Made by a program: the position numbers and the translations under genes. Shown here piece after piece: positions 1 to 64,000 of a DNA stretch of 64,000 nt (the stretch's first letter is position 1; each line of letters opens with the position of its first letter). Where the stretch lies: contig OY282377.1 in the NCBI GenBank assembly GCA_958295785.1, positions 5,272,896 through 5,336,895 of the forward strand, given 5' to 3'. Under the pieces are notes generated by a model. That model was not told the DNA's origin, did no database searches, and worked only from the letters and a program-made list of their open reading frames with translations. This stretch comes from an uncultured Latescibacterota bacterium. GTDB taxonomy: Bacteria > Latescibacterota > UBA2968.

Positions 1-2
1 AG

Positions 3-320
3 TACTATGTGCAGGGCTGGAAACAGGAGCGCATTTATCCCGACTTTGTCGCCATGGCCGGCGAGAGTGCCGGAGTGCCGCAACTGCTGATCTTCGAGAC
101 CAAGGGCGAACACCTGTGCGGCAACCCGGACACCGAGTACAAGGAGAAAGTATTGCAAACGCTCGAAGGCGCGTTCAACACCGCCGGCGCGATGAAGGTG
201 TGCGAGGGGTCGGCCCAAAGCATCTTTCAGTTGGTATTCAGCGAACGCGAATTTGCGGAAATATCGGCGCGGTTGAAAGCGGGCTATAACTCTTCTGCGG
301 GAGAGGCGGATCGCGGATGA
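3..320 (+). CDS. C-terminal fragment of a type III restriction (Res)-like nuclease
   Basis: The reading frame is open at the window edge, so only the last ~105 residues are seen. They hold a PD-(D/E)XK-type nuclease core: YPDFVA supplies the acidic residue and LLIFETKG the E-x-K, the arrangement at the C-terminus of type III restriction subunits and related DEAD-box helicase-nucleases. The stretch CGNPDTEYKEKVLQTLE after it fits the same family. The helicase part must lie before the window. Function (ATP-dependent DNA cleavage with a Mod partner) follows from the family; no partner is visible here. The GTG at 9 is internal, not a start. Confidence 0.6.
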   Translation, partial: YYVQGWKQERIYPDFVAMAGESAGVPQLLIFETKGEHLCGNPDTEYKEKVLQTLEGAFNTAGAMKVCEGSAQSIFQLVFSEREFAEISARLKAGYNSSAGEADRG

Positions 321-490
321 AACGGATTGCGCGGATGAAAGGCAAAAAGCGAGATGTAGGAGAGTGCCCCTGTGCCCAGCCGAATGGCCGAATAGACGCA
401 CAGGCGTAGCCTACACGCATGGAAAGGCGCGAAAAAAATAAAAAAGGCCGATGCAGAGAACATCGGCCTTTTGTTATGCGTGCAGGAGGA
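321..490. other. Intergenic spacer with a repeat remnant and a terminator
   Basis: The spacer between two converging genes begins with a short version of the GCGGATGAAACGGATTGCGCGG repeat family seen again near 16.4, 20.9 and 36 kb. It ends in a hairpin terminator. No gene is seen. Confidence 0.5.
441..475. terminator. Bidirectional rho-independent terminator
   Basis: A perfect stem AAGGCCGATG / CATCGGCCTT with a 7-base loop is flanked by an A-run on the left and TTTTGTT on the right. It can therefore end transcripts from both the restriction gene (+) and mtaB (-), which converge here. Confidence 0.85.
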
Positions 491-1846
491 TTACGCACTT
501 TGCACTTGTAGGAGTTCTCGGGCGCGGTGCGGGATTGTTCCACGCTCGAACCCCGTCAATTCGCCGATGACCACGCCATCTTCAATTCGCTGCAAGCGCG
601 TATCTACGATCTGCTCGCACGCGGCACTGGGGCCTGGCGCGAGCACGCGAATGTAATTGTCTGTCAGCCCTTGTAAAAACTGCCCATTGCGGCGGTTTTC
701 AAACAGCACGGGCAAGGGCTGTCCGAGAAACCGCGCTTGAAATGCGGATACCTTTTGCCGCCCCAATTCGCGGAGCATGGCACCGCGTTGCTTTTTCACT
801 TGGGGATCGACCTGATTTTTCATGCGCGCCGCGGGCGTTTTGCCGCGCGGGGAATACGGAAACACATGCAAAAACGTCAGGGGATGCTCGGCGATCAAAT
901 CGCGCGTATTTTGAAATGCTGCGTCCGACTCGCCGGGAAAGCCCACCATCACATCGCCGCCAATGCCCACATCGGGCATGCGGTCCGCGAGTTTTTCGAT
1001 CAGCGCGATATATTGCTCCCGCGTATAGGGGCGGCGCATCGCCTTTAACACCCCATTGTCCCCGCTTTGCAATGGGAGGTGCAAATGCCGGCAAAACTTT
1101 TGGCTCGACGCAAAAAAATCGATCATCTCATCGGTCACATACGTGGCTTCAATAGAACTGACGCGAAAGCGTTCCAACCCGTCGATCTGCTCGATGGCCT
1201 CTAGCACCTGCAACAAGTTGCCCGCATCCAAATCCGCGCCGTAATCCCCGATATGCACCCCGGTCAGCACCACCTCTCGGTACCCCGCATCCACCAGCTT
1301 TTTCACCTGCGACACCGTGCTTTGCAACGTGCGACTGCGGCTGCGCCCGCGCGCAAACGGAATAATGCAAAACGAGCAAAACTCGTTGCACCCCTCCTGA
1401 ATTTTGACAAAGGCCCTCGCCCGCCCGCCAAAATTGTAAATATCCATATCCTGAAAATCAGCCGTGCGACTGCGCGTGACAAACGTGCGGCCCAAAGAAC
1501 AGGTCTGATTTATCAAATCCAAAAGTTGCACGCGCTCGGCTGTGCCGACCACCAAATCGACTTCGGGCATTTGGGCGAGGGCGTCCGGATCGGTTTGGGC
1601 ATAGCATCCCGCGGCCACCACTGTGCCCTTGGGCGAAATCCGATGTGCTCGTCGCAATGCCTTGCGCGACTGCGCGTCCCCTTGCCCGGTCACGGTACAC
1701 GTATTGACCACCGTGACATCGGCCACGTCGCCAAAGGACACCTCGCGGTATCCCCGCGCTGCGAACTGCTCGGCATACCACTGCGTGTCGTAGGTATTGA
1801 GTTTGCACCCAAGCGTGTAAAACGCAACTGTCTTTTGATCGCGCAT
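491..1846 (-). CDS. mtaB: tRNA t6A37 methylthiotransferase MtaB (radical SAM)
   Basis: Adds a methylthio group to t6A37 of tRNAs decoding ANN codons, using SAM and two [4Fe-4S] clusters. The N-terminal MTTase domain shows its three cluster cysteines (LGCKLN, NTCTV, AAGCYAQ; residues ~14, 50, 81). The radical-SAM motif CNEFCSFC sits at ~153-160, followed by a C-terminal TRAM-like segment. The length, ~451 aa, is normal. The LGCKLN-NTCTVT pattern and FxKIQEGC favour MtaB over MiaB or RimO. The frame also opens at a TTG (1867), but the ATG at 1846 puts the first cysteine at the usual position. It lies downstream of rpsA on the same strand. Confidence 0.9.
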   Translation of the reverse strand: MRDQKTVAFYTLGCKLNTYDTQWYAEQFAARGYREVSFGDVADVTVVNTCTVTGQGDAQSRKALRRAHRISPKGTVVAAGCYAQTDPDALAQMPEVDLVVGTAERVQLLDLINQTCSLGRTFVTRSRTADFQDMDIYNFGGRARAFVKIQEGCNEFCSFCIIPFARGRSRSRTLQSTVSQVKKLVDAGYREVVLTGVHIGDYGADLDAGNLLQVLEAIEQIDGLERFRVSSIEATYVTDEMIDFFASSQKFCRHLHLPLQSGDNGVLKAMRRPYTREQYIALIEKLADRMPDVGIGGDVMVGFPGESDAAFQNTRDLIAEHPLTFLHVFPYSPRGKTPAARMKNQVDPQVKKQRGAMLRELGRQKVSAFQARFLGQPLPVLFENRRNGQFLQGLTDNYIRVLAPGPSAACEQIVDTRLQRIEDGVVIGELTGFERGTIPHRARELLQVQSA

Positions 1847-2006
1847 AACAACCCATTGAAAAGGCAAAGCGTTGAGACGAATGAATGCCCCAACGCTTTG
1901 TCACCCTTCCCCCGGCCCCTCCTTGCAACGGGGCGTCCGGCTCCCACCATTTTTCGCAGGATTGGGGAATAGTTCCATAAATTGAAAACAGCTTCTAAAG
2001 CGTGCA

Positions 2007-3827
2007 TTACGCCTCTTTGCCGTCTTCTGATTCTCGCTTTGCTTCGCTGGCCTCTGCCTCGCCTTTCACTTCACCCTCGGCTTTCTCCTCTGCTTGGCCG
2101 CCCTCTGCTTCCTCCTCTGTCTCACCCTCTGTGGTTTTGCGGCGGGGGTGGGCTGCGAGGAAAGCGTCGATTTCATCTTGCTCGGCATCGCGCAACCGCT
2201 CTTTCACACTCAGCACAATTTTCTTTTGATCTTCGTCGAACTCCACAATTTTCAGCGGCAACCCGTCGCCCTCCGAGAAGTATTCTTCTGGGTGTTTCAG
2301 GTCGTCAATGCCCAGTTGCGAGGAGGGCGCAAATCCCTCGACTTGGCCTTCGAGATCGACCACCACCCCGCGTTCGAGCATGCGCGAAATTTTACCATCC
2401 ACATTATTGCCCACCGCGTAGGTCACAGCCAGTTCTGCCCAGGGATTTTCAATGGTCTGCTTGTGCCCCAAGGAAATGCGCCTGCGCTCTTTGTCGATAC
2501 TGAGCACGATAACATCCAATTCCTGGCCCTTTTTGACCACTTCGTTCGGATGGCGAATGCGCTTTGTCCACGACATATCGGAAATATGCACCAGCCCGTC
2601 GATCCCCTCTTCGATTTCGACAAACGCGCCAAAAGTGGTCAAATTGCGTACAGTGCCCCGAATCGGCGTGCCAGCGGGATATTTGATGTCCAGGACTTCC
2701 CACGGATCGGGCTGCACCTGCTTGAGGCCCAGCGAGATTTTCTGACCTTCCTCGTCCACGCGCAAGACCATCACCTCGACCTCATCGCCGATAGAGACCA
2801 GCCTGGAGGGATGGCGAACATGCTGCGTCCACGACATTTCAGAAATGTGGACTAGGCCCTCAACGCCCTGTTCCAACTCGACAAAGGCGCCGTAGTCCGT
2901 AATGCTGACCACCTTGCCTATCACCTTGTCATCAACGGTATATCGCTCTGACACGCCTTTCCACGGAGGGTCTTGCAACTGCTTCATGCCCAGTGAAATG
3001 CGCTCGCGTTTCTCGTCGAAATTGAGCACCTGCACCTCGACCTCTTGCCCAATGGACAACTCTTCGGAGGGATGCCCAACCCGACCCCAGGCAATATCCG
3101 TAATGTGCAACAACCCGTCTAAGCCGCCCAAGTCGATAAACGCACCAAAATCCGTGATGTTTTTGACCGTGCCTTCGCGCACTTGCCCCACTTCCAACGT
3201 GGCGAGAATCTGCTTACGCAGCCGGGCGCGTTCCTCTTCGAGAACCACGCGGCGAGAAACCACGATGTTTCGGCGATTTTTGTTGAGCTTGATGATGCGA
3301 AACGGGAACACCTCGCCGATAAAGCGATCAAAGTTTTTGACTTGCTTGAGGTCAATTTGCGATCCGGGCAAAAACGCCTCCACGCCGAACAGATCGACCA
3401 CAATGCCGCCCTTGATTCGGCGCATCAAGCGGCCTTCGACAATTTGGTCTGTATCGTAGGCGTCTTTAATGCGGTCCCACACCCGCATGAAATCGGCTTT
3501 GGTCTTGGACAGCACCACTTGGCCTTCTTGATCCTCAATGCTTTCCAAAAAGACTTCAATTTCCTCACCCTCCTCAATCGCGGGTGGTTCCCCAAACTCG
3601 GAGAGGAGAATCATGCCCTCAGACTTGAACCCAATATCGACCAACACGGTGTTGTCGCGGATGGACAACACGGTGCCCGTCACAATTTCGCCCTGTTCGA
3701 TGGTCTCAAACGTGCCTTCGTAGAGTTCCATCATTTCACCAAATTCCGCCTCGCTGTATTCGCTTTCATCCTGTTTATCCTGCGCGGCGAGTGCTTCTTC
3801 GGGCGAGGGAAGGGTTTTGACTGCCAT
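2007..3827 (-). CDS. rpsA: 30S ribosomal protein S1
   Basis: Binds mRNA and the 30S subunit to help initiation. Six S1 (OB-fold) repeats are readable in order: GEIVTGTV, DQIVEGRL, GQVREGTV, DKVIGKVV, GTPIRGTV and GNNVDGKI. Repeats 3-5 carry the canonical FGAFV(E/D) and GLVHIS(D/E)MSW signatures. The protein ends in a Glu/Ala-rich acidic tail (~45 residues) without S1 homology, as in several non-proteobacterial S1 proteins. The ATG at 3827 is chosen because AAGGAAA lies just upstream; the frame extends another 19 codons without a ribosome site. It sits 3' of plsC and cmk, the classic cmk-rpsA neighbourhood. About 606 aa. Confidence 0.95.
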   Translation of the reverse strand: MAVKTLPSPEEALAAQDKQDESEYSEAEFGEMMELYEGTFETIEQGEIVTGTVLSIRDNTVLVDIGFKSEGMILLSEFGEPPAIEEGEEIEVFLESIEDQEGQVVLSKTKADFMRVWDRIKDAYDTDQIVEGRLMRRIKGGIVVDLFGVEAFLPGSQIDLKQVKNFDRFIGEVFPFRIIKLNKNRRNIVVSRRVVLEEERARLRKQILATLEVGQVREGTVKNITDFGAFIDLGGLDGLLHITDIAWGRVGHPSEELSIGQEVEVQVLNFDEKRERISLGMKQLQDPPWKGVSERYTVDDKVIGKVVSITDYGAFVELEQGVEGLVHISEMSWTQHVRHPSRLVSIGDEVEVMVLRVDEEGQKISLGLKQVQPDPWEVLDIKYPAGTPIRGTVRNLTTFGAFVEIEEGIDGLVHISDMSWTKRIRHPNEVVKKGQELDVIVLSIDKERRRISLGHKQTIENPWAELAVTYAVGNNVDGKISRMLERGVVVDLEGQVEGFAPSSQLGIDDLKHPEEYFSEGDGLPLKIVEFDEDQKKIVLSVKERLRDAEQDEIDAFLAAHPRRKTTEGETEEEAEGGQAEEKAEGEVKGEAEASEAKRESEDGKEA

Positions 3828-3890
3828 ACTGTGTTTCCTTTCGTGCGCCAAAACAACGCACAAACAAAAAAGAACGACGAACAACGCCGA

Positions 3891-4568
3891 TCAAACCGTG
3901 CCGACACCTCGTGGTGATCCACTTCGGGAAGCGGGTGCGACCGTGCCGGCGTTCCGCCGCATCCGCTCGAGAACAGCGAGGTGACGCATCACCTCTTGGC
4001 TGATAAAATGGTACGCATCGCGGCGCTTGTCGGGCAATTGCTCGGGGCAAAATTGAATAGGCTCGCCAAACCGCACTTGCAACCGCCCCAGGCCGAGCAT
4101 TGTTTTCCAGATATTCACTGTACCCGAAATATATACGGGTATGACAGGGGCCTGTGTGCGATACACCAACATGCCAACCCCCGCCTTGGGGCGCAAGAAA
4201 CCGGGGCCTTTATTGCGCGTGCCTTCGGGAAAAATGAGCACGGGATCGCCGCTCTGCAAAACTTTCGTCCAAATCAACAGCGCGCTGCGGTCACCCCGGC
4301 GCCGATCAACGGGCATGGCGTGCAACTTGCGAATCAACTTTCCCAACACCGGAATGGGGAAAACTTCGGCTTTGGCAAGATACCAAAGTTCGCGCCCTGT
4401 GGCAACTCCAATCATTACGGGATCGACCAAAGAGCAATGGTTGGCCGCCAAAATCGCAGCACCAGATTGGGGAATGTGATGCCGCCCTTCAACGCGCAAC
4501 CGGAACGCGCAAACGACCAAGGCGTAGGCCAGCCACCAGCAATAGCGATAAAATGTCATTTGTGTCAT
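3891..4568 (-). CDS. plsC: 1-acyl-sn-glycerol-3-phosphate acyltransferase
   Basis: Transfers an acyl chain to lysophosphatidic acid to make phosphatidic acid at the inner membrane. The acyltransferase motif I is NHCSLVDP (HX4D). Motif III is FPEGTRN and the PVIPVYISG strand follows. A hydrophobic N-terminal segment (YCWWLAYALVVCAF) is the membrane anchor. About 225 aa, normal for the PlsC family. It lies between cmk and rpsA, an order found in many bacteria. Two ATGs (4568 and 4559) are possible starts; neither has a strong ribosome site. Confidence 0.9.
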   Translation of the reverse strand: MTQMTFYRYCWWLAYALVVCAFRLRVEGRHHIPQSGAAILAANHCSLVDPVMIGVATGRELWYLAKAEVFPIPVLGKLIRKLHAMPVDRRRGDRSALLIWTKVLQSGDPVLIFPEGTRNKGPGFLRPKAGVGMLVYRTQAPVIPVYISGTVNIWKTMLGLGRLQVRFGEPIQFCPEQLPDKRRDAYHFISQEVMRHLAVLERMRRNAGTVAPASRSGSPRGVGTV

Positions 4569-4616
4569 CCCCAAAAATCCCGCCCCTGCGATTCGTTGAT
4601 GAAGACCCCGTTCCGT

Positions 4617-5312
4617 CTATTCGTCTATTCGTCCATTTTCCCCGCGGGCAAGTGCCACAATTTGATCCACTTGTTCTTCAACCGACACCCCCGTGGTGTC
4701 GATACGCACCGCATCTGGCGCAGGCCACGCGCCGCGTTGCAACTGGGTTTGTTGGTCGCGGGCATCCCGCGTGCGAATATCGGCCAACAACGACTCAAAA
4801 TCAGGGGACTCGCCCGTTTTTTGTAAGTCTCTGAGCCGGCGGCGCGCGCGTTCGCCCGGATCGGCAGTCAGAAAAATTTTCAGTTCTGCATCTGGAAAAA
4901 TCGCCGTGCCCGTATCGCGGCCCTCTAAAACAATGCCCCCATCTTTCCCCATCGCCTGTTGGCGTGTGACGAGCACCTCGCGCACCTCCGGATGGACAGC
5001 CACGCGAGACGCAGCCTGCGAAATTTCAGACGTGCGGATGGCCTCGGAAACATTTTCACCATTGAGCAGGGTTTGCACCTGCCCATCTCGCGTTTCAAAC
5101 GCAAGATCGAGCACCTCGCCCAAGGCGGCGACCCCCTCGGCGTCATCGAGATCGACCCCGCGCTGCAATGCAACCAAACCCACGGCGCGATACATCGCCC
5201 CGGTGTCCAAATACAGATAGCCCATTTTATGGGCCACGCGCCGCGCTGTCGTGCTCTTGCCAGCCCCCGCCGGCCCATCTATCGCAATGACAATGCCATT
5301 TTTGCGTTTCAT
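4617..5312 (-). CDS. cmk: Cytidylate kinase
   Basis: Phosphorylates CMP/dCMP with ATP. The P-loop GPAGAGKST lies at residues ~13-21. The CMP-binding segment YLYLDTGAMYRA follows, then LEGRDTGTAIFPDAELKIFL and the lid RARRR. 231 aa is typical. The ATG at 5312 starts at the usual MKRKNGIVIAIDGPAG; the extra upstream frame is repeat DNA (GGGCGAGCACGG family). It heads the cmk-plsC-rpsA-mtaB run. Confidence 0.95.
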   Translation of the reverse strand: MKRKNGIVIAIDGPAGAGKSTTARRVAHKMGYLYLDTGAMYRAVGLVALQRGVDLDDAEGVAALGEVLDLAFETRDGQVQTLLNGENVSEAIRTSEISQAASRVAVHPEVREVLVTRQQAMGKDGGIVLEGRDTGTAIFPDAELKIFLTADPGERARRRLRDLQKTGESPDFESLLADIRTRDARDQQTQLQRGAWPAPDAVRIDTTGVSVEEQVDQIVALARGENGRIDE

Positions 5313-5342
5313 CTGCGTTCTTATGTGGTTGCTTTTCGCTTC

Positions 5343-5369
5343 GGGCGAGCACGGGGGCATCGCCCCTAC
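5343..5369. repeat. Dispersed 27-bp repeat, family 1 (copy a)
   Basis: GGGCGAGCACGGGGGCATCG followed by CCCCTAC. The same word recurs, nearly letter for letter, at 21137, 31365, 40867 and 62222, always between genes. The core GGGGCGATGCCCC is a near palindrome. Nothing coding is seen. Confidence 0.8.
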
Positions 5370-5441
5370 ACACACTGCTCGCCTTTTGTGTCTTTGTGTA
5401 CCCCGCTCGTGCTTTTTGTGGCAAAACTCGTCTCTTACCTT

Positions 5442-6191
5442 TCACACTAGCCCAACCTGTTCCCGCAACCTTTTGACTTCCGCTTGGGTCAGGTGCCGCC
5501 ATTGGCCTAGTCGGAGGTGTCGAGTCGTCAGGCCGGCAAAGTGCGTGCGCGTCAGGCATTGCACCCGATGGCCCACGGCCGCACACATCTGTTTCACCTG
5601 TCGCTTTTGCCCCTCGTGAAGCACCAATTCCAATTCTGTATTGCCATCCCTTGCGCGCACAACCCGAACCCGCGCAGGGGCAGAGGTGCCATCGCCGAGT
5701 TTGACCCCTTCCCGCAGCGCGGTCAAAGCCACCGCGTTGGGATGCCCGCGCATCCAGGCGCGATAGACTTTCTCCACGCGGTAGCGCGGATGGGTCAGAC
5801 GAAAAGCCAGATCGCCGTCGTCCATCAACAACAAAACCCCTCGGGTATCCAGATCGAGCCGCCCAACGGGAAAAATCCGAACATCGATGCCGCGCAACAA
5901 TTGGTAAATTGTTCGGACATGATGCGGATCGCGTGCCGACACCAGATATCCAGGGGGTTTGTGCAACAATACATACGTTTGTCGATCAACCGCACGCACC
6001 GGCTGACCGTGGACACACACGCGGTCGCCATCCGGATCGACCCGCGCGCCCGGATGCGTCACGACCGCGCCATTGATTTCAACGTTGCCCGTTTGGATGA
6101 GCCGCTCGCTCGCCCTGCGCGAAGCCACCCCCGCGCGGGCGAGAAACCGGTTCAGACGCTCTGTTTTCTCGTGCGTTTTCTCCATCGGCAT
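5442..6191 (-). CDS. rluB: Pseudouridine synthase, RluB/RsuA family
   Basis: Isomerises a specific uridine in rRNA (23S U2605 if RluB). An N-terminal S4 RNA-binding domain (RLNRFLARAGVASRRASE, residues ~11-28) is followed by the catalytic domain. There GRLDLDTRGVLLLMDDG carries the catalytic Asp, and LVLHEGQKRQVKQM is the family C-terminal motif. 249 aa is typical. Its S4-coding start lies inside the 3' end of scpB in another frame, an overlap of 113 nt. Since the S4 domain begins at codon ~11, the overlap cannot be removed by choosing a later start. scpA-scpB-rluB is a common order. Confidence 0.9.
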   Translation of the reverse strand: MPMEKTHEKTERLNRFLARAGVASRRASERLIQTGNVEINGAVVTHPGARVDPDGDRVCVHGQPVRAVDRQTYVLLHKPPGYLVSARDPHHVRTIYQLLRGIDVRIFPVGRLDLDTRGVLLLMDDGDLAFRLTHPRYRVEKVYRAWMRGHPNAVALTALREGVKLGDGTSAPARVRVVRARDGNTELELVLHEGQKRQVKQMCAAVGHRVQCLTRTHFAGLTTRHLRLGQWRHLTQAEVKRLREQVGLV

Positions 6192-6819
6192 TGAGCACCT
6201 CCGCTAATGGGCTGTCGTCGCCTGCGGTCACCCGTTGTTCTTCCTCGCGGAGCAATTCTTCCAACTCGCGGATCTTGGGCAAATCGGATAGGGTCTTGAG
6301 GCCGAAATGCTTCAAAAAATCGCGCGTCGTGCCATATAACAGGGGCCGCCCCGGCGCGTCTGACCGCCCGGAAATGCGAATCAGGCCCTTTTCCATCAAC
6401 TGCCGCAAAACCCCATCGACAGACACGCCGCGAATGTGCTCGACTTCGGCTTTGGTAATCGGTTGCTTAAAAGCCAGAATGGCGAGGGTTTCCAGAGATG
6501 CTTGGGACAGCCGCGGCGCGACTTTTTCGCGCATCAGTTGCCGAATCCACGGCGCAAATTCGCCGTGTACGGCCAATTGAAATCCGCCGGCGACTTCCAC
6601 AATCCTGAAGCTGCGGCCCGTCTGGGCGTACTCGTCATTGAGGTCATCGACATACGTGCGAATTTCCTTCGCACCCGTCTGCGGCCCCAAAACCGCGGAC
6701 AGGCGAGACGCGCCCAAGGGATCGTCGGCCGCGATCAACAACGCCTCGACCACGCCCTTGTTGCGCGCGTCTTCATCTGTTGCCAAACTCGCAATGCGCG
6801 TGTTGTCCGTTTCAGACAT
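6079..6819 (-). CDS. scpB: Segregation and condensation protein B
   Basis: Partner of ScpA and SMC in the bacterial condensin. It has two winged-helix domains: GVVEALLIAADDPLG opens the first, and ETLAILAFKQPITKAEVEHI with RGVSVDGVLRQLMEKGLI is the conserved ScpB core. The TTRDFLKHFGLKTLSDLP motif ends the second. The start at 6819 has GAGGTGG upstream and overlaps the scpA stop by 8 nt, which suggests coupled translation. The last ~35 residues form a low-complexity tail that runs over the start of rluB. Confidence 0.92.
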   Translation of the reverse strand: MSETDNTRIASLATDEDARNKGVVEALLIAADDPLGASRLSAVLGPQTGAKEIRTYVDDLNDEYAQTGRSFRIVEVAGGFQLAVHGEFAPWIRQLMREKVAPRLSQASLETLAILAFKQPITKAEVEHIRGVSVDGVLRQLMEKGLIRISGRSDAPGRPLLYGTTRDFLKHFGLKTLSDLPKIRELEELLREEEQRVTAGDDSPLAEVLNADGENARENRASEPVSRPRGGGFAQGERAAHPNGQR

Positions 6820-7594
6820 CGGCCCCCACCTCTTCGAAAACATCGCGGGGATAAACCCAAATCTCGCCATCGACGCCGGCCTGCTGAACCGCGATCTTGC
6901 CATCTTTCACCAATTCCAGCAAGGCGATAAACGTCACAATGGCAACCGTGCGATGCACACCCACAATCAGGTCGCAAAACGGAACGCGGCCTTGTCGCGT
7001 CAAGACATCGAGCACGTATTCGGCGCGCTCCTCGGTCGTCACATCGACCCGCGTGACCTCGTGAAATTCGATTTTTGGGGCGGCGTCTATCGCCTGCTTA
7101 AAAGCGCGGATCAACTCAAACAGGCTCACGGGACGAAAGCCCACGGCCTCTGTTGCTTGATGCTGTTGAATATCCGCCAAATCCATCGACGCACCGCGAT
7201 AAAAAACATCGCGGTATTCCGCCTGCTGATCGTCCATCCACGCGGCCACTTCCCGAAATTGCTGGTATTCCAACAAGCGGCGCACCAGTTCCTCGCGCGG
7301 ATCTCCTTCTTCATCCTCGGCGTCTGGATCAGAAGGCAATAACATGCGCGATTTGATCCGCATCAACGTGGCGGACATCACGACAAAATCGCCGGCAACC
7401 TCTAAGTTGAGGCGTTGCATGATCTCCACGTATTCCAAAAATTGCCGCGTAATTTCGGCAATGGGAATGTCGTAGATATCGATCTCATTTTTCCGAATGA
7501 GAAAGAGCAAGAGATCCAGCGGCCCTTCAAACAACGCGAACTTCACGCCATAAGGCGCGGCATCTAAATCGATCTGAGCTTGGGAGGTGATCAT
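6812..7594 (-). CDS. scpA: Segregation and condensation protein A (kleisin)
   Basis: Bridges the SMC heads. The N-terminus FALFEGPLDLLLFLIRKNEI followed by DIYDIPIAEITRQFLEY is diagnostic. The middle region is acidic (DPDAEDEEGDPREEL). The C-terminal winged helix ends with EIWVYPRDVFEEV. 260 aa is usual. First gene of the scpA-scpB-rluB run. Confidence 0.93.
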   Translation of the reverse strand: MITSQAQIDLDAAPYGVKFALFEGPLDLLLFLIRKNEIDIYDIPIAEITRQFLEYVEIMQRLNLEVAGDFVVMSATLMRIKSRMLLPSDPDAEDEEGDPREELVRRLLEYQQFREVAAWMDDQQAEYRDVFYRGASMDLADIQQHQATEAVGFRPVSLFELIRAFKQAIDAAPKIEFHEVTRVDVTTEERAEYVLDVLTRQGRVPFCDLIVGVHRTVAIVTFIALLELVKDGKIAVQQAGVDGEIWVYPRDVFEEVGADV

Positions 7595-7632
7595 CGCGAC
7601 TCTCTTGCTAAACTCAAGTTGTGATCTCGAGA

Positions 7633-8151
7633 CTATCTTTTGGTGGCAATTGAAGGCGCGGAGGGCGCGTTTTGTGTCTCCAAAGACTCATTGACTTGTG
7701 GCACACTTTTGGGGGCGTTAGGAGTCTTTGTCGGCCTAACCGAAAGCCATATTGAAATGATGACACCTATTGAGGTAATTACGACACCTATTGCGGTAAT
7801 CATGACCATCAGGTTGCTGTAAAAAAGCCGATCCGTATTTGCAGTTATACGCTTATCTACATCGTCAAAACGCTTGTTCATATCGTCTTTGAGTTCGGAT
7901 ATATCGGTTTTGAGTTCGGTTCTGAGTTCGGATATATCGGTTTTGACTTCTTTGACTTCAGTTTTGAGTTCGGATATATCGGTTTTGAGTTCGGATATAT
8001 CGGTTTTGACTTCTTTGACTTCAGTTTTGAGTTCGGATATATCCTTACGGATATATTCTAAATGCACCACAGTCAAGCTATCGGACGCCTCAACGCGCAC
8101 GGGCAACAAGCCCGATACGACCAGCGTGAAAGCAATGATTAAAATAGCCAT
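7633..8151 (-). CDS. Secreted/anchored coiled-coil protein with DISELKT repeats
   Basis: Not a recognised family. From the ATG at 8151 (GAGGGTG just upstream) it has a signal-like segment ILIIAFTLVVSGLL. A heptad-rich stretch built of DISELKTEVKEV and DISELKTD units (residues ~38-100) then forms a long coiled coil. A hydrophobic segment (MITAIGVVITSIGVIISIWL) and a Pro/Ser-rich tail follow. The repeats are also DNA repeats. The architecture resembles stalk proteins anchored near their C-terminus; a function is not assigned. Upstream in-frame codons to 8247 lack a ribosome site. Confidence 0.6.
   Translation of the reverse strand: MAILIIAFTLVVSGLLPVRVEASDSLTVVHLEYIRKDISELKTEVKEVKTDISELKTDISELKTEVKEVKTDISELRTELKTDISELKDDMNKRFDDVDKRITANTDRLFYSNLMVMITAIGVVITSIGVIISIWLSVRPTKTPNAPKSVPQVNESLETQNAPSAPSIATKR
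7889..8043. repeat. Tandem 21/42-bp repeats inside the coiled-coil gene
   Basis: The word GAGTTCGGATATATCGGTTT recurs five times, including two copies of a 42-bp unit that adds GACTTCTTTGACTTCAG. Each 21-bp word is seven codons, one heptad, so repeat gain or loss would lengthen the coil without a frameshift. Confidence 0.85.
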
Positions 8152-8273
8152 GTCACCCTCTTTTTTTTTTCGACAGCAGTTCATCAGCGCGTTGAAGTTC
8201 GCAGTGGTTAGGTGGTTTATTAGTCTGTAAATCAAATAATTTTCCATTTTAATTCTATAAAGGAGGCGTTATC

Positions 8274-8339
8274 ATGCCCAAACAACACATCCAACTCCCC
8301 CCCGCAGACCGAGATACCTCAACTCAAAACTTAAAATAA
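8274..8339 (+). pseudogene. Transposase N-terminal remnant (IS630-like)
   Basis: A 21-codon ORF, MPKQHIQLPPADRDTSTQNL plus Lys, is preceded by an ideal AAGGAGG 6-7 bases upstream. The opening resembles the first residues of IS630-type transposases (..IxLTPAERD..), after which homology stops. I read it as a transposase head left by a deletion; it could alternatively be a tiny peptide gene. The identification is from memory of the family. Confidence 0.35.
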
Positions 8340-8434
8340 CTTGATTTACGGAGTAGTGAGTTTCTCGTGAATTCGAATTGTGACCTTGAACTTCAGGGGT
8401 CAAGTACATTTTTGCATATCTCACTTAAAAACGA

Positions 8435-8695
8435 TCAGGAGAGGAGTTTGAAGATGGAGATCGCCAATGCCGCTGCGACAGCCATGCCGCCTAAAACGCC
8501 GCACAGAATCCAGACCTTGACACTCTGGATTTCCTCTTTGGTAGCCAAGTAATCCATGTGTGCATTTAGCATGGCTACCTCCGCCTCAACTGCTGCCAAC
8601 CGGCCTTCCTTTTCGCTACTACCACCGGAAGTCGCTTGAGCGGGCGGCTCAGGGGTGACAGAGGATGAGGCGATATTTTGGTTTTTATCACTCAT
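8435..8695 (-). CDS. Small coiled-coil protein with C-terminal membrane segment
   Basis: Not a recognised family. 86 aa: a Ser/Pro-rich N-terminus, a short amphipathic helix (EGRLAAVEAEVAMLNAHMDY) and one C-terminal transmembrane helix (VWILCGVLGGMAVAAALAIS). It is a miniature of the layout of the protein at 7633-8151. It starts 4 nt after the stop of the frameshifted gene at 8699-8961, so the two were probably an operon. Confidence 0.55.
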   Translation of the reverse strand: MSDKNQNIASSSVTPEPPAQATSGGSSEKEGRLAAVEAEVAMLNAHMDYLATKEEIQSVKVWILCGVLGGMAVAAALAISIFKLLS

Positions 8696-8698
8696 TTT

Positions 8699-8961
8699 TT
8701 AATCCTCAATAGTGAGCCAGTCCCAAAGCGCACGCGAGGCGTACCCAGCGTAAGTGCCATTTAGTTTGAATACCACGCCAAGCGCGTCTTCGATTCGCTC
8801 ATCGCCTTTTATTCCAACATCAATAGCCACTTTTTCCGTGATTTCGTCGCTACGCACCAAAAAAACGTGTTGTTGAGCGCGTAGTGTTGCGGGTACTGCG
8901 CCTCAATTCGTTTGGACACCTCGGCATTCGCCTCGCTCAATACAATTGCGTGAATAGACAT
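8699..8961 (-). pseudogene. Small gene broken (or shifted) at a 7-T run
   Basis: An ATG at 8961 with AGGAGA upstream opens a frame beginning MSIHAIVLSEANAEVSKRIE. At a run of seven T (coding strand) the frame passes into a short nonsense tail. Adding one T would restore a continuous ~85-aa protein ending in YAGYASRALWDWLTIED, whose stop lies 3 nt before the next gene. Both halves look coding. Either the homopolymer is a sequencing slip, or the gene is damaged, or expression needs slippage. The family is not recognised. Confidence 0.6.
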
Positions 8962-9044
8962 AAAATGCGTCTCCTAGGTAAAGGATCAACTCAATCGCTG
9001 ACAGTTTCATGTAAAGGTTGAGTGGTTTCGACTTCGGCGCAGTG

Positions 9045-10103
9045 TCATGTCTTCTCTCGTTTTTTCATTCGATCTCGCGCTTTGCGAGAAATTCGATTCC
9101 ATATTCCCGTGAACCCCATCGCCTTTTTTACGGCAGAGAGCGTTTCGTTCGCAAGGGCTTGTGTTTTGAGCGTGCCTTCGTAAATCACCTGTTCGACATA
9201 TCCCGACTGCGCTGCAAAATGCGCGCGGCGTTCGCGGATCGGGGCGAGAAACTCGTTGAGCGCGCACGCCAATTTGTCTTTGACCTCCACATCGCCCACG
9301 CGGCCCTTGCGATAGCGGGCTTTGAGATCGCCGACCTCATCGACATCGGGATTAAACGCATCGTGATACGCAAACACGGGATTGCCTTCCACCGTGCCCG
9401 GAATATCGGCGCGAATGCGTTTGGGATCGGTGTACATCCCGCGCACTTTTCTTTGCACGGTCTTTTTATCGTCAGACAAAAAGACCGCATTGCCCAGGCT
9501 CTTGCTCATCTTTGCCTGCCCGTCTGTGCCCACCAACGAGGGCACATCGCCGATGAGGGGTTTGGGAATGGGAAACACATCGCCGTAGTAGTGATTGAAG
9601 CGCCGCGCAATTTCTCGCGTGACTTCGACGTGCGCCTCATTGTCCTTACCCACCGGCACGACATGCGCGCGGGGCATCAAAATGTCCGCGCTTTGAAGCA
9701 CGGGATAGCCAATCAGGCCAAACGGAATGGCCTCATCGGTCATATTCGCCGCACGCGCCATCTCTTTCACGCTGGGCAACCGCGCCACGCGGGGCAATGT
9801 CACCAGCATTTCAAAAAACAAATTCAGCTCATAGACCGCGGGAATCGCGGACTGCAAGTAAATGGTCGATTTCTCGGGGTCGATGCCCACGGCCAAATAA
9901 TCCAAAACCATCTCGTGGATATTTTCCCGCAACGCATCGACGTATTCTTTTTGCGGTTGCGTGGTCAAGGTGTGCAAATCGGCCACCAAAAAATAGCACT
10001 CGTACTCGTCTTGCAGGGCCACGCGGTTTTTCAAGGACCCCACATAGTGCCCCAAATGCAGCCGCCCCGTGGGCCGATCACCGGTTAAAATCCGTTTTTT
10101 CAT
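9045..10103 (-). CDS. trpS: Tryptophanyl-tRNA synthetase
   Basis: Class I synthetase charging tRNA-Trp. [10 protein letters not shown] (residues ~13-22) is the HIGH motif and KMSKS lies at ~199-203. [13 protein letters not shown] and [12 protein letters not shown] form the Trp/ATP pocket, typical of bacterial TrpS. 352 aa with a Lys/Arg-rich tail is slightly longer than usual. It starts 6 nt after the HNH-nuclease gene ends, so the two are probably cotranscribed. Confidence 0.95.
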
Positions 10104-10109
10104 ATCTGC

Positions 10110-10640
10110 CTAATCGTCCATAAAAAGATAGGGCCGCCAGCGGCGGTCGGGCACGCCGATGTGATGGCGAATAAAGGTCACGCGATTGGGCGACTGCGGC
10201 TTTCGCAACAGCGCCAAACCGGTTTCAGCGGGCGTGCGGTCGCCTTTGCGGTTGTTGCACCGGTGACACGCACACACCAGATTGTCCCATGTATCGCGGC
10301 CATTGTGGGAGCGCGGGATGACGTGGTCAATGGTAAATGGCCCGCGCCGAACACCGCAGTACTGACACTGAAACCCATCGCGTTTTAAGATGTTGCGCTT
10401 GGTCAACGCGAGCGGTTTGGGCGGCACGCGCACATATACCGCCAAGCGCACCACGCTCGGCACGGGAAAAGAATCGCGCACCGTGCGGATACGCAAATCG
10501 AGCTCTTCAACGACCTCGGCGCGGCCTCGAAAAATCAGCACAATGGCCCTGCGTACAGAACACACATGCAGCGGTTCGTAACTCTGATTGAGCACCAGCA
10601 CGGACTGATTGAGGATTGTGGGCATTGTCACTTGCATCAT
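10110..10640 (-). CDS. HNH endonuclease
   Basis: 176 aa. The N-terminal half (LNQSYEPLHVCSVRRAIVLI..RGRAEVVEE) is the conserved lead of a widespread chromosomal HNH family. The HNH core is CQYCG (~92-96), IDHVIPRS with the catalytic His, the WDNLV Asn, and CHRCNNRKGD closing the zinc site. Its role in the cell is not established; it is often next to housekeeping genes, as here beside trpS. A good promoter lies at 10752-10780. Confidence 0.85.
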   Translation of the reverse strand: MMQVTMPTILNQSVLVLNQSYEPLHVCSVRRAIVLIFRGRAEVVEELDLRIRTVRDSFPVPSVVRLAVYVRVPPKPLALTKRNILKRDGFQCQYCGVRRGPFTIDHVIPRSHNGRDTWDNLVCACHRCNNRKGDRTPAETGLALLRKPQSPNRVTFIRHHIGVPDRRWRPYLFMDD

Positions 10641-10751
10641 AAGTGTCTCGCAAATTGCGGTCAGTGGTCAACAAAACGAGCTCTTCGGGAGGGGAGACAG
10701 GGCTGATAGCCGACAGCCCAAAGCCCATCCCTCACTGGACCAAATCTCTAT

Positions 10752-10780
10752 GATATATCGCATTGACCACGGGGTGTCAA
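10752..10780 (-). promoter_or_regulatory. Sigma-70-like promoter for the HNH-trpS pair
   Basis: On the minus strand TTGACA, a 17-base spacer and TATATC are read, about 110 nt before the HNH start. The -35 is perfect; the -10 matches four of six consensus bases. Confidence 0.6.
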
Positions 10781-10857
10781 GACTTAATTCACTGATATTG
10801 TTGAAGTTTGGCGTGCGTGCCAATGCAAAATGGGATGGGGCATTGGGTCACTGCATC

Positions 10858-12057
10858 TCAAATTTTCGCCGAACTTTGCGGAGAAACATCCGCCAATCTC
10901 AGCGGCTTGCGATGCACTGTTGCGGTGAACAAGCAGCCATCGCGGTCATCGACAAAATCGATCTGCGGCCATACTTCTAAGGCGCGCTTGATGCCCGAGC
11001 CGAGTCCGTGATAGGGTAGCAACCCCTTGGCCACATAAGAAATGAGAATCGGGTTGCGAATATTGGAATTGCCGGTGCGAATTTTCTCCACGGTCAAGTT
11101 ATTGGGCAAATGGCCCGGACTGATAATCTCAATGCGGTTGTCAAAAATGAACAGGCGAATTGGCGCACTCACTAAATAGTCTCGATGCACCAGCGCGTTG
11201 ACCAGCAACTCCTCGAACACGCTTGGCGGGATTTCCGGCACCCCCGGCGCATTGACGCCGCGTCCGGCCTGTACCTTGTGCAGGTTGCGCATCACAAAGG
11301 CCAAGGCATCATCAAAGCTCTTGGGCAATGGCCCGTCGAAAACCTCTGTATCGACATAGTCTGTCGCGTGAATCTCGTTGCCGGGATAGCGGATGGCCTT
11401 TACGACAAATTGCGGCGCGATCCACTCTGGCCGTTCGGCGAACAGCAGGACGCCCGCCAAGTTTAGATGTCCATCCTCGGTGGCGAGATTCATGTTCTGG
11501 AGCAGTCGAGTCATTTCTCCAGCGGAGTCTGGGTATTCCCAATTATAGACATCGCGCAGAAAATCGCGAAAGCGCAATTTGTCCAGTTTGTCAATACCCG
11601 CTTTGGTGGGCAATTCATTGGCGTAAAACTGTGCAGAAAATTGGAACAACCGCCGCAGTTCTTCCTTGGAGTTCACCCGTCGCTTGTCCGATCCGGTCTT
11701 CAGCCAGATCACGCCGTTCTTGTCGAAATAGGGTTTGTCGATCCCGTTGGGAACGGTCAGCACAATCACGAGGCGGTCATTATCCAGTGCCACATTCTCC
11801 GTCTGTACCGTCAAAGGGCTACGCACCGATTGACTCGCGGCGTTGCTGATGAGTTGGTTGATGCGAGAGACATCCTCTCTGCCAAGCCCCGGTGCAGTGC
11901 CGTCATCCGCCACGCCAATAAAAATTGTGCCGCCATTGGAATTGGCAAACGCCGCCATCTCAGCGGCCAGCGATGTGCTGTTGCGTACATTGACCTTAAA
12001 CTGCCGGGTACTGTCTTCGCCGAGGGCGATTTGGGAGAGAACGTCAAATCGGTTCAT
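10858..12057 (-). CDS. AlbA_2/Schlafen-type ATP-binding protein (RecG-like helper)
   Basis: ~399 aa. N-terminal AlbA_2 (SLFN-type) domain: EDSTRQFKVN, AAFANSNGGTIFIGVADDG and GREDVSRINQLI. C-terminal GHKL-like module: EELLVNALVHRDY, RLFIFDNRIEIISPGHLPN and GNSNIRNPIL. Proteins of this shape are annotated as transcriptional regulators or putative DNA-binding ATPases, and some occur in defence loci. It starts at 12057 inside the upstream stop (ATGA overlap), so it belongs with the DUF1828 gene. The molecular activity is not shown by the sequence. Confidence 0.8.
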   Translation of the reverse strand: MNRFDVLSQIALGEDSTRQFKVNVRNSTSLAAEMAAFANSNGGTIFIGVADDGTAPGLGREDVSRINQLISNAASQSVRSPLTVQTENVALDNDRLVIVLTVPNGIDKPYFDKNGVIWLKTGSDKRRVNSKEELRRLFQFSAQFYANELPTKAGIDKLDKLRFRDFLRDVYNWEYPDSAGEMTRLLQNMNLATEDGHLNLAGVLLFAERPEWIAPQFVVKAIRYPGNEIHATDYVDTEVFDGPLPKSFDDALAFVMRNLHKVQAGRGVNAPGVPEIPPSVFEELLVNALVHRDYLVSAPIRLFIFDNRIEIISPGHLPNNLTVEKIRTGNSNIRNPILISYVAKGLLPYHGLGSGIKRALEVWPQIDFVDDRDGCLFTATVHRKPLRLADVSPQSSAKI

Positions 12058-12824
12058 GCCGCTAATAATTCCCTGGATTCTTCTCGTTGTGACCAAGGCA
12101 CGGGTTTGATATCCCAATTTTTCAACGTCCCAATCGTCGATAGCGGGACATTGGTATTGCTATCGTTTAGAAAGGCAAACAGCATGGCATCGGGCGACCT
12201 CATTTCCCTCGTATCCAGCCATTTGACCACCAGTGCGTCCGCCGAATTTTTCTGAGGATTTGCCACGGCTTGCACAATGCGCTCTGGCTGTGTGCGAGAC
12301 TTGGGTATGAGAAAATTAAACATGTAATCGCAACCACTCTTGCCTGTGAACTTGATATTCGGCGTATAACGAATATCCGAACACTCCAACCAGTCCGTTA
12401 CATCCTCCAAAAAAAGACCAGCGACATAAGGGGAGGCGAGAAAAAAAAGGTCGTTTACCGACAGCATGGCTTGGATAATATTGTGTTTTTTTAATGAAAA
12501 ATTTTCCGGCGTGGTGTGGACAGTCAATTGATCGCCCTCCATCTGCACGCCAAATCCCGCCAGCGTTGTCTTTAACAATTTTCGACGTTTCGGCGTATCG
12601 AGAGGGCAACCCGAGTTGATGAGATCATCGATGATATAACCATCATCCGTGAGAATAAATCCATTGCCTTCCCTACACGCATAGATCTGCAAGCAGTCGT
12701 TATGGCGATCCAGATACGGCGTCGTGATCTCGACCCAGGCCGTACCGATCTCCTTGAGAATGGTTTTATCCCTCAGCCAGCGCGTGTATTCATTGACCAG
12801 CTTGTCGATTTCTCGGATCATCAT
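12054..12824 (-). CDS. DUF1828/DUF1829 domain protein
   Basis: 256 aa. The N-terminal part matches my memory of DUF1828: WVEITTPYLDRHNDCLQIY, GFILTDDGYIIDDLINSG and KLLKTTLAGFGVQ. The C-terminal part matches DUF1829: SGCDYMFNFLIPKS, VKWLDTRE and FAFLNDSN. The family has no proven function; the fold is thought to be mixed alpha/beta. It overlaps its neighbours by ATGA at both ends, making a compact three-gene unit (12821-13258, this gene, 10858-12057). Confidence 0.7.
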   Translation of the reverse strand: MMIREIDKLVNEYTRWLRDKTILKEIGTAWVEITTPYLDRHNDCLQIYACREGNGFILTDDGYIIDDLINSGCPLDTPKRRKLLKTTLAGFGVQMEGDQLTVHTTPENFSLKKHNIIQAMLSVNDLFFLASPYVAGLFLEDVTDWLECSDIRYTPNIKFTGKSGCDYMFNFLIPKSRTQPERIVQAVANPQKNSADALVVKWLDTREMRSPDAMLFAFLNDSNTNVPLSTIGTLKNWDIKPVPWSQREESRELLAA

Positions 12825-13258
12825 GTGAACAACCCCGGCTGAATGGGTGGCTTAGTGACCACCTGGCAATAATCCATAAAGTCCGTTAAGGTCTGCCACG
12901 CATCCCGATAATTTTTGAAGTTATTGGGCAAAGGTATCGCCCATTTGTCATCCCATCCTTCCCGATAAATATGTAGGTGTGGGCAGGGAATTGCTTTCCC
13001 ATCTGGCTTGCGGTGCATTGGGCCACCAATATCGACACGCGCCAAAATCACGACTCGTCGCGCTCGCGTTTGGAACGTATTCTTTCGCAGTGCAATGCGG
13101 CCCCGGGTGATGTCCAAGCTAAATTCTTCGCGGCGATCATTGGAATACAAAGGGATTCGCAACGCGCCACCCAAACCGGGAAAGGAAAATTGCTCGTTTC
13201 CCATGTAATGCTTGTCGAGTTTTAAGAGGGAATCGGCTTCCCGTTGTGTCAGATTCAT
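12821..13258 (-). CDS. DUF6978-like small protein
   Basis: 145 aa from the ATG at 13258. It opens MNLTQREADSLLKLDKHYMG and ends with HLHIYREGWDDKWAIPLP and a DFMDYCQV tail. This resembles the DUF6978 family, which I recall next to DUF1828 proteins; the assignment is from memory. The frame extends to 13294, but that would overlap gcvH. The stop overlaps the DUF1828 start by 4 nt. Confidence 0.55.
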   Translation of the reverse strand: MNLTQREADSLLKLDKHYMGNEQFSFPGLGGALRIPLYSNDRREEFSLDITRGRIALRKNTFQTRARRVVILARVDIGGPMHRKPDGKAIPCPHLHIYREGWDDKWAIPLPNNFKNYRDAWQTLTDFMDYCQVVTKPPIQPGLFT

Positions 13259-13274
13259 TGGGGTCACTTTCTCA

Positions 13275-13655
13275 TTAATCGAGAAGTCCGGCATAAGCAG
13301 GGGCGTCCATCAGGGCATCTGTTTCGGAGGGGTCTGACAGGCGCACTTGAATGATCCACCCATTTTCATAGGGTTCGGCATTGACCAGAGCCGCATCGTC
13401 TGTCAACTCCACATTGACGTCGATCACCTCGCCCGAGACTGGGGCGATGAGATCGGACACGGTCTTGACCGCTTCAATCGTGCCGTAGGGTTCGCCTTGC
13501 ACAACCCAATCGCCGACTTCGGGCAATTCCAAAAACACGATATCGCCCAATTCTCCTTGAGCGTAATCCGTAATCCCGCAGGTGCCCACATCGCCCTCGA
13601 TCCGAACCCAATCGTGATCGCTGTTATAGTACAGATCTTCCGGTATATTTGCCAT
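13275..13655 (-). CDS. gcvH: Glycine cleavage system H protein
   Basis: 126-aa lipoyl carrier that shuttles the aminomethyl group between the P, T and L proteins. The lipoylated lysine is in GTIEAVKTVSDL (K64); GITDYAQGELGDIVFLELPE is the family signature. No gcvT or gcvP is near; gcvH instead follows accB-accC, a pairing of lipoyl and biotin carriers that may reflect lipoate supply rather than glycine catabolism. Confidence 0.93.
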   Translation of the reverse strand: MANIPEDLYYNSDHDWVRIEGDVGTCGITDYAQGELGDIVFLELPEVGDWVVQGEPYGTIEAVKTVSDLIAPVSGEVIDVNVELTDDAALVNAEPYENGWIIQVRLSDPSETDALMDAPAYAGLLD

Positions 13656-13682
13656 CTCTGGCTCCTTTGAATGGCCTGCAAC

Positions 13683-15101
13683 TCATCCCCCGTACCCCAA
13701 CTTGTTCACAAATTCCGTCGTGGTTCGGCCCGTTCTAAAATCCTCGTGTTGCAAGGCGTGCAAGTGAAACGGAATGGTCGTGGGCACGCCTTCGATCACA
13801 AACTCGTCAAGTGCGCGCACCACCCGGGCAATGGCCTCGTCGCGCGTGTCGCCATAGCCGATGAGCTTGGCTAAGAGGGAATCGTACTGCGGGGGCACGG
13901 TATATCCCGTATAGACGTGTGAATCCACGCGAATGCCCGGCCCGCCCGGCATGTGAAAAGAAGTCACCGTGCCGGGCGATGGCCTGAAATGGTGTTCGGG
14001 ATCTTCGGCATTGATGCGGCACTCTATCGCGTGTCCCTTGAACGCGAACAGGTCTGGTGCGGGTGGCAAGGACGCGCCGGCGGCAATGCGAATCTGCCAC
14101 TTGACGATATCCAGGTCCGTCACCATCTCGGTCACGGGATGCTCGACTTGGATGCGCGTGTTCATCTCCAAAAAGTAAAACTCGCCAGAAGCGTTGAGCA
14201 AAAACTCTATCGTGCCCGCGCTGGCGTATCCGACCGCAGACGCGCCTTTGAGGGCTGCCTGCCCCATGCGCGTGCGCAATACATCATCGACCACAGGCGA
14301 AGGCGATTCTTCAATGAGCTTTTGATGCCGGCGCTGCACCGAACACTCGCGTTCTCCCAAATGCACAATGCGGCCCGACAAATCGCCCAACACTTGAATC
14401 TCGACATGCCGAGGTTGCAAAATTTCTTTTTCCAAATAGAGCGCGCCGGACGTAAAGGCGGCCCGCGCTTCGGCCCGCGCCATTTGCCAGGCGCGTTCCA
14501 ACTCGCCCTCTGAAAACACGGTTCGCATTCCGCGACCCCCGCCGCCTGCAACGGCCTTTAGACGCACCGGATACCCCATGCGGCGCGCTGCTTGTTGGGC
14601 GTCGGCATAGCTTTCCAAAACCCCCGTGCCCGGCGCGACCGGCACCCCGGCCTGTTGCATGGTCTCGCGCGCGATGGCCTTGTCGCCCATTTTGCGGATG
14701 GCCTCGGCAGACGGGCCGATAAACGCGACCCCGCATGTGCCGCAAATTTCGGCGAACTCGGCATTTTCGGCCAAGGGGCCATACCCCGGATGAATCGCGT
14801 CGGCATTGGTCACTTCAGCTGCGCTCAAAATGCGCGGGATGTTGCGATAGCTCTGATCGCCCGGGGGCGGGCCGATGCACACGTCTTCATCGGCCACCCC
14901 GACGTGCAGGGAATTGCTGTCGGCCTCAGAGTAAATGGCGACCGTCTGCACCCCCAACTCTTTGCAGGCGCGGATAATCCGCAGGGCGATCTCGCCTCGG
15001 TCCGCGATGAGAACTTTTTCAAACAAGGGTGTGATCTCGAAAATGGGAAGGTCAACAGGCAAACCAAAGGGCGCGCAGGGGACCGAGACGCGAATGGGCA
15101 T
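13683..15101 (-). CDS. accC: Biotin carboxylase (acetyl-CoA carboxylase subunit)
   Basis: Carboxylates biotin on AccB using ATP and bicarbonate. The N-lobe [20 protein letters not shown] is followed by [14 protein letters not shown], the ATP-grasp loop AGGGGRGMR, and [20 protein letters not shown] with the catalytic Glu/Arg. A C-terminal domain (ECRINAEDP) ends the protein. Two positions depart from the usual sequence: ADRGE for ANRGE, and GYGPL for GYGFL. The ATG at 15101 adds ~25 residues before the normal start; a TTG at residue 26 (LFEKVLIA) may be the true one. Directly downstream of accB. Confidence 0.92.
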
Positions 15102-15111
15102 CCCCGACTGG

Positions 15112-15567
15112 CTATGGTTGTGGCTCGATCAAAAACAGGGGGGTATTGTATTCCACGGGCGAGGCATTATCAACCAGCACGCGCACCACCCGGCCATCCA
15201 CATCGCTCTCGATTTCATTCATGATTTTCATGGCTTCGATGATGCACAAGGTCTGCCCGCGCGTCACCTCGTCGCCTTCTGTGACATAGGGCGGCGCGTC
15301 CGGGCTTGGCGATTGGTAAAACATCCCCACCATCGGCGACCGCAAGGTGTGGTACCGGCCATCGTCTTCTGCCTGCGGCTCTCGTGCTTCGGCAGGGGCC
15401 GGCGCGGCCAGCGTTTGCACGATGGGGACCTGCTCGGTTGCACGCACCACGCGAATGCGCCCGCGCCCGAAGAACTTGCGCTCGATTTCGACTTCCTGCA
15501 CGTCATCGGCCCCGATGAGGTCGATGAGTTCTTTGACCCTGGCCATCACTTGTTTGGAAATTTTCAC
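15112..15567 (-). CDS. accB: Biotin carboxyl carrier protein
   Basis: 151 aa. The N-terminal domain [19 protein letters not shown] and a Pro/Ala linker ([11 protein letters not shown]) lead to the biotinyl domain. [10 protein letters not shown] carries the biotinylated K114. It is followed 10 nt later by accC, the standard accBC operon. Confidence 0.95.
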
Positions 15568-15687
15568 GCGCGCTCCTTAAGTAACTTATTGTATCGCAAA
15601 ATGTACTGTCCCAATTTTTGGCTGAACCGATCTGGACTCCGGCGTTGGCTATGCCTGTGCTTGCGCCGGCGTGACAATGGGAAGGTC

Positions 15688-16245
15688 CTAAACCCGCTCC
15701 ACATAAGACTGCGTGCGCGTATCAATTTTCAGCACATCGCCAATCTCGACAAACAGCGGGACTTGTACTGTGGCACCGGTCTCGACGCGTGCGGGCTTTG
15801 TGCCGCCTGTGGCCGTATCTCCGCGCAGCCCGGGATCGGTTTGATCGACTTTCAACGCCACAAAAATGGGCAGTTCCACGCCCAAGGCATTGCCCTCGGC
15901 GACGAGCACCTCGACCATCTCGCTTTCCTTCAACAATTTTTGCACGTCGCCCACCGTCTCTCGGGGCACTTCGTACTGCTCGTAGGTGCGGGTATCCATA
16001 AAAATGTAAAACGAATCCTGTTTGTACAAATATTGACTCTTTCGCTTTTCCAAGCGCACATCATCTACCTTGTCGCCGGACCGAAACGTCTTGTCGATCA
16101 CCGCGCCAGACTGCACGCTCTTGAGCTTGGTACGCACGACCGCAGCCCCCTTGCCGGGCTTGAAATGCTCGAACTCGGTCATAAAAAAAAGCTGCCCATT
16201 CAGGCGAATCACCATGCCCGTGCGAAAATCAGAAGTGGAAACCAT
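15688..16245 (-). CDS. efp: Elongation factor P
   Basis: Rescues ribosomes stalled at polyproline. 185 aa in three OB domains. The first-domain loop FKPGKGAAVVR carries the modifiable lysine (K32). SQYLYKQDSFYIFMDTRTYEQ and GDVLKIDTRTQSYVERV are signature ends. AAAGGA precedes the ATG. It lies upstream of accB-accC, a frequent arrangement. Confidence 0.95.
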   Translation of the reverse strand: MVSTSDFRTGMVIRLNGQLFFMTEFEHFKPGKGAAVVRTKLKSVQSGAVIDKTFRSGDKVDDVRLEKRKSQYLYKQDSFYIFMDTRTYEQYEVPRETVGDVQKLLKESEMVEVLVAEGNALGVELPIFVALKVDQTDPGLRGDTATGGTKPARVETGATVQVPLFVEIGDVLKIDTRTQSYVERV

Positions 16246-16575
16246 AGCATTGTCCTTTGTTGGTGGTTAGCAAAACAAGGTGTCGGTGGTTAGGCCCCGC
16301 CCAACCCCGCACCCCAAGTGGAGCGTGGAGAGCGGATCTACAACAAATGGGGGTAAGGTGCCATTGCCATTCCATTCGGGAACGGCGTCCTCTGCGTCAG
16401 TTGTCTGGATCGCGGATTAAACGGATTACGCGGATTGCGCGGATGACCTCCCACCCCTTCCACCTCCGCTATGTCCTTTGTACCACCTATATGCCCCAAT
16501 CCACGTCATCTGCACTATTTGTCTGGATCGCAGATTTGCGCGGATTTAGGGATTGCGCGGATTAAAAATCTCGGA
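16246..16575. other. Intergenic repeat-rich spacer
   Basis: 330 nt without a gene. It contains GTGGTTAG words, family-2 repeats (16403-16492) and a second partial copy at ~16521-16565. Confidence 0.6.
16403..16492. repeat. Dispersed repeat, family 2 (copy a)
   Basis: GTCTGGATCGCGGATTAAAC with GGATTACGCGGATTGCGCGG, then a shared tail CCACCCCTTCCACCTCCGCT to TTTGTACCACCT. The ~85-base word is repeated at 20922-21005; shorter forms occur at ~16521, 21594, 35966, 36090 and 37715. Confidence 0.8.
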
Positions 16576-16992
16576 TCAATTCAGCAGTCGGATAAAGCCT
16601 GCTTGCTCAAAGTGGCGATCAGTTGTCAAGGCGTCGGTCAATCCACGCTGTTGCATCACGACAAAGCCCGCGCAATCCACGAGGCTCCATTTTTTATCCA
16701 ATCGGTTTCCGAATAACTGCCATGCCGCCTCGTCTAAGGACAGGTCAATGTGGACAACTTCGCCCCAAATCATTGAGCGGATGGTCTGAATATAATCCAG
16801 AATATCCGATCTTGATACACGTAAGGGGCTAGTAAAGAGGGCGACTAATTCACTCAAGACATAGTTTGTCGTGACGACACGCCCGTTTTGTTGTTGCCAC
16901 TGCGTCATCAACTCGACGGCCTTCGCATGATGAGGTTCAGTAGCAACAAAAAAGCTGGCTCATCCCGACGTATCTACAAATACCTCATTCAT
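16576..16992 (-). pseudogene. PIN-domain toxin-like gene with one in-frame TGA
   Basis: Read from the ATG at 16992, the frame is MNEVFVDTSG-stop-ASFFVATEPHHAKA and then an uninterrupted 111-codon PIN domain (TTNYVLSELVAL, WSLVDCAGFVVMQQ, TTDRHFEQAGF). The catalytic acids D7 (VDTS), E (LSE) and D (SLVD, TTD) are all kept. The TGA (16960-16962) replaces the Trp usual after VDTSG. The start overlaps the stop of the restriction-modification gene by 8 nt, so it was its operon partner. A single base (TGG to TGA) separates it from an intact VapC-like RNase. It could also be a base-call error or a read-through product. Confidence 0.8.
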
Positions 16993-19900
16993 TATCAACG
17001 CCTCGCATTTCTTTTAGCAATGCTTGTCCAATATACTCGTCGTGTCTTTCGCCAATGTCTGTGACATCGCAGGTCAACGTGCCTGCTAATGCCAGTAGGG
17101 GGTCGCGTTCGGGCCGATGTTGGACTTTCAGTTCCTCTTTACCCTCAATGGTGCGGATGATCTCCAAACTGTCGAAAAAGAAAAGGGGTTTTCGCACGGG
17201 ATGTTTTCTGTCAAATAGTCGCTCGAAGATGGCGCGTAGGGCAGACATTTTATCGCCGGTGATTTCCTCAATGGGAGACAAATGCTCGTCCAACAGCGGT
17301 TTGAAGAAGTACTTGCCAGCGCGATGCAGTTCATCGGTCAGGTAGATTTCATAAACCAGCCCGTCAATTATTTGCTCAAAATATTTGACCATCAGGTAGT
17401 CGCGGGCATGTGCTAAATTTTTGCCATCCGTAGAGGGCTGCTTCTTGAGGTAGATGATATAATCGACAATGATTGCGATAAGGTCGTTCTTATCGGCGGT
17501 GATCTTGGGAATGGGGATGGTTTCTAAATAGATCTTCTTCCAGCGCAATGTTCCCATACCCGATGTTGGCGCAATCTGATGTAGATACCAGCGAATCAAC
17601 TTCGCATTGAGCACGGCGCAAAGATATTTGATGTTCTTTCCTGTCGCCATAAATGCAGTGGCTTCGCAATATATTCCGCTGTCATCGTAAGCAAAACGCC
17701 CGTTTTCAACTAGTTCAATCCAAACCAGCTTTTCTTTTTTAAAATCTTCGTGGTAAGTGGTTGCATCCTGAATCTCAAACCATGAGTGCTGTGTCTTTTT
17801 GCGAGACCGGCCACCGCCGGGCAAATTTTTACCGCTTTGTTCCAATCGATCTTGACCGAAAGACAGTAGATGCTCCTTGACAGAGGGGTAGTCGTCAATA
17901 TCCAACTGTAATGCGGGAAATGTCGTAATCAACCACAGTCCCGCCCATTGCGCTTGGTATCGCTGAATGTCTCGCCCGCGTAGCACGGGCTTGATAATCT
18001 CGGCGGACTTCGGGTCTGCGGCGACCAACGCCTCTTTGATCTCATTATCGATGATGAAGGCGTCATTGAGTCCAGTCGTTACGCCGCGATAGATAGACAC
18101 ATCCCAGTCTTTCAGCGGTGTGCCGGCGGCCTCCATCTTATCCATAATGGACTGCTCAATGGCGGACAGCGCACTCCACGGCCTCTCCTCTCGCGGACGC
18201 AACTGCCCCCAAAGATTCTCCTCCGGCGGGAAGGCTTTATCGGGCAGGCGATCCATATCCACCGCCTTGCAGACCGCATCACTTTTGCCGCTACGCGCTA
18301 TCAGAATGTTGGTGTCAACGATGGCGTTTTCAAAAACATCCTTGCCCATTTCCAACAACTGCAACGGCGTGTGTTGCTCGGCGAAATAGCGGCGCGTGGA
18401 TCTGCCGTATTGCGCCTTTAGCCAACTGTTGGACGTGATATAAGCGATCAGGCCGCGCTGTGGCGTGAGCAGTTGACAGCCTTTTTCGTAGAACAGTTGG
18501 TAGATGTCGCCGGTGGAGGCGAAAGTGGTGAAACCAGCGTTTTGGTAACGGCGGCGCAATTCTCCTCTGTTCTTTTGCAACTGAATGTACGGCGGATTGC
18601 CGATCACCACATCGAACCCATCGGCGACGCCGAACATATACTCGGGATCGAACCAACTGGCTTTGGCGTTTTGGTCGTAGGGATCCCAATGCGTGATCTT
18701 ATTGGCATCATCTTCGGGAAGACCGGCGGCGTTGAGTTCTTCTGCCAATGCACGGCGCAACTTCGTGTCCTCATCTCTGCACGCGAGTTTTTTCGGGCGC
18801 GTGGTCGCGTGAAAATGTCGCTCGCGGTTTTCCGTCAGTTGCGTTTTCAGCCCCTCAATCTGCTGACGGAACAAGTCCAGTTGATTCGCAGCTTTGAGGG
18901 CTATCAGCGTATTCGCCGCTACAAAGCGCGTCTCCAAATTCGGCAGCGGCTTGATGCCGTAGTTGGACGCGGTCGCGTCCGGTTCTTGCTCGATGGCGAG
19001 GGAGATGAAAAAGCGCAGCTTGGCGATCTGCGTGGCTATCGTCTGAATATCCACGCCGAAAATGCTGTTTTGGATCAAGTACAACTTGCGCCCAAAGTCG
19101 CCCGAATACCGCTCGAAGGTGTCGCTGATCTCATTGAGTTCGGCTTTGCGTTCTCGTGGATTTTTCGTATCAAACGCCATGTCTGCCTTTGCGCGGGCGC
19201 GTTTTTTTTGCAAGGTTGCCCAGCGGTGGTTGTCGGGGTCGAGGCGGCGCAAGGCCATGGTCATCTTGTGCAACATGCCCATTGGAAACGCGCCGGAACC
19301 GACTGCGGGATCGAGCACCCTGATCTCGGAAATCGCCCGCACAATGCCCTCGGTTTCCTCTGCCTCAAACAGTTCATTGGCGTCGTCGAATGCGGCCTCA
19401 TAATCCAGTAAATAGCGCAACCGATCTTGCCACAACCCTGTATCGCCATCACTTGGCACGCACGCCTGAGCCAATGCCGCGACCAATGCCTCATCCACCA
19501 TATAATCCACCACAGCGCGCGGCGTGTAGTAAGAGCCTGTTTGCTTGCGGGCAGTGTCGCGGGTTTCGGGATTGTACGCGGCGAGAAGATTCTCGAACAC
19601 CTTGCCGAGAAGCTCCGGGTCGAGCGCGACTTCTTGCTCAACGGGCGTGTTTTCCTCCACTGTGAACTTGTAGCGATTGAACAGGGGGATCAGTCCATCG
19701 TCGTCAAAAAACAGGCGGTTGGGGATGGCATGGCCGCGGCGTTGGGCGGGGTTGTCGGTAAAGCAGTCGATGCGATAGCCGCCATCGCGGATCGCTTCCT
19801 CGCTGTCGAGGCAGTCGAACAGGCCGCCGTTGATGAAGGGCGTTTGCGCGAACAGAGCGAGCAACTGGTTGGGATCGGCGATCTCGTTCTCATACCGATA

Positions 19901-20908
19901 GCGGGAGAAATCGCGGTGCGTAACATTGCTCCCCTTGCTAAAACCGCGTCTGTTGATCTCCGTGTTCAGAGTGGCGAAAAACAGATTTTGCAACACGGCG
20001 CGATAATAGGAATCGCCTGTATCGCGGTCGTAATTCTTCAGCAATTTGGCGATTCGATTCTCAATGAACAGATTCTCGGCGATCAGATTTTTCTCTTTGA
20101 TGAACCAAACGAACATCAGCCGGGTGATCAGGCGGATGATATGTTCTTCAAGCGGTAGGGCTTTGGCTTGATCGGCGGGAAAGGTGGCTTCGCCAACAGC
20201 CCGCTCAAACCAACCGAACAGATCGCGGTAGAACCGTCGGTTCAGTGCCTCAGTGTCCAGCGCGTTGAGCCAAGCGGCCAGCAGGCCGTCAAAATTGTGC
20301 GGCTTGTCGTGGGTATTCATCCACTGCAAGCGTTGTGGCAACGACAAGTCGGACAAGATGTCCAAGTGGGCGCGATGCGGATTTTTGGGATCGATCTCCC
20401 GGATCAGCGACACATGGCCGAGCACATGGCGGTGGGGATCGCGCTTGTGTTCGCGGCGGTGAACAAAGGATAGGGTCAGGTGGTCGGTAGCGGTCTTGAA
20501 CAGCGCCACGGTCGGCGCGTTTATCCGCTTGTTGATCTCGCGGGTGAATTGGGCGTATTGCCCGCGCGTATAGATTTCGCCATCCAGTTCCAGGGCGACA
20601 AAGAGAAAACTTCGCGCATTGCCCGAGTCAAAGCCGTCGGTACTTCGCGCCGCTGCGATTTCAGTATCGGTCACCTGAAAGAGAATCCGCACGGATTGAA
20701 CGTTGTCGCGGAATGCCTGTTCGGTCTGCGTGTTCTCGTTTGGCGCGGGGAATTGATAGAGGAAGTCATTCGCGCTACCCGAGATGTCTAAGGTGCGTTC
20801 GCTCTCATAACCGAGGACGCCAAGCAGATGTTTGGCCGCCCCTGTGAACTCTGCGTTGGGCAACGCGGTCAAGGCATCCCCAATTCGCGTTTTGATGTTG
20901 TTGTTCAT
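16985..20908 (-). CDS. Type IIG restriction-modification enzyme (Eco57I/PglX-like)
   Basis: 1307 aa. N-terminal ~430 residues: a region with an Eco57I-like nuclease (RSFLFVALELDGEIYTRG, VALFKTATDHLTLSFVHRRE). Around 460-540 comes the methyltransferase: TGSYYTPRAVVDYMVDEAL, then motif I LDPAVGSGAFPMGML. NPPYIQLQKNRGELRR at ~772 is the catalytic motif IV of adenine-N6 methylases. A target-recognition region (residues ~900-1150) and a C-terminal helical part follow. One polypeptide should both methylate and cut. The PIN gene overlaps its end; a spacer of family-2 repeats lies upstream. Confidence 0.85.
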   Translation of the reverse strand: MNNNIKTRIGDALTALPNAEFTGAAKHLLGVLGYESERTLDISGSANDFLYQFPAPNENTQTEQAFRDNVQSVRILFQVTDTEIAAARSTDGFDSGNARSFLFVALELDGEIYTRGQYAQFTREINKRINAPTVALFKTATDHLTLSFVHRREHKRDPHRHVLGHVSLIREIDPKNPHRAHLDILSDLSLPQRLQWMNTHDKPHNFDGLLAAWLNALDTEALNRRFYRDLFGWFERAVGEATFPADQAKALPLEEHIIRLITRLMFVWFIKEKNLIAENLFIENRIAKLLKNYDRDTGDSYYRAVLQNLFFATLNTEINRRGFSKGSNVTHRDFSRYRYENEIADPNQLLALFAQTPFINGGLFDCLDSEEAIRDGGYRIDCFTDNPAQRRGHAIPNRLFFDDDGLIPLFNRYKFTVEENTPVEQEVALDPELLGKVFENLLAAYNPETRDTARKQTGSYYTPRAVVDYMVDEALVAALAQACVPSDGDTGLWQDRLRYLLDYEAAFDDANELFEAEETEGIVRAISEIRVLDPAVGSGAFPMGMLHKMTMALRRLDPDNHRWATLQKKRARAKADMAFDTKNPRERKAELNEISDTFERYSGDFGRKLYLIQNSIFGVDIQTIATQIAKLRFFISLAIEQEPDATASNYGIKPLPNLETRFVAANTLIALKAANQLDLFRQQIEGLKTQLTENRERHFHATTRPKKLACRDEDTKLRRALAEELNAAGLPEDDANKITHWDPYDQNAKASWFDPEYMFGVADGFDVVIGNPPYIQLQKNRGELRRRYQNAGFTTFASTGDIYQLFYEKGCQLLTPQRGLIAYITSNSWLKAQYGRSTRRYFAEQHTPLQLLEMGKDVFENAIVDTNILIARSGKSDAVCKAVDMDRLPDKAFPPEENLWGQLRPREERPWSALSAIEQSIMDKMEAAGTPLKDWDVSIYRGVTTGLNDAFIIDNEIKEALVAADPKSAEIIKPVLRGRDIQRYQAQWAGLWLITTFPALQLDIDDYPSVKEHLLSFGQDRLEQSGKNLPGGGRSRKKTQHSWFEIQDATTYHEDFKKEKLVWIELVENGRFAYDDSGIYCEATAFMATGKNIKYLCAVLNAKLIRWYLHQIAPTSGMGTLRWKKIYLETIPIPKITADKNDLIAIIVDYIIYLKKQPSTDGKNLAHARDYLMVKYFEQIIDGLVYEIYLTDELHRAGKYFFKPLLDEHLSPIEEITGDKMSALRAIFERLFDRKHPVRKPLFFFDSLEIIRTIEGKEELKVQHRPERDPLLALAGTLTCDVTDIGERHDEYIGQALLKEMRGVDNE

Positions 20909-20921
20909 GTATTGTCCATTT

Positions 20922-21005
20922 GTCTGGATCGCGGATTAAACGGATTACGCGGATTGCGCGGATTACCCCACCCCTTCCACCTCCGCTATGTCCTTTGTAC
21001 CACCT
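20922..21005. repeat. Dispersed repeat, family 2 (copy b)
   Basis: Matches 16403-16492 over the GATCGCGGATTAAACGGATT block and the CCACCTCCGCTATGTCCTTT tail. It lies immediately upstream of the start of the type IIG gene. Confidence 0.8.
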
Positions 21006-21053
21006 GCACGCTTCGCACCACCTGCACCTCCAACCCACACCCTCCACACCCGC

Positions 21054-21110
21054 TACATCCTTCCCATCTGCTATGCCTTTAGCCTATCTTTGGTCAAGCA
21101 TAGCGTTCAA
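21054..21110. repeat. Dispersed repeat, family 3 (copy a)
   Basis: ACATCCTTCCCATCTGCTAT followed by TAGCCTATCTTTGGTCAAGC and ATAGCGTTCAA. A second copy with few mismatches is at 26166-26222; the two copies bracket the 21.2-26.1 kb block. Confidence 0.75.
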
Positions 21111-21220
21111 GGGTTTTCGTCGTTCTTCCCATCATCGGGCGAGCACGGGGGCATCGCCCCTACATTTGTTTTCATTCGCGTTATGTGTCTGGCGATTCTC
21201 AGCAGATCACGCGGGTTCAA
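21107..21220 (-). pseudogene. Truncated HEPN-like gene head
   Basis: A TTG at 21220, overlapping the end of the upstream gene, opens LNPRDLLRIARHITRMKTN. This looks like the first helix of the small HEPN proteins (..PRDLLxxAR..) that usually follow genes like 21207-21524. After 19 codons the frame runs into the family-1 repeat (21137-21163) and stops. I infer that most of the HEPN gene was lost when the repeat arrived or by a deletion there. Confidence 0.4.
21137..21163. repeat. Dispersed 27-bp repeat, family 1 (copy b)
   Basis: Identical in sense to the copy at 5343: GGGCGAGCACGGGGGCATCG plus CCCCTAC. It truncates the HEPN-like frame. Confidence 0.8.
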
Positions 21221-21524
21221 AGTACCTTCCTTTTTGGAGTGCCTCCCATTCGGACTTCTCCACAAATGACTTGCTTGGGAACTCGTCTATTCCCAATTTT
21301 ATCAATTTTGGAAAAATCCGACCGAGCAGGCCAGCGGTCCATTCTGGATCCAGATGTTTCTGGTCCCCGTCGAATACGATGGTAATGTGCAGGTATTCTT
21401 CGCCATCGCGATCTATTTCGGGTTCTACGATAATTGGGTCAAACACAAACTCGTCTCCGAAGCGTTGCACCAGCATCTCGCTGACGATATTCACAACGGC
21501 ATCTGTCTTTGTTTGGGCTGTCAT
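21207..21524 (-). CDS. Small conserved-looking protein, partner of a lost HEPN gene
   Basis: 105 aa, not a named family to me. Acidic and compact: RFGDEFVFDPIIVEPEIDRD, EYLHITIVFDGDQKHLDPEW and GLLGRIFPKLIKLGI. I recall such proteins paired with a downstream HEPN-domain gene in toxin-antitoxin-like arrangements; here the pair is broken (21107-21220). A good ribosome site (AAGGAAC) precedes the ATG. Confidence 0.6.
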   Translation of the reverse strand: MTAQTKTDAVVNIVSEMLVQRFGDEFVFDPIIVEPEIDRDGEEYLHITIVFDGDQKHLDPEWTAGLLGRIFPKLIKLGIDEFPSKSFVEKSEWEALQKGRYFEPA

Positions 21525-21613
21525 CTAAAGTTCCTTTCAAGAAACACCGCCTCGGCAACGGTCAGGCACAGTGTATTAAATTATCCCCTTGCCTGGATCG
21601 CGGATTGCACGGA

Positions 21614-21820
21614 TTACCCCCACCGCCACACACCCGCTTCATCCTTATCATCAGCCAAGTTGATTTGCAAATACCCTTTCCACTGCCCGTCGCGTGTATG
21701 CGACCAAAGGCTGTTCCAATATGTAGCCGAGCTAATGAGGTAATCCGTATCATCAGTGTCTAATGATACGAAATATGCGTCGATACGATACTGGTTTTTA
21801 TTTTTTTCTTGCGTGAACAA
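21614..21820 (-). CDS. Hypothetical 68-aa protein ending in repeat DNA
   Basis: MFTQEKNKNQYRIDAYFVSL, then a Trp-rich end (WNSLWSHTRDGQWKGYLQI). Not recognised. The last codons and the stop lie in a family-2 repeat, so the original C-terminus may be lost. It could be a gene remnant behind the giant gene; coding potential is plausible but unproven. Confidence 0.3.
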   Translation of the reverse strand: MFTQEKNKNQYRIDAYFVSLDTDDTDYLISSATYWNSLWSHTRDGQWKGYLQINLADDKDEAGVWRWG

Positions 21821-21880
21821 AGATCGATAGGCCGATAAACGAGCACTGATTCGTAGCGGTGATCTTAGAAATGAGGCGGG

Positions 21881-24800
21881 TCACTCTTCGAATGGGCTTC
21901 TCTGTGCATCACGTTCTGCATCTCGCTCGTAGCCCCTTGCAAACGCACGCATTGCAGTTGCAAATCTCGAATAACCTGCTGTCTCAAGGGCCTCTGCCTT
22001 TTCGCGATTTCGTTGCGCCAATTCTCGCTCTTCTTTTCCGGCAGTGAAGGCGTGGACACCCCGCTGATTGAAAAGCTCAATTGTAAAGCCAGAGCGCATT
22101 TTTCCCGCATCTCTTGCGTTCAATGCCGACGCGACTGCTTGATGTATCCATAGGCCGTTGGGATCTTTTGGTGCATATGTCAATACGTGGCCGATCCGCC
22201 CCTGAGCAATTTCACTGTGGCCGGTCTCTTTCGTAATTCGCTTTGCCTCCTTCAACCAATTCGTGAATTTTTCTTCATCAAAGGCGTCATCGGAAAGTTT
22301 GCCGGGACACCTTCTCCATTTGTTTAGGAGCCTGTAGGCATTCATGGCCTGCGACTTTCTTTCTTCGCTCGGTTCGCCGTCGCTTTCAGCCTCGTTCTTT
22401 GAACGAAAGGCGAGAGCGACGATCTCAGCGAAGAAGGCGGGGGCCGAGGCAAGACGTTTTTCGAGTGTAACAGGTGATCCGGATGAGAAACGATCCAGCA
22501 GCAGTGGTAGGAAAGACCATTCAATCTCAAAAAGAGCATTTGGGTCAACAATGGGTGAATCCTGAAGGCACTTTATCACCTCGATAGTCTGATATTGATC
22601 TAGCTGAACGTCCACATCGGGCATCTCCAGCACCGCGAGAAGTGCTCGAATTGCAAGGTCTTTCTTAAATTTTTTCTGATCGTTGACCGTGTGAGAAACA
22701 CAAAGGATAGCTTCGGGAGCCCGTCCATATTTGAGCAATTTCTCAATCGCTAAAGTCAAGTCTCGATTTGGCCCAAACGGATTTACGGCGACCTTTTGCC
22801 AATAGAGCCTCTCATTCTCTCTGCCGAGGTGTTTTTCTACTCGACTCCAGACGCCCTCCTCAAATGGAAGCAAGACTAGGAACGCGCTTTTCTGTATGTT
22901 ATTCCAAGCCTTTCCAAAAACTTGATCAACCCAGGTCCAACTCAATTTCTGGATTCGTTCTGGAACGAATTCAGATACAACCCGTTTCTCAGTTTCGTCT
23001 TCAGTATTAAGCAGGGACGGAAGAATTTCCGCCTCAATATCTTCATTTTCGATACTACCCAAAGCACATCCAACTTTGCCAGGTAAAGCAACACTCTGAG
23101 CGAAACGCAGTACAGCAGACACGCCTCCTGTGTCAAGAATCTTTTGCACAGCATCCTGTCGAGCTTTATCAAGGCGTTTTTGCCGTTCCTCGTAATTTTT
23201 CTCATCAGGAAAAAGATCAAAATCTTGACCACTAAAGAGATAATGATATTTCATCTCTGGGGTTTCGGGTGCCAAAGTATTTGCCACAATCTCAATTTTT
23301 GAAATTCTATCTTCCGGCATTGCCCATTCAGCATCCGCAAATTTTCGGTGTCGGCGCACTAGACCATCTAACCTTTCCCAGATTAAAACGCGATCAGCCT
23401 CGGGCAAAGCTACGACCTCTTTTGAGGCTAAGTGTTTTAGAAGATTATCGACTGCGTGATTGGGTAAAACGGGCATACAGTTGATCAACTCACCCAAGTT
23501 TTCAGTGCTCGTCTTTGCGAGTTCTATTGCCATCTCGGTGTAAATCGTTATTTGTTTCCCATACTCTGACCGTAGGATCCCATCCTTCCAATCTTTCGGA
23601 ATGTAGTTCCGCCAAGTCGGTTGATGACATCCAATAGTGAAACCGTGATCGTGTGGCAATAGACCTATAATTAACTGCCAACCTACTTCTGGTTGCTCTT
23701 GGAGCACGGTTTTGACAGCTATCTTCCGCTTCTCGAGTGAGGCACTCGTTTGTATATGCCAAGGCAAAAAAATATCGACGAGGGAATTTAACGGTCGATT
23801 TGCCCAATTCCCTCCGGGATCAATTGAAGCAAGGTCGGATAGAATCACGGCTACCCGCGAAAGGAAATCTGGATGCCATGCAAGGGTTTCCAAGGCCCAT
23901 AATAGGCCACTCATGTAGTTCTTCCCTCCTATGCCTCCACTGCTTTCTTGGGCAAAAACTTCATGAAATGGAGATTGGATCAAATCCTCCAATGCTGACT
24001 CGACAGCGTCGAGAAACTCGTTGGGAGCCGCTTCAGCGAGAAGTGGCAACAGCGAATCCAAACTCGCCCAGCGGTCCCAGTCTGCATTATTCAAGAGTTG
24101 TCTGACGGTACGGGTTGCCACGGTTTTGACTTTTCCAAACGAACACTCGGAAAGTGCTTCTAAGCGACTTCCAACAAGGGCGAGTGTTTCTGCCATGCCT
24201 TCGCGGAGCAGGCGGGAATGTTTCAGTTGTTTGCCGCGAATGCTTGCCAAGAATCTTTTCTCTTTGGGCAAGTCAAATTTTGGATCCCTTTCCCCTAGAA
24301 CTACAACGGCTGTATCTTCGAGCCGATCAAGGTCTTCATCCGTTATTCTGTTACCCAACGCGCTCCATGCTTCCCTCCGCACGACGAATCGCCATTTTTC
24401 ATCGCGTTGAATTAGGGGAGAGTCCGAGCGAAGCGCGTCAGATCTCAGGGTCTCGATCCACTCCCCATATTCTTTTCCCAACAAGTTCTCCAAAGCTTTC
24501 TGATCCGCCGCGTTCTTTCCATCCCACTTTCCGGCGAGCCCCGCTTGTGCAATGAGCCTTGCATTGTTCCATGTCGGATAGGGCGGCACAGTCCCAGGTC
24601 CACGTAAATTTCTGAGTAGAGCGGACAGTCGATCACCTCCAATGCCCGCTAGTTCTCGCGAACGGACATCCGAGTAATCTGCCTCTTTCAGAACCTTTTC
24701 TATTTGGGATTGAGATGGACTTTGTAGTCTGATGATCTCAGAATTTCCCCCTGCGAATGCACCACAAAGCGGAACGATCACCGCGTGTCCTTTTCGCGTG

Positions 24801-25819
24801 GCAATTGTTAGGAGCTCAGATCGCTCCTCCGACTCCAAATTGAGCCGGGGATTAGCGACCAAAATGTGTGATTTCCGCACCTCTACAACCGCACGCCAAG
24901 CGTCTTCTTCAGCAATATAGAGGCATCGGTTGGCGTAATCCCGGGCAATTTCCTCATCAAGAGTCTCAATGTAAGCTGCAACAAAATCGGCGACATCTTG
25001 CTCGCCTTCTGCAAACAGTAGCAACTGCAACTTTTGCGAGGTGCCCTCAAACAATGCCTGAAGCGCATTGCAGGCATGGCTACGCCCTTCCATAAATAGC
25101 TTTGGTGGAATGGGGGGATCGCCAGGTCTAGTCAGAGAGACGATATTTTCCCAATGCTCCCTCGGTGTCGAAATCCCGCCCAAGCTTCTCGACAAGCCTA
25201 TCTCTCTTGCCATCCACTGGCCCACAGCGGGAAATTCCCGCAACCAATCGGCGAGCCTGACGCCGTCGATAATGCGGATATCTTTCCAACCTTTATCTTT
25301 TCTGCGCTCCAGCCACTTTGTTTGTTCCGGCTCTCCCCATCTAGCGAAACGAGGAGTCACAAAAACAAATGAACCTTGGGCCCGATCATCGGCGGAGAGT
25401 TGTTTCGTTCTCTTATGGAAGTCTTTGGTAGCCTTGGTTTGCGAATCGTTCCCCGTGCCGAGCTCCCAGTACGATCTGCCATCCGGGACGAACTCGAGAA
25501 ACGCCGATTCAGCCTCAACGATTCCATCCCAATCGCTTTGATTTACAGCGTCTCCGTAGGGAATGCGGCACACAGAGGCATTAGAGATAGACTGCTTTAC
25601 AAGCAAGTAGATCAGCTCTGGTATTACAGTTTGGCTGTTTATGCTATCTGCATATTGTTCGAAATCAGCGGCGCGGACGATGTGGGTATTGTTTGGAAAA
25701 ACCCGCGCTCTGGCGGCCTCTCGTCTTTTTCGACGCGCCTCTGGTCCACGATAAATTTCAGGGGTATTCTCATTCATATAGGTTTGGTAATCAAATTCAA
25801 TCTCTTTAGTCGTATCCAT
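21881..25819 (-). CDS. Giant nuclease-STAND-like protein with a BrnA-like head
   Basis: 1312 aa from the ATG at 25819 (GGAGAA 9-10 bases upstream). Residues 1-45 (IEFDYQTYMNEN, IYRGPEARRKRREAARARV) look like an antitoxin head and follow brnT with a 14-nt overlap. From ~47 (HIVRAADFEQYADSINSQTV) begins a domain of large defence-type proteins: QSDWDGIVEAE, VPDGRSYWELGTG, FVFVTPRFARWG and IRIIDGVRLADWL. D96/D98, E119 and K129 could form a PD-(D/E)XK-like site. Residues ~225-420 sit where a STAND NTPase is expected, but no GxxGxGK(S/T) is present (LQLLLFAEGEQD at the loop position). The remaining ~850 residues are helical-repeat-like. I infer an antiviral or toxin protein; no partner is proven. 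Confidence 0.6.
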   Translation of the reverse strand: MDTTKEIEFDYQTYMNENTPEIYRGPEARRKRREAARARVFPNNTHIVRAADFEQYADSINSQTVIPELIYLLVKQSISNASVCRIPYGDAVNQSDWDGIVEAESAFLEFVPDGRSYWELGTGNDSQTKATKDFHKRTKQLSADDRAQGSFVFVTPRFARWGEPEQTKWLERRKDKGWKDIRIIDGVRLADWLREFPAVGQWMAREIGLSRSLGGISTPREHWENIVSLTRPGDPPIPPKLFMEGRSHACNALQALFEGTSQKLQLLLFAEGEQDVADFVAAYIETLDEEIARDYANRCLYIAEEDAWRAVVEVRKSHILVANPRLNLESEERSELLTIATRKGHAVIVPLCGAFAGGNSEIIRLQSPSQSQIEKVLKEADYSDVRSRELAGIGGDRLSALLRNLRGPGTVPPYPTWNNARLIAQAGLAGKWDGKNAADQKALENLLGKEYGEWIETLRSDALRSDSPLIQRDEKWRFVVRREAWSALGNRITDEDLDRLEDTAVVVLGERDPKFDLPKEKRFLASIRGKQLKHSRLLREGMAETLALVGSRLEALSECSFGKVKTVATRTVRQLLNNADWDRWASLDSLLPLLAEAAPNEFLDAVESALEDLIQSPFHEVFAQESSGGIGGKNYMSGLLWALETLAWHPDFLSRVAVILSDLASIDPGGNWANRPLNSLVDIFLPWHIQTSASLEKRKIAVKTVLQEQPEVGWQLIIGLLPHDHGFTIGCHQPTWRNYIPKDWKDGILRSEYGKQITIYTEMAIELAKTSTENLGELINCMPVLPNHAVDNLLKHLASKEVVALPEADRVLIWERLDGLVRRHRKFADAEWAMPEDRISKIEIVANTLAPETPEMKYHYLFSGQDFDLFPDEKNYEERQKRLDKARQDAVQKILDTGGVSAVLRFAQSVALPGKVGCALGSIENEDIEAEILPSLLNTEDETEKRVVSEFVPERIQKLSWTWVDQVFGKAWNNIQKSAFLVLLPFEEGVWSRVEKHLGRENERLYWQKVAVNPFGPNRDLTLAIEKLLKYGRAPEAILCVSHTVNDQKKFKKDLAIRALLAVLEMPDVDVQLDQYQTIEVIKCLQDSPIVDPNALFEIEWSFLPLLLDRFSSGSPVTLEKRLASAPAFFAEIVALAFRSKNEAESDGEPSEERKSQAMNAYRLLNKWRRCPGKLSDDAFDEEKFTNWLKEAKRITKETGHSEIAQGRIGHVLTYAPKDPNGLWIHQAVASALNARDAGKMRSGFTIELFNQRGVHAFTAGKEERELAQRNREKAEALETAGYSRFATAMRAFARGYERDAERDAQRSPFEE

Positions 25820-26075
25820 TGAGATATTCTCCTTTCGCGTCAAATGCGGTGATAAGACGATTTAGCGGCATATCTTCTTCGGAGCAGATCACAGCCAACA
25901 CCCGACCATTAACTGTTGCCCTTACCCGCATCCATCGATCTTCATGGCCTTGTGGATCTAAGGTTTCGTATCCTTTTGGATCATCAAATGCGGAAACCAC
26001 CTCGTAAAACTGGACTTTATGCTTTCTTTGGACTTCTCGATATTTGTCTTCGTCCCATATAAATCCAACATCCAT
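25806..26075 (-). CDS. brnT: BrnT-family toxin (ribonuclease)
   Basis: 89 aa. Core features of BrnT: FIWDEDKYREVQRKHKVQFY, VVSAFDDP, EDRWMRVRATVNGRVLAVI and a C-terminal LITAFDAKGEYLNGYD, where most members have RIISAR. Toxin of a type II module that cuts mRNA; the antitoxin BrnA normally follows. Here the following gene is the giant protein, overlapping by 14 nt, and no separate brnA is present. GGAG lies 8 bases before the ATG. Confidence 0.8.
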   Translation of the reverse strand: MDVGFIWDEDKYREVQRKHKVQFYEVVSAFDDPKGYETLDPQGHEDRWMRVRATVNGRVLAVICSEEDMPLNRLITAFDAKGEYLNGYD

Positions 26076-26165
26076 GTTACGGACTCCATATAGTTATGTG
26101 TAGTTGTGATGTTGCGAGCCATGGGTTGTACCTCCATCTCCAGTTGGCGATTGGCGCCCTTCTAT

Positions 26166-26222
26166 CACATCCTTCCCATCTGCTACGCCCTTAGCCTATC
26201 TTTGGTCAGGCATAGCGTTCAA
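26166..26222. repeat. Dispersed repeat, family 3 (copy b)
   Basis: CACATCCTTCCCATCTGCTA then TTAGCCTATCTTTGGTCAGG and CATAGCGTTCAA; same orientation as 21054-21110. Confidence 0.75.
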
Positions 26223-26289
26223 TCATTTTCGCGCCGTGAACGTGTCTGGGCAACGACACGTTGAAAACCGCTCCGCGCTTTTCGTCGTT

Positions 26290-27036
26290 TTATTCTTGTT
26301 TTACCGCACAAAAGCCAATGGTTGGGGGGCGAGACATGAACGCATCCCAAAAGGGATTGTCCTGCTGAGACGGATGGATGAACGGGCCGACCCATTGAAA
26401 ATCGGCAAATCCAGCGCGTTGGAACGCCCAGTGATAGGTCTCGGGTTTCAAAAAATAATTCTCAAATTCAAACGCCGTGCCATCTTCGTTTTTCACCCGG
26501 TACAAAATCACATCGCCCTCTTGCGGCGGCGCGTTGGCACACGTCTTGTCAAATCCGTATTGGGGAAAGGAAACCGTGCCGCGGGGAACCTGTTGGACAT
26601 TGTCGTTGAACCCGACGAATCGGCCCCCCGGTCGCAAGTTGCGATACGCCACCTCGACAAAGCGGAGCAATTCTGCGGGCGTCTTGGCGTAATTCAAAAG
26701 ATACATCGCCACCGCGAGATCGACTTGTTCGCCCAAGTCGAGATCCGCCGCATCTCGATGCAAGTACTCGCAACCCAAAGGCCGGACGCGCTCTTCTTCT
26801 TCGGCCAACTTGATCATCTCTGCGGAAATATCCACGCCGGTCACTGCTCGCGCCCCGGCCTGCTTGATCTTGCGGGTGTAAAACCCCTCGCCGCAAGCCA
26901 AGTCCAACACACATTGCCCGCGGATATCGCCCAAAATCTCAAAAAGCGTATGGGCTTCAATATATTCCCGAAAGGGCAGTTGTTTGGAATTTTTATACGC
27001 TTCGGCTATGGCGTCATACTGATTTTCAGAACTCAT
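26290..27036 (-). CDS. SAM-dependent methyltransferase (class I)
   Basis: 248 aa with the Rossmann motifs: VLDLACGEGFYTRKI (motif I), TGVDISAEMIKLAE (acidic loop) and a YRNLRPGGRF post-core. The substrate is not evident; small-molecule methylation is most likely. Its ATG overlaps the stop of the TPR gene (27033) by 4 nt, so the two are coupled. Confidence 0.85.
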   Translation of the reverse strand: MSSENQYDAIAEAYKNSKQLPFREYIEAHTLFEILGDIRGQCVLDLACGEGFYTRKIKQAGARAVTGVDISAEMIKLAEEEERVRPLGCEYLHRDAADLDLGEQVDLAVAMYLLNYAKTPAELLRFVEVAYRNLRPGGRFVGFNDNVQQVPRGTVSFPQYGFDKTCANAPPQEGDVILYRVKNEDGTAFEFENYFLKPETYHWAFQRAGFADFQWVGPFIHPSQQDNPFWDAFMSRPPTIGFCAVKQE

Positions 27037-27767
27037 GATACGCGCTCCATCGTTTGCAACTCGTCCAATCGGGCGATCACCTGCTCGTTGTCTGGGTCGC
27101 GTGCAACCATCTGTTCCAAAACAGCGATGGCCTCTTGAACGAGCCCCTGACTGGCGTAGAGTTCGGCCAGCGTTGTGGTTGCGATCATCGGCGCGTCGGG
27201 TTTCGGCCCTCGGTTGCGCGACAGAGCCAGCGCGTCCAGATGGGCCCCAATCCCTTCCTCTGCAAGAGGAGGAAGATCGGATACCTGCGAAAATCCCGCA
27301 TCCTCAGATGCGGGACCGGGCGCGTCAGGTTCAGCGGACAGGGCTTTGGATTCCGAGGTTTCATCTCGCGCCTCTTCGCCCTTGAGTTTGCCGATCTGCT
27401 CGCTGAGTTCAGGGCCAAATGGATCGCGTGCCCGCGCCAATTCAAAGTGTTTGAGCGCGAGATCGCCTCGGCCCTGTTGCAACGCGATATGGCCCAAATG
27501 CCAGCGCGCAACCAAGTGATCGGCATCCAATTGCAAGACCTTTTCAAATTCCAACCGCGCTTCTTTGCACTGACCTGCGGCCAAATAGCACTTGCCCATC
27601 ACCACATGGCCGGCCACATAAGACGGTCGATATCGCAATCCAGTGCGGCAAACCGCCAGTGCCCGCGCAACATCCCCCTGTTGCAACAACCCATCCGCCA
27701 ATCGCGCAAACAAAATGGACGCGGGATTTTGGGCACAAATTTTCGCCAATTTTTCCAATGCCACCAT
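27033..27767 (-). CDS. Tetratricopeptide repeat protein
   Basis: 244 aa. TPR units: ILFARLADGLLQQGDVARAL, YVAGHVVMGKCYLAAGQCKE, HLVARWHLGHIALQQGRGDL and a final TLAELYASQGLVQEAIAVLE. A Ser/Pro/Asp-rich linker (~residues 135-185) separates the last repeat. No signal peptide is seen; probably a cytoplasmic scaffold. It is followed by the methyltransferase with an ATGA overlap. Confidence 0.8.
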   Translation of the reverse strand: MVALEKLAKICAQNPASILFARLADGLLQQGDVARALAVCRTGLRYRPSYVAGHVVMGKCYLAAGQCKEARLEFEKVLQLDADHLVARWHLGHIALQQGRGDLALKHFELARARDPFGPELSEQIGKLKGEEARDETSESKALSAEPDAPGPASEDAGFSQVSDLPPLAEEGIGAHLDALALSRNRGPKPDAPMIATTTLAELYASQGLVQEAIAVLEQMVARDPDNEQVIARLDELQTMERVS

Positions 27768-28101
27768 GGGATCAATCGCCGTAAAAAAGAGTCCGCATAA
27801 TAGACAAAACGCCCAGTATTGTCAATGAGATAAAACCAACCTACCGCCCTAACCCCCGTTACTCGTTGCGCTTCGTTATGGGCTACGCCTGTGCCTAAAA
27901 GGAATGGGAGAACAAGGGATCCCTACGAGAGAAGATCTCCCTTCTCCGTCTTTGGAGAGGGGTCACAAATGTAAAACATCTAACCGAAAAAGCCACAGTA
28001 AAATCAGCGGGCGCGGTCAGAGATGGAGATAAATGGCCTTGTCTCAAATCCGCGAAAAGGATATATTGCAAATTCGCATCCAAACAAATAGGAGGAACGC
28101 A
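27768..28101. other. Divergent intergenic region
   Basis: About 330 nt between the TPR gene (-) and chrA (+). I see no gene, no clear promoter and only a weak inverted word (GGGAGAACAAGGGATCCC region). A ribosome site AGGAGG precedes chrA. Confidence 0.4.
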
Positions 28102-28623
28102 ATGGACCTGTTGCGCTTGTTCATCTCATTCACCAAAGTCGGTGTTTTTGCCTACGGCGGCGGGCCTTCGATGATCCCCCTCGTCCAAGAGGAAGTCGTG
28201 GATGTCAACGGCTGGATGACCATAGAGGAATTTACAGACGCCTTGGCCATGGGCTATGCCCTGCCCGGCCCCATCGCCACCAAAATGGCCGCGTACATCG
28301 GGTACAAAGTCGCCCATATCCCCGGCCTCATGGTCGCGCTCTTTGGCACGGTCTTCCCCTCGTTGCTCATGATGATGATCCTCGCCCTGTTCTTCCTCAA
28401 ATACAAAGACACCCCGCTCGTACAGGCCATGCTCAAAGCCGTGCGCCCGGCCGTCGTCGGGCTGTTGCTCGTCGTGATCTGGGAAATGTGTCCCAAATCC
28501 GTCACCTCTTGGCACACGGGCCTCATCGCTTGCGGCGCGTTTGTCGCCATCTACTTTCTCAACCTGCATCCGGCCCTGGCCATTGTCGCCACCGCCGCCA
28601 TTGGCTTGGCGTTTTACCGCTAA
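28102..28623 (+). CDS. Chromate transporter, half-size (CHR domain)
   Basis: 173 aa from the ATG at 28102 (AGGAGGAACGC before it). One CHR domain: FTKVGVFAYGGGPSMIPLVQ, GMTIEEF-like region and GYALPGPIATKMAAYIGYKV, with five or six hydrophobic helices. Half-size CHR proteins usually come as tandem pairs forming a heterodimer; only one is present here, so it may be a homodimer or an orphan. Substrate (chromate/sulfate) is a family inference. The AAA gene follows after 14 nt. Confidence 0.8.
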   Translation: MDLLRLFISFTKVGVFAYGGGPSMIPLVQEEVVDVNGWMTIEEFTDALAMGYALPGPIATKMAAYIGYKVAHIPGLMVALFGTVFPSLLMMMILALFFLKYKDTPLVQAMLKAVRPAVVGLLLVVIWEMCPKSVTSWHTGLIACGAFVAIYFLNLHPALAIVATAAIGLAFYR

Positions 28624-28637
28624 AGGATACTTGAGCC

Positions 28638-30212
28638 ATGCGATTTTTTAACACCGCTGGCCCTATCAAGCCCGACATGCACTACTGCATCCCACCGCTG
28701 CAACGCTTGGACCTGGACGAGGTGCTCACACTCGTGCAAAACGGGAAGTACTTCGTCCTGCACGCGCCCCGGCAGACGGGCAAGACTTCTGCGTTGCTGG
28801 CACTGCGCGACCTGCTCAATACCGAGGGCACCTATCGTTGCGTGTACATCAATGTGGAACGCGGACAGACCGCACGCGAAGATGTGGAACGGGCGATGCG
28901 CGCCATCCTGGGCGAACTGGCCTCTCGGGCGCGTTCTGCGCTGGGCGACGAGTTTTTAGACGAGATTTGGTTCGACATCTTATCGAAGTACGGCCCAGAT
29001 GGCGCGCTCGGCGAGGCGTTGACCCGCTGGGCCGAGGCCGATCCCAAGCCCGTGGTGTTGCTCATCGACGAAATAGACGCGCTGATCGGGGACTCCCTGC
29101 TGGCGGTGTTGCGGCAGTTGCGCGGGGGCTACGATCTGCGTCCGACAAGTTTTCCGCAAAGTGCGGTTTTATGCGGGGTGCGCGATGTGCATGATTACCG
29201 CATCCAATCCACCGCGGAGAATGCGATCATTGCCGGCGGCAGTGCGTTCAACATCAAAGCGAGATCGTTGCGCTTGGGCAACTTCTCGCGGGATGAGGTG
29301 CTCGCCCTCCTCAACCAGCACACCGAGGAAACGGGACAAGCGTTCACCGCAGATGTGCAAGAACTGATCTGGATGCAGACCCAAGGGCAACCGTGGCTGG
29401 TCAACGCGCTGGCCTACACAGCCTGCTTCGAGAACAAAACCGGGCGAGATCGTTCCCTGTCCGTGGACGACGAGGCCATCCGAGAAGCCCAAGAACAACT
29501 CATCCTGCGTCGAGAAACGCACTTGGATCAGCTAACCGACAAATTGCAGGAAGAGCGCGTGAGGCGCGTGGTTGAGCCACTGCTCAGTGGCGGCGGAGAC
29601 CGCGACTTCACGGACCGCGATTTGGCGTATGTGCGCGACCTCGGCCTCATTGCCCAAGATCGCCCCTTGCGTATCGCCAACCCGATCTACGCCGAGGTTG
29701 TGCCGCGTGAATTGACATGGGTCGTGCAAGAGGAGTTCAATCGGGAAACGGCATGGTACATCACTGCCAACGGCGGCTTGGATGTAGCCAAACTGCTGAC
29801 CGAGTTCCAGACCTTCTTCCGCGAGCACTCAGAGCATTGGGTGAAGCGGTTCGCGTATCGAGAGGCCGGCCCCCAGTTGCTATTGCAGGCGTTTTTGCAG
29901 CGCATCGTGAACAGCGGTGGGCGCATCGAACGGGAGTACGGCTTGGGCAAAATGCGAACCGATTTGCTCATCGTCTGGCCGCAGGGCGAGCGGACGCGCA
30001 AATTTGTGATCGAGTGCAAAGTGCTTCGCAAGAGCTTGGAACAGACTATCGCCGAAGGGTTGAATCAGACCACTGAGTACATGGATCGTTGCGCGGCAGA
30101 GGCGGGTCATCTGGTGATCTTTGACCGCCGCACAGACAGGCGTTGGGACGACAAGGTGTTCCACACCCGCCGGGCCTTGAACAGCGGTGAAATCGACATC
30201 TGGGGCATGTGA
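28638..30212 (+). CDS. AAA ATPase fused to a PD-(D/E)XK nuclease-like domain
   Basis: 524 aa. Walker A APRQTGKTSALLAL (residues ~43-56), Walker B VVLLIDEIDAL (~145), and arginine-rich sensor stretches, as in AAA_35-type archaeal/bacterial ATPases. The C-terminus (TDLLIVWPQGERTRK, then FVIECKVLRKSLEQTI) gives D..ECK of a PD-(D/E)XK fold. These proteins are widespread and multi-copy in FCB/PVC-type genomes; the role is unknown, possibly NTP-driven DNA processing. It overlaps the far 5' frame of bioB only trivially. Confidence 0.75.
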   Translation: MRFFNTAGPIKPDMHYCIPPLQRLDLDEVLTLVQNGKYFVLHAPRQTGKTSALLALRDLLNTEGTYRCVYINVERGQTAREDVERAMRAILGELASRARSALGDEFLDEIWFDILSKYGPDGALGEALTRWAEADPKPVVLLIDEIDALIGDSLLAVLRQLRGGYDLRPTSFPQSAVLCGVRDVHDYRIQSTAENAIIAGGSAFNIKARSLRLGNFSRDEVLALLNQHTEETGQAFTADVQELIWMQTQGQPWLVNALAYTACFENKTGRDRSLSVDDEAIREAQEQLILRRETHLDQLTDKLQEERVRRVVEPLLSGGGDRDFTDRDLAYVRDLGLIAQDRPLRIANPIYAEVVPRELTWVVQEEFNRETAWYITANGGLDVAKLLTEFQTFFREHSEHWVKRFAYREAGPQLLLQAFLQRIVNSGGRIEREYGLGKMRTDLLIVWPQGERTRKFVIECKVLRKSLEQTIAEGLNQTTEYMDRCAAEAGHLVIFDRRTDRRWDDKVFHTRRALNSGEIDIWGM

Positions 30213-30265
30213 TCCCGTGCGTCGTCCATTTCAATCCACTAAAACCCAGAAATTCAGGATACACT

Positions 30266-31288
30266 ATGTACACCAATTATGCCGACAAAGCCCTCTCAGG
30301 CGACGGCCTATCCCCCGCTGACATGCGCGCTGTGCTCCAAACCCCGGACCGCGACATTTTGCCCTTGCTCCATGCGGCCTTTCAGGTGCGCCACCACCAC
30401 TTCGGGCGCAAAGTCCACATCCATGTGTTGATGAACGCCAAAAGCGGCTTGTGCCCGGAAGACTGCGCCTATTGCTCGCAATCATCCATCTCCACCGCAA
30501 CCATCGACAAATACCCCCTGCGGCCTGCCCGTGAAATCGTGGATGCCGCGCGCCAAGCCCGCGAAAACGGCGCGTATCGCTACTGCATCGTCACCAGTGG
30601 CCGCGCTCCCACCGACAGGGAATTGGACGCCCTGACCGACACCGTGCGCCAAATCAAACGCGAAGTCGATATCGACATCTGCTGCTGTTTGGGCTTGCTC
30701 ACCGCAGAAAGCGCGCAACGCCTCAAAAACGCCGGGGTTGACCGCGTCAATCACAACCTCAACACCAGCCAAGCGCACACCCCGAACATCGTCTCCACGC
30801 ACACGTATCGAGACCGCGTGGAAACCCTGTACAATATTCAAAAAGCCGGCCTCGAGACGTGCAGCGGCGGCATCATTGGCATGGGCGAAACCCACGCGGA
30901 CATCATCGACATGGCCGTGTCCTTGCGCGATTTGGGCGTCAATTCCATCCCGGTCAATTTCCTACATCCCATCGCGGGCACGCCCCTGTCCGATCACAAC
31001 GCCCTGACCCCGCACGATTGCCTGCGCGCCTTGTGCCTATTCCGCTTTGTCAACCCATCGACCGAAATCCGAGTCGCAGGCGGGCGTGAAAAAAACCTCC
31101 GCTCCCTCCAACCCCTCGCGCTCTACCCGGCCAACTCGCTCTTCATGGAAGGGTATTTGACCACGGGTGGCCTTGATGTGGAAGCCACCCATCGCATGAT
31201 CGCCGATTTGGGATTTGAAATCGAGCGGGATGATCCCCGGGCAGACAGCAGTCAGCACCTACATTGCTTTGGGGCGGCTAGGCACTGA
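30266..31288 (+). CDS. bioB: Biotin synthase
   Basis: Inserts sulfur into dethiobiotin. 340 aa from the ATG at 30266 (AGGAT upstream). CPEDCAYC (C63, C67, C70) binds the radical-SAM cluster. DICCCLGLLT, VDRVNHNLNTSQ and GGIIGMGETHADIIDMA are family landmarks. The C-terminus FLTTGG-type motif (GYLTTGGLDVEAT) is present. No other biotin genes are near, though accB/accC need its product. Confidence 0.93.
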   Translation: MYTNYADKALSGDGLSPADMRAVLQTPDRDILPLLHAAFQVRHHHFGRKVHIHVLMNAKSGLCPEDCAYCSQSSISTATIDKYPLRPAREIVDAARQARENGAYRYCIVTSGRAPTDRELDALTDTVRQIKREVDIDICCCLGLLTAESAQRLKNAGVDRVNHNLNTSQAHTPNIVSTHTYRDRVETLYNIQKAGLETCSGGIIGMGETHADIIDMAVSLRDLGVNSIPVNFLHPIAGTPLSDHNALTPHDCLRALCLFRFVNPSTEIRVAGGREKNLRSLQPLALYPANSLFMEGYLTTGGLDVEATHRMIADLGFEIERDDPRADSSQHLHCFGAARH

Positions 31289-31364
31289 ATCCCTATTCGG
31301 AAGGTCCCGGGCCTGTCCCTGCGGTTGATGGTGAAGGGGCGGCCCTCTCACTTCTTGTATCTTT

Positions 31365-31391
31365 GGGCGAGCACGGGGACATCGCCCCTAC
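31365..31391. repeat. Dispersed 27-bp repeat, family 1 (copy c)
   Basis: GGGCGAGCACGGGGACATCG plus CCCCTAC, one mismatch from copy a. It is followed by GACTGACCACTGACCACTAA, a word seen again, shuffled, at 41825-41850. Confidence 0.8.
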
Positions 31392-31459
31392 GGTCTCATG
31401 TCTCGATTTTGGGGTTGTTGGGCGGGGACTGACCACTGACCACTAACCACTGCTTTTCC

Positions 31460-33331
31460 ATGTGGACTTACCAAAAAAAATACGATGTCATTGTCGTCGG
31501 TGGCGGGCACGCGGGCGTGGAAGCCGCGCTGGCCTCTGCGCGCATGGGGTGTGAAACCCTGTTGCTGACTATGAACCTCGACACCATCGCGCAAATGTCG
31601 TGCAACCCGGCCATTGGCGGCATTGCAAAAGGCCACATGGTGCGCGAAATCGACGCTTTGGGCGGTGAAATGGCGCGCAACATCGACGCTACGGGCTTGC
31701 AATTTCGCATGCTCAATCAGCGCAGGGGGCCGGCCGTGCAAGCACCTCGCGCGCAAGCGGACAAAAAAGCCTATCAGTTTCGCATGAAAGAAGTGCTCGA
31801 AAACCAGCCGCGCCTCGACGTCAAACAGGGATTGCTCGAAGACCTCATAGTCAAAAACAGACGCCTCGAGGCGGTGATTACCAAAGCCAAAACGGTTTTT
31901 GCCGCCAAAACCGCCATCCTGACCACGGGCACCTTTCTCAAGGGCCTCATCCACGTCGGCGACTTTTCGTACAGCGCGGGCCGCGCAGGCGAGCAAGCCG
32001 CAGACAAAGCGTCCGATGGCCTGTCGCAACTCGGGTTTGAACTCGGTCGCCTCAAAACCGGCACGCCGCCCCGCGTCAATGCGCGCAGCATCGACTTTGC
32101 CGCGTGCGAAGAACAACCCGGCGATCATGACCCCCGACCTTTTTCCTATCAGACCGACCGCATCGCGCAAGAGCAACTGAGTTGTTATCTGACCACCACC
32201 ACGCGAGAAACGCACGACATCATCCGCACCAGCTTGGATCGCTCGGCCATGTACAGCGGGCGCATCCGAGGCGTGGGGCCGCGGTATTGCCCATCTATTG
32301 AAGACAAAATTGTGCGCTTCCCGGACAAGGAAGGGCATCAAATTTTCCTTGAACCCGAAGGGTATCACACCCGTGAAGTCTATCTCAATGGCCTGTCGAT
32401 GAGCCTGCCCGAAGACGTGCAACTCCGCGTTGTACGCAGCATCCCCGGTCTTGAACGCGCCGAGATCATGCGCCCGGCTTATGCGGTCGAATACGACTAT
32501 GTGCCCCCCACGCAAATCCATCCCACGCTGGAGACCAAGCCCATTGCCGGCCTGTTTTTCGCAGGGCAAATCAACGGCACGACCGGATACGAAGAAGCCG
32601 CGGGACAAGGGCTGATGGCCGGCATCAACGCGGCCTTGCGCGCGCGGGGCGATGGCCCCTTGGTCTTGGATCGCTCGCAGGCGTATATCGGCGTATTGAT
32701 CGACGACCTCGTCACCAAAGGCACGGAAGAACCCTATCGCATGTTCACCTCCTTGGCGGAATACCGCCTGCTCTTGCGGCAGGACAACGCGGATTTGCGC
32801 CTGTGCGAACTCGCCCGAAAAATCGGCCTGCTCTCAGACGATATGTACGCGCGCTTTTGCAAACGCAAACGCCAAATCCACGCGGAAATCGCACGGCTAC
32901 GCGCCACGCGCCTACCCCCCAATGACGCGGTTCAAACCGCCCTCAAAGCGTCCCGTTCCTCGCCCTTGAGCCGCGCGGCAACGCTCGCCGAACTCTTGCG
33001 CCGTCCGGAATTGTCCTACGACATCGTTACGCAATTGGCCCCCGCGTGTGAACCCCTGCCCGAAGACGTGAGTGAATCCGTCGAAATCGCGCTCAAATAC
33101 GAGGGATATATCGACCGCCAAGAAGAACAGGTGCATCGCTTTCGCAACTTGGAAAAAAAATACATCCCAGACGACTTTGACTACGCCGGCATCGCGGCCC
33201 TGCGAAACGAGGCCCTTGAAAAATTCACCCGCATCAAACCCCGATCACTCGGGCAAGCATCCCGCATCCCCGGCATTTCGCCTTCGGATATTTCCCTGCT
33301 GATGATCATGCTCAAAAAACGGGGTAAGTAA
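31460..33331 (+). CDS. mnmG: tRNA uridine 5-carboxymethylaminomethyl modification enzyme
   Basis: With MnmE, installs cmnm5 on U34 of tRNAs. 623 aa. FAD site [19 protein letters not shown] at residues ~12-30; [20 protein letters not shown] and [10 protein letters not shown] are signatures. The C-terminal helical GidA domain ([20 protein letters not shown]) is complete. Full family length. No mnmE is visible. Confidence 0.95.
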
Positions 33332-33403
33332 CAGTTGGGGGCAATCGCATACTGCGGTATGAAATCGCATAGCATGGACGAATCAAAGGAGAACCCCATC
33401 GCC

Positions 33404-33868
33404 ATGGCAAACAACATCAAAATCATCGCGCAAAACCGCAAAGCGCGGCGCGACTACCACATCCTCAACACCTATGAAGCGGGCCTGCAATTGCACGGTA
33501 CAGAAGTCAAAGCCCTGCGCGAAGGCCGGGCCAACCTAAAAGATGGCTTCGCACGCATTGAGGATGGGGAAGCGTATTTGCACAATATTCACATCAGCGA
33601 ATACACACAGGGCAATCAGTTTAACCACGACACCGAGCGCAAACGCAAGTTGTTGCTCCACCGCCACGAGATCAATCGCCTGTGGGGACAAGCCAATGAA
33701 AAGGGCCACACGCTCATCCCCCTCAAGCTCTATTTCAAACGCGGCAAAGCCAAAGTTGAACTCGGCGTGGCGCGCGGCAAAAAGCAATTCGACAAGCGGC
33801 GCGACATTGCCCGCCGAGACGCCCAACGCGAAGTTGAACAAGCCCTCAAGGCCCGCACCCGAAACTGA
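33404..33868 (+). CDS. smpB: SsrA-binding protein SmpB
   Basis: Delivers tmRNA to stalled ribosomes. 154 aa from the ATG at 33404, placed by AAAGGAG 9-10 bases upstream; earlier in-frame ATGs (33335, 33374) have no such site. Core: [37 protein letters not shown] and a basic C-terminal tail ([20 protein letters not shown]). No tmRNA gene is seen in this window. Confidence 0.95.
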
Positions 33869-33982
33869 CGTTACGCAGTATGTGAAAAAAAAGCCATCCC
33901 GCACAGCGCGCAAGTCCGTCCATTCACACACATTCATTTTGCAACCCACTTTGAAGCGGTTGTACACCGCATCACAAAACTG

Positions 33983-34867
33983 ATGCCTACGGAACCCAAT
34001 CGCGCTATGAACAACAGCATCCCACAAACGCATCGCATCATCCTCCCGCCCAATGACCTCGGCTATTCTTACGACCCCCATGTCGAAGCGGGGCTTCACG
34101 GCGCGATCAAATTGTCGCCCAAAGTGCTTCGCCATTGCCAATGCGGCGGCAAGTCGCCGTTTATGATTATAGATCCCCTGCGCGGCGAACCCGTGTGGTG
34201 CCCGTGTTATCCCTTTCGCAGGAAGAAATACCGCATCGACAAATACATCCAAAAATCGGGCATTCCCGCGCCCTTTCGCTTTAAGTTTGCGCGGGACTTC
34301 AAAGAGCAGTACGACGACGGTCAGCCCATTCCGGGCGCGCGCTTACTCAAATCCTATTTCAGCACTTTGGTCGATAATATCAACAGCAAAAAAACATCGA
34401 TCAAAGGCTTCTATTTGTGGGGCGCGCCCGGGCGTGGCAAAACCTTTTTTGCCTATATTTTGCTCAACGAACTCATCTTCCGATTTGTAAGATCCGGCAA
34501 ATTCATCGCGCTCTCAAAGAGTTTTCACGAACTTCGGCACACCTTTGACGAAGGCAGTGAAACCCAAGGCCAAGCCATGCCCATGATCGAAATGTTGAGC
34601 AATGTGCCCTTTCTCGTCATCGACGACTTTGGCGTGCAGCGCAATACCGAGTGGGAAATGGAGATCCTCTACAACCTCATCGACGCCCGGTACGCCAATC
34701 GACGCCTGACCTTTGTGACTACGAATCAAAAAGTCGATGATCTAAAAGACCTCGCGCAGGGGCGCATCTATTCTCGCTTGCTCGAAATGAGTCACATCAT
34801 CCACGTCACCGGACATGATTTCCGCGAATTGGGCAACCCCGAAGCCAAATGGATCGAGCCGCGTTGA
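33983..34867 (+). CDS. DnaC/IstB-like AAA ATPase (helicase-loader type)
   Basis: 294 aa. A Cys-rich N-terminus (HCQCGGKS...CPCYP) suggests a zinc-binding lead. Walker A is GAPGRGKTFFAYILL (~145) and Walker B FLVIDDFGVQRNTEWE; LTFVTTNQKVDDL is sensor 1. Members load replicative helicase or serve transposons. No IstA partner is near, so a DnaC/DnaI-like chromosomal loader is likelier than IstB, though not proven. Followed by a terminator at 34985. Confidence 0.75.
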   Translation: MPTEPNRAMNNSIPQTHRIILPPNDLGYSYDPHVEAGLHGAIKLSPKVLRHCQCGGKSPFMIIDPLRGEPVWCPCYPFRRKKYRIDKYIQKSGIPAPFRFKFARDFKEQYDDGQPIPGARLLKSYFSTLVDNINSKKTSIKGFYLWGAPGRGKTFFAYILLNELIFRFVRSGKFIALSKSFHELRHTFDEGSETQGQAMPMIEMLSNVPFLVIDDFGVQRNTEWEMEILYNLIDARYANRRLTFVTTNQKVDDLKDLAQGRIYSRLLEMSHIIHVTGHDFRELGNPEAKWIEPR

Positions 34868-34984
34868 TACCTGTGCCATTTGGCGATGAAATTAGAGTTG
34901 ACTTTTAGCTGGGCTTAATGAATTTGAGTGGGTTGGCATCCCTGTCGCCCACTGTTCAGCGTATTATCTGAAGCAATAACGCGA

Positions 34985-35015
34985 AACGGCCACCCACAAA
35001 GCAGGTGGCCGTTTT
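34985..35015 (+). terminator. Rho-independent terminator after the DnaC-like gene
   Basis: Stem AACGGCCACC / GGTGGCCGTT, loop CACAAAGCA, then TTTT. The IS5-family element begins inside or immediately after the T-run. Confidence 0.8.
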
Positions 35016-35022
35016 AGAAGCC

Positions 35023-35487
35023 CTAACATAAAGAAATCAAGCGTCTGAAACAGATGAGAGAACAGCCGATGGAGAGGAACGCCTCATGGATGTCCGCTCT
35101 GCGCTCGTCGCGCACTCGCAGGTTGCGGAACTGACGGAGCCAGGCCAGCGTCCGCTCAACGACCCACCGGTACGCGCCCAACCCGCTACCATGCGCTGCA
35201 CCCCGTCGGGCGATCACCGACGAGATGTGGCGCGCACGCAGGGCCTTCCGGTGTGCCCTCGAGTCATAGGCACGGTCTGCATACAGCCGTTGGGGTCTGC
35301 GGCGCGGACGACCGCGTTTGCCTCTGACCGCAGGCACGGCGTCCACCCATGGCAACCATTGCGTCACATCTGGCCGGTTCGCCCCGGGCACAATCGCGGC
35401 CAGAGGTAGCCCGTTGGCATCGGTGATCCCATGATGCTTACGCCCGGGCTTGCGGCGGTCTGTGGGATTGGGGCCGGGTTTTTTTTT
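35023..35487 (-). CDS. IS5-family transposase, downstream frame (OrfB)
   Basis: Carries GRKHHGITDANGLPLAAI, YADRAYDS (second Asp) and WVVERTLAWLRQFRNLRVR with the catalytic Glu and the YREK-type signature. It has no start of its own. The A9 run gives a net +1 (or -2) shift by transcriptional or ribosomal slippage. Both halves look intact, so the element may be active. Confidence 0.8.
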   Translation of the reverse strand, partial: KKKPGPNPTDRRKPGRKHHGITDANGLPLAAIVPGANRPDVTQWLPWVDAVPAVRGKRGRPRRRPQRLYADRAYDSRAHRKALRARHISSVIARRGAAHGSGLGAYRWVVERTLAWLRQFRNLRVRDERRADIHEAFLSIGCSLICFRRLISLC

Positions 35488-35833
35488 CGCCCCCCACCGC
35501 ACGCAGGGAGGCACTGTCCACACAGGCACGAGACCCGGCCAGGCCATCGACCGCTCGCAGTTTGGACAACAGCAGATGATGAAGCCGCTCCCACACGCCT
35601 GCGTCATGCCATGCCTTCAGACGACGCCAGCAGGTCATCCCGGAACCCCACCCCATCTCTTGGGGCAATCTCTCCCACGGGATGCCGCTCTTCAGGACGA
35701 ATAGCATGCCGGTCAACGCCTTGCGGTCATCAATGCGCTTACGTCCGGGAAAGCGGAACCGTCCAGGCTTGGGAACCGGCAAAAGGGGTTGGACCTTTTC
35801 CCAGAGTGCATCGCTCACGAGTGGTTTGGACAT
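35438..35833 (-). CDS. IS5-family transposase, upstream frame (OrfA)
   Basis: Begins MSKPLVSDALWEKVQPLLP at 35833 with GGGGG just before it. FPGRKRIDDRKALTGMLFVL and SGIPWERLPQEMGWGSG form the IS5 N-terminal domain. ACVDSASLRA carries the first catalytic Asp. The frame must pass to OrfB at a run of nine A (coding strand; 35479-35487) to make a complete enzyme. Confidence 0.85.
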   Translation of the reverse strand: MSKPLVSDALWEKVQPLLPVPKPGRFRFPGRKRIDDRKALTGMLFVLKSGIPWERLPQEMGWGSGMTCWRRLKAWHDAGVWERLHHLLLSKLRAVDGLAGSRACVDSASLRAVGGEKKTRPQSHRPPQARA

Positions 35834-36221
35834 CTGTCCCCCCTTGCCCGGTTGCAGATGCCGGGCAAGGACGTTGTAAGGGTTGGGCTGAGAAGAAAAT
35901 CGGCCTCTCACAAATCCATGTCAACGCTTTCTGTTAGGGCTTCTCAAAATCAAATGGGTATAACTGTCTGAAACGCGGATTAACCAGATGGCGCAGATGA
36001 CGCGGATTGGGCGGCACCGGTAGGGCAGAACGTGCAGGGGGTGTAAAGGATGTAGCAGGTGCGGAGGACGCAGTGAGTGGCAGGGGGTGGGGTTAATCCG
36101 CGCAATCCCTAAATCCGCGACAATCCGCGATTCAGACAAGGGACTGACCGCTTGATGGCGGGAATGGGTGACGAACCACTTGACAGAGCGAGAGATATTG
36201 CAGATTATTTATTGATGTTAC

Positions 36222-36393
36222 GCAGTTTGTCCAATTCAAGCTGTAAGACGTGTTCTGCTTGTGGCGTGGTAAAAGTTGCCCCTGCGTGAACGGGTCTTTG
36301 TTTGCGACTGTGGCTATGAAACTGACCGAGATTTGAACGCGGCCCCAAACATTCATCGGGTTGGGATGTCAACCCTTGCAGGAGAAGATGTCA
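36222..36393 (+). pseudogene. TnpB C-terminal relic (copy 1)
   Basis: KTCSACGVVKV in one frame and LPLRERVFVCDCGYETDRDL followed by NAAPNIHRVG in another reconstruct the zinc finger and last RuvC aspartate of TnpB (IS200/IS605). A frameshift at GCCCCTGCGTGA separates them. A hairpin like the right end of such elements (AAGCCCCTTTGCTTCAGCAA, 36441-36479) follows. The rest of tnpB is absent. Confidence 0.75.
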
Positions 36394-36492
36394 GATGGCT
36401 TGTTGCTTTTGCCGCACTCTTTGTTGATCGCACAATCTCCTTAGAAGCCCCTTTGCTTCAGCAAGGGGAGTTCGTCACTCAGGGGTATCCCC

Positions 36493-37446
36493 ATGGCAGA
36501 ATACGATACGATTTCCAAACATTTGATTCAAACCTACCCTGCCGATTTCGTCCGCTTCACCCTCGGACGAGCCGATGTCGAAATCCGCGCAATCCTCGAC
36601 CCCGAGATTCCTAGGGTTGAAACGCGCTTAACCGATAGCCTGATTCGCGTGTGGATTGATGGCGAGGAGGTCTTGGTACACACGGAATTTCAAACCACCG
36701 ACAGCAGGGATACGCCCATGCCGATCCGCATGGCCAGCTATATCATCCGGCTCATTGAATACTATGGCCTGCCGGTCTATTCCCATGTGATCTACCTCCG
36801 GCCCGATGCCGGGCGACGCGATGAAGGGCTTTACCTCCAAAAGCATCCGGACTACCCAGTGGTGGTGCGCTATAAGGTGATTCGGCTGAACGAGATAGAC
36901 GGGCAAGACATTGTTGAGGGCGGTCATCCGGGTTTGCTTCCATTCGCGCCATTGATGAAGCGTCCTGCGGGGATGACTTCTGAGGAATGGTTGCGTCAGT
37001 GCATTCGCAGGACTGATGCCGTGTCGTTGGCGCAGGCAGAAAAGGCTAACTTTTTGGGCGGCTTGGCAGTATTAAGTGGGTTGGCGTATGATCCAAACAC
37101 TATCACGAGTATCATTTCTCAGGAGGGTCTTATGGACGCGATTATGCGTGAATCATCGTTTGCCCAATACCTCAAGGAACTGGGCGTTAAACAAGGCATT
37201 GAGCAGGGCATTGAGCAGGGCATTGAGCAAGGCATTGAGCAAGGCATTGAGCAGGGCATTGAGCGAGGCATCCAAGAGAGCATCCGAGAAGCGTTGGCGG
37301 TTCGCTTTGATGCGGGTGTGGCCGGCCAGTTCGCTGATCGCATTGCGGTCATCGACGATTTGCAACGGCTCAAGCAGTTGCTTCATGCAGCGGTGCAAGT
37401 CAATAATCTGGCGGCATTTCAGCGTGTGTTGGATGCGGAGGCCTGA
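36493..37446 (+). CDS. Rpn-family recombination-promoting nuclease-like protein (copy 1)
   Basis: 317 aa. The N-terminal ~200 residues follow the Rpn/YhgA PD-(D/E)XK pattern: LIQTYPADFVRFTL, LIRVWIDGEEVLVHTEFQT (the E-x-Q active strand) and MASYIIRLIEYYGLPVYSHV. A middle helical part (LAQAEKANFLGGLAVLSGL) leads to a C-terminal repeat tract VKQGIEQGIEQ... with six 4-residue units, then a helical end. Family members nick DNA and raise recombination; multi-copy variable paralogues are typical. Confidence 0.8.
   Translation: MAEYDTISKHLIQTYPADFVRFTLGRADVEIRAILDPEIPRVETRLTDSLIRVWIDGEEVLVHTEFQTTDSRDTPMPIRMASYIIRLIEYYGLPVYSHVIYLRPDAGRRDEGLYLQKHPDYPVVVRYKVIRLNEIDGQDIVEGGHPGLLPFAPLMKRPAGMTSEEWLRQCIRRTDAVSLAQAEKANFLGGLAVLSGLAYDPNTITSIISQEGLMDAIMRESSFAQYLKELGVKQGIEQGIEQGIEQGIEQGIEQGIERGIQESIREALAVRFDAGVAGQFADRIAVIDDLQRLKQLLHAAVQVNNLAAFQRVLDAEA
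37195..37266. repeat. 12-bp minisatellite GGCATTGAGCAG, 6 units
   Basis: Six in-frame units coding GIEQ (last GIER) in rpn copy 1. Third-base changes (CAA/CAG, GAA/GAG) separate the units, so they are not all recent. Confidence 0.95.
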
Positions 37447-37585
37447 CGCGATTTCCCGCTGAATGACAAGCGGAGCATTGCGTAACGTCAAATGTTCACT
37501 GAAATCAGCTTTGGGCTTTCAGCCCCACCTCTCCACCGCGGATTGCTTGTTTTGCTGACCGCCAACCGCTGACAACGAAAAACAA

Positions 37586-37620
37586 AAGCCCGAGTTCCTT
37601 GCGAACCCGGGCTTGTTTTG
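37586..37620 (+). terminator. Rho-independent terminator after rpn copy 1
   Basis: AAGCCCGAGTTC / GAACCCGGGCTT with one mismatch, followed by GTTTTG. The same structure at 40365-40400 ends the array. Confidence 0.75.
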
Positions 37621-37970
37621 TGGCCCCTTGTCTGAATCAGGATAAACTTCTGTCGAAGTTGTACGCCGTTATTCAGGATTAAAGGATGAACAGGATGAGG
37701 CGACGCGGGTCACTGTCTGAATCGCGGATTAACCAGATGATGCAGATGACGCGGATTGGGCGGCGCCGGTAGGGCAGAGCGTGCAGGTGGCATAAAGGAT
37801 GTAGCAGGTGCGGAGGACGCAGTGAGTGGCAGGGGGTGGGGTTAATCCGCGCAATCCCTAAATCCGCGACAATCCGCGATTCAGACAAGGGACTGACCGC
37901 TTGATGGCGGGAATGGGTGACGAACCACTTGACAGAGCGAGAGATATTGCAGATTATTTATTGATGTTAC

Positions 37971-38142
37971 GCAGTTTGTCCAATTCAAGCTGTAAGACGT
38001 GTTCTGCTTGTGGCGTGGTAAAAGTTGCCCCTGCGTGAACGGGTCTTTGTTTGCGACTGTGGCTATGAAACTGACCGAGATTTGAACGCGGCCCCAAACA
38101 TTCATCGGGTTGGGATGTCAACCTTTGCAGGAGAAGATGTCA
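37971..38142 (+). pseudogene. TnpB C-terminal relic (copy 2)
   Basis: Repeats copy 1 with the same internal frameshift, so the decay preceded the duplication. Confidence 0.75.
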
Positions 38143-38241
38143 GATGGCTTGTTGCTTTTGCCGCACTCTTTGTTGATCGCACAATCTCCTTAGAAGCCCC
38201 TTTGCTTCAGCAAGGGGAGTTCGTCACTTGGTGGTATCCAC

Positions 38242-39135
38242 ATGGCAGAATACGATACGATTTCCAAACATTTGATTCAAACCTACCCTGCCGATTTCGT
38301 CCGCTTCACCCTCGGACGAGCCGATGTCGAAATCCGCGCAATCCTCGACCCCGAGATCCCTAGGGTTGAAACGCGCTTAACCGATAGCCTGATTCGCGTG
38401 TGGATTGATGGCGAGGAGGTCTTGGTACACACGGAATTTCAAACCACCGACAGCAGGGATACGCCCATGCCGATCCGCATGGCCAGCTATATCATCCGGC
38501 TCATTGAATACTATGGCCTGCCGGTCTATTCCCATGTGATCTACCTCCGGCCCGATGCCGGGCGACGCGATGAAGGGCTTTACCTCCAAAAGCATCCGGA
38601 TTACCCAGTGGTGGTGCGCTATAAGGTGATTCGGCTGAACGAGATAGACGGGCAAGACATTGTTGAAGGTGATCATCCGGGTTTGCTTCCATTCGCGCCA
38701 TTGATGAAGCGTCCTGCGGGGATGACTTCCGAGGAATGGTTGCGTCAGTGCATTCGCAGGACCGATGCCGTGTCGTTGGCGCAGGCCGAAAAGGCTAACT
38801 TTTTGGGCGGCTTGGCAGTATTAAGTGGGTTGGCGTATGATCCAAACACTATCACGAGTATCATTTCTCAGGAGGGTCTTATGGACGCGATTATGCGTGA
38901 ATCATCGTTTGCCCAATACCTCAAGGAACTGGGCGTTAAACAAGGCATTGAGCAGGGCATCCAAGAGAGCATCCGAGAAGCGTTGGCGGTTCGCTTTGAT
39001 GCGGGTGTGGCCGGCCAGTTCGCTGATCGCATTGCGGTCATCGACGATTTGCAACGGCTCAAGCAGTTGCTTCATGCAGCGGTGCAAGTCAATAATCTGG
39101 CGGCATTTCAGCGCGTGTTGGATGCGGAGGCATGA
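38242..39135 (+). CDS. Rpn-family nuclease-like protein (copy 2)
   Basis: 297 aa, nearly identical to copy 1 (one visible change, EGDHP for EGGHP, outside the tract). It carries a single GIEQ unit, 20 residues shorter overall. The whole nuclease domain is kept. Confidence 0.8.
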   Translation: MAEYDTISKHLIQTYPADFVRFTLGRADVEIRAILDPEIPRVETRLTDSLIRVWIDGEEVLVHTEFQTTDSRDTPMPIRMASYIIRLIEYYGLPVYSHVIYLRPDAGRRDEGLYLQKHPDYPVVVRYKVIRLNEIDGQDIVEGDHPGLLPFAPLMKRPAGMTSEEWLRQCIRRTDAVSLAQAEKANFLGGLAVLSGLAYDPNTITSIISQEGLMDAIMRESSFAQYLKELGVKQGIEQGIQESIREALAVRFDAGVAGQFADRIAVIDDLQRLKQLLHAAVQVNNLAAFQRVLDAEA

Positions 39136-39170
39136 CGCGATTTCCCGCTGAATGACAATCCGAGGAATGG

Positions 39171-39710
39171 TTGCGTCAGTGCATTCGCAAGACCGATGCC
39201 GTGTCGTTGGCGCAGGCAGAAAAGGCTAACTTTTTGGGCGGCTTGGCAGTATTAAGTGGGTTGGCGTATGATCCAAACACTATCACGAGTATCATTTCTC
39301 AGGAGGGTCTTATGGACGCGATTATGCGTGAATCATCGTTTGCCCAATACCTCAAGGAACAGGGCGTTAAACAAGGCATTGAGCAGGGCATTGAGCAGGG
39401 CATTGAACAGGGCATTGAGCAGGGCATTGAGCAAGGCATTGAGCAGGGCATTGAGCAGGGCATTGAGCAGGGCATTGAACAGGGCATTGAACAGGGCATT
39501 GAGCAGGGCATTGAACAGGGCATTGAGCAGGGCATCCAAGAGAGCATCCGAGAAGCGTTGGCGGTTCGCTTTGATGCGGGTGTGGCCGGCCAGTTCGCTG
39601 ATCGCATTGCGGTCATCGACGATTTGCAACGGCTCAAGCAGTTGCTTCATGCAGCAGTGCAAGTCAATAATCTGGCGGCATTTCAGCGCGTGTTGGATGC
39701 GGAGGCCTGA
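39171..39710 (+). pseudogene. Rpn 3' fragment (copy 3), 13 GIEQ units
   Basis: Only the last ~180 codons remain, from LRQCIRKTDAVSLAQAEK. No nuclease domain and no ribosome site before the TTG. The frame is intact, so it is an array by-product rather than decayed coding. Confidence 0.8.
39375..39530. repeat. 12-bp minisatellite GGCATTGAGCAG, 13 units
   Basis: Thirteen units in rpn fragment 3; variants GAACAG and GAGCAA are interspersed in a pattern that suggests unit-block duplication. Confidence 0.95.
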
Positions 39711-39745
39711 CGCGATTTCCCGCTGAATGACAATCCGAGGAATGG

Positions 39746-40225
39746 TTGCGTCAGTGCATTCGCAGGACTGATGCCGTGTCGTTGGCGCAGGCCGAAAAGG
39801 CTAACTTTTTGGGCGGCTTGGCAGTATTAAGTGGGTTGGCGTATGATCCAAACACTATCACGAGTATCATTTCTCAGGAGGGTCTTATGGACGCGATTAT
39901 GCGTGAATCATCGTTTGCCCAATACCTCAAGGAACAGGGCGTTAAACAAGGCATTGAGCAGGGCATTGAGCAGGGCATTGAGCAAGGCATTGAGCAAGGC
40001 ATTGGGCAGGGCATTGAACAGGGCATTGAACAGGGCATTGAGCAGGGCATCCAAGAGAGCATCCGAGAAGCGTTGGCGGTTCGCTTTGATGCGGGTGTGG
40101 CCGGCCAGTTCGCTGATCGCATTGCGGTCATCGACGATTTGCAACGGCTCAAGCAGTTGCTTCATGCGGCGGTGCAAGTCAATAATCTGGCGGCATTTCA
40201 GCGTGTGTTGGATGCGGAGGCATGA
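39746..40225 (+). pseudogene. Rpn 3' fragment (copy 4), 8 GIEQ units
   Basis: Like fragment 3 but with eight units, one mutated to GGGCAG (GIGQ). Ends with the spacer shared with unit 1. Confidence 0.8.
39950..40045. repeat. 12-bp minisatellite GGCATTGAGCAG, 8 units
   Basis: Eight in-frame units in rpn fragment 4. Confidence 0.95.
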
Positions 40226-40364
40226 CGCGATTTCCCGCTGAATGACAAGCGGAGCATTGCGTAACGTCAAATGTCCACTGAAATCAGCTTTGGGCTTTCA
40301 GCCCCACCTCTCCACCGCGGATTGCTTGTTTTGCTGACCGCCAACCGCTGACAACGAAAAACAA

Positions 40365-40400
40365 AAGCCCGAGTTCCTTGCGAACCCGGGCTTGTTTTGT
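40365..40400 (+). terminator. Rho-independent terminator at the array end
   Basis: Same hairpin as 37586-37620 (AAGCCCGAGTTC / GAACCCGGGCTT, GTTTTG). Confidence 0.75.
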
Positions 40401-40457
40401 GACCCCTTGTCTGAATCAGGATAAACTTCTGTCGAAGTTGTACGCCGTTATTCAGGA

Positions 40458-40692
40458 TTATATGACCCTCGTGTAGCGACGTGCTAAAATTCTACCCCCC
40501 TCGCTTCTGCTCAACGTTAGGATATTACCTCTTATGTGGTACTGATAGGTATAAGTAGTGCCATCTTCATTAGTCATGGTAAGTACATCGTCCGCAATGC
40601 TCCACTGTCCTCTTTTACTTTCATCCAAAGGAGTGTAAGTGTATTTATCGTATAAGTTGTCCGCGTGGAAGTGAAGTGAATGGGGCTGAATA
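40458..40692 (-). pseudogene. Lipocalin-like/DUF5640-type fragment cut by a MITE
   Basis: The readable part is HFHADNLYDKYTYTPLDESK, then WSIADDVLTMTNEDGTTYTY and NILTLSRSEGGRI: beta-strand repeats of small extracytoplasmic lipocalin-like proteins. Upstream, the frame enters the MITE at 40693-40810, which supplies a false start. The natural N-terminus with any signal peptide is missing. Confidence 0.55.
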
Positions 40693-40810
40693 TAAGAGTC
40701 CCTAACAAAAAGCGTTGCCATGGATTTGTGAGAGGCCGACTTCGAGGCGTTCCTGCGGGTGTTCACTCATCTGTTTCAGACGCTTGATTTCTTTATGTTA
40801 GGGACTCTTA
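40693..40810. mobile_element. 118-bp MITE derived from the IS5-type ends
   Basis: Perfect 14-bp inverted ends TAAGAGTCCCTAAC / GTTAGGGACTCTTA. The inside has GTTGCCATGGATTTGTGAGA and GACGCTTGATTTCTTTATGT, which match the two ends of the IS at 35016-35944. It is an internally deleted relative, not capable of transposing itself. Confidence 0.85.
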
Positions 40811-40866
40811 GTATAAGCCCATCACTTCGGCGCGAGCGCGAGTCCAGCGTCTCGCCTTGTATCTTT

Positions 40867-40893
40867 GGGCGGGCACGGGGGCACCGCCCCTAC
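40867..40893. repeat. Dispersed 27-bp repeat, family 1 (copy d)
   Basis: GGGCGGGCACGGGGGCACCG plus CCCCTAC; followed by GTTTCTATCCTCGCATCTGT, a tail shared with the copy at 62222. Confidence 0.8.
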
Positions 40894-40912
40894 GTTTCTA
40901 TCCTCGCATCTG

Positions 40913-41818
40913 TCATCTGCGTTCATCTGTGGATGCCTCTCGTCCCAGGATTTTCAACAAGCGGTCTGGGCGGCGCGTGATGATGCCATTTACCCCGGTC
41001 TCGATCAGCATGTGCATTTTCGCCTCGTCATCCACGGTCCAGATTTGCACTTGGATATTGTTTTTGCGCGCGCCAGATAAGAGGCGGGGGTGGATGCCGT
41101 TGATTGGTCCCATCTTCAAGGGGAACTGCAAGGCTTCGACTGGCGGATGATAAACCGCGCTTAAGTGCAAATAGCACAAGGCGAAAAAAAACATGCCTTC
41201 CGTCATGCCCATCGAGGTTGCCACCTCGGGAAACCGCTTGCGAAACCGCTTCAATGGCCCGCTGTCAAAACACGCCGCCAGCACGCGGTGTTGCATTCCA
41301 TGCCGGCGAATCGCGTTGCCAAATGCCGCGACAATATCCGGGTCTTTCTGCTTGATCTCGAGGGTCATTCGCATGTGCGGAAACGCCGCAAAGACCTCGT
41401 CCAATGTCGGCACCACAATGCCTTTTCCGCGAAAGGGAAAGGTGGCCCCATTATCCGACGACCACTGGTAGCCCGCATCCAACTGCTTCAATTCTGCGAG
41501 CGCGAAATCAGCCACGCGCCCGTTGCCATCTGTGGTGCGCGCCACGGTCTCGTCGTGAAAAACCACCAGATGCCCGTCTTTTGTGCTGCGAATATCCATC
41601 TCCAGCATATCCACGCCGAGATCGACCGCACGCCGAAACGCATACAGGGTGTTCTCGGGCCACAACCGCCAGCCTCCGCGGTGGGCAATCACGTCAACAT
41701 CCGCGCTCTGTTGAAAAAAAGGGTGATCGGACATCGGCTCCTTCCAAACTGCCAGCGCAACGCAGAGCGCTGTGAGCAACAGAATGACAGCGAACAGAAT
41801 TTTTGTGGCGCGTCTCAC
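40913..41818 (-). CDS. Glycerophosphodiester phosphodiesterase
   Basis: Hydrolyses glycerophosphodiesters to glycerol-3-phosphate and an alcohol. 301 aa. N-terminal membrane anchor or signal (ILFAVILLLTALCVALAVW). Catalytic motif HRGGWRLWPENTLYAF; EMDIRSTKDGHLVVFHD binds the metal; MTLEIK and VQIWTVDDEAKM complete the TIM barrel. Probably acts outside the membrane. Confidence 0.9.
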   Translation of the reverse strand: MRRATKILFAVILLLTALCVALAVWKEPMSDHPFFQQSADVDVIAHRGGWRLWPENTLYAFRRAVDLGVDMLEMDIRSTKDGHLVVFHDETVARTTDGNGRVADFALAELKQLDAGYQWSSDNGATFPFRGKGIVVPTLDEVFAAFPHMRMTLEIKQKDPDIVAAFGNAIRRHGMQHRVLAACFDSGPLKRFRKRFPEVATSMGMTEGMFFFALCYLHLSAVYHPPVEALQFPLKMGPINGIHPRLLSGARKNNIQVQIWTVDDEAKMHMLIETGVNGIITRRPDRLLKILGREASTDERR

Positions 41819-41925
41819 ATCAATTAGTGGTTAGTGGTTAGTGGTCAGTCCCCGTGCTCGCCCGCGGTGTGTGTAGGGGCGATGCCCTGCCCATCTGCCC
41901 ATCCGCCCGTGCAATTCCCCATCAT

Positions 41926-42870
41926 TTATCCGTGTTTATCGGTGCTCATCTGTGGTTGCTTCTCGTATCTTACCTTCCATTCCGGAAAGCCCAACACGCG
42001 CGCGGCTGTGCCGCCCATGATAGCCACCTTTTGTTGCGCGGTCAAATCCGGCAACAATTCATCGATCACCTGAACGAGTTTGTCGTAGCCCGGATTTTCC
42101 AAAATCCACGGAAAATCAGTCGCCCACATCAGCTTGTCTGCGCCAAATTTGGCGAGCAAGGTCGCGTGCCAAGCCGCCAAATCGCGGTACGGCCACGCTT
42201 CTTTGGAAAAGGCATATTGCCCGGACAGGTGGACGCAGATATTGGGGTATTCGTGCAATCCGAGTGTGGAATATCGCGTCAGCGGCGGCATCGGCGTCTC
42301 GATGTGCGGACGCCCGTCCTCATCCCACGAAAAAATTCCCTCCCCCGGGCAGATCATCAAATGGTTAAACACGGCGCGAATCTCGGGAAATGCCCGAACC
42401 AAAAACGCGATCTGATGCGCGTCTCGCGCCCGAACATAAAGCCACATCACGTAATTTTTCTCTGCCGCGTGGTTCCATATTCGATGCGAGGCAAAGGTCC
42501 GCACATCTATCGCGGCGAGGGGATCCGCAGGCCCGCCGATCTCGTTGATCCGAAACCCGATGATATCCCCATTTTCAGCCAAGCGATCCATGTGGTCTTC
42601 TGGCGCGTCCCAAATTTCTCGGGGGATCAACCCAATGCCTCGAAACCGATTGGGATATGTTTTCAAGCAATACTGCAAATACCGATGGTGCGCCAATTCC
42701 GCGCCGCCGATCTGCGTCAACACCGCTTGATCGACCCCGTTGGTCGCCATCACGTCCAGCAACTTTTCCGCTGTCTCGGCCCGATCCGCGGGGCATTGCG
42801 GACTGACCTCGCGGGGAAATTCACCCGAGAGCTTTTCAAAAACGTGGAGATGCGCGTCTATCATCGTCAT
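41926..42870 (-). CDS. Amidohydrolase-family (TIM-barrel) hydrolase
   Basis: 314 aa. IDAHLHVF is the metal HxH; ICVHLSGQYAF and KLMWATDFPWILENP carry the later His/Asp ligands. Amidohydrolase_2 (PF04909-type) members act on lactones or decarboxylate; with GH2 and dehydratases near, a sugar-lactone hydrolase is plausible. The ATG overlaps the GH2 stop (ATGA). Confidence 0.8.
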   Translation of the reverse strand: MTMIDAHLHVFEKLSGEFPREVSPQCPADRAETAEKLLDVMATNGVDQAVLTQIGGAELAHHRYLQYCLKTYPNRFRGIGLIPREIWDAPEDHMDRLAENGDIIGFRINEIGGPADPLAAIDVRTFASHRIWNHAAEKNYVMWLYVRARDAHQIAFLVRAFPEIRAVFNHLMICPGEGIFSWDEDGRPHIETPMPPLTRYSTLGLHEYPNICVHLSGQYAFSKEAWPYRDLAAWHATLLAKFGADKLMWATDFPWILENPGYDKLVQVIDELLPDLTAQQKVAIMGGTAARVLGFPEWKVRYEKQPQMSTDKHG

Positions 42871-44654
42871 GTGTCAGATTCCCTCTCTATCGCCGCAGGC
42901 GCGCCAAAGGATTTCCGCAGGCGTTCCGCGTCGAATTTTTCGCGGCGGCGATAGGTGTAAATGCCGTTTTGTTCCTGCTCGATGTCGGTGAGTTGCGTGT
43001 AGCAATACCCCGCGATGTGGGGGTGTTCCACGAGCACAGCCGTGAGTTTGTCAATGCGGTCGTACACTTCTTCGATATCCGTCGGGCGTTTGCCATAGCC
43101 CCAACTGCCCTTGCGATCCGGGTCTTGTTCGGTTTTCCCGGCATGGGCATCCCACCATGTGCCGCCGTATTCATCCACGACATAGGGCTGACCCTGGTAC
43201 GGCGCACTGAGATCGGGAAATCGGATGGGCGTGTTTTCCCAATCGTCCGGGGATACAGAGGCATACGTCTCGCGGAGTTTCGCCGCGTCTTGTTCGTAGT
43301 CGTGTACGGTATAAATATCGGTGCAAACGTGTACATAACCGCTGGTGTCGTGACAGGGCCGCGAGGGATCGAGGGCTTTGGTGAGGTCATAAGTTTCCCG
43401 CACGGCTCGGCGGTGCGCTTCAAAGTGCTGGGTCGCGCCGCCGCGGGTTTCGTTGTAGGGCGTCCACGCGAGGATGGACGGGTGATTGTGGTCGCGCATG
43501 ACAATTTCGCGCCATTCGCGCTGCTGGTTGTGAATCGCCTGCGGCGAACCAAAATTCATGCCCCAGTCGCAGTATTCGCCCCAGGTGAGATAGCCGAGTT
43601 TGTCGGCCCAATAGTGAAACCGCTCTTCGAACACCTTTTGGTGAAGGCGCGCGCCATTAAAGCCAACCGCGAGCGATTTTTCGATATCGGCCTTGAGGCC
43701 TTCGTCCGATGGCGCGGTCCAAATACCGTCGGGATAGAACCCCTGGTCCAACACAAAGCGCAGGAAAATGGGATCGTTGTTGAGGTAAAATTTGTGGCCT
43801 TCGATGTGAAATTTTCGCAGCCCGGCATAGCTGTGAACCGCGTCAATTACAGCATCGCCCTCGCAGAGTTCAAAGCGCAGGTCGTAGAGGTGGGGATGGG
43901 CGGGCGACCACGATATCGGGTCTTTGACGCGCAACGACATCGCCGCGCCACTCGCGGCGGGCACGGCGGAAACCGCGACTTCCTCTTCGCCATTGCACAG
44001 CACAGCGCGAAACGTGTGCCCGCGCCGCGCGTTTGTGAATGTGGGCGTCAGGACAAAGCGACTGCTGTCCAGATCCGGAACAATACGCACTGCGTCAATG
44101 CGCGATTCGGGAACGGCTTCGAGCCAAACGGTTTGCCAGATTCCAGTGGTGCGCGTGTAGTGGCAACCGCGTGAATACAGGTCCGGGCACTGCTTGCCCG
44201 AGGGCTGATCCCGAGAGCGCGTGTCGTCATTGGCGCAGACGACGAGATGGTTCTCTCCAGCCGCGAGCGCGTGGGTGATGTCAAACGCAAAGGACGAACT
44301 GCTCCCGTCGTGTTGCCCAACAAGCCGCCCATTGACCCACGCCTTGCAGTGGTAATCGACTGCCCCAAAGTGCAAGCGCACGCATTTGCCGCCCCATTCA
44401 TCGGGTATCTCAATGGTTCGGTGATACCAGACCGAAGGCATAAAATCCGTGTATTGAACGCCCGACAGGCGGGATTCCGGGCAAAATGGCACGGTGATCG
44501 CGCGGTCTAAATCAGCGGGATCTTGGGGCCAGCCCTTGGCTTCGCCCGACTGCCCAAAATCGATGGCAAAATTCCAGGTGCCATTGAGATTCACCCATGC
44601 GTCGCGCTGAAATTGCGGACGGGGATGTTCCGGTCGCGGTTGTGTATCGGACAT
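42867..44654 (-). CDS. Glycoside hydrolase family 2 protein
   Basis: 595 aa from the ATG at 44654 (AAGGAGC upstream). N-terminal sugar-binding domain (WNFAIDFG, SVWYHRTIEIPDEW, GAVDYHCKAWVNG), an immunoglobulin-like middle, and the TIM barrel. WTPYNETRGG (~405) contains the acid/base Glu; VVDEYGGTWW (~495) contains the nucleophile Glu. Substrate (beta-galactoside or beta-glucuronide) cannot be told. No signal peptide is seen. Upstream regulation may be altered by the MITE ending 13 bp before the start. Confidence 0.85.
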   Translation of the reverse strand: MSDTQPRPEHPRPQFQRDAWVNLNGTWNFAIDFGQSGEAKGWPQDPADLDRAITVPFCPESRLSGVQYTDFMPSVWYHRTIEIPDEWGGKCVRLHFGAVDYHCKAWVNGRLVGQHDGSSSSFAFDITHALAAGENHLVVCANDDTRSRDQPSGKQCPDLYSRGCHYTRTTGIWQTVWLEAVPESRIDAVRIVPDLDSSRFVLTPTFTNARRGHTFRAVLCNGEEEVAVSAVPAASGAAMSLRVKDPISWSPAHPHLYDLRFELCEGDAVIDAVHSYAGLRKFHIEGHKFYLNNDPIFLRFVLDQGFYPDGIWTAPSDEGLKADIEKSLAVGFNGARLHQKVFEERFHYWADKLGYLTWGEYCDWGMNFGSPQAIHNQQREWREIVMRDHNHPSILAWTPYNETRGGATQHFEAHRRAVRETYDLTKALDPSRPCHDTSGYVHVCTDIYTVHDYEQDAAKLRETYASVSPDDWENTPIRFPDLSAPYQGQPYVVDEYGGTWWDAHAGKTEQDPDRKGSWGYGKRPTDIEEVYDRIDKLTAVLVEHPHIAGYCYTQLTDIEQEQNGIYTYRRREKFDAERLRKSFGAPAAIERESDT

Positions 44655-44667
44655 GAAATGCTCCTTA

Positions 44668-45140
44668 TACCAAATTGATTTTCTGTTGGCCTGATGTGAT
44701 GCGATCTGCGACCCGCAAATGATTCCCTTGACGTTACCCAGGCATTCAGAGAAGCCATCGCAAAAATGCCATCCCAAAAGACCCTCCGATAAAGCCATCG
44801 CGCACAGCGCGCAAGGCCGTCTCGCAACCCACCTCCCTCTCGCAACCCACATCGCAGGCCAGCGCATGTCGTCCTATTACAAAAGCGTTTTGCGCTGTGC
44901 CAGCCTCTCGGCGTTTGAGAGCGGCATTTTTGAACTGCTGGGGCAGTTGTACCCCGCTCGCCTACTTTTTTTTGCTGTTGAAAAAAAGTCGGTCGCCGAA
45001 GGCATCGAAGGCAACCCACAAGGAGGCAGAACCAAACGCTTGAGACAAGCAACGCATGATCTCTACGGAATGTCTGTTCCCCATTCCTCATTCCTCCCTG
45101 ATGGGAGGCAGGATACGCACAAATAAAAATCAATTTGGTA
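44668..45140. mobile_element. MITE-like element, family TACCAAATTGAT (copy A)
   Basis: 473 bp between inverted ends TACCAAATTGAT and ATCAATTTGGTA, flanked by a 3-bp duplication TTA (44665-44667, 45141-45143). No transposase frame. An internal CCTACTTTTTTTTGCTGTTG / AAAAAAAGT hairpin is present. Inverted relative to copy B. Confidence 0.85.
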
Positions 45141-45150
45141 TTACCTCCCC

Positions 45151-46596
45151 TCAAAACCCCGCTTCTCTCGGGGGCAAGGGGTCAACAGTCCAGGCCATGC
45201 GGTCGGCGAGGCGGGTTAGGAGGTCGAGTTTGATGGCGGTGGCGTTGGGATCGCGCCACAGGTTGCGCGTTTCCGTGGGGTCGGTTTCGAGATCGTAAAG
45301 TTCGCCGCTGCCCGTGCCGTGTGCGGCGACGAGTTTGTGGCGGCGCGTGCGAACCATCGTGGCGTGTGCGGGTGGATTTTTATGGCCTTGCATGGCATTG
45401 TAATATTCGCAGTAAATGTCGTCTCGGTGTTCATCCAAGGGCGCGTCTCCTGTCAGGAGGGGGAGAAGAGAGCGGCCCTGCATCGCGGGATGGATGTTGA
45501 GGCCGACCCATTCGAGGATGGTGGGCGCGAGATCCACCAGTTCCACGAGCGCGGCGGATCGCGAGCCATCGTTGCAAAGACCGGGGCCCGAGATGAGGAG
45601 GGGCACGCGCACAGCGGGTTCGTAGAAAAACGGGCCTTTGAGGTAGATGCCGTGGTCGCCGAGCATCTCGCCGTGATCAGACGTGAAGATGATATAGGTG
45701 TTGTCGCGCTGCCCCGTTGCTTCGAGGCAGTCGAGCAAGTGGCCGATCTGGCGGTCGATCACATCGACCATCGCCCAATACGCGGCTGTGACCCATCGGT
45801 GGTCCGCGTCGGTCATTCGGTCGTACGCGAACACGCCTTTGCCGCCATAAGACCCGGCGTGGTCAATGCGTTGCCATAAGGGTTTGTCGTCGAGTTCGCC
45901 CGCGACGTAATTGGGCAATGGAATATCGTCGAGCAAGTCGCGGTAGCGTTCGAGGTCTTCGCGCGGGGGATCAAAGGCGTGATGGGGATCAAACGGATTG
46001 AGCGAAAAGGTCCACGGCCTATTTTCTTCCGCGCATCGGCGAATAAAAGTGATGGCGCGCTGGACGCAATAAGTGGTTTGGCTGTGTTCTTCAGAGGGCA
46101 AAACCCGCACGTATTGCGAATCCTGAAACGGCTGGACATCGCGCTGCAAGCCCTTGTCGCGCAACCACTGGTGATAGTCATTGGTGGGCCATCGCGGCGC
46201 GGGATCGTGCGACCAAAAGAACTGGTCATACCCGTCGTCAATGCGGCGTTCCGTGCCGTGACACGCGCTGGGGTTGCAGACCGAGAGGTGGAGTTTGCCC
46301 GACAGGCCGCACACATAGCCCGCGTCGTGGAGCAATTTGGTGACCGGGATTTCGTCGCTGGGAATGGATTGACCGTTTTGCCGGCAGCGCGTGGTGCGCG
46401 GATAGCGTCCCGTGAGAAAACTCGACCGGCTGGGCGTGCAGACCGGGCTTTGGGAAAAGGCGTGTTCAAAAAGCACGCTTTGTTCGGCCAAGCGATCCAA
46501 ATTCGGCGTGTGGACAAATGTGTTGCCATAGCAGCCGAGCGTGTCAAAACGCTGCTGATCCGTGCAGATCCAAAGGATATTCGGTTTGTTGGACAT
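45151..46596 (-). CDS. Sulfatase (type I, formylglycine-dependent) A
   Basis: 481 aa from MSNKPNILWICTDQQ. CTPSR at C53 is the formylglycine site; SFLTGRYPRT follows. FTSDHGEMLGDHG and FNPFDPHH-type motifs bind calcium. No signal peptide, so a cytoplasmic form or non-classical export. Divergent from the next sulfatase. The formylglycine-generating enzyme is not in the window. Confidence 0.9.
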   Translation of the reverse strand: MSNKPNILWICTDQQRFDTLGCYGNTFVHTPNLDRLAEQSVLFEHAFSQSPVCTPSRSSFLTGRYPRTTRCRQNGQSIPSDEIPVTKLLHDAGYVCGLSGKLHLSVCNPSACHGTERRIDDGYDQFFWSHDPAPRWPTNDYHQWLRDKGLQRDVQPFQDSQYVRVLPSEEHSQTTYCVQRAITFIRRCAEENRPWTFSLNPFDPHHAFDPPREDLERYRDLLDDIPLPNYVAGELDDKPLWQRIDHAGSYGGKGVFAYDRMTDADHRWVTAAYWAMVDVIDRQIGHLLDCLEATGQRDNTYIIFTSDHGEMLGDHGIYLKGPFFYEPAVRVPLLISGPGLCNDGSRSAALVELVDLAPTILEWVGLNIHPAMQGRSLLPLLTGDAPLDEHRDDIYCEYYNAMQGHKNPPAHATMVRTRRHKLVAAHGTGSGELYDLETDPTETRNLWRDPNATAIKLDLLTRLADRMAWTVDPLPPREAGF

Positions 46597-46961
46597 GGGG
46601 AACCTCAATGGGTGAAAGTGCAGAGTGGGCGTGCCTTGTGCGTCCCCTGCTCGGTCATTTATGGCCCGTTGTGGCGTTAAACGGGAGCGGCATGGTTAGC
46701 GGCAATTCGCAAGGGTTATGGCTTAAATCCCTATCCGCGAGAGAGATTTCTGCTTCCCAATCTGCTGTCAGTGGAGAAGCGGTAAGCAAGAGAGTGCGGC
46801 GCATTTTCGCTCAACTTTCCCAACGCTGGCATCCGATGGAATGGGGGGCATGGCATAAGCCTTTGAAATGGATGTGGCGATCTGAATGACACTTGTGAAC
46901 AGCAACAGATGAATGTATTATGATACAAGTGCAGTGAACAAATATCATGAGGGGAGTTGGC
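46597..46961. other. Divergent promoter region between two sulfatases
   Basis: 365 nt without a gene. It holds the promoter at 46893-46921. I see no hairpin or operator repeat. Confidence 0.5.
46893..46921 (+). promoter_or_regulatory. Sigma-70-like promoter for sulfatase B
   Basis: TTGTGA, 17-base spacer, TATTAT; start of transcription would be near 46928, about 34 nt before the ATG. Confidence 0.6.
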
Positions 46962-48371
46962 ATGATACGCAAGCCAAATATTATCTACTTGTTGGCCGAT
47001 GACTGGGGATATGGCGATGTGAGTTGTTTGAATCCCGAGTCGAAGATTCCAACGCCACACGCGGATTACCTCGCGTCTGAGGGGATGATTTTTACGGATG
47101 CACACAGCAACTCGGCGGTGTGTACGCCCACGCGATACGGCATTTTGACCGGGCGGTATTGCTGGCGGTCGCGGTTGAAGCGCGGGGTTTTGAATGGCTA
47201 TTCCGAGCCCCTGCTCGAAGATGGGCGGATGACCGCGGCGTCGCTGTTGCGCGGGCAGGGCTATACGACAGCGTGCGTGGGCAAGTGGCATTTGGGGTTG
47301 GGCTGGCAGGTGAAAAATGGCGCCGAGGCAGTGAACGGGGAAACAGTGGATTTTTCTGCGCCCTTGACCGATGGCCCCCATACTGCGGGCTTTGATTATT
47401 CGTTTATTATTCCCGCATCGCTGGATATGCCGCCGTATTGTTATATCGAGGACGGGATGGTGGTGGAGCAACCCGTGGAGGAGATCGCGGGGTCGCCTAG
47501 GCCCGCATTTTGGCGCGGGGGGGCGGGCGCGCCCGGGTTTATGCACGAGACGTGTTTGCTGGAACTGACGATTCGCGCCGAGGGGTTTATCCATCAGCAC
47601 GCAAAGGAAAATGCGGATAAGCCTTTCTTTTTGTACTTTCCCGCGCCGTCGCCGCACACGCCGCATTTTGCGCGCGAGCGATTTGCCGGGCGCAGTCGGG
47701 CGGGCGAATACGGCGATTATGTCACCGAGCACGACTGGAGCATCGGGCGCATTGTATCGGCCATCAAGCGCAATGGTTTGGCGGATAATACGCTGATTAT
47801 TGTGACGAGCGACAACGGTTGCCACGCCGAACCAATAGGGCTGAAGGAGAAGTACGATCATCTGGGAAATTACATTTATCGCGGGCAAAAATCCGATGCC
47901 TGGGACGGGGGGCATCGCATTCCGTTTATCGCGTCGTGGCCGGAGGTGATCGCGCCGGGGGCGCAATGCGACAAGACCGTGTGTTTGACGGACCTGTTGG
48001 CGACCGCCGCCGGGATTTGCGGCGTTGATTTGCCCAGTGATGCAGGGGAAGACAGCTATGACATTTCGCCGTACATGCGGGGCGAGCAGGACGAGGCGAT
48101 TCGAGAAGCGACCGTACACCATTCGATCAGCGGGGAATTTGCGATTCGCAAGGATCAGTGGAAACTGGTGGCCTGCCGCGGTTCCGGCGGCTGGACTTTG
48201 AAAGACGCAGATGTGCCCGCAGACGCGCCGCCCATGCAGCTTTACGACATGGCACGCGACCCAGAGGAGCAACACAATTTGTACCGCGAAAAAATAGAGA
48301 TCGCAACAGAATTGCTCGATCTTCTGAATCGGTACCGAGAAGCGGACGGGAGTAAATTTTTGTCTGCGTAA
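46962..48371 (+). CDS. Sulfatase (type I, formylglycine-dependent) B
   Basis: 469 aa from the ATG at 46962 (GAGGGGAG before it). CTPTR at C54 is modified to formylglycine; GILTGRYCWR, CVGKWHLGLGW (Lys/His of the active site) and IVTSDNGCHAE (metal Asp/Asn) follow. This is the common marine S1 pattern for glycan sulfate esters. No signal peptide. Confidence 0.9.
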   Translation: MIRKPNIIYLLADDWGYGDVSCLNPESKIPTPHADYLASEGMIFTDAHSNSAVCTPTRYGILTGRYCWRSRLKRGVLNGYSEPLLEDGRMTAASLLRGQGYTTACVGKWHLGLGWQVKNGAEAVNGETVDFSAPLTDGPHTAGFDYSFIIPASLDMPPYCYIEDGMVVEQPVEEIAGSPRPAFWRGGAGAPGFMHETCLLELTIRAEGFIHQHAKENADKPFFLYFPAPSPHTPHFARERFAGRSRAGEYGDYVTEHDWSIGRIVSAIKRNGLADNTLIIVTSDNGCHAEPIGLKEKYDHLGNYIYRGQKSDAWDGGHRIPFIASWPEVIAPGAQCDKTVCLTDLLATAAGICGVDLPSDAGEDSYDISPYMRGEQDEAIREATVHHSISGEFAIRKDQWKLVACRGSGGWTLKDADVPADAPPMQLYDMARDPEEQHNLYREKIEIATELLDLLNRYREADGSKFLSA

Positions 48372-48382
48372 AAGGAGGCGTT

Positions 48383-48511
48383 ATGCAAGAGGAATTTCAA
48401 AAATTTATTTTGCGCTTAAGGATGATCGAAATCCTGAGCCGCTACAGCGAGGTGCAACAACAGTTCCACACCATGAGACAATGGAAAAAACGCTGGATTT
48501 TTCCCAACTGA
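48383..48511 (+). CDS. Small 42-aa ORF with strong ribosome site
   Basis: MQEEFQKFILRLRMIEILSR then YSEVQQQFHTMRQWKKRW; AAAGGAGG lies 5 bases before the ATG and 9 nt after the sulfatase stop. Basic, helical, not recognised. It may be a real small protein of the sulfatase operon. Confidence 0.4.
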   Translation: MQEEFQKFILRLRMIEILSRYSEVQQQFHTMRQWKKRWIFPN

Positions 48512-48625
48512 AGCGAGTCAGCGCCTTGGGATGGGCGGGATTACTCGCTTCACAGCTTTGTAGGACGCCTGTCTATTCAGGCGGGCGAGGGCGAGCACAG
48601 GGGCATCCGCCCCTACACACAGTGG

Positions 48626-49501
48626 CTAAACTTCCATCTCACTTATCGGAACGCCCGCACGGGCCGCAATATCGCGCGTGTTGGATGCGGCTTCGGGAAT
48701 GCGGTCAGGAGGGAGGTGTTCGATGAGGCCGTAGTTGTTGGGAAAGCGGGTTTGGAAATGGCGAAAGCAATGCGCGAGGTCGAGTTCCCCATGGCCGGGC
48801 ACGGTTTCTTCGAGGTGGAGCACGAGTCCTTTGCCGATAGAAATATCTTTGATGTGCATGATCGGCGCGTACGTGCCCATCTCATGAAAAATGTGATTCA
48901 GCCGCTCGGCGCTGTCATAGACTTGGCTCAGGGTCTCGAAGTGATTCGCGTAGTCCATCACCAAGCGCAGGTTGGGAGATCCCACGCTTTCGACCATTTC
49001 GCGGCAGGTGTGCGGGTTTTTGAGAATGGAGACGAGGTGGGTTTCCATGACCCCTGTGACGCCGCGTTGTTCGAGCGTGGGCGCGATGTCTCGCAGGGTT
49101 TCGATGAGGCGGTCCCATGCCGCTCGCGTGTGGTTGTGGCGATGGGGCGTCCAACTGCCCGCGGGATTGCGGCTGCCCGGGCGGAGCAAGTAGGTCTGTG
49201 CAGACAGGCTATCGGCGATTTCCGCGCCCTTTTTGATTTTGGCGATGACAGCGTTTCGCACGTCCGCATCCGGGTCAAAGAGGCATTCGGGATAGGTGAT
49301 GGAAAATTGCGCGAGGTCAAGCGCGTGGTCCGCAAAAAGCACGCGGCATCGCGCCGTGTCCGCAGCGGTGATTTCTCCGCACAATTCCCCGGGAAAGTGA
49401 AACGCGCAACCCGTGAAGCCGAGGGCTTGCACGGCCCGGAGATGGGCCGGTTTTAAGGTGCGAAAATCCCGGGGCAAAAGGCCAACAACACCCAAGCGCA
49501 T
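48626..49501 (-). CDS. Sugar phosphate isomerase/epimerase-like protein
   Basis: 291 aa, xylose-isomerase-like TIM barrel (AP_endonuc_2). FTGCAFHFPGE, GVTGVMETHL (metal Glu), LVMDYANHFETL (Asp/His) and IMHIKDISIG are the usual metal-binding strands. Substrate unknown. It follows the SDR gene by 11 nt on the same strand and fits sugar catabolism. Confidence 0.8.
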   Translation of the reverse strand: MRLGVVGLLPRDFRTLKPAHLRAVQALGFTGCAFHFPGELCGEITAADTARCRVLFADHALDLAQFSITYPECLFDPDADVRNAVIAKIKKGAEIADSLSAQTYLLRPGSRNPAGSWTPHRHNHTRAAWDRLIETLRDIAPTLEQRGVTGVMETHLVSILKNPHTCREMVESVGSPNLRLVMDYANHFETLSQVYDSAERLNHIFHEMGTYAPIMHIKDISIGKGLVLHLEETVPGHGELDLAHCFRHFQTRFPNNYGLIEHLPPDRIPEAASNTRDIAARAGVPISEMEV

Positions 49502-49512
49502 GGTCGGGCCTC

Positions 49513-50247
49513 CTATCGCGTGAAAATGGTGCCGCGCACGTAATCGGCGGCGTCAGATACGAGAAAGGACAAAATGTTGCCCACGCCTTCGGGGTCGCCA
49601 AGCCCGGCCGCGAGATGGGCAACATCGCGCCCGGCCGCATCGGCTTGTTTTTGCACCACGCGCATTTTTAGTGGCGTTTCAATGCCGCCCGGGCAAACGC
49701 CGTGAACGCGGATGTTGCGATGGCCCAGTTGCGCTGCCAACACCAGGGACAGGCCGTGAACGCCGCCTTTGCTCGACCCGTAAGCCACGGATGAACTCCC
49801 GCCTTTGACCCCCGCGCCCGATGCAATGAGCACGATGACGCCTTTGCCGACTTTTTTCATCCACGGCACCGCGTATTTTGCAGCGAGGAAACTCCCTTTC
49901 AAATTGATGTCGATGACCCTGTCCCATGTAAATTCTTCAAACTCATCGACGGGAACGAGCGCGCCTTCGAGAATCCCCGCGGCGTGGATCAAGCCGTCGA
50001 TGTGCCCAAAGGCTTCGCCGATAGTGTCGAACAAGTCGCGCACCTGATTTTCTTCTTTCACATCTGCCCGAAACCCATTTGCACAGCCGCCCCTTTGTTC
50101 GATTTCCCGCACCGCGCGTTCAACGCCCTCTCCATCCAAATCCACGACAGCCACGCTCGCGCCTTCCCGCGCACAGCATTGCGCCGCGGCCCGCCCAATG
50201 CCCGATGCACCGCCGGTGACGACGATGTTTTTGTTTTTCAATCTCAT
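49513..50247 (-). CDS. SDR-family oxidoreductase
   Basis: 244 aa from the ATG at 50247 (GGAG 7 bases upstream). TGGASGIGRAAAQ is the NAD(P) site; YGSSKGGVHGLSL contains the YxxxK pair; HAAGILEGA replaces NNAG, as in some members. The long upstream frame is not coding. Oxidises a sugar or alcohol, substrate unknown. Confidence 0.85.
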   Translation of the reverse strand: MRLKNKNIVVTGGASGIGRAAAQCCAREGASVAVVDLDGEGVERAVREIEQRGGCANGFRADVKEENQVRDLFDTIGEAFGHIDGLIHAAGILEGALVPVDEFEEFTWDRVIDINLKGSFLAAKYAVPWMKKVGKGVIVLIASGAGVKGGSSSVAYGSSKGGVHGLSLVLAAQLGHRNIRVHGVCPGGIETPLKMRVVQKQADAAGRDVAHLAAGLGDPEGVGNILSFLVSDAADYVRGTIFTR

Positions 50248-50280
50248 GGTTTTCTCCAACAATACGAAAGGTAGTTGTAA

Positions 50281-50484
50281 AAAAAAGAATGCGACTTCTC
50301 GAAGTCCGTCAAAAATCCCTACGCAAAGCATTTGAAAAAGCAAGTCACGTTGCGTTTGGGGACGGATGTTATCGCGTATTTTAAGGACATGGCGGACGAA
50401 ACGGGTATTCCATACCAGAATTTGATCGACCTGTATCTCCGGGACTGCGTCCAGTCCAAGAAAAAGCTCAAGTGGGCATCTTGA
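50281..50484 (+). pseudogene. BrnA antitoxin relic without a start codon
   Basis: Reads KKECDFSKSVKNPYAKHLKK, then QVTLRLGTDVIAYFKDMADE, TGIPYQNLIDLYLRDCVQSK and KKLKWAS: a complete BrnA (ribbon-helix-helix) sequence. A TAA stands where the ATG is expected. No brnT precedes it; the SDR gene diverges instead. A terminator follows. Confidence 0.8.
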
Positions 50485-50504
50485 GACGATCTCGTTATTT
50501 GTTT

Positions 50505-50540
50505 GGGCTTGCGATTCGACCTCGCAAGCCCTTTTTTTGT
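50505..50540 (+). terminator. Rho-independent terminator after the brnA relic
   Basis: GGGCTTGCG / CGCAAGCCC, 9-base loop, then TTTTTTTGTTTT. Confidence 0.85.
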
Positions 50541-50545
50541 TTTCT

Positions 50546-50622
50546 AAACCGTCCTTGAAGGGGCGGGGTTTTACGGGCTGGTGAGATAAACATATTGCGT
50601 TTGGCAAGGTCGGAGTTCTTTA
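50546..50622. repeat. 77-bp direct repeat, IS605-end-like (copy 1)
   Basis: AAACCGTCCTTGAAGGGGCG followed by GGGTTTTACGGG and AAGGTCGGAGTTCTTTA. A copy with a few changes is at 51367-51443. The CCTTGAAGGGGCGGGG hairpin resembles right ends of IS200/IS605 elements. Confidence 0.75.
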
Positions 50623-50671
50623 ATGACGCGATAAAACCTTGCCCATTTCGAGCGAAGCCTCGTATCCCTCA

Positions 50672-50854
50672 TCAATGACCGAGCTCAGTGCCTTGTTCAG
50701 CAACCTGTCTCATAGCACGCAGATCCACAACCTGCCGACCTTCCGCCCGCTTTTTGGTTTGGAGATGGGCAACAAGGGCATCGATATCATACCCATGTTC
50801 CCGTGCGATGCGGTCTTTGATCTGCCAGAGTTCCATGATGATTTCGTCAGACAT
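50672..50854 (-). CDS. Small antitoxin-like protein
   Basis: 60 aa: MSDEIIMELWQIKDRIAREH, then YDIDALVAHLQTKKRAEGRQ and a C-terminal VVDLR. I have seen similar proteins beside small toxins, but it has no formal family name I can give. GGAG lies 9 bases upstream. The gene before it is cut by the MITE at 50916; its C-terminal end KSAPRKNLWEYLK is visible in frame. Confidence 0.55.
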   Translation of the reverse strand: MSDEIIMELWQIKDRIAREHGYDIDALVAHLQTKKRAEGRQVVDLRAMRQVAEQGTELGH

Positions 50855-50915
50855 CTTCAAATACTCCCATAAGTTCTTGCGGGGTGCAGATTTCGGGACT
50901 GGTATGCCCGTGTAA

Positions 50916-51365
50916 TACCAATTTGATTTTAAGTTGTCCGTATCCTGTCTCCCATCAGGGATGAATGAGGAATGGGGAACAGACTTACGTAAAGCGTTTG
51001 GTTCTGCCTCTATATGGGTTGCCTTTGATGCCTTCGGCGACCTACTTTTTTTCAACAGCAAAAAAAAGTAGGCGAGCGGGGTACAACTGCCCCAGCAGTT
51101 CAAAAATGCCGCTCTCATGCGCCGAGAGGCTGGCACAGCGCAAATCGCTTTGCGGGTCGCACGACATGCGTTGGCCTGCAAGGTGGGTTGCAAAATGGAT
51201 GTGCGTTGCGAGACGGCCTTGCGCGCTGTGCGTGATGGCTTTGTGTGACGGTATTTTGTGATCGCATTTTTGCGATGGCTTTTCTGAATGACTGCGGAAC
51301 GTCAAGGAGATCGCTTGCTGGCAACATAGCGCATCACATGAGGTCAACAGATATTCAATTTGGTA
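50916..51365. mobile_element. MITE-like element, family TACCAAATTGAT (copy B)
   Basis: 450 bp, inverted with respect to 44668-45140, ends TACCAATTTGAT and TTCAATTTGGTA, flanked by TAA duplications (50913-50915, 51366-51368). Contains CCTACTTTTTTTCAACAGC / AAAAAAAAGTAGG, a long A/T hairpin. Confidence 0.85.
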
Positions 51366-51366
51366 T

Positions 51367-51443
51367 AAACCGCCCTTGAAGGGTCGGGGTTTTACGGGTT
51401 GGTGAGATAAATATATTGCGTTTGGCAAGGTCGGAGTTCTTTA
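51367..51443. repeat. 77-bp direct repeat, IS605-end-like (copy 2)
   Basis: Same orientation as 50546-50622. It abuts the MITE duplication. Confidence 0.75.
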
Positions 51444-51471
51444 TGGCCACAGAAGGCATACCCTGTTTTCA

Positions 51472-52125
51472 TCATGGGTTTCGTCCAACCGAGACTGCGA
51501 GATACCGAAAGCGTTGGTGCTTTCCCTCTCCAAGACTTGAGTAATCCCGCCAGCGCATGCGATATGAACCCGTTAGATAAATCGGATCTTCCATTCCTCT
51601 GATTGTGCCTTCGGCGGGATTTCCACACCATTTCATCTCGCCTGTCACCCTCCGACCTTCATAGATACGAAAATATTTATCTTTAGGATTTGACTTCCTA
51701 GAACCTGTCTGAGTCCAAAATGGTTGCTCGTCTGTTAGCAGAACTGCAAACCCTAACTTGGCCTTCCCATCTGCCACCACCCGGTCAAGCCTCTCGATGT
51801 CTTTAAGAAAGCCGTACCGCCCGGAGTCATGCGCGCTTTGATTCTTGAGTACAAAAAGCTCATTGTTCCATTTACCTTTTCTCTCTCGGGTGCGGTACTT
51901 CAATTCAATTGCAATTTTCTCAGTCGTAAGATAGATGTCCATGTGGTTTTTGTCGGTTTCGTCAGATTGAGGACCCAAAACTCGATAGGGCAATTCCAAG
52001 CGAATCTCACAATCTGGTATCGCCTTGTGTATCTCCAATGCGAGAGCGTGCTGAAAATCCGCCTCTGAGTGAAAAATCGGACGGTGCTTGGACAAGTCCG
52101 CCATAAGGCCGTGAATATCGAGCAT
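51472..52125 (-). CDS. PD-(D/E)XK-type hypothetical nuclease
   Basis: 217 aa from the ATG at 52125 (GGAGAAG upstream). MDIYLTTEKIAIELKYRTR gives the D...ExK active site, preceded by the helix ADFQHALALEIHKAIPD. The rest (FLKDIERLDRVVADGKAKLG, FAVLLTDEQPFW) is the fold's back half. Family not named; members may act in restriction or repair. No methylase beside it. Confidence 0.65.
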   Translation of the reverse strand: MLDIHGLMADLSKHRPIFHSEADFQHALALEIHKAIPDCEIRLELPYRVLGPQSDETDKNHMDIYLTTEKIAIELKYRTRERKGKWNNELFVLKNQSAHDSGRYGFLKDIERLDRVVADGKAKLGFAVLLTDEQPFWTQTGSRKSNPKDKYFRIYEGRRVTGEMKWCGNPAEGTIRGMEDPIYLTGSYRMRWRDYSSLGEGKHQRFRYLAVSVGRNP

Positions 52126-52228
52126 GTGATTCTTCTCCTTAATAGCTCGCTGTGCGGATACCGGCATCTCACCAACGGCATCGGGTAGGGCAACGCGGTG
52201 AAAGCGATGGTCGCCAAACGCACAATTT

Positions 52229-54181
52229 TCACACTTCTCTTTTTCGCACCATCTCGTGGCCTTGAAAAATATCGTAGGCAATCGCGCCTTGGCTTTGGTC
52301 GGGCGGGGCGATGCCGAAGAGGTGGCAAAGCGTGGGCACCACATCGACAGCGTGGATATAGCCGAGTTTGTCGGTGGGGCGTTCGTAGCCTTTTTTGATG
52401 CCCGGGCCGGCCAAGTGAAATGATCCAAAGCTCGATGAAATCTCGCTGCGCGTGGGGATAAAGCCTCCGTGATGCGCGCCGAAAACTTTGGGCGCGCCCA
52501 CACAACCGCCGCCCACGATGCCCTTCCACTGGCCGTAGTACCCGCTGACATAGCCGTGATCCCACGCGAAAACCACATCGCCGCACTGATCGCCCCATTG
52601 CCCGAGCATGTACGCGTCGCGCTTGGGCAGGGCAATGGCGATGACATTGCGCCCGACTTCTTCATCGACCCAAGTGCGTAGGGCGCGGAGGAGATCGCGT
52701 TCAATCGCGTCGAATTTCGGGCCGGGTTCGGCGTTGATCCATATATCAAAGCCCTTGTCGTCTTTGAGGTACGCACGGGTTTTTTCAAAGTCGATTTCGC
52801 TTTCGCGGACTTCGTCGCGTTCAACGCCGTCGCTGGCGTCTGCTTTGAGCACGGTGAATCCGCGGTCATACAGGAATTTTCGGATGTTGGCGATCCGCAC
52901 ATCTGGCGACGCGCCGTGATCGGACAATACGCCGACACAGGTGGTCTCATCGGCGGCATCCCACATGCGTTTTAAGACCTTGTCTCCGACGATGTACGCC
53001 TTGCGGAACAGGTGCATGATTTCGGCGGCTTTGTCCGCATGGTATGCCGGGCACACCGGATCCACGCCGTCGAGGTGAATGTGGTTGAGGTAGTCGTAGA
53101 GGTGCCAGTGGCAGATGAAGAAATTGGCATCTTTTTCGTGGAGCATGTAATTGGCGACATCGGCAAACCAAAGGCCCTGGTATTCGCATTCTTCAAGCGC
53201 GGTGTCAAAGTCGGTCATGCCCGCGGTGTAGGGCGTCATTGAGGCGTGTTCTTGATAGGGGCCAAAGCGTTGGATGAGTTCGGCGGCCAAATCGTCGGGA
53301 TAGGTGAACCCATCGGTGTACGTGATCTGCGAACGGTAGAGCTTGAGATGCGCGCCATCGGGTTCGAGTTCGAGGAGTTTGAAGCGCACAGCGGCGCGCT
53401 GATCGCGGCCTGCGATGCGGAAGGGTTCTATCGCCCAATTGCTCCATGAACCGGTTTTCACTTCCGCGATGTGGTCGCCGCCATCTCGTGACCGGCAGAC
53501 CCTCAGCGCGTCGTATCCCTTGTCGGCACGGGCAAAGACGAGCAGATAAAAGCGATTGATGTCGCCGCCCAAGCGCGCGTGGATCTCGATGGCAGACGCG
53601 AGCGGTGGCAGGGTGCTTTGCGGAAGGTTGATCCAGCCCTGTGCCGGCGCGAGCGCGGGGATGGATTCGACGCTGCGCTGTTTGCGGCGCACGGCGGTGC
53701 CGTCGTGGTCCATTTGCACGGTTTCCCCACCCTGATCCGCGGTGGTATAAGCCTGCGCCGCGGCGATTTCATAGTCCGTGTTCGCGTGCCCGGGATGCCC
53801 GAAGCCGTCGATCACATACCCCTTTTCCACGCCCGAGGGATGGGCGGCCGGATAGTGCAACGCCACGCCTTTCAGGCCCTCGCGTTCAAGGGCGTTCCAT
53901 AAGCGTTGGGCATTGTTGGCGCGGCCGTCAAACGAGTTGACGCGCTCGCCGGGAGCGACATCGACTCGCCAGCGCGAGACGCTGTGCGTGCCCGTGTGCG
54001 CGCCCGTGGAAAGGGTGGCCCAGTTCGTGGGCGTCCACACCGGGAATGAGGGAAAGGTCTCGTTGACCGCGCCTTCGTCGAGCATGCGCTTAAACGTCGG
54101 CAGCGATCCCTCATCTGCAAAATATTTCATCATCGGCGTGATAAAGCCATCCATGCCGTAGGCGACAATTTTTTTTGACAC
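52229..54181 (-). CDS. Type I phosphodiesterase / alkaline-phosphatase-superfamily protein
   Basis: 650 aa from a GTG (54181) with GAAAGGA before it. MDGFITPMMKY supplies the first metal Asp; FPVWTPTNWATLSTGAHTG contains the Thr nucleophile. HWHLYDYLNHI, VLSDHGASPD and FGAHHGGFIPTR are later metal sites. No membrane segment. Hydrolyses phosphate or phosphonate esters; substrate unknown. Confidence 0.8.
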   Translation of the reverse strand: MSKKIVAYGMDGFITPMMKYFADEGSLPTFKRMLDEGAVNETFPSFPVWTPTNWATLSTGAHTGTHSVSRWRVDVAPGERVNSFDGRANNAQRLWNALEREGLKGVALHYPAAHPSGVEKGYVIDGFGHPGHANTDYEIAAAQAYTTADQGGETVQMDHDGTAVRRKQRSVESIPALAPAQGWINLPQSTLPPLASAIEIHARLGGDINRFYLLVFARADKGYDALRVCRSRDGGDHIAEVKTGSWSNWAIEPFRIAGRDQRAAVRFKLLELEPDGAHLKLYRSQITYTDGFTYPDDLAAELIQRFGPYQEHASMTPYTAGMTDFDTALEECEYQGLWFADVANYMLHEKDANFFICHWHLYDYLNHIHLDGVDPVCPAYHADKAAEIMHLFRKAYIVGDKVLKRMWDAADETTCVGVLSDHGASPDVRIANIRKFLYDRGFTVLKADASDGVERDEVRESEIDFEKTRAYLKDDKGFDIWINAEPGPKFDAIERDLLRALRTWVDEEVGRNVIAIALPKRDAYMLGQWGDQCGDVVFAWDHGYVSGYYGQWKGIVGGGCVGAPKVFGAHHGGFIPTRSEISSSFGSFHLAGPGIKKGYERPTDKLGYIHAVDVVPTLCHLFGIAPPDQSQGAIAYDIFQGHEMVRKREV

Positions 54182-54344
54182 AGCAATTCCTTTCTCGAAA
54201 GGGTTGATTTGTTTCACGGACCGCAGATTTGAACAGGCACGGGGGCCTGTTCCTACGGCTGATGGGGATTGGGTGAACTGACCACCGGCCACTGGTTTTG
54301 CTGACCGCTTGAAAGGCCGAAGGGTTGGGCGGTATCCAGCATCG

Positions 54345-55079
54345 CTATTCGGCAATAACAGAAGTCGCCATACCAGATTCCCACATCACCCGATTTTTCT
54401 GAATGCCCGATAGCGACCAGTGTTGTTCAATGGATTGGATAAAGTCTGGCCGCACCAATTTGGCCCTTTGCACCAGCCAATTGTCCCGATCGTACCTCAA
54501 ATAAAGCCCCTCTGCTTCCCGAGTGCCAAGCCTTGACCACAGAGGCTGTGATTTTGGCGGCGATAGAATTTTTTTTAGTTCCGAAAATGTAAAGTGCCCT
54601 CGCGCAATAGATGGGACTTGATCAATTCCGATCTGTTCAAAAAGCTCATCGCGTTTATCGCTTGGCAGAAAGCGGTCCGTGCGTTTGTCATAGATGTCGA
54701 AGCCGAGAAACCAATCTTGTAATCTGTCGTAAAAGATCGAATGCATGGCATAGCACCATTCACCAAAAAGGATGTAGTGGTCAGTCAGATGGTCGAAAAG
54801 AGCGTCCTCTTTCAGGGACAGCCACTCTAACAATTTTTTCCATTGTCCCGATCCATCCTGAAGGGACAAGTACGCCCCCCGATTTTGAGCGCGAATATTT
54901 CCATCGGCGTCAAACGAAATGCCGAGATTTGCCCCATCGACCTTTTCTTCAACGACGAGTTCGCACGCCAAAAACGCATCGCGTTCAGGCTCTGACATGA
55001 CCTTATCGCCCCGGACATTGACATCGCCGAGAAGTGCCAAGTGGGGCGTAGATGGGAATTTAAAGAAATCGTATTTCAT
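54345..55079 (-). CDS. RNA ligase family protein (Rnl2/DRB0094-like)
   Basis: 244 aa from MKYDFFKFPSTPHL. Adenylated lysine in EEKVDGANLGISF (K46), motif III-like YILFGEWCYAMHSIFYD, motif IV EAEGLYLRYD and motif V RAKLVRPDF. It seals nicked or broken RNA. The IS701-like element sits directly before the start. A truncated AAA gene lies beyond it. Confidence 0.8.
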   Translation of the reverse strand: MKYDFFKFPSTPHLALLGDVNVRGDKVMSEPERDAFLACELVVEEKVDGANLGISFDADGNIRAQNRGAYLSLQDGSGQWKKLLEWLSLKEDALFDHLTDHYILFGEWCYAMHSIFYDRLQDWFLGFDIYDKRTDRFLPSDKRDELFEQIGIDQVPSIARGHFTFSELKKILSPPKSQPLWSRLGTREAEGLYLRYDRDNWLVQRAKLVRPDFIQSIEQHWSLSGIQKNRVMWESGMATSVIAE

Positions 55080-55082
55080 CAT

Positions 55083-56172
55083 AGGACTTACGCATGCTGA
55101 GTTAACAAAGGGTGCAATTCCGTAAAATTTATCACTTTGAGGAGGTGTCAATGCGCCACCCGACGCGTTTGGATGACTGTCAGTATCTGCTTAGCCGTCC
55201 CCTCAACGATACCCTGCCCCCTTTCGCCGACCATAGCGAAGGGTTCAGTCATGATAGGATCAACCGCTATCTCGCCGGTGAGCGTATCCCCCCCCGCTTG
55301 GTGTGGGAACACGTCAAAGCCCCCATCGCGCTGACGCCTGAAGGCGATGTGATCTTTGATGACCCGGTTTTAGACAAGCGACACGCGCGCAAGATCGCGT
55401 GAGTGCGTCGTCAATAGAGCGGCAACGCCCAAGGCGTCATCAATGGCATCGGGGTGGTCACATGTGTCTATGTCCATCCGCAAGAGGATCGGTTCTGGCT
55501 GATTGACTATCGGATTTATGACCCGCAAGGCGATGGCAAAACCAAATGGGATCATCTCAAGGACATGCTCTCTGCGTTGGTCTATCAGAAGCGCCTCCCT
55601 TTTACCGGGGTCTTGATGGACAGTTGGTATGCGACTAAAACGGTCATGCTACACATAGAGCAGATGCAAAAAACCTATTATTGTCCCCTCAAGACGAACC
55701 GGCGCGTGGACGATTCGGCAGGCACAATCCCCTACCAGCGCGTAGATAGCTTAACTTGGACGAAAGCGCAACGCAAACAAGGCAAGCCAATTAAAATCAG
55801 AGGGTTCCCCAAAGACCACAAAGTGAAATTATTCCGGGTGGCGTCTTCTGATAGACGCACGGCGTATGTCGTAACCAACGACCATGCTCAAAACGATTCT
55901 TCAGGGGTACAACAGGTGTGTCACCAACGATGGAAAATTGAGCCCTTTCACCGCGAAGTCAAACAGGTGACCGGGCTTGAAAAGGGTCCATGTCGGTTGG
56001 CACGCATGGTACGAAATCATATGGGGTGTGCGATGTTCGTTTGGATAAGACTCGCGCAGGTGGCCTATCAAACAGGACAAACCATTTATCAAGTCAAATA
56101 CCGGGGGCTGGCTGACTTCTTGAGACAACAACTCAAAGCACCTCATATTCCAATGGAAATTGCGTAAGTCCT
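55083..56172. mobile_element. IS701-like insertion sequence
   Basis: ~1090 bp with 12-bp inverted ends AGGACTTACGCA / TGCGTAAGTCCT. Carries one interrupted transposase on the plus strand. A TA duplication is compatible with the flanks. It separates the RNA ligase from the truncated AAA gene; the AAA stop codon TAG is made by the IS end. Confidence 0.85.
55151..56167 (+). pseudogene. IS701-like DDE transposase with two in-frame stops
   Basis: MRHPTRLDDCQYLLSRPLND at 55151 (GGAGG before). In one frame, VFDDPVLDKRHARKIA is followed by TGA, then VRRQ, TAG, then SGNAQGVINGIGVVTCVYV. DYRIYDPQGDGKTKWDH, VLMDSWYATK (Asp) and CHQRWKIEPFHREVKQ (Glu) follow. Both stops occupy single codons; no frameshift. 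The enzyme cannot be made without read-through. Confidence 0.85.
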
Positions 56173-56809
56173 AATGGAGATACTCGAACTCTGTAGCAAA
56201 ATATCGGATGTTTCTATGGGCCAAAAAAACCTCATTGGGAAAGGAGCAAAAATGTTTGGGTTCACCCATAGACTCAGGCCCTATCCCCCGGAACAACTCC
56301 TTTAAGTCAAAGCCAGAAGATTCGACCTCATAAACTGACCTCGCGCCAGAACTTAGCTTTAGCCCAAGTGAAAGCTGGATTTTCTCATCCTTAATCAGTT
56401 GATATTTGAACAGGTCAACCCAGGTGGTTAGATGCCTTAGAGGTCTGGCTCCGACTTTTGCTTGAAAGGCCAAAGCATTACCGGAAAACTTCTTATGAGG
56501 AGGAACAGGTTCTGTGAACCCGAGCGGCTTATAGGGCAACCACTGGTACTCAAATTTAATCATTTTTTTGAGATCGTGCTGAAAGACCATTTCCCCATAA
56601 GAGCCCAGTTGAACCGCCGAATTTCTGTTGCCGAGATAAAACACTTCTCGACTGCTCGATTCAACCGTCTGCTTCAGCATCAGGAGGAACTGACCAATGC
56701 TGGATTTGCCTGAGCTGTTGGTGCCAAAAAAGAGCGTAATCGGTGCCAGGTCAATTTCGCCGGTATCCTCCCAAATTTTGAAGTTTTGGATTCGCAATTT
56801 TTTGAGCAT
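56171..56809 (-). pseudogene. AAA/OLD-like ATPase, 3'-truncated by the IS
   Basis: Only the first 212 residues: MLKKLRIQNFKIWEDTGEID, then Walker A FFGTNSSGKSSIGQFLLML. Walker B and signature are absent. The frame ends at the IS border (EFEYLH-stop). The lost part is not found beyond the IS, where the RNA ligase starts at once, so a deletion or an older truncation is required. Confidence 0.75.
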
Positions 56810-56843
56810 GTGATTTTTCTTTTCTCGAAAGATTGGTGCGTTT

Positions 56844-57581
56844 TTAGATGGGTCGTCGCGCCAAGCTGAACGTCTGCGCTGTCGGCCCTCCGTCTAACTG
56901 CGTGGCTAAAAAGAGCGCGAGGGAGACCACGTCTTCGGGGGCTTTGACCACTTCGCTGGGCGCGAAAGGCGGTGGGCCGCCCACATTCATGCGCCCTTGC
57001 GTGAGATGCGTGGCAACCGGGCCGGGGATGAGTTCGTTGACCGTGATGTTGTGTTCCCACACTTCTTCGGCCAGGCACTGGGTCAACATCCACATGCCGG
57101 CCTTGCCAACGTGATAGGCCGAACTGTTCGCTGTGGGGCGGTGGCCCATGCCCGAACCCACATTGATCACTCTGCCCCCGCCCGCGTCGATCATGAGCGG
57201 CAGCAGGGCACGCGAGACCAGGTACGCGCTGATGCAGTTCACCGTGACATCCGCGATCCAAAGATCCGGATCGCTGTCGAGAATGCGATTGCCTTCAATG
57301 CCCCCGCCCGCGTTGTTGACGAGGATATCGAGGCGACCAAATTCTCTGCGGACGTTTTCCGCCAACGCATCCACGCTCGCGCGATCCGCGACATCGGTTT
57401 GCACGGTCAAGGCGCGGCGACCGAGGGCGCGAATATCTGCGGCAACCGCATCGAGTTGTGCGGGCGTTCGCGCAGCGAGCACGAGATCCGCGCCTTCTTT
57501 GGCAAAGGCGATGGCAATGGCGCGACCAATGCCGCGCCCACTGCCCGTCACCAGGGCGATTTTTTCAGCGAGTTTTGACAT
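56844..57581 (-). CDS. SDR-family oxidoreductase
   Basis: 245 aa. TGSGRGIGRAIAIAFA is the NAD(P) site, DILVNNAGG the active-site strand and SAYHVGKAGMW the YxxxK pair. It follows the enolase-superfamily gene by 21 nt and likely acts in the same sugar-acid route. Confidence 0.88.
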   Translation of the reverse strand: MSKLAEKIALVTGSGRGIGRAIAIAFAKEGADLVLAARTPAQLDAVAADIRALGRRALTVQTDVADRASVDALAENVRREFGRLDILVNNAGGGIEGNRILDSDPDLWIADVTVNCISAYLVSRALLPLMIDAGGGRVINVGSGMGHRPTANSSAYHVGKAGMWMLTQCLAEEVWEHNITVNELIPGPVATHLTQGRMNVGGPPPFAPSEVVKAPEDVVSLALFLATQLDGGPTAQTFSLARRPI

Positions 57582-57602
57582 AAGCGATCTCCTCGTGCGG
57601 TT

Positions 57603-58724
57603 TTACCAATCGATCACCGATCCGTCGTCCGGGTGATAGGAGTGTCGATTCGTCCAATCATGGTCAATTTTGTCTTCCATCTTGTCCTCGTCGAGTTCGA
57701 TTCCAAGGCCGGGGCCTTTGGGCAATGCGACATAGCCATCTTTGAATTGGAACGGCTCTTTGAGATAATCCTCGCCAAACATGGTGTGTTCTTGCGCGAG
57801 GAAATTGGGAATGCTCGCGTCGAGTTGGATGCAGGCGGCCAATGAAATGGGGCCGAGCGGGCAGTGCGGGGCAACGGCTGCATAATAGGATTCGGCCATG
57901 CCCGCGATCAGGCGCGTCTCGAAAATGCCGCCCGCGTGCGACAGGTCGGGTTGCACGATGGAACAAGCGCGTTTTTCCAACAGGTCGCGGAAGCCCCATT
58001 TGGTGAAAACGCGCTCGCCCGTTGCAATGGGCAGATGGGTTTTGCGCGCGAGTTCGGCCATGCCTTCCACATCTTGGCATTGAATGGGTTCTTCGACAAA
58101 CATCGGCTGGTAGGGCTCGAGTGCTCTGATGAGCACCGCAGCGGTTTGCGGCGAGATCGCGCCGTGAAAGTCGATGGCAATGTCAAAATCTGCGCCCCCG
58201 GCTTCGCGCATCGCGGCAAAGGTTTCGGCCGCGTGGTCGATAAAGGCCGGATTTTCTACGATGCGCGCCGGGCGAATTTTGGCCGGCCCGGTCTTGATGG
58301 CGATAAAACCCTGTTCTTTGCGTGCTTTGACCGCAGCGGCCGCCTGTTCTGGACTGCCCGCACCCGTGCCTTTGTACATTTTGATGCGGTCGCGCAAAGG
58401 CCCGCCGAGCATTTCATAGACGGGCATATTCGCCGCTTTGCCCGCGAGGTCCCACAGGGCTTGCTCAACACCCGATAGAGCACTGGTGAGGATAGGCCCG
58501 CCGCGATAAAATGCGTGGCGATACATGGCCTGCCAATGATGCACCACGCGCCGCGGATCTTTGCCGATGAGATAGGGCGCGAGTTCGGCCACGGCCTGCG
58601 CGCATGTGCGGGCGCGCCCCTCGAGGATGGGTTCGCCCAAGCCGACGAGACCCTCGTCCGTGTGCATTTTGAGAAAGAGCCAGCGCGGCTTGACGAGAAA
58701 GGTTTCGAGTTTGGTAATTTTCAT
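57603..58724 (-). CDS. Mandelate racemase/enolase superfamily dehydratase (galactonate-dehydratase-like)
   Basis: 373 aa from the ATG at 58724 (AAAGGAGTG upstream). MKITKLETFLVKPRWLFLK opens the capping domain. Metal ligands: DIAIDFHG, EEPIQCQD, GERVFTKWGF; APHCPLGPISLAAC provides the catalytic His. The D-F-H arrangement favours an acid-sugar dehydratase (DgoD-type). It probably starts the SDR operon. Confidence 0.85.
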   Translation of the reverse strand: MKITKLETFLVKPRWLFLKMHTDEGLVGLGEPILEGRARTCAQAVAELAPYLIGKDPRRVVHHWQAMYRHAFYRGGPILTSALSGVEQALWDLAGKAANMPVYEMLGGPLRDRIKMYKGTGAGSPEQAAAAVKARKEQGFIAIKTGPAKIRPARIVENPAFIDHAAETFAAMREAGGADFDIAIDFHGAISPQTAAVLIRALEPYQPMFVEEPIQCQDVEGMAELARKTHLPIATGERVFTKWGFRDLLEKRACSIVQPDLSHAGGIFETRLIAGMAESYYAAVAPHCPLGPISLAACIQLDASIPNFLAQEHTMFGEDYLKEPFQFKDGYVALPKGPGLGIELDEDKMEDKIDHDWTNRHSYHPDDGSVIDW

Positions 58725-59126
58725 GTTCACTCCTTTGAGCGGGCAGCGACAAAAGGCGAGATACAAGAGGAGGGTTTCGCCACGCAGATGAACGCAGATG
58801 AACAGCGAGAGGGGAAAGGGCAGTCATCATTCCGGCGGAAGTTGTCACGCGCAAGCACAACGCAGTAATCCAGATCAAATCATGTTCCCGTGAAATCATG
58901 CGTCAATAAAGGGCTTCGCACCTTAAAAATCAAGCGCGTTCTCTCGCCTCTCACCTTGTTGTGTTTTTGTGCTTCTCGTGGCTAATCGCCTCTTGCTATC
59001 CCAACGTGCGGGCAAAGGGGCCGCGCCCCTGCGTTTCTATCCCTTGCGTCTTACATCTTGCGTCTTACGCCTTGCGTTTCTATATTGTTAGTCCTGCCCA
59101 AATGGATTTTTATCGAAAAAGGCGCG
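58725..59126. other. Divergent intergenic region with CTTGCGTCTTAC words
   Basis: About 400 nt. It holds tandem words CTTGCGTCTTACATCTTGCG / TCTTACGCCTTGCGTTTC near 59045-59080. I see no gene or promoter I would defend. Confidence 0.5.
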
Positions 59127-59777
59127 ATGAACACGGGGCGACAAACTGTGGCTTTGGCCGAGACGCCGAATGGGAATTTTCAACTTGAGGCGGTGCCTGT
59201 GGGCGATCAGACGCACCATGTGCTCTCCATCAATGGATGTGTGATGGCGCGTACCCACGCCAATTTGGAGATCGCACTGGCCGATCTCGCGCTGGCAGGC
59301 ATTCCCGCAACGCAGCGATATGCCGATGTGTTGATCGGCGGGCTCGGGCTTGGCGTGACGCTGGGGCAAGTGCTCAAACACAGCGCGGTGCAATCCGTTT
59401 GCGTAGTGGAGATCGAGCCGCGAATTGCAGAATGGAACCGCACTGTTTTGGGCAATGCCGATTTGCTGGACGATGCGCGTGTGGAACTCGTCATAGGCGA
59501 TTTTTGCGCGTATGTGCAGGGCGTGCCGCGCAATTATCACGGGATTGCGATGCACATTGATATGGGGCCAAATCAGGTGGCGCGAACAGAAAATCGCCGG
59601 GCGTATAGCTTGTCGATGTTGCGCGTGTTGCAAACGCGCCTGCGAACTGGCGGGGCACTCGCGCTTTGTGCGGGCAAAGCATCTTATGATCGCGCCCTGC
59701 ACAGCGTTTTTGGCGCAGTCAATGCGATGCAGCCCGATCAAAACAGCCCGTGTAGAATTTACCAAGTGATGGTGTAA
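59127..59777 (+). CDS. Spermidine-synthase-like methyltransferase-fold protein
   Basis: 216 aa from the ATG at 59127 (AAAGG before it). VLIGGLGLGVTLGQVL is the SAM/dcSAM loop, SVCVVEIEPRIAEWNR the acidic strand, and GGALALCAGKASYDRAL the late strand. It lacks the usual spermidine-synthase N-terminal beta domain and DGxQ gate, so a non-polyamine role is possible. Confidence 0.7.
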   Translation: MNTGRQTVALAETPNGNFQLEAVPVGDQTHHVLSINGCVMARTHANLEIALADLALAGIPATQRYADVLIGGLGLGVTLGQVLKHSAVQSVCVVEIEPRIAEWNRTVLGNADLLDDARVELVIGDFCAYVQGVPRNYHGIAMHIDMGPNQVARTENRRAYSLSMLRVLQTRLRTGGALALCAGKASYDRALHSVFGAVNAMQPDQNSPCRIYQVMV

Positions 59778-59826
59778 TTTGTAAACAGATGTCGCAACAC
59801 TTCTCCCCCAAAGAAAGGAGTCTCTC

Positions 59827-61119
59827 ATGAGTCGGAATATGCTTAAAGGTACGGATAAACGGACAGACAAGCCGTTTAAACTCTCCATCGATCGTGGGAC
59901 GTATGTCGCAGATGGTGCTTATGTGCGTACAGATGGTTTGAGAAAGATTAAACGCACGGATTCGGACTTTGGGCTTTTGGGATACGACCCGGCCTATCTC
60001 AACACGGCCTCTTGCAAAAGCGCGATTACATATATCGACGGCGAGGAAGGGATTTTGCGCTATCGCGGCTATCCCATCGAGCAGTTGGCCGAGCAATCGA
60101 CCTACCTCGAGGTGGCCTATTTGCTGATTCGCGGCACCTTGCCCACCCGCGATCAATTGGACGAATTTTCCGAGCGCGTCAATTCGCAAACCTCGGTATC
60201 AGAGGATGTGTTGTCTTTTATCCGAGGATTTCCCGTAGGGGGCCATACGATGGGCATGCTGGTAGGCGCGTTGGGGGCCCTGTCCGTGTTTTGCGATGAC
60301 GTGCGCGATTTTGCAACCGAAGAAGCCCAAGACCGCCATATCTGTCGCTTAATGGGCCATGTGGCAACGCTGGGCGCCGCGGTGCATCGGCACAGCGCGG
60401 GCCTGTCCCATGTGCCGCCCGATCCGGACTTGGGGTTTTGCGGCAATTTGCTGAATATGTTGTTTGGCGAGGTCGATCCCGTGCTCGCGCACGCGCTGGA
60501 GGTGTTGCTGATTTTGCACGCGGATCACGAACAAAATTGTTCCACGAGCACCATGCGGGCCATTGCCAGCGGCGGGGCCGATCCCTACTCGGCGATGGCC
60601 GGCGCGGCCGCCGCGCTTTACGGCCCGGCACACGGGGGGGCGAATGAGGCCGTGTTGAAGATGCTCAACGAGGTCGGATCGGTGGATAAGGTGGCGGATT
60701 ATATCGACCGCGTGGTGGCAGAGAAGGAACTGCGGTTGCAGGGATTTGGTCATCGGGTGTACTCCAATTACGATCCGCGGGCGAAGATCATCAAACGGGT
60801 CGCGTACGAGGTGTTTGAGGTCACGGGCAAAAATCCCCTGATCGATATCGCGCTGGAACTGGAGCGGGTGGCCCTTCAAAACGACTATTTTGTGTCGTAC
60901 AATTTGTATCCCAATGTGGATTTTTATTCCGGGATCATCTATCAGGCCATGGGCTTGCCCGTACGGATGATGACGGTGTTGTTTGCGGTGGGACGGTCGT
61001 GTGGCTGGCTGGCGCAGTGGCGGGAATTGCTCGGTGATTCAGAGCAAAAAATCGCCCGACCGCGCCAGATTTACACTGGCGAAGATGTGCGCGATTACGT
61101 GGCGTTGGATCAGCGGTAG
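59827..61119 (+). CDS. gltA: Citrate synthase
   Basis: 430 aa, type II form. AAAGGAG precedes the ATG. N-terminal beta region, then YIDGEEGILRYRGYPIEQLA, LHADHEQNCSTSTMRAIASG with the first catalytic His, and GFGHRVYSNYDPRAK with the second; the Asp lies in LERVALQNDYF region. First step of the TCA cycle. Confidence 0.95.
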   Translation: MSRNMLKGTDKRTDKPFKLSIDRGTYVADGAYVRTDGLRKIKRTDSDFGLLGYDPAYLNTASCKSAITYIDGEEGILRYRGYPIEQLAEQSTYLEVAYLLIRGTLPTRDQLDEFSERVNSQTSVSEDVLSFIRGFPVGGHTMGMLVGALGALSVFCDDVRDFATEEAQDRHICRLMGHVATLGAAVHRHSAGLSHVPPDPDLGFCGNLLNMLFGEVDPVLAHALEVLLILHADHEQNCSTSTMRAIASGGADPYSAMAGAAAALYGPAHGGANEAVLKMLNEVGSVDKVADYIDRVVAEKELRLQGFGHRVYSNYDPRAKIIKRVAYEVFEVTGKNPLIDIALELERVALQNDYFVSYNLYPNVDFYSGIIYQAMGLPVRMMTVLFAVGRSCGWLAQWRELLGDSEQKIARPRQIYTGEDVRDYVALDQR

Positions 61120-61143
61120 GCACAAAAACAACGGAGGCAAGAC

Positions 61144-62103
61144 ATGGCGTTTATTCAGATTCCCAAAGGTTGGCACCTGCCCGACCACGCGGTCACGCCC
61201 GAACACATGTACATGAATCGGCGACGCTTTATGCAGGCGATGGGTATAGCGGGCGCGAGCACCATCCTCGGCGCGGGATGCGCCATAGCAGAAGACGAGT
61301 TTGTGGTGGAAGTGCCCCCCTCGTTGCCGGGCTTGTATCCGGCCGCCCGCAATGAGAAGTACACCGTGACGCGGGAATTGACGCGGGAGAAGGTCGCCGC
61401 GCGCTACAATAATTTTTACGAATTTACCACCAACAAGGGCAAAGTCCACGAGTTGACGGACAAATTTGAAGTGCATCCCTGGCAGATCGAGATTTCGGGG
61501 TTTGTGGAAAAATCCGGCACTTACGATTTGGATGACTTGCTCAAGCGATTCCCACTCGAAGAGCGCGTGTACCGCTTCCGGTGCGTGGAAGCCTGGGCGA
61601 TGACCGTGCCGTGGACCGGCTTTCCCATGAAGGCGTTGATCGACTACGTACAACCCACGTCCGCGGCCAAGTACGTGCGGATGGTGACGTTCCACCGCCC
61701 GGAACAAGCGCCGGGCATCAAAGCGCAGTCATGGTATCCGTGGCCGTATTTTGAAGGGCTGACGATGGCGGAAGCCACAAATGAACTGACCCTGCTCGCC
61801 ACGGGCATCTACGGTCATGCCATGCCCAAACAGCACGGCGCGCCCATTCGCTTGGTCGCGCCTTGGAAATACGGGTTCAAGAGCATCAAATCCATTGTGA
61901 AGATCGAGTTCACCAAACAGCAACCCCCCACGTTTTGGAACGAACTCGCCCCCGCCGAATACGACTTCTGGGCCAACGTCAATCCCGATGTGCCCCACCC
62001 GCGCTGGTCGCAGGCAACGGAGCGATTGATCGGCACAATGGCGCGCGTGCCCACGCAACGCTACAATGGCTATGGCGAATACGTGGCGCACCTGTACGGT
62101 TAG
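61144..62103 (+). CDS. msrP: Protein-methionine-sulfoxide reductase, molybdopterin subunit
   Basis: 319 aa. Twin-arginine signal MNRRRFMQAMGIAGAS then a GAGC- region; the catalytic/Mo-binding Cys is in YRFRCVEAWAMTVPW (~146). PWKYGFKSIKSIVKIEF and ERLIGTMARVPTQRYNGY are MsrP motifs. It repairs periplasmic proteins with the membrane partner MsrQ, not seen here. GGAGG precedes the ATG. Confidence 0.92.
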   Translation: MAFIQIPKGWHLPDHAVTPEHMYMNRRRFMQAMGIAGASTILGAGCAIAEDEFVVEVPPSLPGLYPAARNEKYTVTRELTREKVAARYNNFYEFTTNKGKVHELTDKFEVHPWQIEISGFVEKSGTYDLDDLLKRFPLEERVYRFRCVEAWAMTVPWTGFPMKALIDYVQPTSAAKYVRMVTFHRPEQAPGIKAQSWYPWPYFEGLTMAEATNELTLLATGIYGHAMPKQHGAPIRLVAPWKYGFKSIKSIVKIEFTKQQPPTFWNELAPAEYDFWANVNPDVPHPRWSQATERLIGTMARVPTQRYNGYGEYVAHLYG

Positions 62104-62131
62104 CGCGGCGTACCAGCGATACCTGTCCCAT

Positions 62132-62174
62132 GCCAAACCGCTCGGCGATCATTTTGCCGAGCGGTTTGGCGTTT
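62132..62174 (+). terminator. Strong rho-independent terminator after msrP
   Basis: Perfect 15-bp stem GCCAAACCGCTCGGC / GCCGAGCGGTTTGGC, 9-base loop, then GTTT. Confidence 0.85.
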
Positions 62175-62221
62175 CCGGATATTGGTATTAGTGGATTATC
62201 CGCCTTGTATCTTGCCTTTTC

Positions 62222-62248
62222 GGGCGGGCACGGGGGCATCGCCCCTAC
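62222..62248. repeat. Dispersed 27-bp repeat, family 1 (copy e)
   Basis: GGGCGGGCACGGGGGCATCG plus CCCCTAC, with the GTTTCTATCCTCGCATCT tail shared with 40867. Confidence 0.8.
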
Positions 62249-62297
62249 GTTTCTATCCTCGCATCTTTCGCCCTTCATCTGCGGATGCGCCTCGCCT

Positions 62298-62483
62298 TTA
62301 TTGTTCCGAGAGCAGAGTTCCGCCTCTTGCCCAGTGGTCGCGGGGAATGTCTTCGATGACGACCATCGTGCCATCGGCTTTGGCATTGCAGATCTCGACC
62401 AGGGCATCGGTAATGGCTTTGGCGAGTGCGCGCTTTTGCTCATGCGTGCGTCCTTCCAGCATTTTGACATTGACAAACGGCAT
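62298..62483 (-). CDS. 4-oxalocrotonate tautomerase-like protein
   Basis: 61 aa from the ATG at 62483 (GAGGAGG before). MPFVNVKMLEGRTHEQKRAL has the catalytic Pro2 after Met removal; TMVVIEDIPRDHWARGG completes the barrel. Small keto-enol tautomerase; the substrate is unknown. Eleven nt after the propeller gene. Confidence 0.85.
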   Translation of the reverse strand: MPFVNVKMLEGRTHEQKRALAKAITDALVEICNAKADGTMVVIEDIPRDHWARGGTLLSEQ

Positions 62484-62493
62484 AGTTTCCTCC

Positions 62494-63807
62494 TCAAAAA
62501 ACAATGAGTTCTGGACTGTCCAAGTTGGGTATGGCGGGTTTGGATGCGTTGAATGAAAAGGCCACGGGCACCTCAAAGCCGCGAAGGGTGCCCAGCGTGG
62601 CGTTGTTTTCGAGATCGACGATAAAAATTTGTAAATTTCTGGTGGTCGGGTCGTCGAGGGATTCGATGCCGGCGACGTACAGGGTTTTGCCGTCGGGCGT
62701 CATGCCGATATTTGCCACGAGCGCGCCGAGAAAAATTTCGGCTGTTTGCGTCCAGGTTCGCGTGTCAATAACCGCAATGCCGCCCCACAAAACAGGCGCG
62801 GCGTTGCCCAAGGCATCAAAACCCGAAAAAGTTCGACTGAGGGATGCGGCGAGGCGCGTGCCATCTGCGGAAAGCGCGACATCGAGGATTTGAACGCCCA
62901 AATCGCTTTCTCGGCCCAGCGAGAGGCTGTCTGCTATCGCTTTGGTCATCGCATTGACTTTGAGCAACCGCCCCGCGTTCCGATTGTTGAGATATAGGGT
63001 TTGCCCATCGGGCGAAAGTGCCAAGCGAGTGACCGCTTGCCCCACCGAGATGCTGTCGATCAAATTCGGGATGCGCGTGTCGATTATAGACACCGCCCCC
63101 GCGCCATTGCCGTGCCCGACGTAGAGCCGCGCACCATCGGGCGAAATGACTATGCCACTGGGGGTGGGTGGCACGTCGATGAGATCTAACGACTGGCCTG
63201 CGAGGACGTCGATGACTTCGACTGCCGCGCCGGATTCTTCGGTGAGGTATGCAAATTGATGATCGGGTGAAAGCACAACGCGATACCCGCCCCGACTCGT
63301 GAAGGGATCGCCTTTGAGAGAAAGTTGAAACGCGGGCGAGCCATCTTCGTCAAAGGCGTGAAAAGTGTCAATGGCTGCCACGTAAATTTGCGCGTTGGTA
63401 TTGGAAATGGCAATGCCGCGGGGTTGCGCGGCACGAAGCGTTCGGGTGGGGTCGAGAAGGTTGGTCTCGATATCGAGGACTTGGATATTGTCGTTGGTCA
63501 GGTCGGCGATATAGAGCAAAAGCGGTTCGGGTTCTGGGGGCGGATTGGGCGTGCCAGATCCCCTAAAGGCATTGACAAAGAGGAGAAAGTCCTCAAAGTC
63601 GATTGTGCCATCGGCGTTGAGATCGAGTTTGGCGTTGAAATCGGCCTGACCGGCTGACTTTCCGAATCCCTGTGCAAAAAGGAGAAAGTCCGCAGAGTTG
63701 ATTGTGCCATCGCCATTGAAGTCCGCGGATCCCGTTTCTTGCGCCGCGAGAAAGGCCGTCGCCAAAAACAATGCGAGACACAACGCTGTCGCCGTATATT
63801 TTTTCAT
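62494..63807 (-). CDS. Secreted dockerin-like/beta-propeller protein
   Basis: 437 aa. Signal peptide MKKYTATALCLALFLATAFL. Two EF-hand-like dockerin repeats (DFNGDGTINSADFLLF, DLNADGTIDFEDFLLF, residues ~29-80) with a Pro linker PPPEPEP. A YVTN-type seven-bladed propeller follows: GIVISPDGARLYVGHG, ALSPDGQTLYLNN, IGMTPDGKTLYVAG. AAGGGAAA precedes the ATG. Cell-surface or secreted binding protein; this dockerin style supports the lineage guess. Confidence 0.8.
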   Translation of the reverse strand: MKKYTATALCLALFLATAFLAAQETGSADFNGDGTINSADFLLFAQGFGKSAGQADFNAKLDLNADGTIDFEDFLLFVNAFRGSGTPNPPPEPEPLLLYIADLTNDNIQVLDIETNLLDPTRTLRAAQPRGIAISNTNAQIYVAAIDTFHAFDEDGSPAFQLSLKGDPFTSRGGYRVVLSPDHQFAYLTEESGAAVEVIDVLAGQSLDLIDVPPTPSGIVISPDGARLYVGHGNGAGAVSIIDTRIPNLIDSISVGQAVTRLALSPDGQTLYLNNRNAGRLLKVNAMTKAIADSLSLGRESDLGVQILDVALSADGTRLAASLSRTFSGFDALGNAAPVLWGGIAVIDTRTWTQTAEIFLGALVANIGMTPDGKTLYVAGIESLDDPTTRNLQIFIVDLENNATLGTLRGFEVPVAFSFNASKPAIPNLDSPELIVF

Positions 63808-64000
63808 TGCATTTCCCTTGGTGTAATCCGCGTTAGCGGGTTATGATACGCCTGCCTGTTGATGCTGTCAATCTGATAAGACACTTGAGTTTATCGAGAG
63901 TTCCACAGCCAAACGAGTCTGAAACCCGGTATTCTTCGCCACAATCTCATTGGAACTGCCCGCAACGAGACAACGGTTTGTCAAGATGTGCCTTTTACGG

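Follow-up and report, generated by a model that had tools for sequence, protein, structure and literature searches.

An open field within phage immunity is that of the widespread candidate gene pairs built into restriction operons. Phage-defence candidates (PDCs) of this kind have been collected by 'guilt-by-embedding' in immune systems (PMC12988326; PMC10855318), and for the PDC screen PMC12988326 cites Payne et al. 2024. TgvAB, from a type I restriction-modification (RM) locus of V. cholerae, showed that embedded genes can form an independent restriction system (PMC11411939). In DS-6/HipAD a HipA-like kinase and a partner with DUF3037 and DUF1829 domains protect against phage (PMC13092281); this was the sole functional mention of DUF1829 that we found in the literature searched. 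DhiT, a protein of the DUF4160 family, is growth-inhibiting (PMC8198452).

Here we analysed a set of three genes, A, B and C, in a 64,000-nucleotide stretch of DNA from an uncultured Latescibacterota bacterium (the window; Table 1). Gene A matched the PADLOC model PDC-M24A (7.6e-57, residues 2-145 of 146; residues of A are numbered from the frame window:12821-13261, which adds one residue before the ATG). Gene B, adjacent to A via the ATGA joint, matched PDC-M24B (8.8e-101, residues 5-256), and gene C gave weak matches only, to Argonaute-associated models. The A-B pair is a known defence candidate, hence its link to defence is not new, and the preliminary description of the locus cannot be followed where it called the module undescribed. 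The name PDC-M24 was not found in the literature searched, nor was any experimental test, toxicity, binding or phage data for A-B. None of the three genes has an NCBIfam model. Our main reading, to which we give a probability of just under one half, sees A-B (PDC-M24) as a mobile pair that acts against phage in the manner of a toxin-antitoxin system, with A as the effector. It builds on the obligate pairing, the genomic contexts, the exchange of partner, the predicted folds and the state of the motifs, all of which were observed.

Pfam and the sequence confirmed all three genes, as well as the ATGA at each joint, where the preliminary description had placed them, with all frames open and the overlaps intact on the minus strand. 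The set had also been described as inserted between gcvH and trpS. This was correct on the gcvH side, where 16 nt separate the gcvH stop from the start of A, but on the other side the HNH gene lies between the set and trpS. The insertion is bounded by the gcvH stop and by a conserved promoter-like segment (10724-10799) upstream of HNH-trpS. Terminal repeats flanking the insertion were looked for and no clear ones were found. A similar short string, GTGACCC(C)AATG, occurs at both insertion ends and was too weak to be called a target duplication. In a promoter/terminator scan the signal was no higher than in shuffled sequence.

Other features of the window were recorded. A type IIG (Eco57I-like) restriction-methylation protein is encoded at 16985-20908 (-), upstream of A, and together with a weak PIN-domain frame (16576-16911, -) it spans 3.3-7.7 kb upstream of A. 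Adjoining the type IIG gene is a 1320-aa open frame (21881-25843, -) for which neither Pfam (E<=1e-4) nor PADLOC gave a match. A 12-bp tandem repeat (CARGGCATTGAG) forms three arrays (37192-37283, 39360-39535 and 39935-40050) inside repeated similar reading frames from 36276 to 40241, and a 21/63-bp tandem repeat lies inside a reading frame at 7880-8043.

Table 1. Coordinates of the three-gene set, its flanks and the stand-alone DUF1828 genes on viral contigs. Positions without a contig handle are those of the window.
Feature	Position	Strand	Remark
Gene A, DUF6978 protein, 145 aa	12821..13258	-	Pfam DUF6978 E=2e-43; ATG at 13258
Gene B, DUF1828+DUF1829 protein, 256 aa	12054..12824	-	Pfam DUF1828 1e-27, DUF1829 2e-27
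Gene C, AlbA_2 + HATPase_c_4 protein, 399 aa	10858..12057	-	Pfam SLFN_AlbA_2 4e-20, HATPase_c_4 3e-12
A/B overlap, ATGA	12821..12824	-	joint reads CACATGATGA
B/C overlap, ATGA	12054..12057	-	joint reads GGCATGAACC; same joint in L050 and L084
gcvH, core gene, flank upstream of A	13275..13655	-	Pfam GCV_H; present in 11/11 genomes of the genus
HNH endonuclease gene, downstream flank	10110..10640	-	conserved; adjoins gcvH in sister genomes
trpS, beyond the HNH gene	9045..10103	-	Pfam tRNA-synt_1b
Insertion relative to sister genomes, approximate extent	10800..13264		blastn against L144, L146, L148, L149 and junction sequences
Stand-alone DUF1828	L177 5001-5381		viral contig
Stand-alone DUF1828	L178 5001-5450		viral contig
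Stand-alone DUF1828	L179 2976-3371		viral contig; related group L179-L182
Stand-alone DUF1828	L180 4992-5387		viral contig; related group L179-L182
Stand-alone DUF1828	L181 4992-5387		viral contig; related group L179-L182
Stand-alone DUF1828	L182 4992-5369		viral contig; related group L179-L182
Stand-alone DUF1828	L197 ~4001-4366		viral contig; HMM labelling only

Predicted anatomy of A and B

In an alignment of 69 sequences of the A family, H83, P86, H95 and H97 were invariant. Position 85 was Asn in 68 of the 69 and is Lys in the window copy. The AF2 models of A (pLDDT 87) and B (pLDDT 91.5) were built from input alignments that left out five rows from annotated public records. Compared with the PDB, the A model had no credible match by Foldseek (best E 0.25) or VIA-align (best Z 3.7), which does not imply a new fold, and neither A nor B found a useful hit among PDB sequences by phmmer or by profile search. 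The P-H-x-H-x-Y segment of A resembles the DUF4160 toxin family including DhiT; the hhalign match was short and weak (18 columns, P 0.0018, probability 14.8%); reversed controls gave P 0.36-0.44 and a probability of 0.1-0.2%.

The model of B showed two halves. Residues ~13-133 matched small, protein-binding, chaperone-like folds in the PDB (8q8o, Z 9.3; 3cxj, Z 9.2), among them type III secretion chaperones (Z about 8). For residues ~130-256 a PD-(D/E)XK core fold was recognised from the matches to AF1548 (1y88; Z 11.6, 3.1 A over 110), Can2 (7bdv; Z 11.1, 2.9 A over 115; Foldseek E 8e-4) and EndoMS (Z 9.9). D166 and D170 are conserved in the family, the latter in 60 of 65 sequences, and the window copy has N170, as do four other members. 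On the strand after D, positions 183-187 contained no conserved acidic residue or Lys of a (D/E)xK motif; position 185 was Q in 44, R in 10 and K in 6 of the 65 sequences. Since the conserved D166 and D170 are not followed by an ExK, nuclease activity of B was not supported.

This result bears on the reading of A-B as a two-protein restriction factor, in which the PD-(D/E)XK domain of B would cut DNA and A would recognise a modification or an end. The fold of the C-terminal half, the frequent location of A-B in the slot between hsdS and hsdR and the comparable layout of TgvAB as a precedent (PMC11411939) point in this direction. We nevertheless consider it unlikely, because the ExK is missing on the expected strand, D170 is replaced in five members including the window copy, and phages retain only the non-nuclease half of B, as described below.

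The toxin-antitoxin-like reading assigns other tasks to the same parts. A, whose toxicity we infer, would be the effector, probably acting through the invariant H-x-N-P-D...P-H-x-H site. B would neutralise A by keeping it inactive through the chaperone-like DUF1828 half, and would sense nucleic acid, or interference with restriction, via the catalytically degenerate PD-(D/E)XK-like DUF1829 half. The presumed trigger is a phage that disturbs the host restriction machinery or DNA; A would then be released and the infection aborted. The A-B pair thereby gains a concrete predicted anatomy, an effector-like A and a B that combines a chaperone with a degenerate nuclease fold. Further points in favour of this reading are the DUF1829 domain in the partner of HipA in DS-6/HipAD, a broken A beside an intact B elsewhere in the own genome, and DUF1828 halves borne by phages. 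Points against it are the shortness of the A/DhiT similarity, the missing PDB match for the A model, two survey loci that have B but no A, and the signs of decay in the window copy.

Free-standing DUF1828 halves of B were found on viral contigs (Table 1). These proteins of ~120-145 aa end near B residue 122-131 and are 51-71% identical to window B, and neither A nor DUF1829 was detectable near them by tblastn. On L181 and L182 the gene directly before the DUF1828 half matches phage DNA methyltransferase families. Truncation recurs at a domain boundary across several lineages, which suggests a use of its own for the half-protein. Decoy binding of A would explain a stand-alone half in phages. 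Judged from sequence, the half may be a decoy antitoxin that binds and silences A of PDC-M24 systems, and as such a dedicated anti-defence protein; we hold this to be possible, albeit doubtful. If true, this would make A the effector and place the binding of A in the DUF1828 half of B. A possible phage counter-gene can be named in this way, and both the system and its putative inhibitor are directly testable in laboratory strains.

Genomic contexts of the A-B pair

We surveyed A-B in a single scan that covered 80 loci in 80 genomes from many phyla, 79 of which were assessable for gene order. In 77 of these A immediately preceded B, and B without A occurred in two survey loci. A 4-nt A/B overlap was measured in at least 56 of the 77, and several other joints differed from 4 nt only because the match begins 1-2 codons inside B. 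The recurrence of the pair and its overlap across many phyla is beyond chance. Two small, co-directional, overlapping and co-inherited genes are also the layout of type II toxin-antitoxin systems.

Neighbouring hsd genes were called by purpose-built HMMs. An hsd gene was present within 6 kb of A-B in 50 of the 80 loci, and in 21 of the 34 well-flanked loci (~60%), those where 5 kb or more of sequence was available on each side of A-B. As a rough estimate, derived from ~15 hsdS places in the 5.66 Mb of the bacterium's own RM-rich genome, an hsdS within 6 kb would be expected by chance in ~3%. Nearly all hsd-linked copies were on one strand, typically in the order hsdM-hsdS-A-B-hsdR. The window copy is not placed between hsd genes, as no HSDR_N or Methylase_S match was found at its genome coordinates. 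Other copies were found in prophage lysogeny modules, on plasmids, or between core genes as in the window. In Lactobacillus prophage Lj965 and in Staphylococcus phage 37 the pair is flanked by repressor and integrase; it is also present on further viral contigs, in an archaeal virus (Halorubrum virus Humcor1), on one IncP plasmid and on one Acetobacter plasmid. A viral scan with A as the sole query found no relative.

The frequent co-directional location between hsdS and hsdR raises the idea that A-B controls type I RM: it would modulate the activity of HsdR or HsdS (restriction alleviation) without itself being an effector. About 40% of the well-flanked copies, the window copy included, are away from hsd genes, and prophage copies of A-B had no RM genes in the stretches examined, so that we regard a control module as quite unlikely.

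An exclusive location in defence islands was considered as well and rejected: of ten large neighbours, drawn from eight loci without RM genes, most were ordinary genes or had no match, and one encoded a SIR2-domain protein. The defence role proposed in the preliminary description is favoured by the PDC-M24A and PDC-M24B matches, the embedding in type I RM loci, the carriage on prophages and plasmids, and the replacement of A-B by DSR2 in a sister species.

Gene C and the gcvH-HNH site

Gene C gave a single match to PDB sequences (3lmm, 7.8e-08). In the bacterium's own genome a second A-B-C set was found at 3.472 Mb (hsdM ... hsdS-A-B-C-hsdR-YgjP), with a C of DUF4062 and HATPase_c_4 domains, and a third at 1.565 Mb (hsdS-A-B-C), with a C of AlbA_2 and HATPase_c_4 domains. 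In this third set A (L037 8736-9194; C1 ~1.566 Mb) carries an in-frame TGA beside an intact B, a C-type gene and hsdS; loss of A with B intact is what one would predict were A the costly member of the pair. Azoarcus (L050) and a deltaproteobacterial locus (L084) also have the three genes linked by ATGA at both joints, with hsdR sequence downstream in each, and the C proteins there are 24-29% identical to window C over the aligned parts. The B/C joint is thus present in two unrelated lineages besides the window, but it is not general. The three-gene order does extend beyond this strain, although A-B and C are also found apart.

C also occurs in other company. In G017 (L143 1297-13410) a C homolog (47%) is flanked by an SMC-like ATPase gene and hmaB and is located downstream of hmaA. 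A TIR-domain gene follows hmaB at this locus. In sister genome G033 the ortholog of window C adjoins HNH-trpS and is preceded by a small frame, and the sequence after gcvH is DSR2 (PADLOC Dsr2, 5e-266) in a frame open to near the contig end. The G033 pieces are on two contigs (L145 2777-4507; L142) and their adjacency was inferred from G032 (L150), in which gcvH, a shortened DSR2 start and a G033-like small frame are on one contig. By eye, the G033 contig end at the site is IS-like. Six other sister genomes (G029, G031, G034, G035, G036 and G037) have an empty site, gcvH-HNH-trpS, with ~90-120 bp from gcvH to HNH. With DSR2 replacing A-B and six sites empty, we concluded that the site exchanges defence genes and that C is separable from A-B.

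These data also bear on the idea that A, B and C form one system of three components, with C (AlbA_2 + HATPase) as its sensor or an essential part. A C-type gene follows A-B at all three loci of the own genome, and the doubly joined trio stands beside hsdR in L050 and L084. However, C does not adjoin B in most of the 80 survey loci, the own-genome C-type genes differ in domain content and length, the G033 ortholog sits with DSR2 and the G017 homolog inside an Hma system. In some type I RM loci a Fic-like frame, recognised by eye, is near or in the third slot after A-B in place of C (L042 12573-13748; L044 4803-5942). A three-component system is thus very unlikely, and the 'obligate three-gene unit' of the preliminary description has to be narrowed: A-B is the unit, and C is optional, widespread without A-B and here shorter than its sister-species ortholog. 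The window set is an obligate A-B pair with a separable helper, and C is best seen as a recurrent, separable helper of several defence modules. As an accessory nucleic-acid-binding/ATP-binding protein, it would presumably work alongside one defence module or another at the gcvH-HNH site.

Window C and the G033 ortholog (~480 aa) are 84% identical, with dN 0.09 and dS 0.83. Window C lacks the C-terminal winged-helix-like segment of the ortholog (a domain label given by eye) and ends at the repeat region. Between gcvH and HNH, G030 (L144) and G038 (L146) have GTTCGGAGAAAA repeats that resemble the 3' region of the C gene in G033. The same two genomes share a non-coding stretch between gcvH and HNH. 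By sequence, the repeats and this stretch resemble a scar left by the loss of a C-type gene. The window copy may be partly decayed, to go by K85 in A, N170 in B and the shortened C. That the whole set is what remains of a defence island and no longer functions, as these departures from near-invariant residues, the truncation of C and the scars and decayed DSR2 in sister genomes might indicate, is the least credible reading, given three open frames, intact overlaps and, for C, a dN about a ninth of dS.

Comparison with known systems

With DhiTA, a type II toxin-antitoxin system of DUF4160 and DUF2442 proteins, A-B shares the gene order, with the putative toxin first, and the overlap of the genes, and A shares the short H...P-H-x-H-x-Y motif in a strand-His-strand-strand-helix order. 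The profile similarity is weak and short, however, and B had no DUF2442 match in Pfam. DS-6/HipAD has the DUF1829 domain in common with B and is also a two-gene defence system proposed to be toxin-antitoxin-like. Unlike it, A-B is without a HipA kinase, B has DUF1828 in place of DUF3037, and A is unrelated to HipA by Pfam. TgvAB and other type I RM-embedded systems are likewise two-gene modules between hsd genes, as are many A-B copies, whereas the window set contains no domain of the GmrSD/DUF262/DUF1524 type (Pfam) and stands alone. DSR2 occupies the same gcvH-HNH site upstream of a C ortholog in G033; its proteins are unrelated to A-B, and its copies in the sister genomes are incomplete, being either truncated or interrupted where a contig ends. 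The third gene therefore appears as a helper at one chromosomal site, beside PDC-M24 in one species and DSR2 in another. The closest likeness is to PDC-M24 itself, which both proteins match over their full length with high scores and from two adjacent genes, and from which the window set differs by its third gene, joined via ATGA, and by its position outside an RM operon.

What the first reader, a model, noticed from the sequence alone, without database searches (positions are those of the whole stretch)
21881..26075. brnT followed by a 1312-aa nuclease/STAND-like protein with an antitoxin-like head
Sequence: brnT overlaps by 14 nt a gene whose first ~45 residues (DYQTYMNEN, YRGPEARRKRREAARARV) read like the linker before a BrnA ribbon-helix-helix domain. 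The next residues (HIVRAADFEQYADS, SDWDGIVEAE, SYWELGTG) start a different, large protein whose likely NTPase site lacks a Walker A. Inference: an antitoxin gene head fused onto a defence ATPase-nuclease, possibly placing the toxin and effector under one control. I know of no description of such a fusion.
Basis: partly seen in the sequence, partly recalled or inferred. Interest (0 to 1): 0.85.

Follow-up and report, generated by a model that had tools for sequence, protein, structure and literature searches.

The report
Toxin-linked head fused to defence nuclease
A small toxin gene is followed by a large anti-virus-type protein that has swapped its own start for a 42-residue "head"; relatives carry the same head on other, mostly defensive proteins, so it looks like a movable tag that may tie these proteins to the toxin.

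Summary
brnT (25806-26075, minus) overlaps by 14 nt a 1312-aa gene made of two unrelated parts. Residues 43-1312 are an Avs-like protein: PD-(D/E)XK nuclease, NTPase fold without Walker A, helical-repeat C-terminus. Nine homologues from several phyla begin with their own Met at or near that point (mostly MDHTHIV...), and none has brnT nearby. Residues 1-42 are a separate, mobile head. In 64 genomes of the phylum it also starts TPR proteins behind the same divergent brnT clade (all four clade members carry it), a restriction endonuclease, a type IIG restriction enzyme (tandem heads) and a 60-aa stand-alone ORF. It is joined at or near native starts and is under coding selection (dN/dS mostly 0.13-0.6). 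DNA shared with other brnT-head loci starts at the brnT ATG and ends at the head's end. A 65-nt direct repeat, found nowhere else in the genome, brackets the unit. The "BrnA-headed" reading is only partly supported: no detectable BrnA homology, conserved heads without brnT in another genus, and a BrnT clade that lost a probable toxicity residue. Best guess: the head is a BrnT-binding, antitoxin-type segment. Main rival: a mobile leader or tag unrelated to toxin control.

The parts
25806..26075 (-). brnT-like gene, 89 aa, of a divergent clade; keeps the K-H pair, lost the Arg of the 'SAR' motif
   Evidence: PF04365 E 2.2e-12; alignment with canonical BrnTs; only 4 members in 64 genomes, all followed by the head
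25694..25819 (-). mobile head, residues 1-42 of the fused gene; starts inside the 3' end of brnT
   Evidence: profile hits in other genomes; DNA similarity confined to the head; dN/dS mostly 0.13-0.6; predicted with low confidence (mean pLDDT 35-50 over residues 1-40), i.e. probably disordered alone
25682..25699 (-). fusion junction, codons 41-46 (TTT CCA AAC AAT ACC CAC); native homologues read ATG GAC/GAT CAT/CAC ACC/ACT/ACA CAC/CAT, so the native start codon is replaced by CCA
   Evidence: codon comparison with L052, L002, L020 and L021
21881..25693 (-). body, residues 43-1312: Avs-like defence protein
   Evidence: homologues 43-69% identical from about residue 43 in several phyla; Foldseek best match of N-terminal half Avs4, E 6e-6; distant relatives L010 and L022 hit PADLOC PD-Lambda-4_A
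25175..25681 (-). PD-(D/E)XK-type nuclease domain (about residues 47-215) with D98, E119 and K129
   Evidence: D98 and K129 invariant, E119 nearly so, in 12 sequences including 24-28% relatives; alpha/beta elements, pLDDT about 90
24560..25174 (-). NTPase-like domain without Walker A (about residues 216-420)
   Evidence: no GxxxxGK[ST] in the homologues aligned; clamp-loader and Apaf-1-type matches besides Avs4
21881..24559 (-). helical-repeat C-terminus (about residues 421-1312), presumed sensor; the same module follows other N-termini elsewhere
   Evidence: all-helical model of residues 641-1312, mean pLDDT 85; HEAT/ARM-type weak matches; behind SLFN_AlbA_2 in L007-L009
26167..26231 (.). 65-nt direct repeat, copy 2, about 92 nt upstream of brnT
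   Evidence: 91% identical to copy 1; only two copies in the whole genome
21055..21119 (.). 65-nt direct repeat, copy 1, beyond the 3' side of the unit and about 147 nt upstream of the type IIG gene
21207..21524 (-). 105-aa ORF inside the repeat-bracketed unit, no known family

Best explanation
Anatomy (shown, about 0.9): a brnT-plus-head segment was captured in front of an Avs-like defence gene and joined exactly at its start codon. No start codon near the native start survives, so the body is most likely translated only from the head's ATG, which sits inside the end of brnT; the two proteins are translationally coupled. Mechanism (inferred, about 0.45): the head is the toxin-contacting, antitoxin-type segment of this divergent BrnT clade, disordered alone and folding on BrnT. 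By wearing it, the defence protein takes the antitoxin's place: it holds and neutralises BrnT, and releases or repositions it when phage triggers the sensor or destroys the protein. Loss of the defence protein would also unleash the toxin. In other lineages the same head was grafted onto other cargo.
For: Homologues of residues 43-1312 start there with their own Met and lack brnT. All four members of this brnT clade in 64 genomes are followed at once by a head-bearing gene, three with TPR bodies and one with the Avs-like body. DNA homology between the window and those loci starts at the brnT ATG and ends at the head's end, so brnT and head move together. The head is under coding selection (Fisher p 0.003 for one pair) and is predicted with low confidence on its own, as expected for a segment that folds on a partner. 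Toxin-then-partner order with overlap and a Shine-Dalgarno is that of a brnTA operon (PMC11980606 lists BrnT as T/A). An N-terminal antitoxin segment doing the neutralising has precedent: RelI residues 2-24 block RelS, a BrnT-like toxin (PMC13284704). In G008 brnT has lost its first half to repeats while the head-TPR gene stays intact, the order of loss expected for toxin and antitoxin. No start codon near the native start survives.
Against: No detectable BrnA homology. Heads in genus g13 have no brnT beside them and still look constrained. The BrnT clade lost the Arg of the conserved 'SAR' position (taken here, by inference, as R72 of B. abortus BrnT) and the following ER motif, so toxicity is uncertain. 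In G001 the head lacks nine residues next to an intact brnT. Nothing here tests binding or toxicity.
Confidence: 0.45

Rival explanations
1. The head is a mobile 5' module (start region plus N-terminal tag) that travels between defence genes by recombination and gives expression, coupling, targeting or stability. It does not neutralise BrnT; brnT is one neighbour among several.
For: The same head sits in front of a restriction endonuclease, a type IIG enzyme and as a 60-aa ORF in g13 genomes without brnT. In each testable case headless orthologues begin at the native Met: MDHTHIV, MTGQLFTHYF, MTYETQ in a 95% identical gene. 14-codon truncated copies follow type IIG genes in g13 genomes. No BrnA homology.
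Against: It does not explain why all four members of this brnT clade carry the head, nor why brnT and head share one homologous DNA block. Selection acts on the amino-acid sequence of the head.
Confidence: 0.35
2. A non-functional accident: recombination in a defence island fused the reading frames, the protein tolerates the extension, and BrnT is degenerate and inert.
For: The BrnT clade lost conserved C-terminal residues; only one genome has this exact fusion; direct repeats point to rearrangement.
Against: Three or more separate head fusions at or near native starts, and coding selection on the head. The 3.9-kb frame and the nuclease residues are intact.
Confidence: 0.17
3. No fusion: the 42 residues are the ancestral N-terminus of the body family, lost elsewhere.
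For: None found.
Against: Homologues from several phyla down to 43% identity start at MDHTHIV or nearby, while the head is on unrelated proteins.
Confidence: 0.02

Closest known systems
BrnT/BrnA toxin-antitoxin modules, including fused brnTA genes (PMC11980606)
   Same: brnT first, partner gene overlapping and downstream; PF04365 toxin family; K-H pair kept
   Different: Known partners carry RHH or HTH DNA-binding domains. Here the partner slot holds a ~1270-residue Avs-like protein (or a TPR protein) behind a head with no detectable BrnA homology.
BrnT-like genes upstream of CoCoNuT type IV restriction systems (PMC11090510)
   Same: BrnT-like toxin gene directly upstream of a defence gene in the same direction, with some toxicity residues missing
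   Different: The passage read describes juxtaposition only, with no shared head on the defence protein; a different defence family.
Avs4 and related STAND nuclease-NTPase-sensor proteins
   Same: N-terminal nuclease, P-loop NTPase fold, helical sensor; best Foldseek match 8dgf, E 6e-6
   Different: No Walker A in the family; no match of the window protein to PADLOC models; extra 42-residue head; TM-score low.
PD-Lambda-4 component A (PADLOC model)
   Same: Distant body relatives L010 (E 2.6e-7) and L022 (E 0.004) match it
   Different: The window protein itself does not match.
Panacea (PanA) hyperpromiscuous antitoxin domain (PMC8832971, PMC10440598)
   Same: Modular swapping between toxin-partner segments and other domains
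   Different: Panacea is one antitoxin domain paired with many toxins; here one short head is prefixed to many cargo proteins, several without a toxin gene.
RelS-RelI of M. tuberculosis (PMC13284704)
   Same: BrnT-like toxin whose antitoxin needs its N-terminal residues 2-24 to neutralise
   Different: RelI is a small HTH antitoxin; similarity to the head was not tested.

Membership tests
BrnT toxin (PF04365) | Match to the family model above its cut-off | tested here: met
   47.6 bits against 34.5
BrnT toxin (PF04365) | Residues implicated in toxicity (K16, H17, R72 of B. abortus BrnT, per PMC13284704) | tested here: inconclusive
   K-H pair conserved; the Arg of the canonical 'SAR' motif is Phe in this clade. 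R72 is equated with that Arg by inference.
BrnT toxin (PF04365) | Ribonuclease activity and toxicity | not testable with these tools
   needs expression assays
BrnA antitoxin | C-terminal RHH (or HTH) DNA-binding domain | tested here: not met
   no such family anywhere in the 1312 aa
BrnA antitoxin | Sequence homology of the N-terminal segment to BrnA | tested here: not met
   hhalign probability 8%; no BrnA hit in Pfam or NCBIfam; only a loose E[FY]D[FY]..RG resemblance
BrnA antitoxin | Encoded directly behind and overlapping brnT | tested here: met
   14-nt overlap; same arrangement in G001 and G005, and behind a truncated brnT in G008
PD-(D/E)XK nucleases | D, E/Q and K of the active site in an alpha/beta core | tested here: met
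   D98, E119, K129; alpha/beta elements in the model. Assignment by motif and model; no family-model hit.
Avs / STAND | Nuclease plus P-loop NTPase plus helical sensor architecture | tested here: met
   Foldseek Avs4 E 6e-6 on the N-terminal half; helical C-terminus. TM-scores are low (0.26).
Avs / STAND | Walker A motif GxxxxGK[ST] | tested here: not met
   absent from the homologues aligned
PD-Lambda-4 A | Match to the PADLOC model | tested here: not met
   no hit for the window protein; distant relatives do hit

The most novel reading that the evidence does not exclude
A ~42-residue antitoxin-type segment acts as a transferable docking tag. Prefixed to unrelated defence proteins (Avs-like nuclease, restriction enzymes), it lets each of them hold a BrnT-type toxin, so that damage to or triggering of the defence protein frees the toxin: a plug-in dead-man's switch shared by different immune systems.
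Probability: 0.3. Interest if true: 0.85.

Novelty: new variant of a known kind. Interest (0 to 1): 0.64.

Why it matters
Toxin-antitoxin genes and large immune proteins crowd the same islands, but direct physical links between them are few. Here a single short head connects a toxin operon, an Avs-like protein and restriction enzymes, and it has been joined at or near native start codons several times. If the head binds BrnT, it shows how a defence protein can become an antitoxin in one step and gives a testable case of toxins guarding immune systems. If it does not, it is still a recurrent, selected N-terminal module on defence proteins with no known family.

Tried and rejected
BrnA homology of the head: Pfam, NCBIfam, PHROG, PDB and profile-profile comparison negative or marginal. 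The weak PHROG (E 0.009), BAG (E 0.026) and SmpB-tail (E 0.23) hits are single-member or marginal and were not used. Head as the native N-terminus of the body: rejected. Assembly artefact: unlikely; single-contig genome, open 3.9-kb frame, same head elsewhere. Head in viral contigs: none found. Weak profile hits at G000:C1:1648068, 1655271, 1880348 and 2447404 (E 0.03-0.05) were taken as chance. Promoter scan of the repeat regions found no sigma-70-like sites. Literature on head-like fusions: none found.
Full report
OBSERVATION. The window holds, on the minus strand, a brnT-like gene (25806-26075, 89 aa) and a 1312-aa gene (21881-25819) overlapping it by 14 nt. BrnT passes its Pfam cut-off. 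The long protein matches no Pfam, NCBIfam or PADLOC family. The second ATG has an AAAGGAG site inside brnT.

THE TWO PARTS. Whole-genome and GTDB scans found homologues of the long protein: 69% identity in G017, 62-63% in G042, G002 and G005, and 43-62% in records labelled Gammaproteobacteria, Planctomycetota and Desulfobacteraceae. The full-length close ones align from about residue 43. They begin with their own Met, mostly MDHTHIV..., against ...ARVFPNNTHIV... in the window. At codon level ATG GAC CAT ACC CAC became CCA AAC AAT ACC CAC, while the preceding codons continue the head seen elsewhere. So the junction is at the native start codon and no extra residues were added. No brnT of this clade lies near any headless homologue.

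THE HEAD. In the 64 available genomes of the phylum, residues 1-42 were found only in genera g1 and g13. Records of g13 genomes are titled Latescibacterota, Latescibacteria or Gemmatimonadetes/Gemmatimonadota. In g1 the head starts TPR proteins in G001, G005 and G008, each directly behind a member of the same brnT clade; the clade has four members in all. In g13 it starts a restriction endonuclease next to a DNA methylase (L052, L054), a type IIG enzyme with two heads in tandem (L057), and a 60-aa ORF behind an AAA-DUF3226 pair (L053). A remnant sits in L058. Fourteen-codon truncated heads follow type IIG genes (L131, L132, L054). Headless orthologues exist for the type IIG enzyme (L025, L026) and for the endonuclease (L154, 95% identical, and L156-L158). 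The head was therefore prefixed to native starts at least three times, in the endonuclease with a short linker. DNA similarity between g1 and g13 heads is confined to the head. Pairwise dN/dS is 0.13-0.6 except for one very close pair; for one g13 pair p = 0.003. The head is therefore most likely translated and selected.

ORIGIN OF THE UNIT. DNA similarity between the window and the G005 and G001 loci starts exactly at the brnT ATG and stops at the head's end. The site where G005 and G008 carry brnT-head-TPR, before an ATPase gene that I read as ARC/Mpa-like, is empty in the window's genome. A 65-nt direct repeat (91%) brackets brnT, the fusion and a 105-aa ORF, and has only these two copies in 5.66 Mb. 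G+C is 44% in brnT-head and 49% in the body, against 55% for the window. All this fits assembly by recombination; the agent is unknown.

THE BODY. Residues 47-215 keep D98, E119 and K129 and model as an alpha/beta domain. Residues 216-420 look like a P-loop NTPase without Walker A; the loss is shared with the homologues aligned and is not caused by the fusion. Foldseek's best match for residues 1-660 is Avs4 (E 6e-6, low TM-score). Residues 641-1312 are all-helical (pLDDT 85) with only weak HEAT/ARM-type matches. The C-terminal part also occurs behind SLFN_AlbA_2 and behind another N-terminus, the effector-swap pattern of immune proteins. Distant relatives match PD-Lambda-4_A.

HOW IT MIGHT WORK. 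Shown: gene overlap that implies translational coupling, loss of the native start, co-inheritance of brnT and head, coding selection on the head, low-confidence (probably disordered) head in the model. Inferred: the head binds BrnT. Support comes from the four-of-four linkage, the brnTA-like gene order, the RelI precedent for N-terminal neutralisation (PMC13284704), and G008, where brnT lost its first half, including the K-H pair, while the head gene stayed intact. Against: no BrnA homology, constrained heads without brnT in g13, the missing 'SAR' Arg and ER of this BrnT clade, and a 9-residue deletion in the G001 head. I therefore give the toxin-control reading 0.45 and the mobile-leader/tag reading 0.35.

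KNOWN CONTEXT. BrnT-BrnA gene fusions are described, with RHH or HTH partners (PMC11980606). BrnT-like genes sit upstream of CoCoNuT restriction systems and there too lack some toxicity residues (PMC11090510). Panacea shows modular antitoxins (PMC8832971, PMC10440598). I found no description of a shared head across toxin partners and defence proteins, but the library holds only open-licence papers.

LIMITS. The GTDB scan used the exact peptide EFDYQTYM for the head, so divergent heads outside this phylum would be missed. No metagenome scan was available. Heads are short (42 codons), so dN/dS values are rough. Genome lineages come from kinship labels and record titles, not from a tree made here.

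Noticed in passing
window 21055-21119 and 26167-26231: A 65-nt direct repeat with only two copies in the genome; one lies about 92 nt upstream of brnT, the other about 147 nt upstream of the type IIG restriction gene, so it could be a shared leader or the footprint of an insertion.
   Followed up: partly
L057 3498-7724 (G044): Two heads in tandem, read through in one frame, in front of an Eco57I-type restriction enzyme.
   Followed up: partly
L131 2315-2353, L132, L054 3374-3445: Truncated heads of about 14 codons with a shared upstream leader (ttgacagRgttYgggcga...), between type IIG genes and a small conserved ORF (MDKDYVKEV...).
   Followed up: partly
L055 3600-3960 (G008): The 5' half of brnT, including the K-H pair, is replaced by tandem repeats containing a GTCATCGCGG...GCCGCGATCCAG motif; the head-TPR gene behind it is intact.
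   Followed up: yes
L007, L008, L009, L023: The body's C-terminal ~880 residues occur behind a Schlafen AlbA_2 domain (L007-L009) or a different N-terminus (L023): presumed immune proteins with swapped effectors and no family name.
   Followed up: partly
window 16985-20908: Type IIG-like restriction-modification gene (Eco57I, TaqI_C) directly downstream of the unit; a similar enzyme is beside the body homologue in G017.
   Followed up: partly
window 28638-30212: 524-aa plus-strand ORF that reads like an ATPase (APRQTGKTS) with a C-terminal nuclease-like FVIECK stretch.
   Followed up: no
window 20911-20995 and 21580-21646: Further short direct repeats (CTGGATCGCGGATT...CGGATTAC) in the two gaps around the 105-aa ORF.
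   Followed up: no
L056 3300-3560 and 4330-4600: The brnT-head-TPR pair in G005 is flanked on both sides by palindromic GTCATCGCGG...GCCGCGATCCAG repeats, a possible means of movement; the site is empty in the window's genome.
   Followed up: partly
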